DNA of 64,000 nucleotides from Haliclona indistincta (taxonomy: Eukaryota; Porifera; Demospongiae; Haplosclerida; Chalinidae). The stretch is from positions 11,327,152 to 11,391,151 of the forward strand of contig OZ024784.1 of the NCBI GenBank assembly GCA_964017065.1, in the 5' to 3' direction. A program made the translations under genes and the position numbers. How positions within the stretch are numbered: position 1 is the first letter of the stretch; each line of letters starts with the position of its first letter. The notes beneath the pieces are model-generated. The model was not told where the DNA came from. It saw nothing but the letters and a program-made list of their open reading frames with translations, and made no database searches. Positions 1 through 64,000 of this stretch are shown here, one piece after another.

Positions 1-1
1 C

Positions 2-787
2 ATCACTTTCCTAGGCATTGAAATCGACTCCGCAGCTCATCAACTGCGATTACCAGAATCAAAACTATCTGAACTTCAAGCTGAGTTAATAACATGGCAT
101 AAACGTAAGAAATGCACCAAGCGTCAGCTCCTGTCACTGATTGGGAAGCTCTCATTTGCGACCAAGGTCATTCCAGCCGGCAGACTCTTCTTTAGGCGCC
201 TAATCGACCTATCGAAGAAGAAGAAACGTCTCCATCATCATATTACATTAAACAAAGAAGCGCGGGCTGACATTCACTGGTGGCTCACATTTCTTCCATC
301 TTGGAATGGCATAGCCATGTTTGTAGAACACACGTGGACAGATGCCGACACCTTGGAACTCTATACAGACGCATCAGGACGCCTAGGACTTGGAGCTTAT
401 TGGGCAGGCGAATGGATTCGAGGTGACTGGTTACCACACCAACGCAGATCCATTCAGTGGCAGGAGTTGTTTGCGATTGTAGCAGCAGTAACAACATGGC
501 AGTCTAAGCTACGAACCAAACAAGTCAGATTCTTTTGTGACAACGAGCCCATTGTCAAGGCATGAAAAAAGCAGTCCTCAAAACACCCAGCCATCGCTAG
601 CCTACTACGCACTCTCTTCCTCATAGCCGCTAGGAACAACTTTACAGTTGCACTCATACACCTGCCTGGCAAATACAATTGTATTGCAGATGCACTCTCC
701 CGTAACCAACTGTCACGCTTCTTTGCTCTTGCCCCACAGGCCAACAAGGTTCCCACTCCTCTTCCAGCATGCCTCAGACAGCTCTGA
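2..787 (+). pseudogene. DIRS-type retroelement 1: 3' part of RT plus RNase H
   Basis: The reading frame is open from the window edge and begins in the RT thumb region (FLGIEID). It continues through the connection region (RQLLSLIGKLSFA, WWLTFLPSWN) into an RNase H domain with LYTDASG near 360, WQELFA near 460 and CDNE near 538. It ends with an IADALSR motif near 690. This order, with a tyrosine recombinase directly downstream, is the DIRS arrangement. One in-frame TGA at 563-565 replaces what the context suggests was a Trp codon; the frame is otherwise intact, so the copy is young but dead. The 5' half lies outside the window. The frame ends 19 bases inside the recombinase frame, an overlap usual for the family. 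Confidence 0.85.
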
Positions 788-1818
788 GAGCAGAAAAACC
801 TAAAAGAAGATCTAACCACAAACCATCAACACCCAAGCACAAGGGCAACAGATCACGGAACGGCACAAGGCACACCTCTACAGCTAGAGGAAATGCATTA
901 AAGCAACTAAATCATCTCCACAGCATTGCAACAGCATCCTCATCACAATCCTCATACACTAGTGGTCAACGTCGATTTACCAGATTTTGCCGCAATATCA
1001 AAGCATCTCCAATTCCAGCATCAAAAACTACAGTGGCCCTATTTGCAGCAGCACTAAGTCGCACACTTGCACCATCATCAATCAAAGTGTACCTTGCAGG
1101 TGTATCTCTACTTCATCGTAGAGCTGGCTTCTTAAGCCCGACATGCCACAACCCTGCGCTACAGCTAGCGCTACGAGGGATATGTCGCCAACACTCAACC
1201 CAGAAAAAGGAGAGAAAACCCATCACACAATCAATGCTCAATCGGATTCTCGCTCACCCGCAAGACTGTCATAAATGGTGCCACCATGACCGTTTGATGC
1301 TCAGCGCAGCCCTCAGCTTGGCCTTCTACGGCTTCCTACAGGCAAGCGAGTTTACCGCTCCATCAGAACACTCATTCAACCCACACAAGCACCTCACCAC
1401 ACAAGACCTGACTATTTCTAGCAAGAAAGTTCTGTTCAACATCAAACGTTCAAAGACTGACCAGACTGCGCAAGGACACACCATCACATTGCACGCCACT
1501 GGTGGTAAGCTGTGCCCAGTCCGCCTGATCATAACCTACCACGAAGGGAACCAGAACAGCAGGAAGAACCAACCGTTGTTTACACGGAAACAAGGCAAAC
1601 CACTCACTCCCAGCTGGTTCAGGAGAACTTTAAAAACGCTACTAGCACATCTGGGCTATGACGCATCGCAATACAACACTCACAGCTTACGCATAGGAGC
1701 AGCAACGTCAGCAGCAGAAGCCGGCATCTCCACCAAAACTATCAAACGACTTGGACGCTGGCGAAGTCAAACATACCGTCGGTACATTCACACCAACACC
1801 CAACCAGCGTACAAGTGA
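769..1818 (+). CDS. DIRS-type tyrosine recombinase (349 aa), Arg I replaced
   Basis: This is the integrase-equivalent of DIRS elements, a tyrosine recombinase that inserts circular cDNA. The basic N-terminus is followed by a SAM-like core-binding domain (residues about 60-150, LAPSSIKVYLAGVSLLHRR). The catalytic domain has a Lys in SKTDQ near 220, HSLR at 305-308, LGRW near 326 and the nucleophile region YRRY at 336-339. The first catalytic Arg, normally in a GFLRxSE context, is Gln191 (GFLQASEF, codon CAG at 1339-1341). A CGG-to-CAG change would explain this. The frame is full length without stops, but the enzyme is probably inactive. The ATG at 769 overlaps the upstream frame. Confidence 0.85.
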   Translation: MPQTALRAEKPKRRSNHKPSTPKHKGNRSRNGTRHTSTARGNALKQLNHLHSIATASSSQSSYTSGQRRFTRFCRNIKASPIPASKTTVALFAAALSRTLAPSSIKVYLAGVSLLHRRAGFLSPTCHNPALQLALRGICRQHSTQKKERKPITQSMLNRILAHPQDCHKWCHHDRLMLSAALSLAFYGFLQASEFTAPSEHSFNPHKHLTTQDLTISSKKVLFNIKRSKTDQTAQGHTITLHATGGKLCPVRLIITYHEGNQNSRKNQPLFTRKQGKPLTPSWFRRTLKTLLAHLGYDASQYNTHSLRIGAATSAAEAGISTKTIKRLGRWRSQTYRRYIHTNTQPAYK

Positions 1819-2110
1819 GCAGCACAGATTATGACACAAGAACCCCAGTGGCTATTTAATATTCTATTATATCATTTGAGTTCATTGAGCATTTATCCAC
1901 AATTTCACTTACTAATTGTTGTAAAACTGTCAATCAGCAGAGCAAGCAGCGTACGGCGCGGCATCATTTGGGGGAAGCTTCCTGGGCGGTATACCTAAAT
2001 TGTCTCCCCAAACGAGCAAAGGGAGATTGGATCAGCATCCATTTAACTGAAGAGTCAGCACTCTCAATGTCATAATAGGTGCCTGCCAGACCCCCATGTC
2101 ATGCCTAACA
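1819..2110 (+). mobile_element. DIRS element 1, 3' terminal noncoding region
   Basis: This noncoding stretch follows the recombinase. Near 2050-2110 it contains GAGTCAGCACTC followed by a region ending in GCCTAACAAATAA. A recognisably similar block (GAGTCAGCACTC, then GCCAAACATAATAA) follows the other DIRS element near 24393-24455. This suggests that both mark the DIRS 3' terminus. I cannot place the exact element end. From 2111 to 2289 I see only AT-rich sequence. Confidence 0.5.
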
Positions 2111-2289
2111 AATAAGAATATTTAATATTGATTATGAACACCATTACGGCATGTCACGAAGTAGCCGCATGGTCATGAAGAAGCTTTAATCACCTTATAA
2201 ACCTTCACAATGTGAAGGATAATGAAGGATTTTAAAATAGTTTCTGAAAGATTATTAATAATTCAGAAACTAATTTTAAAGAAAATTAA

Positions 2290-2515
2290 GAAGATTTCTA
2301 TCGTAATCAAAAGGATGTAGGGTTGTGAATTCTACCACTGTAAACTAACAAGGGACAAGCATGGAATGGTAACACCATTGACTTGCTAACAGACCCCTAC
2401 ATCAGTGGCTACTGTAGATGAATATAGCTAGTTCAGCTAGTTGCTGCTGACTGACACCTGATGTACATTCAGCTTGTGACAAAATATTGATCTTATGTCC
2501 AGCCACTGCAGTGGT
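2290..2515. repeat. Partial copy of the AAAGGATGTAGGG hairpin MITE
   Basis: One arm and part of the interior match the complete copy at 39771-40182. Shared pieces include TTTCTATCG, AAAGGATGTAGGG, GCATGGAATGGTAAC and TTGACTTGCTAACAGAC. The interior is in the opposite orientation to that of the complete copy, and the second full arm is absent. From 2516 to about 2814 I see no gene. Confidence 0.6.
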
Positions 2516-2814
2516 GTAGGAAGATTATTTTGAAAGTGATGCAGGACTTAAAATGAGTGGGCGCACAAAGCGCGGGCGAAAATTATTGCTAATCCAGTGT
2601 TTCGCTAGCACAACACAGTACGTTGTGCCGCGAATTTGCAATCTTGGTCTTGCTGAGGCAGATGCGTGGACGATCGCTTGAAAAGTATGCAAAAAATAAC
2701 AACTATTGCTTTGCGCTTGTTTAATTAATGATATTCACAAAGCCTGGGCATGTTAATTAGTAGTGAGTATTATTAAATGTTGGTTGCACGTTGTGTAACC
2801 ATGGTTAATGTTGG

Positions 2815-4497
2815 CTGCAGGCTGCGGCGGCAAACACTGCTTCACTGAGTGCCCAAAACGACGACATTCCCCCCGCAAAGCGACAAGCTCACAAACATGG
2901 TTGCATTCCCATATCCCTTCCCACGCACAACGTATTTAACCCCATTACCCCTGTTAAGATTGATAACCTCATTACGGAGCTAGCATCATATCCTGGCGAG
3001 CATTTAGCCCAATATTTAATCAACGGCTTCTCTAAAGGCTTTTCCATAGGCTATACCGGTCCCCACCTAGCCCATCGTACCCCAATCTTTCCTCTGCCCA
3101 TGACCACCCTCGAGTAATCTCATCATACGTCGAAACCGAATGCATGTTAGACCACACTGCCGGTCCATTTTCACTTCCACCTTACACTCCTTTCAACACA
3201 AGCCCACTGGGCGCTGTTCCTAAAAAATCCGGCAAATGGTGAATAAGCATGCACCTGTCGCACCCCCCATGCACAAGCGTCAATGACAGCATCCCAATTG
3301 AAGAGTTTTCTCTGCGCTACATAACTACTGATGCAGCTGCAGACGCAATCATGTCCCTAGGCCGTGGTTGCTACCTTGTGAAAGCCGACATAAAGTCTGC
3401 CTTCCGTTTATGTCTTATGAGAACAGCAGATTGGCCCATACTTGGCTTCCAGTGGGAAGGAAAGTTCTATTTTGATCGCGTCCTTCCCTTTGGTCTGCGA
3501 TCCGCACCTTTCACTTTCAACTGTCTCGAAGAGGCCCTGTGCTGGATCCTTAGACACAATTACTCAGTAGGCATCATCATGCACTACCTCGATGATTACC
3601 TCACAGCTGCACACTCACAAGCAGAATACGAAGCAAATCTCCATCAGCTCATAATAGTTTTCGGGCACCTAGGGATACCTCTTGCTGAAGAAAAACTTGA
3701 AGGCCCAAGCACGGTTATCCCCTTCCTTGGGATAGTTTTGGACTCGGTGCGGCTGGAGGCTCGACTCCCGGAGGACAAGCTTTCTCTCATCAAGGAGTCA
3801 CTGGGGGTGTGGCTTCTCAAAACTGCAGCTACAAAAAGAGAGCTCTTATCACTCATTGCCACCTCTCATTCACAGCAAAGGTGATTCCACCCGGTAGGAC
3901 ATTCTTGCGTCGGATGATCGACCTATCGACCTCTGAGCATCGGTTAGATGCCACAATTACCCTTACCGACCCGTTTCAAAAGGACCTACGCTGGTGGTAC
4001 AATTTCGTCGGCAGCTGGAATGGTCGCAGTTTCTTACTCTCACCAAAATGGATGGCAAACACCACATTGCAACTGTTCACAGATAGCTCAGGTGCGATCG
4101 GTTATGGCGGTCATCTTGGTTTCAGGGCTGATGGTTACCAGCCGATCAGAGAAAAATCATCCAGTGGAAAGAATTATATCCAATCGTCCTGGCTGCAGCA
4201 ACATGGGGTAGTCAATGGTCGACCAAGCGTATCCTCTTTCTATGCGACAACGAGGCTGTAGTGTCAATACTATGTTCTGGCACCTCTCACTCGCCCGAGA
4301 TTATGGAGCTTGTACGTAGTCTACACCTCTGCGCAGCCAAATTCCAATTCATGCACTCAGCAAAGCATATTCCTGGTATCTCTAATACCATCGCTGATGC
4401 TCTCTCTCGTTTCAATATGCAGGCGTTCCGGGAGCTAGTTCCAGATGCAGAACCACACCCAACTACCCCCACCTTACCTCCCTCAACCAACATATGA
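2815..4497 (+). pseudogene. DIRS-type retroelement, decayed RT and RNase H
   Basis: A broken pol-like region. The N-terminal part (2868-3114) encodes the pre-RT segment typical of DIRS elements (YLINGFSKGFSIGY) and ends at a TAA. GAVPKKSGKW near 3210 is followed by TGA, then the RT body: VKADIKSAFR, LPFGLRSAP, and a catalytic box YLDDY at about 3589-3603. A frameshift near 3880 leads into the connection and RNase H frames (QLFTDSSG near 4074). A second shift near 4150 leads to LCDNEAV and IADALSRF near 4390. No tyrosine recombinase follows, so the 3' part is lost. It is more decayed than the element at the window start. Confidence 0.8.
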
Positions 4498-4652
4498 CTT
4501 AGAAGGAACCCGCCCCAGGGATTTTCCCCATTTAAACCTGACTATAATGATAGGCAATGTAGAACTTTTTGGATAATTCCTTTCTGTTCCTATATTTTTC
4601 AGTACTTACTCGACACTTCTAGATTATTCTTCTTCTAGAAACTTCTCTTTAC

Positions 4653-5573
4653 TATAAATGTTATGCGCAAACCATGGATCGGGACAATCCATGGATTGCG
4701 CTGCTCAAAATATGGATCCTTGCTGGGCAATCCATGGATTGCCCAGCACTTGCGCGATCCATGGATTGCGCAACCACCGTCACATGTGTCAAGCATTCGT
4801 GCAAAAGAAGAAAGGTGATCAGTCGAGAGAAAGGAAAGGATATCGTTGCTTATCTTTCGGCTGGCGAACGGTGAGACTGAGGAGAGCAATTTCTGGCTGA
4901 AGTCTCGTGGATTTCGCCTATTAGATTACCCATGTGCAGCTCTTGGACTGAGGAACTCAAGTTGTTGTGTTTATCAGCCAAGAAAACAGCATGGAGCAGG
5001 AAGAGTCAGGCAGTCTTCCACTGAATGGTATATGCAATGTTTTCGTCTTGCACACGATGTTCTCTTTAGAGAAGTATTATTTGCAATGAACTATCTCTGC
5101 TAATATTGTAGGCTGTAATACTAGCGATATTGAACTGAGAAGAACCCCGGGATTTCTATAGAAGATGCTACATGAGGCCTTCTATTGCTAGTGTGATCAC
5201 TGCATGCTCTGCCAGCTATTACAGCCTGAACTCAAGACTCATACAACCATAATTATTCATCTCATGTATCTCAATCTTGCTGCCTCAGGTATAAATGTTT
5301 ATTAGCTAGAATACTATAGGCAATCAAGTTGAACAGCATTGCTGCCGGAGATGCTTCAGTGACGAACGTCAGTGGTTTTGTAGCCAGAGTCCTCCGCTTC
5401 TCACGAGCGTCCATGCATCAATGGTTTGGCCGAGATCCATACTTCGAGTCCCTCGTTTGCGCGATCCATGGATTGAGCAGACAATCCATGGATTGTTGTG
5501 CAAAGCACGGATCCATACTTTGGGCAGCGCAATCCATGGATTGTCCCGATCCATAGTTTGCGCACAACATAAA
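4653..5573. mobile_element. Nonautonomous TIR element with internal ATCCATGGATT repeats
   Basis: The ends are inverted repeats of about 65-70 bp (4658-4723 against 5502-5568), sharing TGCGCAAAC, ATGGATCGGGACAATCC and ATGGATTGCGCTGC. Within each end the palindromic word AATCCATGGATT occurs repeatedly, so each terminus is itself a chain of small inverted repeats. The interior has no convincing coding region; the short frames here read across the repeats. The target duplication is not clear, though TA is possible. Confidence 0.7.
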
Positions 5574-6396
5574 TACTATTCTTTTTGTAATGTAAATCAG
5601 TTACCAATTTTGCTCCATTTCACTGAGTTATCCGTTCTACGTCGAATACGAGCAACTACCCCTTGGCTCTATCACACCATTATTAATTTTATTGACCACG
5701 CCCATTATTTATTCACGAATAGCCAGTAATTCGCAAAATTCACGAAAATTTTCTCCCAACAAAATTTCCTGCTATACGGTACGGCAAAACAGCATCCAGC
5801 ATCCAGCATCCATACAATGGCAAGTTTTATCACAAAGCACAACCAACGCTGTTAATCATTTTCAGCTAGTTTTGGACTTCATTTAGGCCTGGTGACTGAT
5901 ATAAAAATTAGGTGATGTGTAAGTAAGCAAACAGCACAATTTAGACCATAATAAAAATTCTTATTCTATGCTATTTCCAGAAACACTGAAGCCCAATAAC
6001 TGGCGAGGGACTCTGCCACTTCAAACCCTGGGTTAACAGGGGACACCCCTTTAAATTCCCTCGTGGGATACATTTTAGTAGGAGGGCGAGCCGAAACTAC
6101 GCACTGTTTAATATGCATGGCAACTGTTAAGTACTGTATACTCAGCCTATCTGCTACCAATGCTGCTCGTCTTCTGCAAATGGACTTAGTTTGACCATAT
6201 TCTAAAGCACTTTTCACACTATTTATGACGTCTAAAGCAGGTAGAGCCAAATATGACACCTATAGGTATCATTAGAGGTTAAAGGGTTAAAATAGGCTGC
6301 TGTGCTAATGTGGCTTTAAAGTGGGCCAACCTGTTAATATTGTCCATGTTGCAAATCGCTTGATAACATACACATACAATGCCAAAATACACTAAC
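5574..6396. other. Intronic sequence without recognised gene
   Basis: AT-rich sequence with no coding region I can support. It lies downstream of the last visible exon of the spectrin-repeat gene. The next exon should begin in phase 2, and I found no candidate for it. Confidence 0.5.
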
Positions 6397-6533
6397 CTAT
6401 CATCAATAACATGGATTAGTCGTTGTGTTTCAACAAAAGCTTCATCATAACTGCAATCACTTTTAAGACTTTCCCCTGCTTTGTTAAGAGATTTGACACT
6501 TGCTTCTTTAGCAATAATATCTGATTGCAAATT
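6397..6533 (-). CDS. Spectrin-repeat gene, exon 5 of those visible
   Basis: The acceptor is TCTTATAG before 6533 and the donor is AG|GTTAGT after 6397, both on the minus strand. The exon has 45 codons plus two bases, entering in phase 0 and leaving in phase 2. The peptide runs from NLQSDIIAKEASVKSLNKAG to HVIDD. The I..K...V..LN..GE.L pattern is the helix B signature of spectrin repeats in the dystonin, dystrophin and nesprin families. It continues the helix left open by the exon at 19628-19954 (EEQLSVLQ), which supports direct splicing. The next exon is not in the window. Confidence 0.75.
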
Positions 6534-6596
6534 CTATAAGACCAATAAATAGTTTGAGACACATGTATAAGCATTCATACCAACAGCAATGACAAG

Positions 6597-7570
6597 TAAG
6601 GTAAATGGGGGTAATTCCGTAATATTTCCACTTCTACGACGTATATTTTTTAGTCGTGCAAAGAGAGCAAATTTCCAAGCTTGACAGGTATATGCTCCTA
6701 CCTTTGTAGAATCTGCATATCAAGTTTCAAGCTGGGGAATCGATTGGTAGGCGAAGGAGCCGCGTTTGTACCCCGACAATTGGAGTGGGGGTAATTCCGT
6801 AACTTTCCTATTTCATACTGAAACCGCTCTACTGGAACGAAAGCAAGGACAATCTGTCTACAATATAGCATGTGCTAATCCTTGACTATCATGGATTAAT
6901 ACTACAGCGTAGATTGCTTGTGCAAGCCTTCGAGTACAGAAATAGCAGAGCAAAATTCTCACCTTTTCGGAGACTGTGGTCTTATTTGATCGATCGGCTG
7001 TTATACATGCACCTTCACACGAATAAACTTATCGACACTACCAGCATGAAGCTAAGCCATCTGGCATGCCTTGCAGCAAGCAAGAGTTCCAACGCAGCTG
7101 TCTTTTCTGAGATTGAACTACGAAGCTATCTTGCTGTAAAAAGGTGGAGCCTTAATCAGCCCCGCCCTATCAAAAGTCAATGGCGTGAATCACCTAGGTA
7201 GACTAGGTGCGTTTATTTCTCAGGAAGGACAGCTGCGCCAGAGTCCATATTTGCTGAATATTATGCCAGATGATCATTTAGCTACATGCTGATAGTGTCG
7301 AAAGAACTAGTCGCGTAAAGGTACCCGAACAACAGCTGATCGCGCAGACTACTGATTTTTCGAAGCTTACAAAAAGGTAAGGATTTTGCTCTGCCGTTCT
7401 ATACTATAAAGCCAGCACAAACGATCTCCGTCAAATAATTAATCTACTATAGCCAGAGATTAGCGCTTGCTATGTTGCACGCCGATTCCTTTTGCTTTCG
7501 GTCGAGCAGAATGGCTTTAGTACAAAATTACGGAATTACCCAATTTACGGAATTACCCCCGTTTACCTTA
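6597..7570. mobile_element. Nonautonomous TIR element, GGTAAAYGGGGGTAATTCC ends
   Basis: The left end, about 6600-6622, reads GGTAAATGGGGGTAATTCCG; the complement lies at about 7541-7567. The subterminal motif GGGGGTAATTCCGTAA recurs at 6786, and a shorter version lies next to the right end. No transposase is visible in the roughly 970 bp. The left flank is TAAG and the right flank CTTA, so the duplication is uncertain. Confidence 0.7.
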
Positions 7571-8161
7571 ACGTAGGTATTTATTAAAAAATAATAAAAT
7601 TACCCTAAGATTTTTCATGTCACGTGTACCTGTATCGCGAGGTACACGTCACATGTATGTTTAATGGTGCTTAAGATTTGCAGGTATTGCAAGTTTAATT
7701 GTGGTGACTGGCAGTGACAGGCAGCGTTTGACAAGCAGCTAAGCAAGGAAGATGACAAGCTCCAGGATTATTTGGTTGTTCCTATAAATCCTATAAATGA
7801 CAGCAGCACAAGTTGGTAGTTATGAGCATTATTTATTAACCCTCAGCGCATGCGCGAGGGTTACGGTACTTGTATAACCAGCAGCAGTGAATAGCAGTCG
7901 CTGAGCAGAGTCAGGTTGCCAATTACTGTCAATTTATTTCTTGATAACAAAATTTGTTTTGCAAGGTCTCTATTACTTGCTATGCAGGTAGAAAGGCAAG
8001 AACTGAATGGTTCTGAACAGCCAGAGTATTAGCAGTCCTGTCAAACAAGGCATTTTGGCAAAAAATGGCGAAAATGGCCAATTTTGGCAATCTAGTGGAC
8101 TTCTCGTAGGTGCAGTAAAAATTTCACAATAATCATTCAACGATGAACGTCTGTGCTAATA
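7571..8161. other. Intronic sequence with two small hairpins
   Basis: No gene recognised. Two perfect short inverted repeats are visible: CGTGTACCT / AGGTACACG around 7622-7650, and TAACCCTC / GAGGGTTA around 7838-7863 with a GCGCATGCGC loop. Confidence 0.45.
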
Positions 8162-8890
8162 CAGTGCTTCCAGTCTAGACATTCCAAAATTGCACATTTC
8201 ACTAACATGAAATGTTTTTACTCATAAAAACTGAACGATAGGTTTTATAGCAGTCAAACTTGGTGAGAAGGCTGATACATCCTTCTAGAGTAAGTGTGCT
8301 TAGTCTAAACTGCAAGCCTTACTTGATCTCAAAGATACAAATGGCGAACCCCTCCATCCACTCTACTGACAGTGTCTCATGCACTCCTCCATCAAAACGT
8401 ACATGTAGAGTAGTTGTGTCAACTGATTTATGCTAGTGTGTTTGTATTTGCTATGCGAGTTCTGTTTTGTGTTTGTTCCTATAATTATTGGTTGTATAAT
8501 AATGATGATTTGGTACAGTTATTCAGATTAGTCATTATGGTTGATTGGGAGTGTATAGTGTTTGTACACTAATGGAGGGGTCTGTTACCCATACACTCCC
8601 CTAGCATGGTTTTGTTGCATTGAATGCGCATGCTCTGGAAGTTAAGAGCTATGCTACAGTCTCACCCAGTTGTTGGCTAGGGGCTGGGGCCTGCAGGACT
8701 ACTGCTGTCCTTTGCTGAGCTACACAGCTCTCAGGCTCCAGTCCTGGGGTGAGCGCTAGTGTGTAATTGCTATTTGTTGTTGTTCAGCATATGGGGGAGT
8801 GGCCCATGTGCATTTACCAATCTATCTCTTTCCCTACGGGTGTCAGAGGCATGAAGGAGGTTGTCTCTCCACCTTCACACTACTGTTAAG

Positions 8891-9299
8891 AGTCAAGAAA
8901 AAGCGCTCCGCAGGCAAGTTGCCTTATGCCTTAGCTAATCACAGCTCTTCGCTCGTGGCTGTAACTTACACCGTCGGCGAATATGAGGTGCTGGTAGCAG
9001 CAGCACTCGCCCGATCTGTTCGTCTTCGTCTTAGTTATGACGTGCCAATGACTGTTGCCAGATTGATGACGTCAATTTATCTGCATATCCGATAGAATAT
9101 GCGGGAATGTACGGTCATCAACTAGGCTTGGAAAACGTCATTGATACGTCATAAACTAAGACGAAGACGAACAGAGCGGGCGAGTGCTGCTGCTACCAGC
9201 ACCTCGTATTCGCCGACGGTGTAAGTTACAGCCACGAGCGAAGAGCTGTGATTAGCTAAGGCATAAGGCTACTTGCCTGCGGAGCGCTTTTTCTTGACT
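8891..9299. repeat. Large hairpin, arms about 162 bp
   Basis: 8891-9052 is the inverted complement of 9137-9299 with few mismatches, and the spacer is 84 bp. Outer arm ends read AGTCAAGAAAAAGCGCTCCG and its complement. The structure fits a foldback-type MITE nested in the CAGTGCTTCCAG element. The open frame across 8799-9095 is a by-product of the arm sequence. Confidence 0.75.
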
Positions 9300-9326
9300 C
9301 GCAAAGTTGCAGATTTTTGAGTCTAA

Positions 9327-9785
9327 AGGCTCGTCCGCACTAGGGCTCTAATGCGGTTCAATGCGCATTCGTAACCAGTTTAATCCCGTCCGCACTACAC
9401 GTCAATTTTACTAAACTGAATCTATGTGAATCAATGCGCATTCGTTCCAATCCACCTACAGAGGTGCGTTGAAGTGACTTGAAACTGGATTGGATGTGGG
9501 TGTGGTCTCAAACACATGACGTGCGGCTAGTACAGCGCTAAAGAAGAAAGCTCTGGTCCACACTCGGGCGAAGAAAGGGCGCGAAACACACAGACTAGCG
9601 ATGGTACGTGGTAAGACCAGTTTTTTGGCTGTTTAGCAAGCTGTTGCTCACGTCACATGACGCGATCAACATCAGCAAGTCGATCCAATGGCGACCAGTG
9701 CGGACATGCGGTAAGCAGATCGATTCGCTTTGATCCGATCTTTAGCTAATGCGCATTGAACCAGTTCTGTAGTGCGGACGAACCT
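9327..9785. mobile_element. 459-bp MITE copy 1 (AGGCTCGTCCGCACTA ends)
   Basis: Terminal inverted repeats begin AGGCTCGTCCGCACTA on the left and the near-complement ends at 9785. It is flanked by the 3-bp duplication TAA. A second copy of exactly the same length lies at 38639-39097 with CTA flanks. Internal motifs AATGCGCATT and GATCCGATC are shared. Short TIRs with 3-bp duplications suggest a PIF/Harbinger-type nonautonomous element. Confidence 0.8.
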
Positions 9786-10140
9786 TAAAAACTTTCTGAC
9801 TTTGATTTTTTGTTGATTTTTGAGTTTGTTTTGGACCGAACTTTAGTTTGCGTGATAGTTAAGCATTGGCTCTAGAGTATTTGCTAGATGAACTAGTTGT
9901 TCGCCTGCACACCGAAGATTTTTCCTTAACTAAGCTTCTTACAGATATTATGGTCTAAAAATAAAAGCTAATTGGGTGTTTCCGACAACTGCCACTTCGC
10001 CATTTGTATCTTTGAGATCAAGTAAGGCTTGCAGTTTAGACTAAGCACACTTACTCTAGAAGGATGTTGATCCTTCTCACCAAGTTTGACTGCTATAAAA
10101 CCTATCGTTTAGTTTTTATGAGTAAAAACATTTCATGTTA

Positions 10141-11742
10141 ATAGGGTCATTCCATGTGAAATCAACCACACTTTGAAAGTTCAAGTTACAGAATTGCACG
10201 AAACTTGGTACACATGTTGGGTAGAGTAAGGTTATTACTGTCCTGAAATAAAAGTGATCTATGATGAATGGCTTCTGAGATATAGCCAATTAACTATCGG
10301 ACTTTTTAACGAAAATGCCTTCGATATCTGTTACTCATGTCATTGTAACTTTTTATCAGAACATTTCTACATCATGAGGCTAGTACCATCTTATAGCTCA
10401 TGAAAGTGGCTTTCACATGAAGTGTTGTAAAGCTTCATTTTCAAAATTTATTAATTAATTAACAGGTTGTTAAACTTTGACCTATGATTTCTCAAAAAAC
10501 GCTGCCTGAATTTTTTGGTTGTGAATGTATAATCATGCCACACTATTGGTCTATCATTTGCCAGAGTTTAGTTTTGGGGCCAGCACGGGCTACAGAAATA
10601 TGTCTAACGAGCTATGAATAATCGGCTAGTAAGAACCAATATCATGGTAAAAACAAACATACGAGTGTACCATTTGTAATAAAAATTGATCATTGCCCTG
10701 CACATACAGTATGTTGAGTGTTACTATCCATGTGACATTTTTAGATCATGGTTTATAGCTTAAAATCTCAAAAATTTTATACCTAGTCTATATTCAAAGA
10801 AGTACATGCACTATCTGTGCACTATAGTTATTTTCTTGTCACTAGTTACTGCTATAGTCATGGGTGTGCCAACAATAAGCATTAAAATATGCTTAGTAAA
10901 AATTACCATGAACTTGAGTGAGTGCAAACAGTGAAAATGAGCCTGAGCAAGCACATCTTGTGAACCTATCTGACCAGTACAATCATCTAGCAGAAGGCTT
11001 GAAAATCACACTAGAGTTCAATACAGTCCTGTAGTTAAACAATTCATGGGTCTCCAAAACAATGAGAAGTTAATCTCAATAAATCATCAAGTAAGCATTA
11101 AAGTGGTTAATTTTCTACAGATTTTCCATATAGTTTTAAAATTAATGTTACTAAACATCTGATAATAAGCTTTAGTAGTATTTTAGTCACAAATGAACTG
11201 TTTTATTACAAATTTTACACTTGTATGTTTGTTTTTACTATGATATTGGTTTTTATTAGCCGATTATTCATAGCTCGTTAGACATATTTCTGTAGCCCGT
11301 GCTGGCCCCAAAACTAAACTCTGGCAAATGATAGACCAATAGTGTGGCATGATTATACATTCACAACCAAAAAATTCAGGCAGCGTTTTTTGAGAAATCG
11401 TAGGTCAAAGTTTAACAACCTGTTAATTAATTAATAAATTTTGAAAATGAAGCCTTACAACATTTCATGTGAAAGCCACTTTCATGAGCTATAAGATGGT
11501 ACTAGCCTCATGATGTAGAAATGTTCTGATAAAAAGTTACAATGACATGAGTAACAGCTAGCGAAGGAATTTTCGTTAAAAAGTCCGATAGTTAATTGGC
11601 TATATCTCAGAAGCCATTCATCATAGATCACTTTTATTTCAGGAAAGTAATAACCTTACTCTACCCAACATGTGCACCAAGTTTCGTGCAATTCTGTAAC
11701 TTGAACTTTCAAAGTGTGGTTGATTTCATATGGAATGACCCG
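10141..11742. mobile_element. Palindromic element, arms about 535 bp (GGGTCATTCC ends)
   Basis: 10144-10680 is the inverted complement of about 11207-11741 with a few mismatches; the centre of about 525 bp is unique. The ends read GGGTCATTCCATGTGAAATC and its complement. It splits the right terminal repeat of the surrounding CAGTGCTTCCAG element, whose sequence resumes after 11742, so it arrived later. The flanks share TTA. Neither arm holds a coding region I recognise. Confidence 0.75.
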
Positions 11743-12184
11743 TTAGTGAAATGTGCAATTTTGGAATGTCTAGACTGGAAGCACTGTATGCAAATAAAAA
11801 TTATGTATTCATAGCCAAAACTGGTTACGTAGTTTATAATAATTTTTATTTGTGATAGTATTCATGATGTTATAGGTGCCCTGACGTTATTTTTCTGATG
11901 AGACTAATTAAAATCTTACTAGGGCAGGATAGAAAACAGCTTTAGTTATTATATCTCCAGGTAACCAGCCCATAACAAGCACCCGGCCTAGTGCTAAAAT
12001 ATTCAGTAACTAATAATAATTACTATTTCCGGGAGAGATTTAATGCTTATCTTGTCAATAACTGTTGTGCGGTTGGTCACTAAAAAGCTGCACTAATAAT
12101 TATTTCCTCTATTGTTTGGGGAGAATTGGTATCAGTGCTATGTTGCTCATAATTTTGTCCAAGTACATGTTGGCATTCAGCACT

Positions 12185-12470
12185 AGGTAACGATCAAAAG
12201 GATGTATGGATGTAGAGTAACAATGTAGAAATCTTTCACTGGCCCACAATGTAAACCAACAAGGAGGTAACAGAATGGTAACATGATTGGCTGGATAGTA
12301 GACCATGCATCCCTATATCAGCGGCTGCTGTACTGGCTTGTAGGCTTTGACAGAGAGCCTGCATGAAGTCCTCTATGCAGCCACTGATGAGGGATGCATG
12401 GTCTACTATCCAGCCAATCATGTTACCATTCTATGTTACCTCAGTGAAAGTTCTTTTGATTTCGTATATT
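12185..12470. mobile_element. Diverged copy of the AAAGGATGTAGGG hairpin MITE
   Basis: The arms share AATGGTAACATGATTGGCTG and GGTCTACTATCCAGCC with each other, inverted. The outer parts match the family ends (AAAAGGATGTATGG and TTCTTTTGATTTCG). It is more diverged than the copy at 39771-40182. I see nothing in 11787-12184. Confidence 0.65.
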
Positions 12471-12548
12471 TAATTTTTTTGTTGTGTCCTTTTTTCTTGC
12501 CAGTGAGTTTCGGGTAGTTCAAGATGCATGTGCTACATGAGTCTCTTA

Positions 12549-12936
12549 AGGCGTTTTCACATGGAATCCACTGTTGATGGGCATTGTATCCCAAAACCGC
12601 CAATGCGAATTGGAAGCGAATTCAATGCGCATCATGAGCGTTCACATGTAGCAAATTGGATGAAAATTACGCAGCTCAAAAAGCTACATTGCGCTATTCC
12701 TAGCCTTGAACGATGCTTAAAATGTCCATTACGAATGTTTACTAGTCTGCCAAGCGCCTTTTGTCTACTCACGACGGTGTGCACCCACGCGTTAAAGTCT
12801 CAATACACTTCCAAACTACCTCCGGAGGAGGGTTGAACATAATGCGCATTCGATTCGCATTGAATTCAAGCGGATTCATGTGAACGATGACAAACCGGAT
12901 TGAATGCGCATATGCATAGTCCATGTGAACGCACCT
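12549..12936. mobile_element. 388-bp MITE with TTA target duplication
   Basis: The left end is AGGCGTTTTCACATGGA and the right end is the near-complement TCCATGTGAACGCACCT. TTA is duplicated immediately outside (12546-12548 and 12937-12939). The interior is rich in AATGCGCAT and GCGAATTGG-like words, as in the 459-bp MITEs, so these may be related PIF/Harbinger-type families. No coding capacity. Confidence 0.75.
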
Positions 12937-14451
12937 TTAGATTAAATTTTTCTTACTTTAGGTGTGCTTTTAAAGTCCATTATGCTATAAATTTCTGAAA
13001 TCCTGGAACTATTAGCTCACCCACGCTTGCATGCATGCATTCTCTGTATACGAGCCATGCCCACTCGTGCTGAGAGCATGTGTCGTAATCACAAGACGGC
13101 ATCTAACACTTAGCTGACAACGGATCATGATTGTGAATCGTTGAAGCAATAATTATCGTTGTTTCGCTAAAATCTATGTACAAAAGTCACTGCCAGGAAA
13201 ATTTAATGACTTTTCATGATGTTTTGTACTGGGTACTGCTCGCGTTAAAGCTATAGGCTGTTTGAGGGAAAACGAAGATGACCAAACTGAATTTTCCCAG
13301 TTGGTCAATTTAATAATGCATTCGAGTAATTTCTGTGGTATTGTACAGTTAGGGCAACCCAACAGATTAGGTTTAAGTGTCTTTGGACATGTACAGTTCA
13401 CTACCAGGTGAAATGTCAACGTTTGAGCATTAATATTTTGCAATGTAGCCGTCATATTTTTAAAGCAATGCAGGTCCTTCTACATACTTGTCCACAGGAG
13501 CGCCTTTAGTGTTTTCCAGTATCTCTTTATACATGTCCAGAAAGTCAGCAAACTATTCTATCTCAAAACGAGTCAAAAGCTCAGCATCCGTTAGATGTAG
13601 AGCCCAGCTAAACCTTTTCAGTTCCAATAAAGTTTGTTAGAACTGCATAATGCTACAACAGGCAAGCTACTAAAGCCACGGAAACGTTCTTTAGATGGCC
13701 TTCAAACAGTGTCGAAAGTGCAGCCAATAATGTCGAAAGTGCAGCCAACAACGTTTTGCTACGAGTTAGCTGAAGTCCGCAGGTACTTAATCAAGTTTTT
13801 ATTACCTGTACATGTAAAAGATCATGTGAGCACTACAATCAGTGAGCCGGGCTGCCTTAGCTCACCCATTGATTCTACCTGTTCCGTACGTGCAGACCTC
13901 TGTCTACAGGTTGGCAATCGTAGCTTTGTTGCTCAAGGTTTTGTCAATTCCACGTTTGTTACAGGTTTATGTGTAGCCTGATGCTTGCTCTACATGCTCG
14001 ACTTTTCTAAACGCCAACACGAGCTGTCCTTCACTCGTACAAGTTGTCAGAGCAGAAAAGGCCATGGCCTATCAAGCTGCTGGTTTGTTTGTTGAACTAC
14101 CCTACTGTCTGTTTATAAAGTTTTGTTTGTTCATTGAACCAACCTCAACGTGAATTCTTGTCATTTCTTGTCTTCTTAACTACTCACCCGAGTGCTCTGC
14201 TACAGGCTCGACTACAGGTAAACTAGACACGCCTGCAAAACTTAATAGCAATTAGTAACGTACCTGTGATTTCAACGTGAGCCTACAAATCGTTACGCGC
14301 TCATAAAACTAGAGCTCTTTACTATCTTTATAAGACGTTTTTTGTTGAAGACAGACCAAATGTAGCCAAAAGTATGCTCCGCGACTAGGTCAGACAATGC
14401 CTTCGAAACGCTAAATAGTATAGTATTGATGGGGCGCTGGAGTTTGTGGGA
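12937..14451. other. Intronic sequence, no recognised gene
   Basis: A stretch near 13015-13135 resembles, in inverted orientation, sequence at about 39310-39580 (shared CTAACACTTAGCTGACAA-type block), so part of it is an old dispersed repeat. The open frames at 13174-13455 and 13634-13981 show no motif I recognise, and I do not call them genes. Confidence 0.5.
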
Positions 14452-14803
14452 TTAACCCTTCACAAGTGGCGGGCGACTATAGTCGCCCGGCAAGTTTGAC
14501 GTCAACGTAAGTGGGCGTTAAAATTCGAAGATAGTTTATTTCACCTATAGACCAAATACAGCTATGTGGGGGTGTGATGGCGAGCCATTGGCGGGGCCTG
14601 CGGCCCCGCCAAGCAGAGCTATGGTGGGATTACCTAGCACCACTGGGTCTCCAGGGACTTATTGACATAAAAAACAGCCATACGTGCACTAACTTTGTCT
14701 CACACGTGCTGTTTTGACCAAACAAGCGGCGTTTTTTTTGCTCCAGTGAGAGTGATTCTAGCACACGACAGTTGGTAGATCGTCAAGTGGGCATGGTTAA
14801 CTG

Positions 14804-14990
14804 TGTGGTGTTAGGTTACATTAATAAGTGCTAACTAATGCATTATAGTCCCACTATTACTAACTCAATGAGTGAATGTAAAAGGACTCGTGTCTTACTC
14901 ATTTGTATTATTCGATTTTACTCTATTCTATTCTTCTATTGCTGCCTTTCTAATAAAGTCTTTCTAACTATCGAACCCCCGAACGCTACA
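14804..14990 (+). repeat. Gypsy-1 5' LTR (187 bp)
   Basis: Begins TGTGGTGTTAGG and ends CGAACGCTACA, with an AATAAA signal near 14952. The target duplication AACTG (14799-14803) precedes it and recurs at 19379-19383. It matches the 3' LTR except for one 8-bp tandem duplication in the latter. Confidence 0.93.
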
Positions 14991-15396
14991 TGGTGGCAGC
15001 GGTGCTCTCGGCTCACCCGGAGCAAATCTATTCCACGGCAGCGAAGTTCTCCTAGTGCTCTCGGCTCACCCGGAGCAATTCTTCTGACGGCGAAGCTCTA
15101 TCTCTCTACTGCAAGACGCCGAAGTTCTACCCTCTACTGCGGGACGGCGAAGCTCTCTCTCTCTCCACTGCGAAAAGCCGAAGTTCTACTCCTCCACTGC
15201 GGGACGGCGAAGCCCTACCTCTCTACTCTAAGACAGTTACTCTACTACACTGAAGGATGGCAGCAAAAGCAGGGTTACTCCACCGGAACCATTTCCATTT
15301 AGTAAACCAGAAGAGTGGTCAAGATGGATAAGACGGTTCGAGAGGTTTCGGATTGCTTCCAAACTGAACGGGGAGGAAGACAACGCGCAACTAAAC
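14991..15396 (+). promoter_or_regulatory. Gypsy-1 leader: candidate primer-binding site and tandem repeats
   Basis: The bases just after the LTR, TGGTGGCAGC, are the expected position of the tRNA primer-binding site. The other two related elements here have TGGTGTCAGC and TGGTGGCAGC at the same place. The leader then carries diverged tandem units: GCTCTCGGCTCACCCGGAGC occurs twice, 54 bp apart, and GACGGCGAAGC recurs through 15070-15215. In the coding frame, the conserved N-terminal gag sequence (KPEEWSRWIRRFERF) already begins upstream of the first in-frame ATG. Confidence 0.7.
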
Positions 15397-18300
15397 ATGC
15401 TCTTATACTGTATGGGCGACAGAGCTGATGACATCCTCCAGTCATTCAAGTATGCTGAGGGAGAACAAGAGGACTACGCCACTGTAAAGAAGAAACTAGA
15501 CGACTATTTCATTCCTCAAAGAAACGTCATCTACGAACGAGCTCTCTTCAATTCAAGAAAGCAGGAACCAGGAGAACCAGTGGAAGAATTCATAACAGCG
15601 TTACACACACTCGTCGAGTATTGCGACTATGGAGATCTCCGTGATCAGATGGTACGTGACAGAATCGTCGTGGGTCTCGCCAATGCCAAGTTATCAGAGA
15701 AACTTCAACTGGACCGGAAACTCACACTGGACTCAGCAGTCACACAAGCCAGACAAGATGAAACTGTTAGAAAGCAGCAAGCTACTTTAAGAGGTGCAAC
15801 AAAAGACAGCAGTGTCTCAGCAGTACACAAAGGAAAACACCTACCCAGAGGAAAGAAGATCGCTACGGGCAAGTCACAGCAAGACTCCAAGGGACCTCGT
15901 CAACCTACACAGTGTCCATGGTGTGGCAAATCACCTAAACATGATCGACAGCACTGTCCAGCAAGAGAAGCTAACTGCAGAAAGTGTAAGAAGAAAGGAC
16001 ACTACCAAACTGTATGCCGTTCTACTGCAATAGTTGCTACTGTCGAAGAAAAAGAGCCTAAAGAAGATGGTTTTCTAGGAGCCCTGACAGACACCAGTAG
16101 AGATCGATGGAACGTGACACTACAACTCAACGATCACCCTGTTCTATTCTGCATCGACACCGGAGCTGATGTCACTGCAATTCCTGAACGAGTCTGGAAA
16201 GACATTGGCAAGCCACGTCTACTTCCCTCCAACCGAAACCTGAAGTGCCCAGACACACACTCACTCTCAGTCAAAGGAATGTTGAAGGCGAAGCTGGAGA
16301 GCCAAACTCAACAAGCACAAGAAAGCGTGTACGTGGTGAGAGGCTTGACCAAATCACTCTTGGGTCGACTAGCCATAGAGCAGCTAAACCTTGTTTCTCG
16401 TGTTGCCGCCGTCAGTGAGCTACCCACTCTAGAGCCAACCACTGAGTTCCCGAAGCTGTTCACAGGACTAGGGAAGCTGGAAGGAGAGTACACTATTCAG
16501 CTGGATCCTGGAGCCAAACCATTTGCCTTGTCAACTCCGAGACGTGTTGCAGTACCACTCATGGGAGCAGTCAAGCAAGAGCTGGAACGAATGGAGACTC
16601 TAGGAGTGATCTCGAAAATCCAAGAACCAACTGACTGGTGTTCTGGAATGGTGGTAGTCCCAAAATCTGATGGCAAAGTACGAATCTGTGTAGACCTAAC
16701 CAGACTCAACCAAAGTGTACGTCGTGAAAGACATCCCTTGCCAGCAGTGGACCAAGTACTTGCACAACTCGCTGGAGCTACTGTCCTGAGCAAACTAGAC
16801 GCCAACTCTGGATTCTGGCAGATCCCTCTCTCACCTGACTCAGCCAAGCTGACGACATTCATCACTCCCTTTGGTCGATATTGTTTCAACCGCCTACCCT
16901 TCGGAATCTCTTCCGCTCCTGAACATTTTCAAAGAAGAATGTCTGAAATTCTAACAGGCTTGCCAGGAGTAGTGTGTATGATGGACGATGTGCTGGTACA
17001 TGGATCTACACGAGAAGAACATGATGCTCGCCTACGAGATGTGCTCAACCGTCTTCAAACAGCAGGAATGACCCTGAATGAAAAGAAATGCCAGTTCGCC
17101 AAGACATCACTAACATTCTTAGGCCATGTGGTAGGAAGATCAGGAATCAGCCCAGACCCAGAGAAAGTCAAAGCAATCACAGAGTTCCCTCAACCGACAA
17201 ACACTGGAGATGTCAGGAGATACCTAGGAATGGTAAACCATCTCGCTAAGTTTGTTCCGAATCTTGCAGAGACTACTCAACCGTTAAGAGAGCTACTTGT
17301 GAAGAACAGACTGTGGACGTGGACTGAGAACCAGCAGACTGCCTTCGACAAAACAAAACAGCTACTCACTCTCAGCCCGGTACTCACTCTCTTTGACCCT
17401 AACCTCGAGACTGCGGTCTCAGCAGATGCATCCTCTTTTGGTCTCGGTGCTGTCCTGAAACAAAAGAATTCAGATGGAGAGTACAAACCAGTGGCGTACA
17501 TCTCCAGATCACTGACCCCAACAGAGCAGAGATACGCGCAAATTGAGAAAGAAGCGTTGGCCTTCACCTGGGCATGTGAACGTCTCTCTGACTACTTGAT
17601 CGGACTACCATTTCACATTTGGACCGATCACAAACCTCTTGTACCACTGTTCAGTACCAAGGAGCTGGAACAGATCCCTATTCGAGTACAGCGTTATCGT
17701 CTTCGAATGATGCGCTTCTCATTCACTATTGCTCACAGGCCAGGAAAGGAACTGATCATAGCTGATGCACTCTCCCGATCTCCATCCCAGGATTCTACAG
17801 ATCCAGATAGCGATCTCCTACATCAAGAAGCAGATGCCTTCGTTCAAATGGTAATGCAGAGCCTGCCAGCCACAGAGAACAGGATAAAGCAGATCAGAGA
17901 TTGCCAACAACAAGATGAGACATGCAAGTTAGTCACCAGCTATTGCCTCTCTTCGGCATGGCCCGACAAGAAGTCAGCACCAGGTTCGGTGAAGCCATAC
18001 ATACCCCTTGCAGAAGAGTTCTCAGTTGAAGATGGACTGTTGATGAGAGGGTGTCGTATCGTTATTCCCCAGTCTCTACAACAAGAAATATTGACCAAGA
18101 TTCACATGGCACACCAAGGAATCACCAAATGCCGCGACAGGGCTAGACAGTCAGTATGGTGGCCAGGTCTGTCGACTCAACTAGAGGAACTTGTCAAGAA
18201 CTGTGAGATCTGTTGCAAAGAGCAGCACCAGAGAGCTGAATCACTCATACCATCCGAGCTACCGGAACTACCGTGGCAGAAAGTTGGTACCGACCTCTTT

Positions 18301-19167
18301 GAATGGAAGAACAACAACTACCTACTCATTGTGGACTACTATTCTCGATTCATTGAAGTCGTCAAGCTAAACAGAACAACTGCAACTGAAGTCATCAATA
18401 GGACGAAAACAATCTTCACAAGACACGGCATCCCTGAAGTTGTTTTCTCTGACAACGGACCTCAATACTCAGCTGAAGAATACGAGAAGTTCTCCCAGGA
18501 CTACCAATTCGAGCACAAGACCAGCAGTCCTTACTATCCTCAAGCAAACGGAGAAGCAGAGAGAGCCGTACGTACAGTCAAGGAATTGCTAGTGAAGAAC
18601 CAAGATCCCCATCTTGCATTGCTGAACTACCACTCAACCCCAATCCAAGGAGGAAGATATAGCCCCTCAGAACTACTCATGAGCCGGACATTGAGGACAA
18701 CTATCCCTACTACAAGAACACAAAGACTTCCCCGAGTGCCAGACCGAGAAGAAGTCCGAACCAGAGACCAGAAGATGAAGCAAAGACAGAAGAAGAACTT
18801 TGACAGTCATCATGGAGCCAGAACTCTACCAGTCTTGAAATCAGGAGACAGAGTATGGATCCCAACAAGGCAGAAGGAAGGAACCATTCAATCAGGAGTA
18901 GCACCAAGATCACTAGTCGTTACAACTGAAGATGGATCAGAACTTAGAAGGAACAGGAAAGATATCATCAAACTTCCACAAACCAGAGTTGAAGAACAGG
19001 AAACTCATATTGAAGAACGAGAAACTCAGGCTGAAGAACAGGATAGTCAGACCGAAGGAGAACAGGACAAATCACCAATCTCTAATCCGCAAACACCTCC
19101 ACAACCTCGTCGGAGTAACCGCATCCCTGCCCCTAGACAGCACTTCGCTCCTCTCATCGGACAATGA
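15397..19167 (+). CDS. Gypsy-1 gag-pol polyprotein (1,256 aa from first ATG)
   Basis: A single frame encodes the proteins for reverse transcription and integration. In order: a gag domain; two zinc knuckles (first Cys about residue 173, CRKCKKKGHYQTVC from 194); protease DTGAD near 254; RT with ICVDLTRLN, LPFGISSAP and catalytic MMDD near 529; RNase H with ADASSFG near 677; integrase with an H..H..C..C zinc domain (HMAHQG near 905, CEICC) and a D,D,E core (GTDLFEW, SDNGPQYS near 1018, Glu near 1053). It has an acidic Glu/Gln-rich tail and no chromodomain. No stop or frameshift falls within it. Conserved gag residues upstream of 15397 imply that the true start is earlier. It may be the ATG at 15257, which is in another frame, or a non-AUG codon. 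Confidence 0.93.
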   Translation: MLLYCMGDRADDILQSFKYAEGEQEDYATVKKKLDDYFIPQRNVIYERALFNSRKQEPGEPVEEFITALHTLVEYCDYGDLRDQMVRDRIVVGLANAKLSEKLQLDRKLTLDSAVTQARQDETVRKQQATLRGATKDSSVSAVHKGKHLPRGKKIATGKSQQDSKGPRQPTQCPWCGKSPKHDRQHCPAREANCRKCKKKGHYQTVCRSTAIVATVEEKEPKEDGFLGALTDTSRDRWNVTLQLNDHPVLFCIDTGADVTAIPERVWKDIGKPRLLPSNRNLKCPDTHSLSVKGMLKAKLESQTQQAQESVYVVRGLTKSLLGRLAIEQLNLVSRVAAVSELPTLEPTTEFPKLFTGLGKLEGEYTIQLDPGAKPFALSTPRRVAVPLMGAVKQELERMETLGVISKIQEPTDWCSGMVVVPKSDGKVRICVDLTRLNQSVRRERHPLPAVDQVLAQLAGATVLSKLDANSGFWQIPLSPDSAKLTTFITPFGRYCFNRLPFGISSAPEHFQRRMSEILTGLPGVVCMMDDVLVHGSTREEHDARLRDVLNRLQTAGMTLNEKKCQFAKTSLTFLGHVVGRSGISPDPEKVKAITEFPQPTNTGDVRRYLGMVNHLAKFVPNLAETTQPLRELLVKNRLWTWTENQQTAFDKTKQLLTLSPVLTLFDPNLETAVSADASSFGLGAVLKQKNSDGEYKPVAYISRSLTPTEQRYAQIEKEALAFTWACERLSDYLIGLPFHIWTDHKPLVPLFSTKELEQIPIRVQRYRLRMMRFSFTIAHRPGKELIIADALSRSPSQDSTDPDSDLLHQEADAFVQMVMQSLPATENRIKQIRDCQQQDETCKLVTSYCLSSAWPDKKSAPGSVKPYIPLAEEFSVEDGLLMRGCRIVIPQSLQQEILTKIHMAHQGITKCRDRARQSVWWPGLSTQLEELVKNCEICCKEQHQRAESLIPSELPELPWQKVGTDLFEWKNNNYLLIVDYYSRFIEVVKLNRTTATEVINRTKTIFTRHGIPEVVFSDNGPQYSAEEYEKFSQDYQFEHKTSSPYYPQANGEAERAVRTVKELLVKNQDPHLALLNYHSTPIQGGRYSPSELLMSRTLRTTIPTTRTQRLPRVPDREEVRTRDQKMKQRQKKNFDSHHGARTLPVLKSGDRVWIPTRQKEGTIQSGVAPRSLVVTTEDGSELRRNRKDIIKLPQTRVEEQETHIEERETQAEEQDSQTEGEQDKSPISNPQTPPQPRRSNRIPAPRQHFAPLIGQ

Positions 19168-19183
19168 CTTTTAGATAGGGAGA

Positions 19184-19378
19184 TGTGGTGTTAGGTTACA
19201 TTAATAAGTGCTAACTAATGCATTATAGTCCCACTATTACTAACTCAATGAGTGAATGTAAAAGGACTCGTGTCTTACTCATTTGTATTATTCGATTATT
19301 CGATTTTACTCTATTCTATTCTTCTATTGCTGCCTTTCTAATAAAGTCTTTCTAACTATCGAACCCCCGAACGCTACA
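19184..19378 (+). repeat. Gypsy-1 3' LTR (195 bp)
   Basis: Preceded by the purine tract AGATAGGGAGA. Same sequence as the 5' LTR plus an 8-bp tandem duplication of TTATTCGA. Followed by the target duplication AACTG (19379-19383). Confidence 0.93.
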
Positions 19379-19627
19379 AACTGCAATTGTCATTGACAAC
19401 AAGCCCGCACGTTGTGCAAGTTGATTTTGCATATTAACAGTGATCACAGCGCTAGTTTGCCTGTCTAATGGTTTCAAAGGTTAGTGAAATTCACAAAATA
19501 GAGGCTAGAATTGCTATCCGCATTTGAAGGGTTAAGTAATTTAGCTTGCACTATCCCAGTTATGAAGTGTACAATACATCAACTGACACATACACGAGTT
19601 TGAAGCAGAACTGATGGTAAAAATTAC

Positions 19628-19954
19628 CTGTAACACAGAAAGTTGTTCTTCAATAGTTTTCACAACTGCTCCATCTGTTGAAACAGAATCTATTATAAAC
19701 TCCATATCATTTACCCATGTCATAAGTTCTGCAAGAGCATCATTGAGCTGTCCTAACTGGAGTAAATAAGTATCAAGTAGATGATGATAGTATTGGCTTG
19801 CAGACAAAAGTCTGTTCCAAGCTATGAGAATGGCCTTAATTTTTTCTTCTATAACAAGCTTCTCACTGAAGTGGCACACATCTAAAGCTTGTTTAAATTT
19901 CTGTTGAGTAGAGAAAACACGAGCCTTGATGTTAGATAAATCAGTTTCAAACTC
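19628..19954 (-). CDS. Spectrin-repeat gene, exon 4 of those visible
   Basis: The acceptor TTTTTTGCTGCAG precedes 19954 and the donor CAG|GTAATTTTT follows 19628 (minus strand). The exon is 109 codons, phase 0 at both ends. The peptide starts EFETDLSNIKARVFSTQQKF. It includes LIAWNRLL and, near residue 77, LMTWVNDMEF, which aligns as the Trp of a spectrin helix A. The end, EEQLSVLQ, runs into the next exon's NLQSDII. Heptad-like spacing runs throughout, and no stop occurs. It covers the end of one repeat, a linker helix and the start of the next. It lies about 100 bp from the TTAA MITE that received Gypsy-1. Confidence 0.82.
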
Positions 19955-20163
19955 CTGCAGCAAAAAAAAGATATTATTAATTACTTACATAATAGAATGT
20001 AAATTGTGTGGTGTCTTATGTGTGATGATGCACATCTGAAAGTGTGTCTATTATGAAAGGGCCAAATTTTCTCACCACAGACATGCAAATTAGACATGGT
20101 ACACACTTTAAGATTCAGCTCAGATGTAAGGTACATTTACCAAAAATGTGCATGTTGTAATGA

Positions 20164-20730
20164 CTCCCAAACACAGATGAGTCTATCCCAGTACAAGCGG
20201 CAAGGGCTACTGAATCCAGACATAAACACAAGCGCCCTCCTAAACGATCGGTGGTGGACTTCCAATCCTGGATGGAAGCCTGGAACATTTTCTTCCTCAT
20301 CATTGCACACACCTCCCATTTTCAACACAGGTCCCTGGAGCTCCTCAAATACCAAGCACTGATGGGTCATCTCTTCTCGGCATACCTGACAACTGTCTGC
20401 ATCAGATACGATCAACTGTTCCGTAGAGCGGCAGCGAGAGACCCCTCTCTGCGTTGGGACATGTACAAGAAAGATCAGCTGATATGGTGTTCCACATCGC
20501 GTACCTTTCGGAAGAACATCACATCCCGTCTTGGACCCCCCTCAGCCAGCGCTGCAGGCAGGGCGCTCCAGCGAGCAACTCATAATGCCGATGGCAAAGA
20601 AATCTGCCTCCGCTACAACAAAGGCAACTGCACAAGAGGAGAAGAATGCAAGTTTGCACACTGCTGCTGGTATGCCAGCTGCCAGTGTACTCACTCGGCT
20701 AAATCATGCCCACTCCTGCCCGATGTATGA
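20164..20730 (+). pseudogene. DIRS element 2: gag-like protein with CCCH finger
   Basis: The frame is open from a stop at 20161-20163. The N-terminus is basic (HKHKRPPKRS), followed by FQSWMEAWNIF and an aromatic-rich segment typical of DIRS gag. It ends with a CCCH zinc finger (CLRYNKGNCTRGEECKFAH, near 20607-20663) and more Cys residues. There is no obvious ATG start, so the 5' end is probably truncated. It overlaps the beginning of the RT frame, as expected for the family. Confidence 0.7.
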
Positions 20731-22282
20731 GCTCCAGCGAGCTCATACCCCCTTATGACGCTCACAATTCGTGTGAGTTAGCAAGTCACCCAGACAAAGC
20801 CTTTGTATCTTGGCTGCTTTATTCAATCGACAATGGCGTATCCCTTGGCTACGCTGGCCCAAGAACCTCGCAGATCTCCCCCAACCTCTCCTCCGCAAGA
20901 GTTCACCCAGAGGTGATTGACCAGGAGCTAGCCAAAGAATGTGCAGCAGGACGCATACTTGGTCCCTTCTCAACACCTCCACTCCCCAATCTTCGCTGTT
21001 CCGGGCTAGGGGTGGTCCCAAAAAAGAATGGCAAGTGGCGGGTGATCATGCACCTCCAGGGGACAGCATCAACGACTTCATTGACCCACAGAAGTTCCTG
21101 ATGCACTATTCGTCGGTGGACGATGCAGTCCGTCTCATCCTCAGGGCGGGTCAAGGAGCCTTGATGGCGAAGGTTGACTTGAAAGCCGCCTTCAGAACGG
21201 TACCAGTACAGCGAACCGACTGGAACCTACTAGGGATCCACTGGAGAGAACAATTCTACATCAACACTTGCCTCCCCTTTGGATGCCGTTCCTTCAACCA
21301 GTTCGCTGAGGCCCTTCGTTGGATGCTGACTGAGAACTACCACATCCAAGCAATACACTACCTGGACGACTACTTCATGGTCGGTCCCCCAGAATCACCG
21401 GTCTGCTCACAGGCTAAGGACAGAACACTGCAGCTTTGCCAATCACTAGGCATGCCCGTTGCCACTGACAAAGTCGAAGGACCATCTACTACTCTCACAT
21501 TCCTGGGAATCGAGATAGCCTCGCGGCAATAGGAACTAAGACTTCCCACTGCAAAACTTCAGGAGCTCTTACTGGAACTAAATAGGTGGCAGGACCGCCA
21601 AAAAGCGACAAAACGGCAACTTCTATCACTGATCTGGAAGCTAGCTTTTGCTGCTAAAGCGGTTCCTGCTGGGTGGCTCTTCACACGACACTTGATCACT
21701 TTGTCCACATCCAAAAAGCGTTTACGCCATCACATTGACCTTTCCAGCAGAGCTCGTGCTAATATCAGGTGGTGGCAGCAATTTCTCCCGTCATGGAACG
21801 GCAGGTCCATCTTCCTAGAAGAGGCTTGGACAGATGCGGAGGACTTAAAATTTTCTTTACAATGATGCTTCAGGCTCCAAAGGGTTCGGTGCATATTTTG
21901 ATGGTGAATGGATTCGAGGTGACTGGCTTCCATCACAGCAACTCCCACTCCGCTCCATTCAATGGCAAGAACTCTTTGCCATCGTGGCTGCAACCATGAC
22001 TTGGCGCATCGAGGCTGAGAGGCAAGAAAATCTGTGACAATGAAGCCATTGTAATAGCATGGCAGAAAAAATCAGCCAAACATCCACACTTGGTAGAACT
22101 GTTCCGCCATTTTGTTCCTAGTAGCAGCTAGTTCAAACTTCACCATCTACCTCCAGCACATACCCGGCAAAAAGAACTCTAGCTGATGCTCCCTCTAGGA
22201 ACCAGATTAACCGTTTCTTTTCTCTAGTTCCTCAGGCAAACCCGAATCCCACTTTACTACCAGGCGGACTCTCACTGCTGTA
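20706..22282 (+). pseudogene. DIRS element 2: RT and RNase H, frameshifted
   Basis: The RT begins in one frame (VSLGYAGP, LGVVPKKNGKWRVIMHL) and shifts near 21056 to the next. It then reads AKVDLKAAFR, LPFGCRSF and YLDDYF near 21358-21375. A TAG at 21530-21532 interrupts the thumb. The connection continues (RQLLSLIWKLAFAAKAVPAG). A second shift near 21850 splits the RNase H (WQELFA near 21964), and more breaks follow before the PQANP end. At least two indels and several stops show that this copy is dead. Confidence 0.8.
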
Positions 22283-23179
22283 AATGAGGAACTGGATCAT
22301 CTGCTACAGCTAGCAGTATCCTCTTCCTCCGCCAACACATAACGCACAGGCCAGAGATAGTTTGTCTGGTTCTGCCATTCGATAGAAGCCTGTCATTTAC
22401 CAGCTACTAAGAAGACAGTGGCGCTGTTCGCTGCACACCTCGGCAGATCTGTCTCCCCCTCAACCATCAAGGTATACCTGGCTGCAGTATCCTTATCCCA
22501 TCGACAGGCGGGTCTCAGCAGTCCCTCCTGTCACAACCCAGCTCTGCGGCTGGCATTAAGGGGTCTCACAAGAAGGCAGGCTGGTGCAATTCGGCACGTG
22601 AGAGCACCCATCACAACAGGCATCCTCCAGCTACTTATCAGAACACTCCACTTGGCCAAGCCATGGTGCTACCTGGAGAGGACCATGCTGGCAGCAGCAC
22701 TCTGCCTGGGTTTCTACGGCTTCCTCATAGGGGGTGAGCTGATGCCCCCAAACAAGCACGCCTTCAACCCAAGGACCCACCCCACCTCAGCGGACATCAA
22801 CCTCTCAGCAGAGGGACTCCAGTTTATCATCAAGAATTCAAAGACAGATCAGCTGGGCAGAGGGCATACAATTTCACTATTCAGAAGCAAGGCTGCGTTC
22901 TGTCCAGTAGCCATCATAGAAAACTACCTGGCTAGGTGCAACTCAAGCCCCGACCGCCCTCTTTTCCTCCACTCCGACGGGACCCCAGTCTACATACGTC
23001 AATTCAGGGCTATGCTACGAGAGCTTCTCTCACTAGCCGGGCTCCCACCTGACGACTTTAACACCCACAGCCTCAGGATTTGAGCAGCCACTTCTGCGGC
23101 AAAAGGAGTCTCTGAAAAAGTCATCAAAAAGCTGGGACGGTGGCACAGCAGGACCTACAAGCTGTATATACGGAACTAG
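22270..23179 (+). pseudogene. DIRS element 2: tyrosine recombinase, broken
   Basis: The largest intact part is 22418-23083. It aligns throughout with the recombinase at 769-1818: VSPSTIKVYLAAVSLSHRQ, CHNPALRLALRG, NSKTDQLGRGHTI, THSLRI, LGRWHSRTY. Stops lie near 22340 and 22370, and the Gly codon after HSLRI is TGA (23081-23083). The first catalytic Arg position is Ile (GFLIGGEL, codon ATA near 22727), so the other DIRS copy here also lacks it. Confidence 0.8.
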
Positions 23180-23282
23180 ACATTGTACTCCCTATCACTC
23201 TCCTCTCTTGCTCAACCCCCTTTATCCTCTGTTGTACCTTGTATCATTACTTTGTATCCCACCTCGTGGGCGTATCAAAGGC

Positions 23283-23440
23283 ACCGCCAGGCCAATATAT
23301 TCCATACTGCCCCAACTGCAGGGCAATATGGAATATATTGCTGCCCTAGGGCAATATGGAATATATTGCCAGGGGACGCGATATATTGCCCAGGTGCAGA
23401 TATTGTCTGAAGGAACAGACAATATCTGCGGAAAGGGCAA
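23283..23440. repeat. Hairpin cluster with GGGCAATATGGAATATATTG repeats
   Basis: CAATATATTCCATACTGCCC is followed by two direct copies of its inverted complement (GGGCAATATGGAATATATTG), one near 23313 and one near 23349. Further right, CAGATATTGTCTG and CAGACAATATCTG form a perfect 13-bp stem around AAGGAA (about 23397-23428). The word ATTCCATACTGCCC also occurs in the CCCTCG palindrome at 24092-24225, so the two structures may be related. Confidence 0.6.
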
Positions 23441-23540
23441 GTAGCCCAAAAAAATTTAACGTGGTACAGTGTTGACCACGTGGTGGAAAAATAGGGGTAG
23501 GGCAATAGCCCTACCAGAAGGTACAGAGCACTATTGCGTG

Positions 23541-23963
23541 CGCTTTATACTGCAGTTTGCAAGTTGGTTGTCATAGTCAATGGTTCATGCTTGATAGTGT
23601 GGTTAGCACGGTTGATACAGTGTGGTTAACCTTAGCCATACATGGCTTCTCTGCATTACGCAATCGTTATCACCTGAGCCTGATAGCACATGCTCTAATT
23701 CTTGTGCGTTATCACAAGCAAGCTCGAGCTGTGTTTACTGTGGTGCAGTGGCTTTGCAAGATTGCTTCCAACAGAAGCAGCTTGCTAATAGCGATGGAAT
23801 TGAAATTAGAGCGTATGCTCTCAGACTCACGTGATAATGATTGCGTAATACAGAGAAGCCATGTATGGCTAAGGCTAACCACACTGTATCAACCGTGCTA
23901 ACCACACTATCAAGCATGAACCATTGACTATGACAACCAACTTGCAAACTGCAGTATACCGCT
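23541..23963. repeat. Hairpin MITE, arms about 165-170 bp
   Basis: 23541-23713 is inverted relative to 23798-23963; both arms carry CTGCAGTTTGCAAG, CATGCTTGATAGTGTGG and CATACATGGCTTCTCTG or complements. The loop of about 85 bp is unrelated. No coding region; the frames on both strands are mirror images of each other. Confidence 0.7.
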
Positions 23964-24091
23964 TAAGATTCCTTATGCTAGTGGGTTCCATTGTGGTCTT
24001 TACTATAGCACGTGTGATACTAAAAATAGCACAAGCGATACTAAAAACAGTACAATGCACGGGATACGCCCATGACGTGCGATACAAACAC

Positions 24092-24225
24092 GTTAAACAA
24101 CGGTCCCTCGGGCAGTACGGAATATCCACTCGTGCAATCCAATTAGACCCCTCGGGCTGCGCCCTCGAGCTCTAATTGGATTGCCCTCGTGTATATTCCA
24201 TACTGCCCTCGGACCGTTGTTTAAC
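24092..24225 (+). repeat. CCCTCG-type interrupted palindrome, locus A
   Basis: Six same-orientation hexamers lie at 24105, 24127, 24149, 24162, 24184 and 24206 (five CCCTCG, one CACTCG). The spacers between them are 16, 16, 7, 16 and 16 nt. The outer and inner 16-nt spacers pair as inverted complements across the centre. The central heptamer is GGCTGCG. A perfect 13-nt pair, GTTAAACAACGGT with its complement, bounds the structure. Folded, it would be a hairpin with evenly spaced 6-nt internal loops. Confidence 0.85.
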
Positions 24226-24513
24226 TAGTACGTGAACCCTCCTATTGACCCCCGCAAAAATTGCTTGTTAGTGATTCTAACGACGCAGCGGCGCCCTATT
24301 TGGAGAAAGTTGGGCGGTACCCTTGTGAACCTATTCCCAAAATTAGGTCAGCCGGATTGGAACCTGTGTTCCCAGTCCGGGGGCCTATGGGCGAGTCAGC
24401 ACTCGCAGAGCATCACCAGGGTATGCCAGCCTGACCCTCCATTATGCCAAACATAATAATTGAGATTGTTGGTATCATTAAAGCACTGTCACTAGGGTGT
24501 GTCTCGGCATTAA

Positions 24514-25106
24514 CCCTTTAACCCCTATTGTCGCCATTTGGTGACATACATACTTCAGACACCATAACTTTATCAAAAAGTGTTAAAAATTCCGAAAATA
24601 AGCTAAATTGAAGAATACAAATAACCGCAAAAAATTGACCGGTTTTCGACGCGCCCCCTGCGCTAAACGTATTGGTGTCGGCATTTGTATGGCTTCAGTG
24701 CAAATTCAACAACATTTTAGGGAAAACAAAATGGCTGCCAAGACAATTTGGACATTAATTTATGGCTTCAGGGTTCTCGGAAACACATCATTGTGCATTC
24801 TCTATGATCTGAGCTACATTTTGCACTCACCAAAACCACTGCTATTTGTGTGTACTTTTCAGTATCAAGCCCCAAAGTACTAACTTTGAGCAAAATTTGA
24901 CGAGGTCGTTGCACTTTATTGACTTCACTTTCGAAGTGGGAGGGGCATATCGACTGACTTGAGTGTGGGCAATTGCGGCTACTCACTGGCGTAAAAGGAC
25001 GCAAATTTGAGACCAGTAGCACAAAAGACACACGAGATATTCACGAGAAAAGTGGTCAGCATTTACGAGGTTAAAATTTCAGCAAGATAATTTAGTAATT
25101 AAAGGG
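24514..25106. mobile_element. TTAA-flanked MITE, CCCTTTAA ends
   Basis: TTAA at 24510-24513 and 25107-25110 brackets CCCTTTAACCCC on the left and AATTAAAGGG on the right. The length is 593 bp, with no coding region. It is one of four TTAA-flanked elements in the window and fits a piggyBac-like nonautonomous family. Confidence 0.6.
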
Positions 25107-25111
25107 TTAAG

Positions 25112-25265
25112 GAGCACGAAACAGAGAACAGGACAAATCACCAACCACCAAACACAAGGCCTGTGTGAAACACAAGACCTGTGTGAAACACAAGACCTGT
25201 GTGAACCACAAGCATGTCCACAACCACGAAGGAGCCAAAAAAATTTCAACCCTCTGCTCCTTACA
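25112..25265 (+). pseudogene. Gypsy C-terminal tail fragment with tandem expansion
   Basis: The stretch contains GAACAGGACAAATCACCAA, identical to the tail of Gypsy-1 near 19061. It then has about three to four units of an 18-bp repeat (ACACAAGACCTGTGTGAA), and ends with CCACAACCACGAAGGAGCC, like the PQPRRSN region of that protein. It appears to be the 3' coding end of a related Gypsy copy. From 25266 to 25782 I see no recognised gene. Confidence 0.5.
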
Positions 25266-25782
25266 TTAAACATGTTGACTTTGGAGGTGCTAACTTTGTA
25301 GTGTTAAGCCTCACAAGTGTTGATGGTGAAAAGCACATTCTATTATTGAAAATGTACATTCTGATCTTGACTCAATATCTTTATCCTCTCTGCTGTTCTC
25401 CTTGTTACCGTATAGCCGATATTTTCGATGGTCATAGCACCAAACTTCAGATAAAAGCACCAAACTTTATCCTGCATGTCCTTGGATACTGAGCTTTGAT
25501 TTTTTAGTAGGACCCAACCGTGTAGTGCATTCTGACAACTTTTATGGTGATTTATATTTTAACACTTAGACCTTCAGACAAATATACCTTGAGACACTTA
25601 CACTTAACACTTAGATCTGCTCTTAAACGAATAAAGTGTATTAGTGACCTGAGTGTAAAGGTCCATAAAGGTTCAACAAATCTTATTATTTTGCCAGAAT
25701 TTTTCTTTAACTATGAATTTCAACAAGGATACCTGCTAGCAACACAGATTGACACAACTCAAGCTAGGAAACAAAAAATTAC

Positions 25783-25911
25783 CTTGAAGGACTCAAGCTG
25801 GGCCTTGACAACATCTAAGTCAGTCCAGCTAGATGGTAATTGAGCCAATTCAGAGCTTCTAGCAGATAAAATCTCCATCAGCGAAGAATAATCTTCATCA
25901 AATTCTTGTGC
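25783..25911 (-). CDS. Spectrin-repeat gene, exon 3 of those visible
   Basis: The acceptor TTATTCTACAG precedes 25911 and the donor AAG|GTAATTTTT follows 25783 (minus strand). The exon has 43 codons, phase 0 at both ends. The peptide begins AQEFDEDYSSLMEILSARSS, then LAQLPSSWTDLDVVKAQLES and ends FK. This is the helix A to helix B transition of a spectrin repeat; the QLESFK end leads into EFETDLS of the exon at 19954. It was too short to stand out as an open frame, so splice sites and phase carry the call. Confidence 0.8.
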
Positions 25912-26083
25912 CTGTAGAATAAAGTTAATTCGCTTACACTACAGCTATACACAATTCTGGAGTTTTGAATCTGGAGTTCAGCTAGCATACTGCATGTTGT
26001 TGAAAATTGAAGACAAACTGCTAGTTCAGAGCAAGTCAAACTTTCAACAAAATAATTGACTAACTAAAGGGTTACACCTTTAA

Positions 26084-26597
26084 GGGTGCTCGGTCATTAT
26101 TAATATTCATTAGGCGGTGCGGTAGCCAGATTTCCAGATGTAAAGCAGCTATGAACGCATCGCTAGCTGCATAACAACACGACTGGAAGTACTGCTTGTA
26201 TACCGAGTTTTAGTGAGACAGCTTACCAGATTGCTGAAACCATGTTTCTGTGGCTACTTCGACACGAGGAATCCAGTATCCAGTAACGGAGAGCTTTTGA
26301 CAGTACAGTAGTGACAAACAGTACTTACGTAACTTATCTTAGCTGTTGAGTACGCAATTTGAAAAACTCTCCGTTACAGTGTTGGCCACATTTAGGTGAC
26401 GATCATGGTGTTGTATAAACGTATTCCAATGCTTCATGCTCGAGATATATACTGTTTCGTGCTTTCCCAGCACGTACACTAAGTACAGCATATTACAAAG
26501 CGCGAAATGACATTCACCGTGTGACGATATTTACAACCGCATAATGATATTCACAAGTACTGACCGTCTGATAAATATTAATAATGACAGAGCACCC
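26084..26597. mobile_element. TTAA-flanked MITE, GGGTGCTC ends
   Basis: TTAA at 26080-26083 and 26598-26601 brackets GGGTGCTCGGTCATTATTAA and its near-complement ending GAGCACCC, with terminal repeats of about 24 bp. The 514-bp length, TTAA duplication and lack of a coding region suggest a piggyBac-like element. Confidence 0.75.
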
Positions 26598-26604
26598 TTA
26601 ACTT

Positions 26605-27200
26605 TTTCGGGATGTGTGTGTAAGCCTCCGCCCATGCGTGCAACATGATGTTTGCAATTGGTTGGCAGAAAGGTGGGCGGAAAGCTGGGCATGGGGCCTC
26701 AACAAGCGTGCTGGGTGGATACCATTTGGCCCAGGTATCTCCGCCCCTAAATTAATTTATACAATATATACAAGTGCGATGGTATCAGGAGTGAGGGTGG
26801 GAAAGGGAAAGATGAAGCAGCTAGTGACAAATGCGTTGACTGTGCTTTGCAGAGCGTGCATGCTGGGTTATGTAGCCATGCTCGAAGCCCCCAATAGTTG
26901 CCTTGTTAGTGGTCTCTGAATGGTGAGGTTCATAGTTAGGAAGCCGGTCTGTGATCGCAGAGTGGTGTGCATATAAGTGGCAAGGGAGACCAAACCACTT
27001 GACCTTCCTGTGAAGTTAACTACAGTCTGGCTTTCTTGCCAGACTGGCACTTTAACTTCTTCGGAATGTGTGTGTAAGCCTCAGCCCATGCGTGCAACAT
27101 GATGTTTGCAATTGGTTGGCAGAATGGTGGGCGGAGAGCTGGGCATGGGGCACCCAACAAGGACGCTGGGTGGATCCCATTAGGGCCCAGGTATCCCCAA
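26605..27200. repeat. Direct repeat, two 140-bp units about 450 bp apart
   Basis: 26605-26745 and 27058-27200 share GTGTGTGTAAGCCTC, GCCCATGCGTGCAACATGAT and GGGCATGGGGC with scattered differences. The sequence between is unrelated and holds no gene I recognise. This may be a solo-LTR-like or tandem structure; I cannot assign a family. Confidence 0.6.
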
Positions 27201-27354
27201 AGGGTAGAGAGCATCTCCTCGGCCTAAATAAGATTAGAGAACAGCAAAGCGTTGCTGAATCATAGGCTAGGAGCGAGTGCGTTGCTATGTAAGCTCTGTG
27301 TTAGTCAAATCATAACAATTGGATTATACAGCAATGAGCAAGTGATAGTGAAGT

Positions 27355-28111
27355 CTACATGAATAAATATAGAATGGAGAAAATGATAAACAGAAAGTGG
27401 AGTATATGATGTAGTTCAATGCTCGGCCATGGATCTTGACACAGTTCGTAAGCGAGAGTCAGTGGTGCGTATGTATTGGCGGTAGCAGTTATTTCGCCAT
27501 CGTCCCAAGTCTTGTATGGTGGTTGGATGCACTCCTCCTGGGTGGCTGCTGTGGCACCTCCAATGCATAGATTATGAGTTGAGTAAAGATTGGGGTTGGT
27601 GCCCACGGCAAGCAAACACTCATATAAGACTTTGGCAAAGGTGTGGCGGGTGAGGAAGTGGCCGGACCTAAAGTGAAAGAGGGGCCTGTTTCTGCAATGG
27701 TGTGACTGATCCAGGTACTGCTGGAGTAGATGGGACGGACATGTGGAGCAACACGTACATCAGATGAGAATGGATTGGCCTTGGGCTTGTTGATATGTTT
27801 TCGAGGCTCGGATGGTGACCTCTTCCTGAATCCTGGCTGGCAAGTATCTGACAGTTGAAGGAGCCATGGAAAGCGAGCGAAGTCTTTGCTGCTAGCATGT
27901 GGTGATGCTTGGGCACTGGATAGTTGTGCAACAGGTGGGAGAGGATGTGTTGCAGGGTGGAGTATGCAATTGGTAGGCAAATGCATCGCCTGCCTTCGTT
28001 GTGTTTAACTCCTCGAATTACCAGTGGTAACTGCTGGCCGGATAGGAGTGCTGGATTAAAGCCTTTGACGATGTAGTAGTGCTTGATGATGGCTGCTGTG
28101 TAAGTAGCAGT
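27355..28111 (-). pseudogene. Decayed DIRS-type tyrosine recombinase
   Basis: On the minus strand the N-terminal part reads TYTAAIIKHYYIVKGF, LVIRGVKHNEGRR and MLAAKTSLAFHGSF, matching the core-binding and first catalytic blocks of the DIRS recombinases elsewhere in the window. After frameshifts, the C-terminal part (STHNLCIGGATAATQEE) corresponds to THSLRIGAATSAA. The HSLR box is degraded to HNLC and no nucleophile region is preserved. The CGAGGG palindrome at 28112-28242 abuts the N-terminal end and may have interrupted it. Confidence 0.6.
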
Positions 28112-28242
28112 TATTCCATGCCTACCAGGTGTGTATACCATATACACGAGGTACTGTGCTAATAAACCCGAGGGCGTAGCCAGAGGGTTTATTAGCACAA
28201 TACCGAGTGTAAATGGTATACATACCAGGTGGGCATGGAATA
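28112..28242 (-). repeat. CCCTCG-type interrupted palindrome, locus C
   Basis: On the plus strand six hexamers of CGAGGG type lie at 28125 (CCAGGT), 28147 (CGAGGT), 28169 (CGAGGG), 28182 (AGAGGG), 28204 (CGAGTG) and 28226 (CAGGTG). The spacers are 16, 16, 7, 16 and 16 nt, the same spacing as locus A. Paired spacers are inverted complements with few mismatches (CTAATAAACC against TTTATTAG). The centre is CGTAGCC, the complement of GGCTACG. Outer pair: TATTCCATGCC and GGCATGGAATA. Confidence 0.85.
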
Positions 28243-28525
28243 GGTGACTTGTACCATAGCAACCATTGACATAATTAATGAGGTCCCATTAGTATCAGTA
28301 AGACAATTGTGTATAAAAAGTGAGCATACCTAGGCTTGCCTTACCTTTGGTATGGGTGAACCACTCCCAACCGAAGTTCTCTGTAGTCAATACTGTTTAC
28401 TGCGTGGAATGAGTCATTTGACTCTATTAGTGGCTTTACTGCTGGGAATTCCCTGGCGGTGCCTTTGATCTTGGAGGCTACTATGGTACAAGTTGATGTG
28501 GCTGAAGCTGAGACCATAGATATTA
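28243..28525. other. Unassigned sequence
   Basis: The minus-strand open frame at 28341-28586 has no motif I recognise and runs into the next TIR element. I make no gene call. Confidence 0.4.
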
Positions 28526-29880
28526 CAGTACGGGATAGGAAACAGCACTTAATTGGGTGGTCGATGCGCATTAGCTTTGACGTCACACGATTACATTTTC
28601 CGTGTATTGTGCTCTCCGTGTTTTAAATAAACGGAGAATCTCTGATAGCACAGCCAAGAATCTACCAAAAACTTTGCCTTTTTACACGGTCAAAGAACGG
28701 CTAGTTGTCTGGATATCCAGCTCAGTACACATTGTAGGGTATGTAGCGCTGGTTTAGAGCTTACAAAGCGCCATTGATCCAGCCAGAATCCTGACCAACG
28801 GAGACGAGTCCGTGTCTATAGCGGAAAAAGTATACTTCTTGGAACTGGTTCAGTACACCCAGACGACAAATGGCTTTGTATTAGTACCAGAATCAAGTCA
28901 TAGAACCTTTGCCTCTTCGAGAACTTGTGTGCACAGATCTGTAATCCGCAGTTATACTCACAAATCTTCTGTTTGCCGTGAGGTGCCAGTACTGGTATTC
29001 ATCGAAGGCCGGTAGTATGAAACATGCAATCTTCAACAACACAATAAATGCACTAGAATCGCCCAGAGACAGCTAAAGAAAGCTGTACAGGCAAAAAACT
29101 ACACCGCGCTCGTCTGCTGCTAATTAGTAGTAGAGAGGTTTAGATTAACGTCGACGCCTAACGGTAAACGCCTGTGACGTCAAAATAATATCATGGACAA
29201 ACACGTGAGTATACTGACAAGAGCGGAGGTACAACGGGCGTGTATCGAAGCTCAACGTGCGGGCTGAAAGCAGTCAGAGCACTGCTGCACTGCTAACATA
29301 GCCAGCTTTGACAATATACCGCTTGTGAAGTCATCGTTGTAGCCTTCATGTATTGCTACTGCAACACAGAAGCTCTAAAGTGAAGACACGTGGCCATGTA
29401 GCCTAGGTGCTTCCAAGTTGTTGTGCTAGCTACGGGCTAGTTCCAGCTCCGGCTTAGGCATCTAGGTCTCCAGAGTAAGCCATGCATATTGGCTAGTTAT
29501 AGCACTCGCATTGTCAAACATTGATTATCGATCGCCGAAGGTACGTAAGTAAGCTCTACTTTAGTCTAGACTGGTCACATAACCGCGTTTGCTGACGCCA
29601 AAAAGGGGCTGTAGACGAGAGTAACCGCTGTCTGTGGCGATTTGAACGGCGACTGGATTAAAATTTATGACATCAGCACACTATCTGTATTCAATTTTGT
29701 ACTGCCCTCAATGAAAAAGCGTGACGTCACAATTTAGCGTTCACGTTCACGTTCACCGTCGCCGTGAATCTAAACCTCTCTAATCACTGCTACGCGCGGT
29801 AATGCGCATCGACCACCTCGACGTGACGTCACGTAATACATTTTGATTTAGAGGAAAATTTAGTTTCCCATCCCGTACTG
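28526..29880. mobile_element. TA-flanked TIR element (CAGTACGGGAT ends) with nested MITE
   Basis: The left end CAGTACGGGATAGGAAAC and the complementary right end (GTTTCCCATCCCGTACTG) are each flanked by TA. Subterminal GGTGGTCGATGCGCAT and TGACGTCAC also recur inverted. Inverted similarity continues slightly outside (CATAGATAT), so the true ends may be a little longer. No transposase seen. The length of 1,355 bp includes an inner element at 29133-29780. Confidence 0.65.
29133..29780. mobile_element. TA-flanked MITE nested in the previous element
   Basis: GAGAGGTTTAGATT at 29133 and its complement ending at 29780 are flanked by TA. Inner motifs AACGGTAAACG and TGACGTCA recur inverted near the right end. 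The length is 648 bp, and it is noncoding. Confidence 0.6.
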
Positions 29881-30099
29881 TAATATCTATGCTGAGACTG
29901 AGTGAGCAAGATGGGCAGCAATGTTGTTAGTGTAATCTTGTTCAAGAGAGAAACTGATTATCTTCGTTCAACAAAGCACATGGTCATATCGAAAAAACGT
30001 AGGTGTGTCAAATGAATATATAATGAATAAATGAGCAGTGATTATATAGCAACAGTCAATGAATAAATAATTTCCTTGTTACATCATTCCCGCCTTTAA

Positions 30100-30676
30100 G
30101 GTGGTGGTGCACGTAATTAATATTCAACACCCACGCAACGTGCATTTTTCTAATAACTATTTATAACTTCAACGATTTACATAACAGTATGGGGAAAATA
30201 ATACATGAAGCGTCTGTGGCAGCTATCTCGACTGTCGAGCAATTGATCGACGCGCTTCAAGTGCAGCAGCATGCAACAGCATCTTCCCCACAGACGTATA
30301 GAGCGAATTTCTGAAATACGATCTAGATTTTTTAAACCGTGATTTTGTGGTCTAGGCTTGCTGTTTTGCAAGGTTAGCAAAGGTGTATCGAAAAATCGCT
30401 CTATACGTCTGTGCGCGCCAGAATTATAAAGCTGTAAATAAGTTCTTTCTGGAGCAAGCAAGCCAAACTGGAGATAACTGCCACAGACCGGTCTTTACTG
30501 GGCGAGCTCACTGCTCCACGTTAGCTAATGCTTCGCGACTGAAACTTGCTATAATCGTTGATTATCGATAGACAAAACAAACTGCATACTGGAGCACGCC
30601 TGTACAAAATACCATTGCAGAGAAAATAAAGCTACTTGCAAAGTCATGAATCTCATTAAATTGGAGCACCGCCACC
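30100..30676. mobile_element. TTAA-flanked MITE, GGTGGYGGTGC ends
   Basis: TTAA at 30096-30099 and 30677-30680 brackets GGTGGTGGTGCACG and the near-complement ending GCACCGCCACC. The interior holds an inverted pair around CAGACGTATAGAGCGA-type sequence (about 30290 and 30400). The length is 577 bp. It was inserted at the 3' end of the Gypsy coding region. Confidence 0.75.
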
Positions 30677-32199
30677 TTAAAGAGTTCGCCTCGAACAACT
30701 CCGTAGGGGATATCTGTGTTGAGGTTCATTCGGTTCCATCGGTATAATGGTCTTTACCGGCTCCATCCATGTAACAGTCTTTTGTGATTCGATCGGCTCC
30801 AATGCTGTGGGCTCACTTTGACTCTCATCAGTTGACTCATGCATCAGTCCATCATCAGACTCGTCTTTGCCGTCCTTATCAATACAGGTGCCATTATCAT
30901 CATTGTCTTCTAGGAGTTTGTCTAGTAGCTTCGAAACCCACTTCGGTGGACGTCCCGGACCACTTCGCTTTTCACCATACCAGTAAAACCCGGCTGGAAA
31001 ATCCGGAGGACACAATTGACTCGAGACTGATGAACGCGTATCTGAGGGTCTTGAAAAAAGTACACTTTTACCGCACAGACATCAGGTTCTTCTAGCGCTG
31101 TCACTCTAGGGTCCATGCCAAGGTCGGGAGAGTTTACGGTTACTGTCTTGTTCCTCTTGAGGAAAACGGATTAGAATCCAATCGCTAGTCTTCAGCTTAG
31201 CTGGTTTGGCTCTTCTAGACTCATCATAGTTGCTTTTGTACCTCTTCTGAGGCTTTCGGATGTGGTCTGCAGCCAGTTCTCTTGCTGAAGATAGAGACAA
31301 AGTGATTTCTTCTCTGTAATCTGCTGGGTGTAGCGTAGCAGGAGGTAGATATGCAGCTTCTGTTGGAGTCCTACAGTCAATACCAAAGAGCAGATAAGAT
31401 GGTTTCTCGCCTGTGGATTCGTGTGGGGTATTGCGTTATGCCCATAACACTCCTGATAAGTAGCGGTCCCGCTGTGCTCCAAATTTAGCTGCGTAATTCC
31501 TGATCATTGTTTTTAGTGTTCGATTGAATCGTTCTACCATCCCGTCGCACCGAGGATAGTAAGCGGTGGTGTTCAATTTCTGGGTTCCCATCAACTTGCA
31601 CACATCTGTCATAAGATGCAAGAGCAGATTAGTTCCTCTGTCTGAAAGAAATGCCTCGGGGACTCCAAAGAATGGTATTACTTCCTCCACCAAAAGCTTC
31701 ACTAGACGATGAGCCTTTTGGTCCGGGACTGGGAAGACGAGTGGCCATTTAGACAAAAAGTCTTGGAATACAACAACGTGTTTGTTTCCAGCATCAGTCT
31801 TTGGTAAGTCCATTACATCAACTCCGACGATTTGAAAAACTCGTTCCACAGGAATAGGATGAAGGGGTGGTTTGTTTAGCCTTCCAGAAGCGTTCACAAT
31901 AGCACACTGAGGGCACGAGGAGCAATGATGAACAACATCACTGTACATGTTCTTCCACCACCAGTGACGCGACAGTGACTTGCATAATCGCTCACCTGAG
32001 AAGTGCCCAGACATTGGACCACTGTGGTTTTCTTCCATAATGCTCTGGCGCAAGCGACGTGGAACAACACATCTCTTCCTCCCTCCTTTCTTAGAATCAA
32101 GAAAGTACAAAATACCATCAACGACTGTGAACAATGGTGCCGTAGCAAGAATCTTCTTAGCTGTCTCATTACAGTCTGGCAGTTGGTCCTTGGTTAGAT

Positions 32200-33384
32200 C
32201 AGAGATAATATATACTACGTAACCGGGATAAGAAACTCTATTTACGGTACCATATCAAAATGTATTACGTGACGTCATCAGCCTGAAACAGCCCGCGTTA
32301 TGCTCATTAACTGCTCGGCGACTCACACTTGACAGAGAAACTCGCTCTGTAGCAATTTTCCGCGTCTCGTCTTTTCTGTAAACCGACTTCCTTCCTACTT
32401 CTCGAGGGTTATTCTTTCACGATGTCGGTGTTTACAGGCAGTAGCAATGGAAATACACGATTGTGAAACGGATCTTCAACCGAGGTAAGCCTGTTTGTAT
32501 TGCTTGTACACTTTTAGACACGTTTACTTCGAAGTGTTTGGGTTTGCTTGGCTAGCTCCAGTACTTATTCAATGTGAATGTGTCGATGTGTTGTTTAGTC
32601 AAGGTTTTATGTTCCTATTCGCCGTTTACGGCGAGCAAAAAGCAAATTGTTTCTGTCTCTCGTGTCATATGGTGCATATAGTTTTGACACGTTTTCTCTT
32701 ACAAGCTTACAGTATGAGTATGCATGTGCCTATAGGTAAGTAGAGTGTATGTTGGAATGTTGTTATACTTCGTAAAATAGTATCTAAAAGAGCTATACTG
32801 ACTGAAAGTATCATGTAATTTGTATTGTTCTCCCATTTTGTAGGCGTGGCAAGTCTTGGAAGAAAGAAGTAAAGGCAAACTTGGGCTCAAAAGGAAGTCA
32901 CATGTTCAGCAGAAACCAGCTCCATCACAGTCTATCCCTCCCAGTGACTCAGTAGTATAACAATTTCAAAGCAATAATACAATATATAATGTAGCAATTT
33001 TAAAGTCAAGCTAGCACATGCACGTTTCAAAGCCTTTGCCAACAGAGAACTCGTGGTAAGGCTTATCCAGCTTGGAAGTTACAGATCGCCTTCGCTTGAC
33101 GGAGTCTAGCATCTGCTCATACGATCGCCTGGCTCATACGTTCGACTAGCTTCTGCCGTTGAACGTATTAGCCATTCGACAACTTCTTCGTCCAGACAGG
33201 CAGTGTACAGTGTCACTTTCCAGCTCGTCTAGGTCCAGCAATAGCTGATGATGTACGTCTGCTTACATGCATATTGAGGTAGACATTTTGAGACGTCAGG
33301 TGACGTATCACGTTTATAACGCGGGTTGTTTCATTCGCTTAAATAGAGTTACCTATCCCGGTTACGTAGTATATATTATCTCTG
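32200..33384. mobile_element. hAT-like nonautonomous element inside Gypsy pol
   Basis: The terminal repeats are about 42 bp: CAGAGATAATATATACTACG at the left, continuing through ACCGGGATAAG, and the complement at the right. GTTAGAT is duplicated on both sides (32193-32199, 33385-33391). The CAG start and a 7-8 bp duplication fit hAT. Subterminal GACGTCA and CGCGTTAT motifs also recur inverted. Joining the flanks restores the Gypsy frame (LTKDQLPDC), which supports the boundaries. No transposase. Confidence 0.75.
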
Positions 33385-33479
33385 GTTAGATAAAGGAGCA
33401 TTTCCATAATGTCAGAAATCAAAAATCAGTGTAGCCATTCTCCAATAGCACTCGTATTTTTTAAACAAAATTTGTTTGT

Positions 33480-33865
33480 ATTCTGCAATTACAGAGAGCC
33501 GCATAGGGGTGGGTGGTTTGTGGGAAGGGAGGGATTGGGCAGAGGACAATAATATTTTGTGCTATGGCAACAAGCTAGGAATCTTCGTCCATTGCTCTTG
33601 TCGGTAGGAGCTTTTTACAGAAAATGGCTCAACTAATTAAAATTATGCCTTTCTGTAACTTACAAACCGAAACCTTGATGCAAAATCGGATGCATACGTT
33701 TTCTCCTTGTATGCCCAAAATCATGTATGCCACTATTTGCGGGTGTGGTGCGCTCAGGAAAAATGCAATTTTCGGTAAATGGGCTGAGTTTGCTCCTCTC
33801 TCAAGACGAATAGTGACTTTCGTGGACAATCAGTATGATGGAGCAGCTTTGATTTGCCCATAGAA
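33480..33865. repeat. Dispersed repeat, inverted relative to 41230-41610
   Basis: Shared features are a GC-rich ACATAGGGGTGGGTGG-type start, a TGCTCTTG.CGGTAG block, TTCTGTAACTTACA and the region coding for HTFxPCxPK and CGCG. Similarity is clearer in translation than in DNA (MPKIMYATICGCGALRK against VPKFMSDILCGCGMPRK), but neither frame is long. From 33866 to 34124 I see nothing. Confidence 0.5.
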
Positions 33866-34124
33866 GCCGAAATATTCCTAATTCTGCTGTTAGCTCCATG
33901 AAGACTTACAACGGCAGCACAAGCGAGATTGAAACAAAAACCAATGTGCTCAGTGGATGATTTCTTTCTTAACCATACTAGTCAACTAACAGCCTAAAGT
34001 GTGTCACTGTGACAAGTGAAAACGATGCCAGAATTCACCTTTTGAAATAACCCCATGAAGATTTCAAATTGGAACACTTATTGTTGAAAAGTTATCAGAA
34101 ATCTAACTGTCTAGATGAAAAATA

Positions 34125-34288
34125 CAATGGAACCTCTCTAAGGCACCTTCGGGACCAACAAAAGTGTCCATTATAGAGAGGGAGTCCTCTGGTCAGGAGT
34201 TTATTATACATTATGTGGATTAAATTTGGGATTCAGAAAGTGTCCATTATAGAGGGATGAGGGGTACATTCTAAGAGGGGTTCCACTG
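34125..34288. mobile_element. Mariner/pogo-like MITE, 164 bp
   Basis: Ends CAATGGAACCTCTCTAAGGC and the near-complement GAGGGGTTCCACTG, flanked by TA. The interior repeats AGTGTCCATTATAGAG twice. The CAGTGGAACCTCT start is of the type seen in pogo/Tigger-related MITEs. Confidence 0.75.
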
Positions 34289-34525
34289 TAGGCACTAAAA
34301 TCAATCTGAGCGCCAGCGCAAGAAAACTTGAAATAGTGCTTCATGCACTGGATCATCCCATTGGCCCTTTTCTTCCCACAGTCACTGTAGGACAATCTCA
34401 GCTTTGATGGTTACAGGAGCAATTCATTGTACGCTGAACAATAACTGAATTATTAGAATTTTAGCAGCATATTAATACATGAGCATGTCGTCATCAATAA
34501 TGAAAATGATAACAATTGTTTTTAC

Positions 34526-34723
34526 CTTGGCAAGCTTATGTCCCAATATTTGGCATGTTCTGGACACCTGTGTTTGCAAGGCCTCATATGATGCCTGTAA
34601 AATTGATAGCTGATTGCTTATAACAGTGAAGTCTTGAGGAGAAGCTCCATTCATTAGACGGCAACCAAGATCTCTTATTTGACATAGCACAGAGTTATGT
34701 TGAGAAATGTTCTCCTGGATACC
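34526..34723 (-). CDS. Spectrin-repeat gene, exon 2 of those visible
   Basis: The acceptor TTAATTTTTCAG precedes 34723 and the donor AAG|GTAAAAAC follows 34526 (minus strand). The exon is 66 codons, phase 0 at both ends. The peptide starts GIQENISQHNSVLCQIRDLG, with I..H...L..I..LG.RL as in helix B. It continues FTVISNQLSILQASYEAL and ends LGHKLAK. It completes the repeat begun in 43434-43672. From 34724 to 34949 there is no other gene. Confidence 0.8.
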
Positions 34724-34949
34724 CTGAAAAATTAAATTAACATTTAATTTTAGTACAGTCAATTTAAGCTCAAATAGGGTCAAACCCAGGAACACAAAAC
34801 TAATGTTTTCATGTTTTTCTAGTACAGAATTGACATACTAAATGTCTCAAAGAATCCTACGAGGGATAATACTAAAAACAGTGGTAATAAAGCACCAAAG
34901 GTGCAGATGCCTCGGTGCAGTAGCATGTATGCTAGCATGATGCAATTAG

Positions 34950-35395
34950 CAGATGCATATGACAGCACGTATGCATGCAGTAGATCCATGGAAGCATCAA
35001 AACAGTATCATGGAACTTGAGCATGCAAGCACCAGAACTATGGAAGCATGCAAGCAGCAGAGCCATATTAGCATGCCAGCAGCAGAACCAGAACTATGGA
35101 AGCATGCAAGCAGCAGAACCACGGTAGCATGCAAGCAGCAGAACCATTGTAGCATGGAAGCAGCAGAACTATATATAGAACCATGGAAGCAGCAGAACCA
35201 TGGAAGCATGCAAGCAGCAGAACCATGGAAGCATGCAAGCAGCAGAACTGAAGCATGCAAGCAGCAGAACTGAACCATGCAAGCAGCAGAACTGAACCAT
35301 GCAAGCAGCAGAACTGAAGCATGTAAGCAGCAGAACTGAAGCATCTAAGAAGCAGAACTATGGTTGCATGCAAGCAGCAGAACTATGGATTGTAG
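34950..35395. repeat. Minisatellite, CATGCAAGCAGCAGAAC units
   Basis: About twenty imperfect units of 17-27 bp built on CATGCAAGCAGCAGAAC, often followed by CATGGAAG or TGAAG. Unit length varies because ATGGAAG is present or absent. Long open frames on both strands arise from the repeat. Confidence 0.85.
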
Positions 35396-35785
35396 CAGCA
35401 TAGAGTACATGTAGCTAAAATGCATTGTACAAGCTGTTGTAATAAAAATACAAGCTGTTTACTGAAGACTGACCTGCATAACGCTTGCTCGCTCAGGCTC
35501 ACTCGACGAGCAAGATGAGTCTGAAGACGCTTTCGCTTGCAAGTTTCATTGCTGCTTATGGAGTCATATGAGCTGCACTGTCTTATATCATAGACTAGAC
35601 TTTTTTTCAAAATTCCACACATTGGAGGCATTTGTGAGGAAAAGTTGGCAGATAGCATTTTCTGACCCAATTTTTTATGCTGAATTCAAATATGCTGTCT
35701 GCCAAAGCAGCTGAAGCATTGTTTAATAGTTAATTGTAATTTTTATTTTTAATGATATTCATTGTAAACAATGTGGTTATAACAA

Positions 35786-36603
35786 CTAAAAATGATTATC
35801 GCACATTTCATTTCCAAGGTTACATGTGCAGTCTCTTGTGCAGTTCAAGTTTGCCTTTTTACACCTGCAACGTAAAGTTTTACATCCATTTTTGCAGTCT
35901 TGCATGCGATAACTTCTTTGCAGGATCCTGGTACTGCATGGTGACAATAACATCAACATAGGCTTTGGTGTTCCTTCTTCCATCTTCAAACCCATGCCTT
36001 CTGGATTTGGTATCGTGGGATAGGCCAAATGAGCTTGCCTCCACACTGCTGCTTGATAATGAGCACATCGAATGTGAAAGTAAAGAGCATCACTATAGTC
36101 GGCGGTGGCAATTCTGGCGACCATGTTTTGTTAATAAGTATCAATATTGCTTCATTGGTATTTCTCACACTGGTAAGGTTGCAGATAAACTGCTCAGTAT
36201 TCTGTATTGTCTCAGCTGTCAATTCACCTTTTCCTAAGTTTTCCAAAAAACAATCAAAAAACAATCATGAAAAGTCTTCCAAGCAGACTTCTTACTATGG
36301 CCAGCAATGTATGATGTAGTGTCACAGCCAGTCAATGCATGGAATGCTGGAATAGACTCTCTTGTATCTGAATTGTAACCCATAATGATTAACTATTTCA
36401 TGGATGGGAATATATTGCCTCTTCTTAATTAGCTGTCCCTGTTTTGAACCAAAGCTGGGGTACAAGTCATTCTATAGAAGTGACCTAAGAGCAAAGCAAT
36501 GACATCAGTGTCTCTACACTGCACCACTATTTTGTCTGTGTGGTTTTTAACACAATGGAAAACTATTCTGGTGTGTGCCTCTTCATGTAGTGCTTCAAGT
36601 GGT
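35786..36603 (-). pseudogene. CXC-motif multicopy gene remnant, left arm
   Basis: Mirror of the remnant in the right arm (see 37092-37937). The C-terminal 112-residue frame, 35786-36124, ends with a Cys cluster (CKNGCKTLRCRCKKANLNC, then CTC and CDN). The upstream part is in other frames and truncated at the palindrome centre. Confidence 0.65.
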
Positions 36604-36729
36604 TCTGTGTTCTGAGTGAGATGGATGATTCAACCATTTCCTCATTTGAACCACTTGAAGCACTACATGAAGAGGCACACACCAGAATAGTTTTCCATTG
36701 TGTTAAAAACCACACAGACAAAATAGTGG

Positions 36730-36929
36730 NNNNNNNNNNNNNNNNNNNNNNNNNNNNNNNNNNNNNNNNNNNNNNNNNNNNNNNNNNNNNNNNNNNNNNN
36801 NNNNNNNNNNNNNNNNNNNNNNNNNNNNNNNNNNNNNNNNNNNNNNNNNNNNNNNNNNNNNNNNNNNNNNNNNNNNNNNNNNNNNNNNNNNNNNNNNNNN
36901 NNNNNNNNNNNNNNNNNNNNNNNNNNNNN
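36730..36929. other. Assembly gap, 200 N, flanked by 271-bp direct repeats
   Basis: 36459-36729 and 36930-37200 are the same sequence at an offset of 471. The two contig ends therefore overlap, and the gap is probably an artefact of the palindrome centre. Collapsing it would leave one palindrome with a 42-bp loop. Confidence 0.85.
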
Positions 36930-37091
36930 GGTACAAGTCATTCTATAGAAGTGACCTAAGAGCAAAGCAATGACATCAGTGTCTCTACACTGCACCACTA
37001 TTTTGTCTGTGTGGTTTTTAACACAATGGAAAACTATTCTGGTGTGTGCCTCTTCATGTAGTGCTTCAAGTGGTTCTGTGTTCTGAGTGAG

Positions 37092-37937
37092 ATGGATGAT
37101 TCAACCATTTCCTCATTTGAACCACTTGAAGCACTACATGAAGAGGCACACACCAGAATAGTTTTCCATTGTGTTAAAAACCACACAGACAAAATAGTGG
37201 TGCAGTGTAGAGACACTGATGTCATTGCTTTGCTCTTAGGTCACTTCTATAGAATGACTTGTACCCAGCTTTGGTTCAAAACAGGGACAGCTAATTAAGA
37301 AGAGGCAATATATTCCCATCCATGAAATAGTTAATCATTATGGGTTACAATTCAGATACAAGAGAGTCTATTCCAGCATTCCATGCATTGACTGGCTGTG
37401 ACACTACATCATACATTGCTGGCCATAGTAAGAAGTCTGCTTGGAAGACTTTTCATGATTGTTTTTTGATTGTTTTTTGGAAAACTTAGGAAAAGGTGAA
37501 TTGACAGCTGAGACAATACAGAATACTGAGCAGTTTATCTGCAACCTTACCAGTGTGAGAAATACCAATGAAGCAATATTGATACTTATTAACAAAACAT
37601 GGTCGCCAGAATTGCCACCGCCGACTATAGTGATGCTCTTTACTTTCACATTCGATGTGCTCATTATCAAGCAGCAGTGTGGAGGCAAGCTCATTTGGCC
37701 TATCCCACGATACCAAATCCAGAAGGCATGGGTTTGAAGATGGAAGAAGGAACACCAAAGCCTATGTTGATGTTATTGTCACCATGCAGTACCAGGATCC
37801 TGCAAAGAAGTTATCGCATGCAAGACTGCAAAAATGGATGTAAAACTTTACGTTGCAGGTGTAAAAAGGCAAACTTGAACTGCACAAGAGACTGCACATG
37901 TAACCTTGGAAATGAAATGTGCGATAATCATTTTTAG
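37092..37937 (+). pseudogene. CXC-motif multicopy gene remnant, right arm
   Basis: The pieces in order are EAHTRIVFHCVKNH and VVQCRDTDVIALLLGHFY (37092-37298), then a shifted frame with the remnant of an SYIAGHSKKSAWKTFHDCF-like block near 37410-37475. FLENLGKGELTAETIQNTEQ follows, then QAAVWRQAHLAYPTIPNPEG and the Cys-rich end CKTLRCRCKKANLNC. The CRDTDV acidic motif, the YQAxxWRxA block and the C-terminal CXC cluster match a multicopy family common in invertebrate genomes, with a PIN-like/asteroid-type core and a tesmin-like CXC tail. That assignment is from memory of the family. It has at least two frameshifts. The function is unknown. Confidence 0.65.
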
Positions 37938-38104
37938 TTGTTAAAACCACATTGTTTACAATGAATATCATTAAAAAATAAAAATTACAATTAACTATTA
38001 AACAATGCTTCAGCTGCTTTGGCAGACAGCATATTTGAATTCAGCATGAAAAATTGGGTCAGAAAATGCTATCTGCCAACTTTTCCTCACAAATGCCTCC
38101 AATG

Positions 38105-38452
38105 CTTTTATATTTGTAAAATACAGAAAAATTGACCTGTCTATCAAGCGCGATGTAGCCAGCTGTGGACAGTACTGTCTCTGAAGGAAGCCAGAACGCG
38201 AGCAACGGCAGTCCAGGCGAGCAAATCACGCCATAACTCGAAAACAAAGCCTTTAATCGCAATTCCGCCAAATTTGTTTTTCATAAACTACTGAGATCTA
38301 CCTGTGTTGCTAATTTCAGCGCTTAGTAGCAAGCGGTTGCTGAGATACGCATTGCGAACATACACACACACACACACACAAACGAACAGACTACTGTATG
38401 CCTAGTGGCTCCGCCCACACCTCGGCATAATTAAATGCCATTTATTAGGGAG
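38105..38452. other. Intronic sequence with CA microsatellite
   Basis: A run of about ten CA units lies at 38361-38381. No gene recognised. Confidence 0.6.
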
Positions 38453-39125
38453 GCACAGTAGTGCCTCCCTATATAGGGTTGAACGAGAAAACAAGATGGC
38501 GGCTACATACAATGTATTAGCGTTCAAACGCTGATATTTCGCCTAGTGATGAATTTTATACGTCCAAAGACACTTAGATCTGCTCTCTGGCGTTGCCCCA
38601 TCTTACAGTAGCAAGGAGATTGCTCGAAATTGTTCCTAAGGCTCGTCCGCACTAGGGCTCTAATGCGGTTCAATGCGCATTCGAAACCAGTTTAATCCCG
38701 TCCGCACTACACGTCAATTGTGCTAAACTGAATCTATGTGAATCAATGCGCATTCGCCCCAATCCACCTATGGAGGTGCGTTGAAGTGACTTGAAACTGG
38801 ATTGGATGTGGGTGTGGTCTCAAACACATGACGTGCGGCTAGTACAGTGCTAAAGAAGAAAGCTCTGGTCCACACTCGGGCGAAGAAAGGGCGCGAAACA
38901 CACAGACTAGCGATGATACGTGGTAAGACCAGATTTCTGGCTGTTTAGCAAGCTGTTGCTTACGTCACATGACGCGATCGACACCAGCAAGTCGATCTAA
39001 TGGCGACCAGTGCGGACATGCGGTAAGCAGATCGATTCGCTTTGATCCGATCTGTAGCTAATGCGCATTGAACCAGTTCTGTAGTGCGGACGAGCCTCTA
39101 ATGTGATGAACCTGGAAACGGTGAA
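38453..39125. repeat. Dispersed repeat L, copy 1 (split by the 459-bp MITE)
   Basis: TATTAGGGAGGCAC through CTCGAAATTGTTCCTA (38453-38638), resuming at 39098, matches 49040-49255 in inverted orientation. Shared blocks are AAGATGGCGGCTACATACAA and TTGCCCCATCTTACAGTAGC. The uninterrupted second copy shows the pre-insertion site of the MITE. Confidence 0.7.
38639..39097. mobile_element. 459-bp MITE copy 2
   Basis: Same ends and length as 9327-9785, with CTA duplicated at 38636-38638 and 39098-39100. Differences from copy 1 are scattered single bases. It is inserted in dispersed repeat L, whose other copy lacks the insertion. Confidence 0.85.
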
Positions 39126-39770
39126 AATCGAGTTTCGTCATCTTCGTCTTCTTCTTCTTCTTTCTTTCTTTCTTTCTTTCTTCAACTCGCCTAGCGCCTT
39201 TACGCGAGCAGTGCCGAGACCAAAACACCCACGAACAGTCGTGAAATTCTCCTGGCAGGTGCCTTTTGAGGTTTGTTTTTAGCGAAAAGGCGATCTAAAT
39301 TCCGCGAGTTCTCGATCGTGATCCATTGTCAGCTAAGTGTTAGACGCCATTATTGTGATTGCGCAACACGCACGTGACCAAGCAGGGGTAGCGCACGTGA
39401 CCAAGCACTAGCTTGAGTATCGCCATGCATGCCGTATGGATCATGGAGAACACATATTTGTCTGGAGTCTTCAAATAACGGCAAGCTCGTGTAGGATCGC
39501 CATTCTGCGCTTGCCAGATAATGATAACTGCCGTACAGGTCTACAAATAAGTGTGGGCGGGGCTCGTATGCACTGCATGCATGAATGCGTAGGCGAGCTG
39601 GTATGTACCACATAACAAATATTTTTAGCTACAAATTTAAAATTGCTAATAATAAAGAAAAGCCATCAGCAACTGGAAAACTAAACCAATGGTGGAAACC
39701 ATGACAAAGACGACTCAGTACATGCATGATATTGAACTGCACTTCACTGAAAATGAAAAAAAGGTCACAA
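39126..39770. other. Low-complexity CTT/TTTC run and unassigned sequence
   Basis: A CTT then TTTC microsatellite spans about 39137-39184. Part of 39310-39580 resembles 13015-13135 inverted. No gene recognised. Confidence 0.5.
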
Positions 39771-40182
39771 ACAAGAAATAAAAAAGATTTCTATCGAAAT
39801 CAAAAGGATGTAGGGTTATGAAATCTACCACTGGTCCACAATGTAATCTAACAAGGACAAGCATGGAATGGTAACACGATTGACTTGCTAACAGACCATA
39901 GATCCCTACATCAGTGGCTGTACATAAGATCAATAATTGCCGGTTTTGTCACAAGCTGAATCCAATTCAATTTAATGCATGTCTGGTGTCAGTCAACAGC
40001 AACTAGCTGAACTAGCTATAGCCAACCACAGCAGCCACTGATGTAGGGATCTATGGTCTGTTAGCAAGTCAATCGTTTTACCATTCCATGCTTGTTCCTT
40101 GTTAGATTACATTGTGGACCAGTGGTACATTTCACAACCCTACATCCTTTTGATTTCGATAGAAATCTTTTTTATTTCTTGT
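39771..40182. mobile_element. Complete hairpin MITE (AAAGGATGTAGGG family)
   Basis: Arms 39771-39918 and about 40035-40182 are near-perfect inverted complements beginning ACAAGAAATAAAAAAG; the loop of about 115 bp is unique. A partial relative lies at 2290-2515 and a diverged one at 12185-12470. Confidence 0.8.
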
Positions 40183-40199
40183 ACAGAGAATAAATGGAG

Positions 40200-40740
40200 T
40201 TAATGAACCGGGCACTCCTCCAGGGTATTGGGAGGCGTCCTGTAGGCGTGGCTGGTGTGTGCGCGTACGCGTGCTGAGCTCATTTCACCCTCGTCGTGTC
40301 TCCCTTTGTTATCCATCTCAATCGTCGCCAATACCAGTTCGATGGCTCGAGGCAGGCATGGGAGAGCCCGCGGGTCTCGGGCAGTGGTGACACCAAAATC
40401 ATCGGCCGCGCCGTAGAGCACGCGCTCGCGAGGCGCCCTATCTACCACTACGGTGACGGTACACTCCATCACACCGACTATGGGAGCCGGTACCTCTGCA
40501 ACCCTTACACCTGCTCCAGTATCACAATGCGTCGGCAATATGACCCTGGACGCCCTTCTTGCTGTCGTGAGGTTCGCTGTTAGTGACCAGATGAGTTCAG
40601 CTGTCCACCATCCGACTAGCAGCGCACAGTCCTCTCTCCACGGCCACCCCCCTGCTCACTCATCTACGGTGACATGGTCATCCCAGTCACCCTTGCAGCC
40701 AATATCTACGTCATTCCTCCTCTAGTTCTGTTTGCGACAT
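40200..40740 (+). pseudogene. GC-rich Ser/Thr/Arg-rich reading frame, possibly a retroelement gag relic
   Basis: From the ATG at 40342 the frame reads MARGRHGRARGSRAVVTPKS, meets one TAG at codon 25, then continues to 40725 (TLTPAP, NMTLDALLAVVRFAV). A basic, Thr/Ser-rich N-terminus followed by a short LDALLAVV helix resembles DIRS-type gag starts, but I cannot confirm it. Base composition is clearly richer in G and C than the surroundings, so it may be a separate insertion. I see no RT downstream. Confidence 0.3.
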
Positions 40741-41229
40741 GCTGTCGCCTGTCCATCCTGCTGGTTGGTGGTGCCGACTGCTCTCTTGTGTGTTGCATTA
40801 AGTGATTGTACATCCATGTTAGGCCATGGGGAGTTAGAGCGATGTGCATGCATGTGGCGTTGGTAGAGGTACCCACTTTATCTGTGTCGCACATAGATCA
40901 GTTGATTTGTATAAGACTACGTCTTGGCCGGCGGTATGTTTGTGTCTATCTATCCTCATTGTCTATAATAATTAATTAATTGATTAACGCCATCATCGGG
41001 TTTGGGAGGGCTAGCTACTAGGAAAATCCGTTAGCATCGGAGAGAGGCCAACACGCACCTTAGTACAAATTGCTTAGAACGCGAGTGCTGCTGCCACTAG
41101 CAGTGTTCACAGCAGACTACGAGCAAATCGTCACTGTTACACCGGATTTGTCTGTTCAGGCTTGTAAGAATGCTAGCTTAAGGGTGGATTGCCCTAACAT
41201 CAGGATTACAAATATTTTGGTTTCTACTG
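40741..41229. other. Intronic sequence, no recognised gene
   Basis: No feature I can support. Confidence 0.5.
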
Positions 41230-41610
41230 TTAGTTGAAGGCCTGCTCAGTCACACTGATCACCCAAGAAAGTCGCCATTCGTCTTGTGGGCGTAGCAAGC
41301 TCCACCCAATTACGAAAAAGCACGTACCTTTCCTAGGCATGCCACACCCACACAAAATGTCAGACATAAACTTTGGTACACAAGGAAGAAACGTGTGTTT
41401 GGGATTTTGCAAATAGGTCTCTGACTGTAAGTTACAGAGGGGCGAATATTTAATGAGAAAACACGATTTCGGCAAAAATCCCCTACCAGCAAGAGCGATG
41501 GAAGATACATCTCCTTTTGCCAGAGCGCCAAAAAAATGCCACCAGACGCCCTCCCGCCCTCCCCACAACCCACCCACCCCTATGTGGGTCTCTCGTGATT
41601 GCCGAGTATG
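41230..41610. repeat. Dispersed repeat, inverted relative to 33480-33865
   Basis: See 33480-33865. Here the minus strand carries the HTFLPCVPKF and CGCGMPRK reading. The right edge, near CACCCCTATGTGGGTC, corresponds to the left edge of the other copy. Confidence 0.5.
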
Positions 41611-42377
41611 AAATAATTATGTTCCAAATTAGTGTTGTAAAAGTAATGGAGTTTAATATTAGTTTAGTTATTGTTAAAGTCACACTGTCAGTGTCTTTTT
41701 AGTTATAGTTATAATTTGTTAACAAGAAAATTAAGCACATTTTAGTTTTAGTTATTGTGAATTATTGTTATTGTTATTAGCGTGCTATTAGTATTAGCGA
41801 GCTGTGTTGCTTTTTAATAGAAGTAACAGAATTGTCTTCTTAGCCGTGATAAGGTCTTGAAACATGTTGTATTACAGCAATCACATGAAAAAGATGCTAT
41901 CAATCATGCCTAACATGATTGGTTTTTGCATTTTTAATCACTTTACAATAACTAACTGTTGGTCTAATTTTAGTTTTAGTTATTAATAGTAATGTTCAGT
42001 CTGGTAATATTAGTTATAGTTTGTTATTGTTAACAATAATGATTTGACCCTTACTAAAATAGGATTTAGTTTTAGTTATTGTTAACATTTACAACACTAT
42101 TCCAAATACGGCAAGTGCTATTGGAGTGTGGGTACACCCATTTTCCTTGTAAAACGGGCAAGTAATAGCCAGGACACTGTAGATTATATTGTGCAAAGGG
42201 CAGCAAGAAAGAATAGTTCGGGTTTTCGCTTAGCTAATGTTGCATGGTACGTGTTGCATGCAGTGCAGACTGCAGAGTCGAGATTGAGTGCATTGCGGAG
42301 CTGCCCGGCACTTAGTTTTCTTTATACACTGTATTAGAATAAGTGCCAACTAAGTCATTAATAAAAAAAGAAAAGAA
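41611..42377. other. AT-rich TTAGTTATTGTT low-complexity tract and flank
   Basis: Degenerate TTAGTTATTGTTA-type repetition fills about 41620-42080, followed by ordinary intronic sequence. No gene. Confidence 0.55.
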
Positions 42378-42659
42378 ACAAGTAATAAAAACATTTTAAC
42401 CAAAATGGAAGAGATTTAGGGTTGGTACATTTATCGAAAAAGTATGGAAGGAAATGAAAAGGATTGTAACAATAGCAGTGTAATGCTACCTCCCTAAATT
42501 AACTGCTTTCGATAGTTGTGGTTAATTTAATAGGGAGGTAGCATTACACTGCTATTGTTACAATCCTTTTCATTTCAAAATCTTGTTTCCATACTTTTTC
42601 GATAAATGTACCAACCCTAAATCTCTTCCATTTTGGTTAAAATGTTTTTATTACTTGTT
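42378..42659. repeat. Near-perfect hairpin MITE, arms about 125-138 bp
   Basis: AACAAGTAATAAAAACATTT at the left is matched at the right. The arms meet at TAATGCTACCTCCCTAAATT and its complement, leaving a loop of about 20 bp. The left arm is slightly shorter, with a small deletion near AAGTATGGAAGG. No target duplication could be fixed. From 42660 to 43189 no gene is seen. Confidence 0.8.
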
Positions 42660-43189
42660 ATTACAAAATTCGACAACATAATTCAATAACTACAAGAGTT
42701 CAATGGAATACATACCCTGTGCACTATGCAATGTGCAGAAATCGATGTGAATGCTACTCCTAGTGACTTCAGTGTGAACTATTACATTAGACTCGGTGAA
42801 CACATGTTGAATTATTTGCTCAGTCTCACAATTGTGGCACACCTACATACCGGAATATTCGAATTGACAATGTTGCTAATAAAAATGATGAATACATTGC
42901 CATAACACGCAACAGGAGACTATCTTGACCTAGCAAGCGTCTTTCAAAGAATAAATATTCAACAATCAAGCTGTTGAGAGCTATTTCATGACCATCTTCG
43001 AGCAGTACGGCAGTAAACAGACGCGTTTTTTGTACACACACAAGGGTCATGCGTGTGCACCAAGCAGGTACTGTGTGCCGGTGCTGCGCAATCTCCTGGA
43101 GCCAGGCAAGGAACTCGCAGGAGCACCAACTGTGCCTCTCACTGCAGGTGTGGGCACCCGAAGTCCCACCAACGCCTTTAGTGATCAAT

Positions 43190-43376
43190 GAGACACAGCC
43201 AGTGGACTTTGCTCCCCAGTACAAGACCGGGTACCCATTTTACAGATCATTTTACAGATGGGTGGGCTGGTGGGCTGGAGTACTTTGATGTCTTTTCCTC
43301 CTCCTGCTCCGGGATTCGAACCAGTGTCCTCTGGGTTGTAAGCCCAAGACTCTACCAGTTGAACAACCAGGACACC
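43190..43376 (-). mobile_element. tRNA-derived SINE
   Basis: On the minus strand the head (about 43376 to 43304) has an A-box-like AACTGGTAGAG and a perfect B box GGTTCGAATCC. The anticodon stem is TTGGG/CCCAG with loop CTTACAA, giving TAC, a valine anticodon. The acceptor and T stems mispair in several positions, so it is not a working tRNA gene. The body continues with a GGAGGAAAAGACATC linker and a GTAAAATGGGTACCCGG-type stretch. It lies just downstream of the exon at 43434-43672. Confidence 0.65.
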
Positions 43377-43433
43377 CACTTTTGCACACACACATATACA
43401 TACGGACATAGCAAGACGCTTAACACAACATAC

Positions 43434-43672
43434 CTTTACTTCATCAAGCAACTTATTCCATTCTGATGCATCACCATGAATCTCTTGCTCTTCCATCAGT
43501 TTTTCTCTCATTTCATCAACCCAATGAGAGAACTTGTCCTTTTCAGCTCTAAACAATACTAATGCCGACAATTTATTCTGAAGGTCACTCTTTTGATCAA
43601 GCAATAATTCTTCAACAGCATGATTTGTTGAATTGACTTCAATTACAAGAGCAGACAATGAAGTTGTTGTAG
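43434..43672 (-). CDS. Spectrin-repeat gene, exon 1 of those visible
   Basis: The acceptor TTTTCTGCTTATAG precedes 43672 and the donor AAG|GTATGTTG follows 43434 (minus strand). The exon is 239 nt, entering in phase 1 and leaving in phase 0. The peptide includes TTTSLSALVIEVNSTNHAVE, then LQNKLSALVLFRAEKDKFSH, WVDEMREKLMEEQ and ends LLDEVK. The Trp in FSHWVDEM is the conserved helix A position; the equivalent positions in later exons follow at about 107 and 111 residues. The entry phase shows that at least one more exon lies upstream, beyond the window's transposon nests or outside it. Confidence 0.82.
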
Positions 43673-44136
43673 CTATAAGCAGAAAAGAAACATTAAAAGT
43701 TAACAATGATATTAATAACGAACAACAAACAATAATACTCCATTCACACTATGGTTGAAAACTGTGTTGGCACAGGCTAACACATTTTTATTGTGTGAAT
43801 GCAACGGTTTGCAACTGTAGAATCATGCTTATCTGGAGCACCAGCACTTGCCGTGCTGGATCAGGTAGGCTCAGTTTTACAGAGTAGTGTAAACAGTTCA
43901 TAATTATTACATGCCATAGTCACGTTTCTTGTTGGTATTCAAGTGTCGTAGCGGATGTTCGTTTTTGTAAGAAAATGGCCGAGGCTAAAGCTCCAGAAAT
44001 CCTGTCTGAAACTATTAATCCTCACAAAAAAAGAAAGAAAACATCTCAGTCTAAAGAAGTAGGTAATCCTAAGGATAAAGAATAGTTTGAGCTTGATCTT
44101 GATGATATTGAACGTGCCAAGCAGGCAGTTGTTTCA
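43673..44136. other. Intronic sequence, no recognised gene
   Basis: The short lysine-rich plus-strand frame near 43975-44080 (MAEAKAPEILSETINPHKKR) is not long enough to call. Confidence 0.4.
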
Positions 44137-44545
44137 GGCGGCATTTACACGACAACGCTATCTGGTGAAAACGTATCCGTCTTGGTCGTGCGTTTACACC
44201 AAAACAATGAAAACGCATAGGTAAACGGAGACTTATGAAAACGGAGACCAAGGTGGAGACCTCGAGAACGGAGACTTGAAAAAACGCTCGTGTAAACAGC
44301 AAAAACGATTTCAGCCTTTATACTTGCAAAGAATGCTAGGAGAGTCCTCAAACAACATCTATCAACAAAGAGTTTCTTCCTTCGCTTTGGTTCGTGCTTA
44401 CAACCGAATAACAGCGAGCTCGCCTAAAAACGCCACATCCACATTCTATTGACTTCAGCTGGCAAAACGGCTAAAAAGCTGCAGCTAAAAGCGCATACAT
44501 TTACGCGTTTTTTTGGGGGGTGATCGTTTTCGTGTAAACGGCGCC
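44137..44545. mobile_element. 409-bp MITE with TCA target duplication
   Basis: The left end GGCGGCATTTACACGACAAC and right end with GTGTAAACGGCGCC are inverted. TCA occurs at 44134-44136 and 44546-44548. The interior is rich in AAACG and GTAAAC words. It is similar in plan to the 388-bp and 459-bp MITEs. Confidence 0.65.
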
Positions 44546-45118
44546 TCAGTGAACAGAAGGCCACAAATTGGGGGCTTACAGTGCTTCCAGCTTAGAGAGT
44601 AGAATTTTTATTTTCTGAGATTCATAGCTAATACTACCACCTAATATCCCTATATGCTTTTCTTTTACAGTTTAATGAACATTGCAAGGTAAATACAGAA
44701 AAATGCAAGACACATGAGCCCTGTAGAGCTATTTCCCATTGAGCTAATACAATAGCGCCATATTTGTGACATCACAGAAACGTAGACGACATCACGAAGG
44801 ACCACACCCACGTCGAAGCAGCTACTATCCAGAGAGCTACACAGTGCTACGCGGAGCTAAACTTGTTCTTTATTTGAATTTAACATTGTAAAGCTTTTCG
44901 CATTAGATAACAAAGCTACAAAAACAGCATTTACTTGACCGCCATACTCGCCGCTCGACAGTTAGCGGCGCAGCGTACACGGAAATGCTTCGACGATAAT
45001 AAATATATATTAGATGAATATCATTATAACACAGCGAAGACAAGTGGCGCTGCAAGTCCTGCCACTTTCTGACGACCGCGTTCGCGCATGGCTCTAGGTA
45101 TAGCGCTACTTTCAAAGG

Positions 45119-45282
45119 TGTAGTATTGTGTTAATATGTGATGACTATAGTTAGCACATCTACAGACCCACTAGCGACTTGCTTAGTAGTTAGTATTTAA
45201 TCAGTGTATACCACTATTGATCTGTATTCGTATACTCGCTATTTCTAATATTAATCAACCATGCAACCAATCGAACACTACA
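45119..45282 (+). repeat. Gypsy-2 5' LTR (about 164 bp)
   Basis: Starts TGTAGTATTGTG and ends GAACACTACA, followed by TGGTGTCAGCGC as candidate primer-binding site. The start is inferred from the TG terminus and length. No 3' LTR exists in the window. Confidence 0.65.
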
Positions 45283-45398
45283 TGGTGTCAGCGCGGGATT
45301 GAGCCTCTACCGAACTGAAGAAGGACCGACGAACTCGATTGCTGTCGAACTTCTCTACTGACCGACCCGAGTACCGACTGCGGAGTGACCAGTGACCA

Positions 45399-47890
45399 GT
45401 GCGGAGATCCAGTCTACTGAAGCGGATACCAGTACTGCGGAGAGAAGAATCAAGAATGACGGAAGCAAGAGTTGCGCCGCCTGAAGCCTTCAATTTCCGA
45501 AGACCGGAGGAGTGGACTAGATGGAAACGTCGCTTCGACCGTTACAGAAGTGTCTCAGGACTCAACACCAAAGACGATGCAGCTCAGATCAACACTCTGA
45601 TCTACTGCATGGGAGACGATGCGGAGGACATCCTTGTCTCATTCAGCCTTTCAGAAGAAGATGCAAAGAAGTACGGAACAGTCGAGAAAAAGTTCGACGA
45701 CCACTTCAATCCAAGAAAGAATGTCATCTTTGAAAGAGCGAAGTTTAACTCCAGGAAACAAGAGGATGGAGAGCCTGTGGAATCATTCATCACGGAATTG
45801 TACAAGCTATCTGAACATAGCAATTACGGAGATATGAGAAATGAGATGATCAGGGACAGAATTGTTGTCGGAATTAGAGATGCACGACTCTCGGAGAGAC
45901 TACAACTTGATCATAAGCTTACGCTAGATGACGCCGTTACTGCAGTAAGGCAGTCAGAGCAGGTCAAGCAGCAACAGACTGTTCTTAGAGGGACCGATGT
46001 CAAACCAGCGACTCGAATCGATGCAGTGCAGAAAGGACGCAAGCACAGACCACCACCTGATAAGAAGACAAGTGAACCAAACAAAGCTGAGAAGTGTGGG
46101 AAATGCGGTAAATCACCAGCACACAACAGAGAGAGGTGCCCAGCACGAGATGCTACATGTCACAAATGCAAGAAGAGAGGACACTTTCAAACAGTCTGCA
46201 GATCAGGAAAAGTGAGTGGAGTCAGCATTGACACAGACAAAACGGAACCAGATGCATTCCTTGGATCAGTTGGAAACAACCCTTGGACAGTAGACCTGAA
46301 GCTAGAGGACAGCCCAGTAACATTCTGCATTGACACTGGAGCAGAGGTCACTGTCATATCAGAGGAAACCTTGAAAGACGCAGGAAGCCCTACTCTGAAA
46401 TCACCCAAGAGAAAGCTCAGAGGACCAGATGATCACCCTTTAGCTGTTCTTGGACAGTGGAGAGGAGCACTCGAGCATGCATCTAAATGGACAAAGGAGA
46501 CTATTTTTGTTGTAGAAGGACTCAGTAGGCCCTTACTTGGACGTCCAGCCATTCAAAGCCTGCAGTTAGTCACACGGGTATCTACTGTCAACAAGGAGGT
46601 GACCCCACAACAGTAGTATCCTAGCCTCTTCACAGGACTCGGAGAACTGGGAGGAGACTACACTATTCACCTAAGAGAAGGAGCCAAGCCCTTCGCCCTA
46701 TCAGCCCCTCGCTGAGTAGCAGTGCCACTGATGAGTAAAGTGAAGGCGGAGCTAAACAGAATGGAAGAACAGGGAGTGATCAAGAGAGTGACAGAACCGA
46801 CAGACTGGTGCGCTGGAATTGTTGTGGTACCCAAAGCAGACAGCAGAGTACGCATCTGTGTAGACCTGACGAAACTCAACGAAAGCGTCATGAGAGAGAG
46901 ACACCAGTTACCAGCAGTCGACCAGACCCTTGCAAAGCTAGCAGGAGGAAAAGTTTTTTCGAAGCTCGACGCAAATTCTGGCTTCTGGCAGATACCATTG
47001 TCACCAGAGTCTGCCCCTCTCACCACTTTCATCACACCGTTTGGACGCTTTTGTTTTCAGAGACTACCATTTGGAATCGCTTCAGCACCAGAACATTTCC
47101 AAAGAAGAATGGAAGAGATCTTGATGGACATCCCCGGAGTTGTATGCCAGATGGACGACATCTTGGTGACCGGCAAGTCACACGAAGAACACGACAGCTA
47201 CTTGGAGATGGTTCTCGACCGATTGCAGAAAGCAGGACTAACACTGAACACAGCAAAATGTGAATTCTCAAAGACCTCAGTAAAGTTCCTTGGACACATC
47301 ATCGATGAAACAGGAGTCAGACCAGATCCAGAGAAGATCAGTGCTATCCAGAAGATCAAGACACCTACAAGCGTTAGTGACCTGAGAAGATTCCTTGGCC
47401 TGGTAAACCAGATGAGCAAGTTCATTCTGAACCTAGCGGAGATCACCAACCCCCTGAGAGAACTGCTAGTCAAGAACAGACAGTGGACATGGGACAAGAC
47501 GCAACAGAGTGCATTTGAGCAGATCAAGACTCTTTTGACTCACAGTTCAGTCTTAGCATTGTTCGACCCAAACTTGGAGACACTTGTCGCTGCAGACGCA
47601 TCCTCATTTGGTCTCGGAGCAGTTCTTCAGCAAAAGCAGCCAGATGGAGAGATGAAACCCGTAGCTTTCATTTCAAGATCGATGACCACTACTGAGAGGA
47701 GATATGCACAGATTGAGAAAGAAGCGCTAGCATTCACGTGGGCTTGCGAGCGACTATCGGACTACCTGGTTGGATTGAAATTCCACATAGAGACGGACCA
47801 CAGGCCCTTGATACCCTTGTTCACCACTAAGAACCTGGAGGAACTACCAGTGAGAGTTCAGCGATTCAGACTCAGAATGATGAGGTAGCA
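45399..47890 (+). pseudogene. Gypsy-2 gag-pol, truncated in RNase H
   Basis: Close relative of Gypsy-1. A likely start is the ATG at 45456 (MTEARVAPPEAFNF), before the RPEEWTRWKRRFDRY gag block. Zinc knuckles CGKCGKSPAH and CHKCKKRGHFQTVC follow, then protease DTGAEVT near 46333. TAG at 46614-46616 and TGA at 46714-46716 break the linker. RT is intact (CVDLTKLN, LPFGIASAP, QMDD near 47148) and RNase H starts (ADASSFG). The frame ends with TAG at 47886-47888, after RLRMMR, where homology to Gypsy-1 stops. Integrase and 3' LTR are missing, so the 3' end was deleted. Confidence 0.85.
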
Positions 47891-48749
47891 AAGTAACAGT
47901 GATTTGTTACTGCAAACTGTTTTGCACTGCATGGAAGCTCCCAAATCAATCACAGTGAAAGATGAACCATTCCTTGAGCTATATAAGAAGTAGCTCTTCT
48001 TAACTAAGACAAATGCCAGTTTCCAAGCCTAAACACTTTTGCTGCTGATTATTTTTAGTCACTCCCATTTAGCCATTCATAACTTTCTAGCGAGTATCTT
48101 CAGAGCTCCAGAGATTTCAGATATCTCATCAGTAATGATGCAGCTAAACACAGACCAGATTTGATGATTGAAGCATCTTTAATTATTTTTCTACATAATA
48201 TTTTATAAGATTTTTAAGATTCTACTCTCTAAGCTGGAAGCACTGTAGTGTTTTTGATCAGTGGCTACAACAAAGAAACAAGCAAATACAGTGTTCCACA
48301 CAAAGAGGAGCAAAAATCTTTTTTTACATTTTGGTTCATATCTCAGGAACCAAGTGTCCTATGATAATGTTGCATGTACCATTATGATCCTCTATCCTTA
48401 CTGAACACCCTGGTTCATATGGCTTCGCATCACTTGATGTGGGCGTGTCACAATATGCTGGCGTATCACACCCACTGGAATGACAGTTTTAGGTTAGGAT
48501 TTCCAGAACTACTGCTAGTTAAGATTTCTTAAAGCTGCGTTACAACTATCACCCAGGGATCTAACTATTGGGCAAGTGTCCGGCTTGAACTAGCGTTAGT
48601 TCGGCAACGGGAACCAAAAGATGGATTTCGCAACAAGCCAAAACTTTAGGTTCAGGAAATCCGATTCCGTGGGAGTTAAGCTCCAATACTTGGAGACTGC
48701 ACAGCCAATACATCCATCCACACTTTGCCACACACTACGCGTCCCTAGA

Positions 48750-49024
48750 AATGTTCACAGCGACAAACGAGACTCTTTTCTGCACGAGTGCTGTTTTCTT
48801 GCCGCCATCTTGCGATTTTAATGGATTTTTGTGATGTCACGCATAATAATCGTTGGCTGTGTAAAACGTCATAACTATTGAAAACACATTGAATCAGTAT
48901 AATAGTTATGATGCAACACATGCTCATAACCAAAGTGTGACATCACAAAATCCGTTAAAATCGCAAGATGGCGGCAAGAAAACAGCACTTGTGCAGAAAA
49001 GAGTCTCGTTTGTCGTGGTGAACA
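48750..49024. repeat. Hairpin MITE, arms about 88 bp
   Basis: 48750-48838 and 48937-49024 are inverted complements containing CGACAAACGAGACTCTTTTC and CTTGCCGCCATCTTGCGATT. The spacer of about 98 bp is unique. The region 48246-48749 shows no gene. Confidence 0.75.
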
Positions 49025-49039
49025 TTTAGTTCACCACGT

Positions 49040-49255
49040 CACTTTAGTAACAATTTCGTCACTTTAGTAACAATTTCGAGTAATCTCCTTGCTACTGTAA
49101 GATGGGGCAACGCCAGAGAGCAGATCTAAGTGTCTAAAGACGTATAAAATTCAACACCAGGCGAAATATCAGCGTTTGAACGCTAATACATTGTATGTAG
49201 CCGCCATCTTGTTTTCTCGTTCATCCCTACATAGGGAGTCACTACCGTGCCTCCC
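49040..49255. repeat. Dispersed repeat L, copy 2 (uninterrupted)
   Basis: Inverted relative to 38453-39125. It also contains a 20-bp tandem duplication of GTCACTTTAGTAACAATTTC. The position matching the MITE in copy 1 is empty here. Confidence 0.7.
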
Positions 49256-49495
49256 TAATAGTACATAGTATACTAGTAGCTATATATACCTACTACTATA
49301 CTATATACGATATATTTTGCACCAGTGACATCTTCGCTGTCGTAGTTCACCATTTTATTACATAGCCGCACAGCGCACGCTCGTACGCATGCGCATTAGG
49401 TGCAATTGCATCATGGGCGCAGTGTGCTCACTGTTAGCTAGCTGACGGTTCTCTCTGCTGCCTGAATCTTACTCAATCACCTTTAATATCTGTTA

Positions 49496-50413
49496 TGGCT
49501 GGTTTAGAACCACCTGGCAAGAAGAAAGACTGTCTCTATCAATAAGAAGGAGAAATCAAGAAGCTGAACCTGTATATCTAGATTGAAGCTACTCGTGAAG
49601 AAGAGTTGGAGTCTCTCTAAAAAATTTTTTTCCCAACAACACCAGTATCTGGTCCTTTCGTATTTTTACTGACTGGATTGAGCATTGTCAGGAAATAGCT
49701 GATCGAGATTATAAACCCGAGGATTTATATCGAGAGCCTCTCCAAGATGATTTCTTTGTTTTGTAGAGAAGTGAAACAGAAAAATGAGAAACCCTACACC
49801 CCAAAATCAACCCTGCAAATTGTAAGCAATCAACAGAGCTATGGCCGTGCACCTTGCCCTCATGAATTCAAAAGACATTCGTTTTAATCGCATCCATGAT
49901 GTTGTGGATAACATTTGTCGGCGACTTCACAAAGACGGCGTTGGTGTATCTAAGGTACAGGCTCGCACTATCACCATAGTCAAGGAACAGCATCTATGGA
50001 ACTGTGGTGTCCTTGGAACATCAAATCCTACCTCAGTACTCAATGCTGTATTTTATTATTGTGGTTTACACCTGTGCTTGCGTGGTGGAGATGAGTATCA
50101 CATCCTCAAGCTAAGCCAATTTGTTGTCAAAACTATTGAATCCTTGCAACCAGTGAAACTATTAAATGCTTAACATACAATGAGACTAGGTTCGGGACAT
50201 CAAGTCCATCTCTTCAACAAGGAAATGATCCACTATGCGAATAGCTCACTCGGTGAAAATGTTTTGTTCACATTTTTGATCTCTATGTGACCAAGTTACC
50301 TTCTAAAGCAATCGAGAAGGATAGATTATATTGCAGACCACTGTCGTTGTTTACCAGTGTTGGTGTGGTTTGGTATCGTGATGCTGCTGTAGGACATAAT
50401 TTGCTGCAAGGAC
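49496..50413 (+). pseudogene. KCTD1/QRICH1/ZMYM-like (DUF3504) relic, Crypton-type recombinase family
   Basis: Fragments in successive frames follow the order of the family. First comes a DWIEHCQ / EDLYREPLQDDFFVL segment (49660-49765) with a TAG, then REVKQKNEKPYTPKSTLQIV. The best-preserved block, 49841-50173, reads IHDVVDNICRRLHKDGVGVS, EQHLWNCGVLGTSNP, VFYYCGLHLCLRGGDEYHIL and KLSQ. Then comes KAIEKDRLYCRPL and VVWYRDAAVGHNLL (50300-50413). LRGG.E.. carries the Arg equivalent to the first catalytic Arg of tyrosine recombinases. The C-terminal NHSLR-type region and nucleophile are not seen. At least two frameshifts. Family assignment is by remembered motif similarity. Confidence 0.65.
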
Positions 50414-51521
50414 AGAACTGATTGTCCGATGATAGGTCTAATCGTCCGATAATTGATACTTTTACATGTCACTAGGAGGCGAATTCCAGCATGGTCGTAG
50501 AAGTGGCAGAGTAGTCACTAACAAAATCCAGGTTACTATTCAGTAGCTACAAGTTGCCACCACGCACGCCGCCTTTGCTGTTTTAACTTCTACAAAAATG
50601 TCTCTTTGTAATTGTCCTTCAGTGCACCAGTATGTGTTCATTAGAACTCTAGTTTTGTCACTTGATGAACTAAGAAATCAATGCTAAAAAGAAAGAAACT
50701 TTAAAAGTTGTAGACAGCAAGAGTCTGGTTTTAAAAGATTTGACTCAGTCTTTGTTGCCATTATTGAAAAGTTCATTCACAGGGAATTGGAACTACAAAG
50801 CAACAATCAGAGATCATTACTCTGGCTGAAGAGGGACAGCATTGATAATTATATACTTTATCTGACTAAACACCTCTTGGACTTCAGCAAGCAGAGTTTC
50901 ATTACAATGGTTAAAAAGAGATCAGGGACATAGGGACTTGAACTAAAAATAATAACTTTCGCCCAATAAGCAGCTTCACAAGTTGTTCCTAAAATAACAA
51001 ATGCAATATTGAAACACACACAACTCTTTAAAGGGTCAATTTATCGTGTGTATTAGTGTCCAGCATATTGATTGTCTTGAATAAGATTTATGTCTAAAAT
51101 CACCCTGCTGGTGGCATGCCAAGTTCAAGCCATGCCAATCATGCCAACAGGCTGTCATCATTCTACTCCTACTCACAAAGGGCAGCTCTTTCGTATATAC
51201 CATAACTATGTTTTGTGAAGAATACGTTTGCACACTGCTGAAAACGTTTGTAAACACTAAACAGATTTCACATGGCGAGCATTTAGTACCGTATTAGCTC
51301 TCGGACCCAACCAAATAGCGAGAATGGTCCATTGTTCAGCTACAAATATAGGTATGACTAGAAGTCTCCATTGTTGCACATGCAACTACTGTCTAATAAA
51401 GAGATATAAAGTGACATGACAGTCACCTGCGTCATAGATAATTTATGCCTGAGCTCACACGATTTCCCTAGCCAGGCCGGCATCCAGGACAATCCATCGC
51501 AATTTAGTTGCGTAAAAATGC
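50414..51521. other. Unassigned sequence
   Basis: I see no gene or clear repeat. It may include further decayed parts of the element at 49496-50413. Confidence 0.4.
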
Positions 51522-51531
51522 AAGCCACCGT

Positions 51532-52084
51532 TAGCCTCGTACCCAGGCCTATTGAGGAGAAGAGATAAGGCCTGGTATCTACTGTTTGCGCATGCGCGGG
51601 TAGCGGTGGAACTCCACTGCCGCCGGTTATGATCGTACATGTATGCAGTACGTGATGAATATTCATTGGTTTTCTTAACAGTTCGTGAAGCTCTCCTGTT
51701 TGCAATCTACTCTGATGACTGCGTCTATTCTTGAAGCTCTATCACAATAGCAGAAGTACAATTTAACAATTGAGTGCTGCTGGTAGCAAACGAGCGACAT
51801 CGATCGACAATAGCAGCGTGAAATGTCACGCAATTAAGCACTATTGCGTATGCAGGCTCATCACAAAGTTATTCGCCGAATTCAGAGCTAGAGCTGATGA
51901 TCAAGCTTCTTCTTAGCCAGTTGTTTATAGGCTTAATAACTTAGGTGTGGCCAGAATATCTGCTACCATGTTTTCATGACGCAATCGGAATATTTTACAG
52001 TAAATACACGGATATTTAGCGCATGCGCAAGCAGTAGATACCAGGCGCTTATTTCTTGTCCCCTAGCGCCTGGGTACGAGGCTA
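51532..52084. mobile_element. 553-bp MITE with 10-bp target duplication
   Basis: The ends TAGCCTCGTACCCAGGC and the complement GCCTGGGTACGAGGCTA are perfect over 17 bp. A second inverted block inside (GGTATCTACTG.TTGCGCATGC) follows. AAGCCACCGT is duplicated exactly at 51522-51531 and 52085-52094. A 10-bp duplication fits a Mutator-like element. Noncoding. Confidence 0.85.
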
Positions 52085-52094
52085 AAGCCACCGT

Positions 52095-53098
52095 CTATAT
52101 CTACCACGGGGTCCTTGGGGAACAGTAGAAATGAATTGTAGAGTGGCGTTGCAGTTCACTACAAATTGCATACAACATGTTCTAAACATTGCCTAGAAAA
52201 CAAGCGATTTCTCAGTATTATTTCCACCAACACCCATTCCATTTGGAAAACATTTATAACTTACAAGGACAGGATCCATATTGAGATGACTCTTCACTAA
52301 GTTTCCTAACACTTAACTGTAAGCAATCCCATTGTGTTTCCAATACCTACAAAATTATTCACATGTTAAAATTAACTGAACTGATTTTTCACAATACAGT
52401 TTAAGGTGTTAGGTGTGAAGGTGTAAATTTTTGTTATGTGCAGAAAAATCACCATAAGTCTAAAACCGAATAAGGAATTTAGCTACAGTTTTTTTCTCAC
52501 TGGTTCACCAGTTAGTGGACGAACAGTTAAAATTTAAAGCAAACTTTTCCATTGAATAACAAACAAGCTATGCAGCTTTGCTTAAGCCAACTGTTTTTTT
52601 TTTACAATTTTGCTAATAACTTCTCTTCCATGACAGTTTGGTACATCTTGCATATACTAACACGAAGAACTGATGAAGAACTATGATATCACCTGTACCC
52701 GTCTTGCGAAGTAGTTTACACACGCTGATAGGCCTCCAAAGTATGCTACTAACAAAATTGTCAAAGAACAGACGGCTAAGAGTGAAAAGGTAGCTTTACT
52801 CGAGGGCTGCTAGAACGTGTACAGGATAAAGCGCCAAGCGATTCCTAGGCCAAAAATAACATCATTGTACGCACAAAATGGCGACGCTGCACCGATTCTT
52901 GGCTGTACAATCTTGAAAATAAAGTAGAAAGGTCACCAAATTAGTTATCTGTAACCTACACGCGGGCGATCGACACACACACACATCACTCTCGTACAAG
53001 ACCGGCTTCGCTTTCCCAGCAATACCTCGAACAAAAAAGCTACTTCTGCCATGGCGCCACAATGTGTAAGCCACGCCCCTAACAACAGATTAGGTATT
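52095..53098. other. Unassigned sequence
   Basis: AT-rich, with no gene or repeat I can support. Confidence 0.45.
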
Positions 53099-53260
53099 AG
53101 TTATTGCCCTCACGCGAGGGCATTAACCGACATTAATGACCGCGGGAAAGTCGGTTTCCCGAGTAACGGTCGAGGGCGCAGCCTGAGACTGTACGAGGGC
53201 AACCGACTTTCCCGAGGTCATTAATGTCGGTTATTGCCCGAGTTGTGTAGGGCAATAAAT
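53099..53260 (-). repeat. CCCTCG-type interrupted palindrome, locus B
   Basis: On the plus strand, hexamers of CGAGGG type lie at 53115, 53141 (CGCGGG), 53160 (CGAGTA), 53171, 53184 (TGAGAC), 53194, 53213 (CGAGGT) and 53239 (CGAGTT). The spacers are 20, 13, 5, 7, 4, 13 and 20 nt, mirrored around the central CGCAGCC, the complement of GGCTGCG. Spacer pairs are inverted complements (CATTAATGAC, AAAGTCGGTTTCC). The outermost pair is TTATTGCCCT with AGGGCAATAA. The plan is the same as loci A and C but with different spacer lengths and one more step. From 53261 to 54169 I see no gene. Confidence 0.85.
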
Positions 53261-54169
53261 GATTTATTACATAGTTCATCACTGTGAGCGCAATAACATT
53301 GCGAATTTTTGAAACTCGCAAAGACGCAACGGTCTGTTGCTATAGAAGACGCTACGCGCGGTCAATAACCTACATTAATGCCCTCGAATAGAGCAATCTG
53401 ATTGGTGAAAGATGATGTACTATGTAATAAGTACTAATCTTGCGTACGTAAATAAACAGTGCAGTACGTGTATGCGCGGAACGAATCTGCATGCAGATAT
53501 CAGATCCACCTGTTAGCTTTATGACGAAACGTACTTTCCTGGCGTCTGGCGTGAACACGTGGTTAGGCAGAGGAGTTGGATCTAGGAAAAAACGTAGTGT
53601 GTATGAAGGTGTTAATAATTTAAACATAGCAACAAAGGCTAATATTTGCACTAAAATATCTCCACAATGCAAGTGAATTCGGAAGTTTTACTTGGTAATA
53701 GTACTTATCTCAACCACAAAAACAAACTACTAGAAAATGAACCAAATTTGAGGGCTGACCCTTGAGGGTCGTACCACCTTAAATCAATAGTGCATAGACA
53801 TTGTAAAAAAGTCTGAGCAAGCTAGCTTGAGTTATTATAATTATAAGTTGAAAACCATGTATACCAATGAGCAATGAAGTGGGCATAGTAATTTAGAATG
53901 TTAAAGCATTATTGCCTAGTACCTTGGCGCGGGGAGGAGCACCTAGTTTCAAATGTCTACGCAAGAGCAAGATTATTCACGACATTCCATGAAAACCATG
54001 GTTATTTTGGCTGTTGTTTAACCCATTAAGCCCTAATGATGCAATTTAGAGTCATAATTATAGTTACTTCATACCTCATAACTTCATCAAAAATCATAGG
54101 TGCCAAACATTCCTAAACGTCCGGGACAGTTATGGATTTTCTGTCTGTAACCTGCGTCTCGCATGGAAG

Positions 54170-57154
54170 TTGCTACCACTCTGCTTATGATATGCCGAGT
54201 CAGGGTACGTGGCTCTCATGGAAGTACAATTGAGTGTCGAGCTCTTCTAGACTCTGCTTCATCAGCATCTTTCGTCTCTGAGCGATTGGCTCAGCGAATA
54301 CACAATGCCACACGTAACTTGTGACTTGCCCTTGCAACAGATCCCGTTTAAGCCTGAATGGATGCATCTTTCAGACCTAACGCTGGCTGATCCTGACTTT
54401 GGACAACTCGACCAAATTGACCTACTCCTTGGTATTGATGTCTTTGCTCAAGTCATTTGTCACGGGGTTCTCCCTTTACATTTGAAACCGAGTTTGGCTG
54501 GGTCCTTGCTGGTGAAAGTGAATCAATGGTCTCCCACGCATCCTTCTCTTGCATAGTCATCAATCATAGCACTGTCGAGACAGGAGATGAAATCATTCAG
54601 CAATTTTGGAAACAGAGGAACGACCAGGTGACCAATCTAATCTCTCAGTTGAAGAACGCAACGTGATGGAACACTTCAAACAGCATCATTCCCGCATGAA
54701 GGAAGGTCGATTCATTGTTCCTCTTGCAAGAAAGACTCCTCCCATAATTGGTGAGTCTCGATCACAAGCGGTAAGAAGATTTAGACTCATTGAGCGATCT
54801 CTTCACACTAAGGGCCAGTTTAATGAGTTGTCTGCTGTGATGGATGAGTATTTTCAAAATGATCACACAGAACTGGTTCCGTCTGCTGAACTCAGCAAAC
54901 CAACTAATCAGGTGTTCTACATGCCTATGCATGTTGTGCGCAAGGATTCAACAGCACCACCAAGCTGAGAGCCGTCTTCGATGAGTCTTGGTCCTTCATC
55001 AACAGGAACCTCACTCAACAGTACACTATTGGTTGGACCCACTGTACACTCTACTCTGTTTGATGTTTTGCTCAAGTTTCGACTGCCTCGCATAGCCATT
55101 ACCGCTAATGTATCAAGAATCTATCGTGCAGTTTTACTACATCCTGCAGACAAAGATCTACATCGTTTCGTTTGGCGAGCGTCACCCTCTCAACCTCTGC
55201 GTGATTACAGGATGACCCGCATCACTTTCGGAGTGGCTGGCTCCTCATTTGCTGCTAACATGGCTGTCAAGCAAAATGCTCAAGACCTGGCACTACAATA
55301 TCCTCTCGCAGCCAAAGCAGTGGAGTCATCCTTCTATGTCGATGATACCCTCACAGGTGCAGACACTGTTGAAGAGGCTATAACCTGCGAAAACAACTAC
55401 AGGAATTATTTAGTCGCGGTGGATTCACTCTTCACAAATAGAATTCCAGCAATCCGCTAGTTATGCGCGAAGTGCCCACTGAACTCAAAGATCCTCAAGT
55501 ACAGTGCTCCATTCCCGATGGCTCCACCTATACAAAGACCCTTGGCATTGAGTGGAATACGGTCCTTGACCAGTTCAGGTTAGCAATATCTGCCATGCCT
55601 CCTAAATGTACAGATGCTGTAACTAAGCATTTGTGAGGGGGCACGGGAAAAGGGACCTATAGTAAAAAATTAAGTTTACGGGAAATTTACAGTTAAAGTC
55701 CGTATACTTTTGTAAGCTAATGTAGCAGCTGTGTTGCGTTATGGATGACTCCTTCTTCTCCGATGGGCTACTAGAGCTATTTGAGAATGCAGAGGCAGAG
55801 TATGAGTTCACTAACAACACTCCAGCAGCGAGCATATCGCACTTTCTGGGCTGAGGTCGGGCCACGCCCAACTAGATAGTGCCGACGACGAGACGGCCCG
55901 AGTCAGCAGGTCAACTTTTCATTGAGAACAGAGGACAAAGAAGAGATTCAGCTATACCAAGACTGTTAGAGGAAAGATCACTTGTCCAGATTTGCAATAG
56001 CTAGCAGAGAATGAAACTTCATGCATGGATATGTGTAGTGTATGCTGTGAACTATTCAATCAACTAATTACATGACCTGTAATTGCTTCTTGTAATGACA
56101 TCAATTAGTGTAACAATGACTTCTAGTGCACTATCTAAACTGGTTCATAACTTCAGAGCAATTGCTTTCCTAGAACTAAAAATTGTTTTACAACTAGTTA
56201 ATAGGCTACAGAAAATTTTAAAGCAAAAAACTCAATTTCGATAATCGGACCTATAGGTCCCTTTTTCCATGCCCCCTCACATTTACTGATATCCGATGTG
56301 AGCAAGGTATTTGATGTATTCGGATGGTTCTCTCCTTGCACCGTCAAAATGAAGATCCAGTTCCAACAGTTGTGGGAACTGAAACTTGACTGGGACGAGC
56401 CTGTCACAGAGGAGATCTATGAGCTGTGGGCCAGATGGAGGATAGAATTGCCCCTCTTGTCTAAAATACCAATTCCTCGTTGTATCTTCCAGAAAGATTT
56501 ACAAATATGTACGAGAGAACTCCATGGATTCTCAGATGCATCCGAGAAAGCGTATTCGGCAGTCGTGTACTTGCGCATTCAGCATAATGATGGCAACATT
56601 CTCGTATCCCTTTTATCGTCAAAGACCAGAGAAGCTCCTCTGAAGAAGCTCACAATTCCTCGTCTTGAATTATGTGGAGCCCTTTTATTGGCACATCTTA
56701 ATCACATTCAGTCGGTCATTGAGGTTGACCATACAAATACATTCAACTGGACAGATAGCACTATTGTCCTTAGCTGGATTGCCGGTGAGCCCAGTCGTCT
56801 GAAATCGTACATGGGAAGCCGTGTTATTGACATCATTGAGTTGACTGGTCATGACCGTTGGCGTCACGTGCGCACTCATGAAAACCCAGCAGACTGTGCT
56901 TCCAGAGGGCTTTTCCCTTCAGAGTTGGCTGAACATGATTTATGGTGGCACGGTCCTCAATGACTGAGTCTAGATGCTTCCTGTTGGCCTGACCAACAAC
57001 AGATTCCATCTTCACATGTTCCCGAACAAGAAAAGGTTAATTGCCTTGTACACGTAATCGCCGAAGAACAAAAACCTTTGATTCCTGTTGACAGGTACTC
57101 AAGTTTTACTCACTTGAAACGGGTAACAGCCTGGATACTGCGTTTTGTTAAGGG
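54170..57154 (+). pseudogene. BEL/Pao retroelement pol, decayed and twice interrupted
   Basis: Pao-type protease with ALLDSASSASFVSERLAQR (54241-54297), then after a shift and internal deletion WMHLSDLTLADPDFG and IDLLLGIDVFA. A further shift gives FGWVLAGE. The RT spans about 54606-55460: TTKLRAVFDES split between frames, LLVGPTVH, LHRFVWR, YRMTRITFG and catalytic FYVDDTLTG near 55330. The RNase H part (56298-56963) has LHGFSDASEKAY, IPRLELCGALLLA, WTDSTIVLSWI and CASRGLFPSEL. A MITE at 55633-56280 splits it. The 3' part ends at the LTR of Gypsy-4 near 57155. Several stops and frameshifts; integrase absent. Confidence 0.85.
55633..56280. mobile_element. 648-bp TIR element inside BEL/Pao, ATTT duplication
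   Basis: The ends GTGAGGGGGCACGGGAAAAG and its near-complement are inverted over about 30 bp, continuing GGGACCTATAG. ATTT is duplicated at 55629-55632 and 56281-56284. Removing one copy restores the surrounding BEL reading frame, which confirms the borders. Inside is a 37-codon plus-strand frame from about 55742 (MDDSFFSDGLLELFENAEAE), possibly the start of a lost transposase. Confidence 0.75.
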
Positions 57155-57584
57155 TGCAGGCCCTAACAACCATTAACTTATGCATGAATGCACACAGGGT
57201 GGTGCTATGTTATCATAAACAAGCCCACAATGACCACAGATAACATTATTCATAACATCGTGGTAACAAGTGCATATTCAGCTAGAGGTGCACAGAAAAA
57301 TTCCAACGGCTAGATAAAAGATTCTTTTGCATAACTCGATAAATGTCTGTGGAGACATAATGTCTGCTATGCTTGTAAAATAAGAATACATGGGCCATTG
57401 TCATATGTCATGTGTCTTGTCATTATTCGGTTGCTTGTAGTTTTGTCATGGTTGTATATAAACTGAATCACCCTTGTTTACATCATTCTTCTCCTGTCTT
57501 CTCTACTCCCTCTGTGTCATAATTCACATTGAGTATTGTGGCCCATACCCTGGTGAACTCGCGCAGGTCAACACGAACGCTACA
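57155..57584 (+). repeat. Gypsy-4 5' LTR (about 430 bp)
   Basis: Ends GAACGCTACA followed by TGGTGGCAGC, the same junction as Gypsy-1. The start is taken as TGCAGGCCC, where BEL homology (AWILRFVK) stops, so it is approximate. A TATATAAA box lies near 57453. The 3' LTR lies beyond the window. Confidence 0.55.
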
Positions 57585-59403
57585 TGGTGGCAGCAGATGG
57601 CTCGACTTTCTCCAGCCGGCGCAATGGCCGAAGTGGAAGCAGAGGTTTGAACAATTCAGAGTGGCTTCAGGACTTATTGACCGAAGTGAAGGAAGACAAA
57701 TCAGTACCTTGTTGTACTCCATGGGCCCTGAGGCGCAAGACGTACTGGAGACCACTGGTATAGACGAGGAGAATCGAGGTGTGTATGACTCTGTCATTGC
57801 AAGTTTCGACGAGTACTTCGGTGTACGGAGGAACATCATCTTCGAACGGGCGCAATTCAATTCACGAAAGCAGCAGCCAGGAGAGTCGGCAGAGCAGTAC
57901 ATCTTAGCACTGTATACTCTTGCGGGAAGATGCGGCTACGCCAGCCGAGAACAGAAAGAACAAGACATTCGCGACCGTCTGGTTATCGGTATTCGAGATG
58001 CTCAGCTCTCGAAACGCCTACAGTTGACTGCAGATTTGGACTTGACCAAAGCTAAAAAGATGATTCTACAGACAGAAGCTGTTCAGGAAACCCAGAAACT
58101 ATCCGCGGGCGACAGCAGAGAAAATCCTATTGAGGTGGATGTACTTCAGGGGACGCGGAGCAGACGTGGCAATAGCAGACGATCAAATTTTCGCCGCCGT
58201 CCTCAACCAACTCTTCATCAGTCGGATGTCAGGTGCACGAGGTGCGGACGAGAACCACACGGGCGAGCGGAGTGTCCAGCACGAGATGCTACTTGTCACC
58301 GCTGTAGGAAAAGAGGTCATTTCGAGTCTTAGTGTCGCACCAAGAATATTTCCCATGTAACAACCAATGATGAATCGAGTACGGGTTTGACGGACTGTGA
58401 TAGTGGCTTCCTGGATGGCGTGACTGATGATAACTCTGCTCCAGAGACCTGGACGGTTGCAGTGCAAGTTGGAAAGGAAACAGTCCAGTTCAAACTAGAT
58501 ACTGGGGCTGAAGTTACTGCTATTTCTGATTTCTCTTTTAGGAAGCTGAAGGGAATTCATCTGCAGAAGGCGAGCAAGGTGCTGTATGGACCTGACCGTT
58601 CCCCTCGATCGGTTCTGGGACAGTTCACGCAACCTCTCACTGTTAAGGACAAGACCTCCCAGCAGCAGGTCTTCGTTGTCAAGGGCCTGAAAGCAATTTG
58701 CTTGGTCTACCTGCGATCCAAGCTCTGCAGCTGGTGGCAAGAATGAACTCAATGGAAAGCTACAGAGAGAGAATTGTTGCTGAATATCCTGGAGTATTTG
58801 AAGGCTTAGGAACTCTAGGAGAGCCATACGTGATAGAATTATCTCAGGATCACAAGCCTCATTCCATTTTCGTCCCAAGAAGGGTTCCGTATCCGCTTCA
58901 AGATAAAGTTAAAGAAGAGCTTTCGAGAATGGAAAGGTCGGGAGTTATCTCAAGAATTGAAGAAGCTACGCCTTGGTGTGCTGGCATGGTTGCAGTCCCT
59001 AAGAAGTCTGATGGCGTCCGTATTTGTGTCGACTTAAAACCCCTAAATGAGAGTGTCATGAGACAGACTCACCCTCTACCAACAGTAGAAAGTGTTCTCG
59101 CTCAACTGTCTGGCTCAAAGGTGTTCTCCAAATTGGATGCGAACAGTGGCTTCTGGCAAATCCCACTTGATCCCTCTTCCAGACCGCTTACCACCTTTCT
59201 TACTCCCTTTGGGCGGTATCACTTTAACAAGCTACCTTTCGGGCTGTCCAGTGCCCCTGAGCTGTTTCAGAGAAGAATGAATAAGTTATTAGAGGGGCTA
59301 GAGGGGGTTGTATGTCTAATTGATGATGTTCTTGTCCATGCTGCAGATGAACAACAACACGACATCCGACTAAAGGCAGTTCTGGACAGAATGGTTTCTG
59401 CAG
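57585..59403 (+). pseudogene. Gypsy-4 gag, protease and RT (5' part), interrupted by Gypsy-5
   Basis: Related to Gypsy-1. Gag begins FLQPAQWPKWKQRFEQFRVA near 57607, with no clear in-frame ATG nearby. Knuckles CTRCGREPHGRAEC and CHRCRKRGHF follow. TAG at 58330-58332 replaces a residue inside the second knuckle region. Protease KLDTGAEVTAIS is near 58493. A frameshift near 58700 precedes LGLPAIQALQLV. RT reads CVDLKPLNESV, LPFGLSSAP and LIDD near 59320. At 59403 it is cut by Gypsy-5; the frame resumes at 63828. Confidence 0.85.
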
Positions 59404-59613
59404 TGTGATATCTCAAAGATCTTTATTAGAATCAAGATGGCAATGAGCAATGATGTGATCAGCTGAGAATACTACTAACAGAACTGAGAATACAACAACC
59501 AACACATGACCTAACACAGACTTAAATAGAACCAGAGAGGTGACTGTGCATGAGGTGACAGTGTGTCTGTGATATTGTTCTGAATTTACAAGAGGTACAA
59601 CAAGGTCATGTCA
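59404..59613 (-). repeat. Gypsy-5 3' LTR (210 bp)
   Basis: The element is on the minus strand. This copy is identical, base for base as read, to 63613-63822. The purine tract on the minus strand (TGTGGGGAGGAAAG) directly precedes it. Target duplication TGCAG lies at 59399-59403 and 63823-63827. Confidence 0.93.
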
Positions 59614-62600
59614 CTTTCCTCCCCACACATAAGGAGCGTAGCGTTTTGGTGGTCCACAATTTCTCTTTGAGCGGCGTGGAGGAGTGGACGGATGAGTAAC
59701 AGATGAGGGAGCCGGAGTAGTGCTCGTTGGAGTTCGAGTAGGAGGAGGAGTGGCAGGCACTGATGATGGAGTCGGATCTGATGTGGACAATGGAATGTCC
59801 AGGGTAGTCACCAGCGTCTTGATCATTAGAGTCACTACTGCTCTTGTGATGTGGTTGAATATGATCCACATGTCTGCGCACTGATCTGCCATCTTGTAGG
59901 AACACTCTGTATGATAGTGGTCCCAGACATCGAGTGATGTGACCTCTTAACCATTTCGGACCATGACCAAAGTTCTTAACCAGGACAGGTTGCTTGACAG
60001 AGAATTGGCGAGAACGAGAGTGTTGGTCATGATGAAACTTCTGATGCTCCTGAGCTCGACGGACCCTTATTGAAATGTCAGGACGGACCATGTCCAGTAG
60101 TGATCTTGGTCGGCGAGACATCAGTAGCTCAGCTGGAGAGGTACCAGTAGACGGATGAGGAGTCAGCCTGTAGGTTAGTAGGAAATTAGCAATTCGCGAG
60201 TCCAATGGTGATGAACTCTTCTTCATAGCTTGCTTGAATGTTTGTACAGCACGTTCCACGAGACCATTGGTCGAGGGATGATACGGAGAACTAGTTACAT
60301 GGCGTATACCATTTCTAGTAGTGAATTCAGAAAACTCTGTGCTGGTGAAGGCTGAACCATTGTCCGTCACTAAGATCTCTGGTAGTCCATAAGCAGCAAA
60401 GACAGTTCGCATCTTGCTGATTGCAGCATTTGATGAGGTAGTTGGTACGATGTGAACTTCTAGCCACTTGGAGTGAGCGTCAACCATGAGTAGACACTGT
60501 TTACCCATGAACGGACCTGCGAAATCAGCATGAATTCTTGCCCAGGGACGTTCTGGCCATTCCCAAGGGTGAAGCGGAGCCCGGGCAGGCAGACGTTGAT
60601 GATGTTGACATTCTTGACAGTGTCGAACTTTCTCTTCTAGCTCAGCATCCATGTTAGGCCACCAGACATACGATCTTGCTAGTGCCTTGATTCTCGTCAT
60701 TCCAGGATGAGTGTTGTGAAGAATGTCAATGATTTTCTCACGACCAGGAGGAGGAATCACTACTCTGTTTCCCCATAAGAGACAACCATCTTGAGTGCTG
60801 AGTTCGTCCTTTCGTCGGGAATAGGGAAGGAGGGTATCTTCAGTAACAGTAGGCCATCCCTGCAACACATAGCTGAGGACTTTAGAGATGAGTGGATCTT
60901 GAGAGGACCAACTCTTGATCTGAGATGCTGTCACTGGAGAGGAAATTAGGCACTCTAGTAGAAGAACAGTGTCTGCAGGAATAGGAACATCCTCAGGAGT
61001 ATCTGGTAGGGGTAGTCTGCTAAGACCATCAGCATTAGCTAGTTCAGCACCAGGTCTGTATGAAATAGAAAAAGAATAGGCACTTAGTGTGAGTGCCCAC
61101 CGCTGGACTCTTGCTGAAGCCATACTAGGTATACCAGTAGTGTCACCAAAAATGTACATGAGGGGTTTGTGGTCAGAGAATATCGTGAAGTGACGACCCA
61201 GAAGATATTGCCGAAACTTAGTAGCACCAAACACGATCGCTAGTCCCTCTTTATCCAGCTGGGAGTATTTCTTTTCAGCTGACGATAGCGATCTGGAGGC
61301 AAATGCAATGGGCTTCTCAGAACCATCCTCCATGTGATGAGATAGAACTGCACCCACACCATAGGAAGAGGCATCACAGGATAGTAACAGCTTCTGGTCT
61401 GGGCTGTAGTGAGAGAGAACAGGGTCAGATATTAACTGTTTCTTAATGAGTTCAAAAGCTTGTTGTTGTTCTCTACCCCAGGTCCAGGTAGTGTCCTTGT
61501 GGAGCAACTTGTAGAGAGGAGCAAGTGTAGTTGCAGTGTTCGGTAGGAACTTGCTGTAGTAGCTCACGAGACCCAGGAAGGATTTCAATTGAGAGATGTT
61601 GATGGGTGACGGAGCTTGAGAGATGGCTTTAACCTTGTCATCGGCTGGTTGAAGTCCCTTGCTAGACAACTTGTGACCCAGATATTCAACCTCCGACATC
61701 ATGAAATGGCACTTCTCCTTCTTCAGACGCATACCAGCTGACTTGAGCTTCCTTAGAACAGCTCCCAGGTTATCGAGATGCTCTGTTTCGGTCTTGCCTG
61801 TAACGAGGATATCGTCCAGGTAACTGCACACACCAGGAATGCCTTGTAGCAGAGTTTCCATGGTCTTCTGGAACACAGCTGGAGCGCAGGAGACACCAAA
61901 TGGCAGTCGGTTATACTGAAAAAGACCTAGACTTGTGTTGATAGTGGTGTATTTCTTTGATTCTTCATCAAGGTGTAGCTGCTGATACGCATGAGCGAGA
62001 TCTAACTTGGAAAACGATTCTCCACCAGACAAATTTGCAAAGAGATCCTCAATCTTGGGAAGAGGGTAAACATCTGGCGTAGCTTCACGATTCAGTGTTA
62101 TCCTGTAGTCTCCACAAATCCTCACAGAATTGTCTCGTTTCAGTACTGGGACTATCGGAGCTGCCCAATCAGAGTAAGGTACCGGCTCGATGACACCAGT
62201 ATCTTGCAAACGCTGTAATTCTGCTTCAACTTTGGAACGCATGGAATAGGGAACCTGGCGCGGCTTGTAGAAGTGTGGCTTGGCATCAGGCTTGACATGG
62301 ATGTGAACCTTGACATCTTTAAGTGAACCCAGTTCATCTTTGAACACCTCGGTGTGTTCCTCGAGCAGCTGATCCAATCGCTTCTGGGATGCTTGACGAA
62401 TAGTGTTCAACTGTTTCCAGTCCAGTACGATATGTTTTAACCAATCTCGTCCCAGAAGAGTAGGACCATTGAACTTGAGTACCTGCAGGGTAAGCTGCTT
62501 CTCCTGCTTCTTGTATTGAACAGATACTGTTATTTCACCACAAACAACCAGATTCTCACCAGAGTATGTGCGGAGAAGAGCTTGGGAGGGCTTGAGAGGA

Positions 62601-63598
62601 GGACATTCATCTTTAGACCAGGTCGACAGATAAGTAGATTCACTGATGACTGAAAGTGCTGCTCCAGTGTCCACCTCCATAGCCATGGGTTTGCCTTGAA
62701 CAGTGATGGAGACGACAATAGGGGAGTCCTTCCGCTCATGTAACTGGAAACAACTGTATTCAAGGTCAGACTGCGGCTTCTGCTGTCCTTTCGGTTGTGC
62801 TGCATCGTCTGCTCGGTCATCAGAGAGAGCGTTAGTAGGGTTGCTAGCACCAGCTTGTTGTTTACCACCACGTCCGCGATTCTTGACGCGTAGTCTTGAT
62901 CTGCAGACGCGAGCAATGTGTCCCTTCTTGCCACAATACCGGCAGTCGGCGTTCTTGAAACGACAACTTGAAGACGAGTGTGCACCACCACAGCGATAAC
63001 ATTCCGTCGGCAGCTTGCTCGGCTTCTTAGCAGGAACGCGGTGTATGTCGGCAGGAAGGGGCTTCTCGGAAGAGAGGGCTTGCGTACTCTGGTCGGCCAA
63101 CTCAATGGACTGACAAATAGTGAATGCCTTATCATAGGTGAGGTTCTCTTCGGTCAGTAGACGTCGCTGAATTCTGGCGTCATTAATTCCGCATAGGAGA
63201 CGGTCGCACAGCATCTGGTTGAGAGCTTCTGCAGAACCAAACGCACAGTCTACTGCCAGCTTCTTCAGTTCTGAGACATACTTAGAGACAGACTCGTTGG
63301 GGTTTCGAACTCGGCTATTAAACTTGAACCGGTGGACTGCGGCAGATTTCTTGGGGTTGTAGTGTCCAGATAGTAAATCCACCAGCTCCGTGAACGTCTT
63401 GTCTTTCACTGTCAGCGGCGCGACAAGGCTACTGAGCAACCTGAAAGTTTCTAGTCCAGCCACGCTCAGCAGAATAGCACGTTGCTTAGCTGCATCCTCA
63501 ACATCATTGGCTTCGAAGTAGAACTTCAGTCTCTGGCTGTACGTTAACCAGTCTTCTTTGGTAGGGTCGAACTCTCCTACTGCACCATGAAGAGCCAT
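59606..63598 (-). CDS. Gypsy-5 gag-pol polyprotein (1,330 aa), intact
   Basis: The single uninterrupted frame starts at MALHGAVGEF (ATG at 63598); a longer frame would start inside the LTR, so I chose the inner Met. Domains are gag, zinc knuckles CYRCGGAHSSSSC near 199 and CRYCGKKGHIARVC near 216, and protease VDTGAALSV near 307. RT follows (ICGDYRITLN, LPFGVSCAP, catalytic YLDD near 592), then RNase H (CDASSYGVGAV, FSDHKPL). Integrase has an H-H-C-C domain (HPGMTRIKALAR, CQECQHH) and D,D,E residues near 1024, 1077 and 1113. The C-terminus is Pro/Thr-rich with RRSKRN, and the stop codon overlaps the LTR. It belongs to a different Gypsy lineage from Gypsy-1, -2 and -4. Confidence 0.95.
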   Translation of the reverse strand: MALHGAVGEFDPTKEDWLTYSQRLKFYFEANDVEDAAKQRAILLSVAGLETFRLLSSLVAPLTVKDKTFTELVDLLSGHYNPKKSAAVHRFKFNSRVRNPNESVSKYVSELKKLAVDCAFGSAEALNQMLCDRLLCGINDARIQRRLLTEENLTYDKAFTICQSIELADQSTQALSSEKPLPADIHRVPAKKPSKLPTECYRCGGAHSSSSCRFKNADCRYCGKKGHIARVCRSRLRVKNRGRGGKQQAGASNPTNALSDDRADDAAQPKGQQKPQSDLEYSCFQLHERKDSPIVVSITVQGKPMAMEVDTGAALSVISESTYLSTWSKDECPPLKPSQALLRTYSGENLVVCGEITVSVQYKKQEKQLTLQVLKFNGPTLLGRDWLKHIVLDWKQLNTIRQASQKRLDQLLEEHTEVFKDELGSLKDVKVHIHVKPDAKPHFYKPRQVPYSMRSKVEAELQRLQDTGVIEPVPYSDWAAPIVPVLKRDNSVRICGDYRITLNREATPDVYPLPKIEDLFANLSGGESFSKLDLAHAYQQLHLDEESKKYTTINTSLGLFQYNRLPFGVSCAPAVFQKTMETLLQGIPGVCSYLDDILVTGKTETEHLDNLGAVLRKLKSAGMRLKKEKCHFMMSEVEYLGHKLSSKGLQPADDKVKAISQAPSPINISQLKSFLGLVSYYSKFLPNTATTLAPLYKLLHKDTTWTWGREQQQAFELIKKQLISDPVLSHYSPDQKLLLSCDASSYGVGAVLSHHMEDGSEKPIAFASRSLSSAEKKYSQLDKEGLAIVFGATKFRQYLLGRHFTIFSDHKPLMYIFGDTTGIPSMASARVQRWALTLSAYSFSISYRPGAELANADGLSRLPLPDTPEDVPIPADTVLLLECLISSPVTASQIKSWSSQDPLISKVLSYVLQGWPTVTEDTLLPYSRRKDELSTQDGCLLWGNRVVIPPPGREKIIDILHNTHPGMTRIKALARSYVWWPNMDAELEEKVRHCQECQHHQRLPARAPLHPWEWPERPWARIHADFAGPFMGKQCLLMVDAHSKWLEVHIVPTTSSNAAISKMRTVFAAYGLPEILVTDNGSAFTSTEFSEFTTRNGIRHVTSSPYHPSTNGLVERAVQTFKQAMKKSSSPLDSRIANFLLTYRLTPHPSTGTSPAELLMSRRPRSLLDMVRPDISIRVRRAQEHQKFHHDQHSRSRQFSVKQPVLVKNFGHGPKWLRGHITRCLGPLSYRVFLQDGRSVRRHVDHIQPHHKSSSDSNDQDAGDYPGHSIVHIRSDSIISACHSSSYSNSNEHYSGSLICYSSVHSSTPLKEKLWTTKTLRSLCVGRKVT

Positions 63599-63612
63599 CC
63601 TCGTCGCCAAAA
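63599..63612 (-). promoter_or_regulatory. Gypsy-5 candidate primer-binding site
   Basis: On the minus strand the bases after the 5' LTR read TTTTGGCGACGAGG. A TGGCGACGAGGA-type site is the expected position and form of a tRNA primer site in many animal Gypsy elements. Confidence 0.65.
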
Positions 63613-63822
63613 TGTGATATCTCAAAGATCTTTATTAGAATCAAGATGGCAATGAGCAATGATGTGATCAGCTGAGAATACTACTAACAGAACTGAGAAT
63701 ACAACAACCAACACATGACCTAACACAGACTTAAATAGAACCAGAGAGGTGACTGTGCATGAGGTGACAGTGTGTCTGTGATATTGTTCTGAATTTACAA
63801 GAGGTACAACAAGGTCATGTCA
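63613..63822 (-). repeat. Gypsy-5 5' LTR (210 bp)
   Basis: Identical to the copy at 59404-59613, read from the minus strand as TGACATGACC to GAGATATCACA. Identical LTRs and intact coding sequence indicate very recent insertion. Confidence 0.93.
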
Positions 63823-63827
63823 TGCAG

Positions 63828-64000
63828 GAACTACACTAAATCTGGAGAAGTGTGCGTTTCGACAGACTGAGCTGAAGTTTCTGGGTCATATTTTGAATGA
63901 GGATGGAGTTGCTCCAGATCCAGACAAGACTAGCGCAATTGCCAAGATGCAACCTCCTGAAGGGATACCAGAGTTATGCCGCTTCCTAGGGATGGTGAAT
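63828..64000 (+). pseudogene. Gypsy-4 RT, continuation after Gypsy-5
   Basis: The frame broken at 59403 resumes with GTTLNLEKCAFRQTELKFLG and PDPDKTSAIAKMQPPEG, then CRFLGMVN at the window edge. This is the RT thumb and connection of the same element. Confidence 0.88.

Follow-up and report, generated by a model that had tools for sequence, protein, structure and literature searches.

The window, a stretch of 64,000 nucleotides from contig OZ024784.1 of the sponge Haliclona indistincta, contains long imperfect palindromes at 24092-24225, 28112-28242 and approximately 53101-53258 (loci A, B and C), each of which folds as a single long hairpin. Folding confirms the palindromes at the places where the original prediction, made from the letters of the window, had put them; the three share the apex GGGC-TRC-GCCC, and their arms are unlike one another. 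The palindrome had been taken for the locus itself, but makes up only one end of it. Each palindrome forms the hairpin end of a mobile element present in interspersed copies, and the whole elements and their parts are as follows (the basis of each assignment is in brackets; the covariance model was built from nine hairpins).

23252..24231, minus strand (the strand that would code the recombinase): element A, non-autonomous, hairpin end at high coordinates (family alignment and exact positions)
23252..23265, plus strand: boundary core site TTGTATCCCACC.., at the far end of A (family alignment, core comparison and positions)
23549..23955, no strand: later insertion within A (missing from the other copies of the family)
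24080..24087, plus strand: inverse core CGATACAA on the inner side of the A hairpin (copy of the boundary core, family-specific match)
24092..24225, minus strand: hairpin of A (folding; covariance-model match 24123-24195)
28104..28491, plus strand: element B of family F1, non-autonomous, hairpin end at low coordinates (family alignment and positions)
28112..28242, plus strand: hairpin of B (folding; covariance-model match 28141-28213)
28249..28259, plus strand: inner core TTGTACCATAG of B (read from the sequence and set against the core comparison)
28478..28491, plus strand: boundary core CTACTATGGTACAA of B (exact positions)
53094..53430, plus strand: element C, non-autonomous, with its hairpin end at low coordinates and a core that reads TTATTACATAG (positions)
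53101..53258, plus strand: hairpin of C (folding; covariance-model match 53135-53222)
53264..53274, plus strand: inner core TTATTACATAG of C (read from the sequence)
53420..53430, plus strand: boundary core CTATGTAATAA of C (sequence and positions)

The hairpin of A has a stem of about 56 bp with TC/TC mismatches on the plus strand and GA/GA on the minus strand, and its apex, GGGC-TGC-GCCC, lies at 24154-24164. The later insertion inside A carries an inverted repeat of 155 nt (arms 23546-23700 and 23804-23958). Element C has 345 bp in common with another genomic copy, L058, at 96% identity. At E ≤ 1 the covariance model found no further hairpin in the window beyond A, B and C, although the window has two other stretches that code for tyrosine recombinases (YRs) and match Pfam phage integrase.

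Several other features were noticed in the window. YR-type (phage integrase) and reverse-transcriptase frames at 706-1818, 3243-3884, 20921-21532 and 22361-23083 probably represent DIRS-like retrotransposons, the YR match at 22361-23083 falling under the Pfam cut-off. Element B splits a repeated sequence (27668-28288, minus strand) whose open frame resembles that of a YR by eye, and an uninterrupted paralogue of this host repeat is found at C2:11270167-11270246. Long near-perfect inverted repeats at 36930-37265, 8890-9300, 42377-42659 and 12272-12432 lack the plan of GA mismatches and are probably ordinary inverted-repeat elements. Long gag-pol-like frames at 15232-19167, 45396-47888 and 59606-63631 appear by eye to belong to LTR retrotransposons, and a weak Rfam tRNA match (31.8 bits) at 43301-43372 on the minus strand coincides with no ARAGORN call.

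Fold, mismatches and pairing of the hairpins

We counted 115 occurrences of an exact 19-base core, CCCTCGGGCTRCGCCCTCG, in the 144-Mb genome and none of the reversed core used as a control, so that the genome-wide core search suggested with the original prediction gives a result well above chance. The copies are distributed with 24 on contig C1 (19.2 Mb) and 2 on contig C2 (19.2 Mb). We folded 41 copies, namely the first 40 places listed and locus A, among which are one identical pair (L047/L048) and one near-identical pair (L045/L046). Stems of at least 40 bp were formed by 37 of these and stems of at least 25 bp by all 41, compared with a median of 14 and a maximum of 31 when the arms were shuffled and the cores kept. 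A conserved plan would have been doubtful if cores commonly lacked mirrored arms, and this was not the case; nor do the core copies belong to one ordinary MITE family, since they form several families. The plan is thus conserved and the arms differ between families, as had been proposed, but the arms are not free, because each belongs to a multi-copy family.

The recurring hexamer had been described as a CCCTCG-type unit, present six times at A, with 6-nt unpaired bulges. At A this count is nearly literal (five exact copies and one CACTCG), whereas B has one exact copy and C three, so that a count of six is loose for these two. The bulges do not exist as such: the hexamer is CC-TC-GG, and when two of them face each other across the stem the outer CC and GG pair, so that only the central TC stays unpaired and the interruption is a 2x2 mismatch. 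These mismatches read GA/GA if one strand is folded and TC/TC if its complement is, and follow each other at a spacing of about 20 bp. Thirteen folded hairpins contain 27 loops of the 2x2 type, of which 25 are GA/GA, with YGAR as the context on each of their 50 sides; in nine further hairpins, 17 of 20 such loops are GA/GA. No constant single-base bulge was found in the folded hairpins. YGAR is a favourable context for tandem GA pairs in DNA, and such mismatches are stable. The predicted energy is lower for the GA strand in only 32 of the 41 copies, and hence the choice of strand is not set by energy alone.

In an alignment of the hairpins of ten families, made from sequence only, 94.5% of the cells pair, and both sides have changed in 41 of 58 pairs. 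The covariation score is 0.637, against 0.168 after shuffling and 0.065-0.092 for slid alignments; the structure was derived from the same sequences and the rows A/L074 and F2/L070 are close relatives, so that the cells do not count as independent events. The arms drift but remain paired, and the mismatches are retained.

Families, boundaries and target sites

The non-autonomous families are about 340-930 bp long, with approximately 80-99% identity within a family; the arms are common to the copies of one family and different between families. Eight loci of family F3, whose flanks are unrelated, align flush from one end to the other over about 920 bp, and families A and F1 behave in the same manner. 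Full aligned copies begin with TTGTA...TCAAAGGCACCGC or a near variant on the left, and end on the right with ...TAC immediately outside the hairpin. Left ends were scored for 40 of the 86 F3 candidates and 40 of the 177 F2 candidates, and were identical to the query in 40/40 and 10/40, respectively. Truncated copies occur as well (L017 at the right; L033, L035 and L040 at the left). The varying left ends suggested a 5' truncation of the LINE type, which we rejected because the longer loci are flush copies with indels, accompanied by truncated ones. A short palindrome follows the motif TCAAAGGCACCGC near the non-hairpin end in F1, F2, F3 and A.

A search for empty sites between haplotypes or relatives had also been suggested with the original prediction. 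Uninterrupted paralogous sites were found for A (five) and for B (one), and in all of these alignments the sequence crosses the junction with nothing gained or lost. The elements therefore insert without target duplication, and the six sites also speak against a DDE-type MITE. Excluding C, L046 and L048, and any row in which no end was recognised, there were 67 unique left flanks (from 69) and 47 right flanks. Of these left flanks, 47 have TA at -9/-8 and 20 do not, the counts at 18 other offsets being 1-13. On the right, T is found at +2 in 44/47 and A or G at +3 in 47/47, although right ends were recognised by their own TAC, so that these counts lean towards canonical copies; the right end was missing at the expected distance in 8 of 20 new F3 copies. 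The left-flank TA and the right-flank TR together give the target TA-N7^N-TR, with half-sites eight bases apart and insertion one base from the arm, and 24 of the 38 insertions with paired flanks agree with it on both sides. At the right end, 33 of 35 copies carry the six bases with which the element itself ends, and 2 of 67 left flanks resemble these bases. In one F1 copy, L012, the ends are exchanged: the right end has bases like those of the target and the left has bases like those of the element, perhaps a rare other outcome of strand exchange.

On its inner side, the hairpin is accompanied by a second, inverted copy of the boundary sequence. The inner core of A matches its own boundary core at 7 of 9 bases, against 3-4 in other families, and that of F3 matches its own family at 8 of 9, against 4-5 elsewhere and 7 in its autonomous relative; F1, F2 and L019 have a common core type, among which core matches cannot discriminate. 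Given the inverted inner copy, a circle would read inverse core, palindrome, core. The right flank starts with TTG in six copies; in one of these, L019, the hairpin end directly abuts, by motif, the left end of another element, and a second, L030, resembles this head-to-tail joining by eye.

The linked tyrosine recombinase gene

Locus L067 has a broken YR gene that starts next to the hairpin and is directed away from it, and its pieces match Pfam QRICH1 (6.6e-11) and DUF3504 (6.6e-10). With L067 as query, 140 CryptonA-type YR matches were found genome-wide (E ≤ 0.001). An intact element of 2,073 bp, at C1:16152599-16154671, has both ends and a YR with the catalytic motifs CLRGG, NHSLR, GHR and YER. 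The involvement of a recombinase, which had been offered as one possibility in the original prediction, is thus borne out by CryptonA-type YR genes linked to the palindromes. In 36 aligned homologues, chosen from the 120 listed, H333, R336, H359 and Y367 are invariant and R209 is conserved in at least 90%; unlike the domesticated genes, the YR therefore has the catalytic R, H-x-x-R, H and Y. The nearest solved chain by profile is QRICH1 (4.8e-20), and the nearest by structure comparison are QRICH1 and Cre. IntI4 is also among the structural and profile matches, and is not counted here as a sign of integron ancestry. No relative of the YR was confirmed in viral or genome contig sets, which are sets without eukaryotic genomes of other species. 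A DIRS-like end was rejected, as the forward strand of the 2,073-bp element has one long frame, the YR, and no reverse transcriptase among its forward frames. Three equal-scoring YR matches at C2:18947960, 18950885 and 18953810 lie exactly 2,925 bases apart and apparently form a tandem array of one element.

Upstream regions were read for 16 of the 140 matches: L069-L074, which are among the nine strongest (of the others, L067 was the query, and C1:10625215 and C1:9900194 were left out), and L138-L147, hand-picked from weaker matches of 28-41% identity. A stem of at least 39 bp is present within 451 bases (331 for L069) upstream of 14 of the 16 genes, which are not all independent, since the hairpins of L141 and L142 are closely related to that of L074, and that of L145 to that of L045. 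Of 300 random 451-base stretches of the window, 13 contain such a stem, four of these 13 overlapping loci A-C; of 300 stretches from elsewhere, 4 do. At L144 the hairpin is absent from the stretch read, and at L069 it is broken (18 bp). L138 has a perfect stem without GA loops, and L143, upstream of a distant YR, has a near-perfect stem of 77 bp that is far longer than the others. The covariance model matches 13 of the 16 upstream regions at E ≤ 1, and its best strand, given by the GA orientation, is the coding strand in 13/13, three of which are in the model. In five YR loci the hairpin sits 50-147 bases before the start codon.

A probable attachment site and its relation to known systems

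We consider it probable that a YR transposon of the CryptonA kind uses the palindrome as its attachment site, most likely as a folded single strand. The best reading of A, B and C is that they are short non-autonomous copies moved in trans by the YR. Use of one folded strand is inferred from the GA/GA marks, their fixed orientation relative to the gene, the covariation and the one-sided exchange. In the orientation of the YR gene, the order of the element would be hairpin, inner core TTGTATCA, YR gene (missing in the short copies) and inverted core TGATACAA; when joined as a circle, the hairpin would be flanked by the inverted cores TGATACAA/TTGTATCA. The YR may then cut beside one core (TACAA^GTA) and join the cut end to a TA-N8-TR target one base inside the 8-base spacer, which would leave no duplication. 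It would most likely recognise the hairpin folded in the YR-coding strand, on which 5'-YGAR-3' tandem mismatches about two helical turns apart would serve as marks. A single strand would be exchanged and replication would complete the joining, as has been proposed for integron cassettes.

The same transposon and site might alternatively work as double-stranded DNA, with ordered recombinase or accessory sites or a cruciform, and with two full exchanges over a 6-bp overlap as in Cre or Tn916. Cre acts on loxP at half-sites eight bases apart and cuts one base from the arm, and the target spacing and insertion point found here are Cre-like in just this way; mismatches about two turns apart could also be duplex sites, and the GA strand is not always the more stable one. 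The exchanged ends of L012 would be the expected product of two-strand exchange over a 6-bp overlap, and keep this explanation alive. Sites in duplex DNA, however, do not need arms that stay paired while their letters change, and a two-strand exchange of unlike overlaps should yield both kinds of ends, whereas the ends are one-sided (33/35 right ends and 65/67 left flanks). We therefore regard the duplex version as rather unlikely. The hairpin could also be an RNA or a regulatory element of the YR gene (a promoter, a translational element or a small-RNA decoy) with the core alone as the true end, which would suit its place shortly ahead of the start codon; but short copies that code for nothing keep the hairpin intact and the insertion boundary lies at its outer foot, which makes such a role very improbable.

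The single hairpin near one end, the missing duplication and the short copies would all be expected of a non-autonomous Helitron or another HUH element (IS200-like or Replitron) with a terminal hairpin, the link to the YR then being a matter of chance. Helitrons have TC and CTRR ends and insert between A and T. The ends here are TTGTA and TAC and the target is the two-sided TA-N7^N-TR, and the YR is coded by an element with both ends, so that we find a HUH origin hardly plausible. Still less credible is the growth of palindromes around the core that the original prediction had favoured, or their being kept alike by arm-to-arm copying or template switching. It would account for arms that remain complementary while diverging, but copies insert whole, and finished ends are what arrive, as the flush copies and the empty sites of A and B indicate; moreover, the GA/GA or TC/TC positions have been retained, although copying of this sort would remove them.

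An attachment site of this kind, folded or not, bears on a question left open for animal Cryptons, whose end recognition was obscure because terminal repeats had not been found. The question becomes testable now that these elements provide an end that can be recognised, a rule for the target, empty sites and one intact copy with a YR, and the hairpin offers a pattern for annotating such elements elsewhere. If it were general, it would supply the missing ends of the animal Cryptons, from which the ZMYM, QRICH1 and KCTD1 genes derive, in a YR lineage that gave rise to vertebrate regulators such as QRICH1 and ZMYM2. If the site is indeed used as a folded strand, single-strand attachment sites of YRs exist also in an animal; to our knowledge, such sites are otherwise found only in bacterial integrons.

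Among known elements with related features, Helitron2 has terminal hairpins, asymmetric inverted repeats and compensatory changes, but differs in its RepHel protein and its other termini, as far as the account in PMC3627910 goes. Replitrons are described with direct terminal repeats of 5-11 bp and duplications of 2-8 bp (according to the parts of PMC10741241 that treat them), and neither was seen here, which led us to reject a Replitron or another IS200-type HUH element. Fungal Cryptons resemble the present elements as YR-only transposons and are characterised in the main text of PMC3212892 by terminal direct repeats of 4 or 6 bp; no direct repeats of 4 to 6 bp occur here, where the left TTG and the right NTR are not systematically equal. 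The Cre-loxP system has no hairpin site, and the spacers of element and target lack homology here.

The closest protein relationship is with CryptonA, which has a YR of the same QRICH1/DUF3504 lineage; the likeness extends to the lack of any other protein seen, the abundant non-autonomous copies and the missing target duplication, as presented in the main text of PMC3212892. Animal Cryptons are reported there without terminal repeats, and that main text mentions no palindrome or hairpin (Kojima and Jurka 2011, PMC3212892), whereas the present elements have a defined target and, set between inverted cores, a hairpin with mismatches. Missing terminal repeats are a descriptive rather than a defining trait of CryptonA, and one that these elements do not share. 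Among the titles and abstract openings listed for the literature searched, most of it open-access, none describes an animal Crypton that ends in a hairpin or palindrome; the termini of salmon Cryptons are reported, in the part of PMC5753468 concerned with them, to be similar to Eulor5 and Eulor6, two ancient repeats of vertebrates. As far as our searches show, the element is a Crypton by its protein and by its end a variant undescribed within that literature.

In layout the likeness is to the integron cassette, which has inverse core, variable palindrome and core, ends at one core and is moved by a tyrosine recombinase, as described in the relevant passages of PMC3053210. Here this layout holds for the joined form, circle or tandem, and L019 displays the head-to-tail form by motif. 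The attC cores given in the same passages are RYYYAAC/GTTRRRY, against TGATACAA/TTGTATCA or variants here, and attC sites carry single extrahelical bases on one side in place of the tandem YGAR mismatches; with core letters and extrahelical bases both different, the palindrome is not an attC site. The present elements also differ from the cassettes in their stems of 39-77 bp, in a YR that travels inside the element and in their scattered targets. Whether the folded hairpin between inverted cores, the YGAR marks, a one-strand exchange into TA-N8-TR and the head-to-tail joining at re-used sites together amount to a eukaryotic counterpart of integron cassette recombination seems to us an evenly balanced question.
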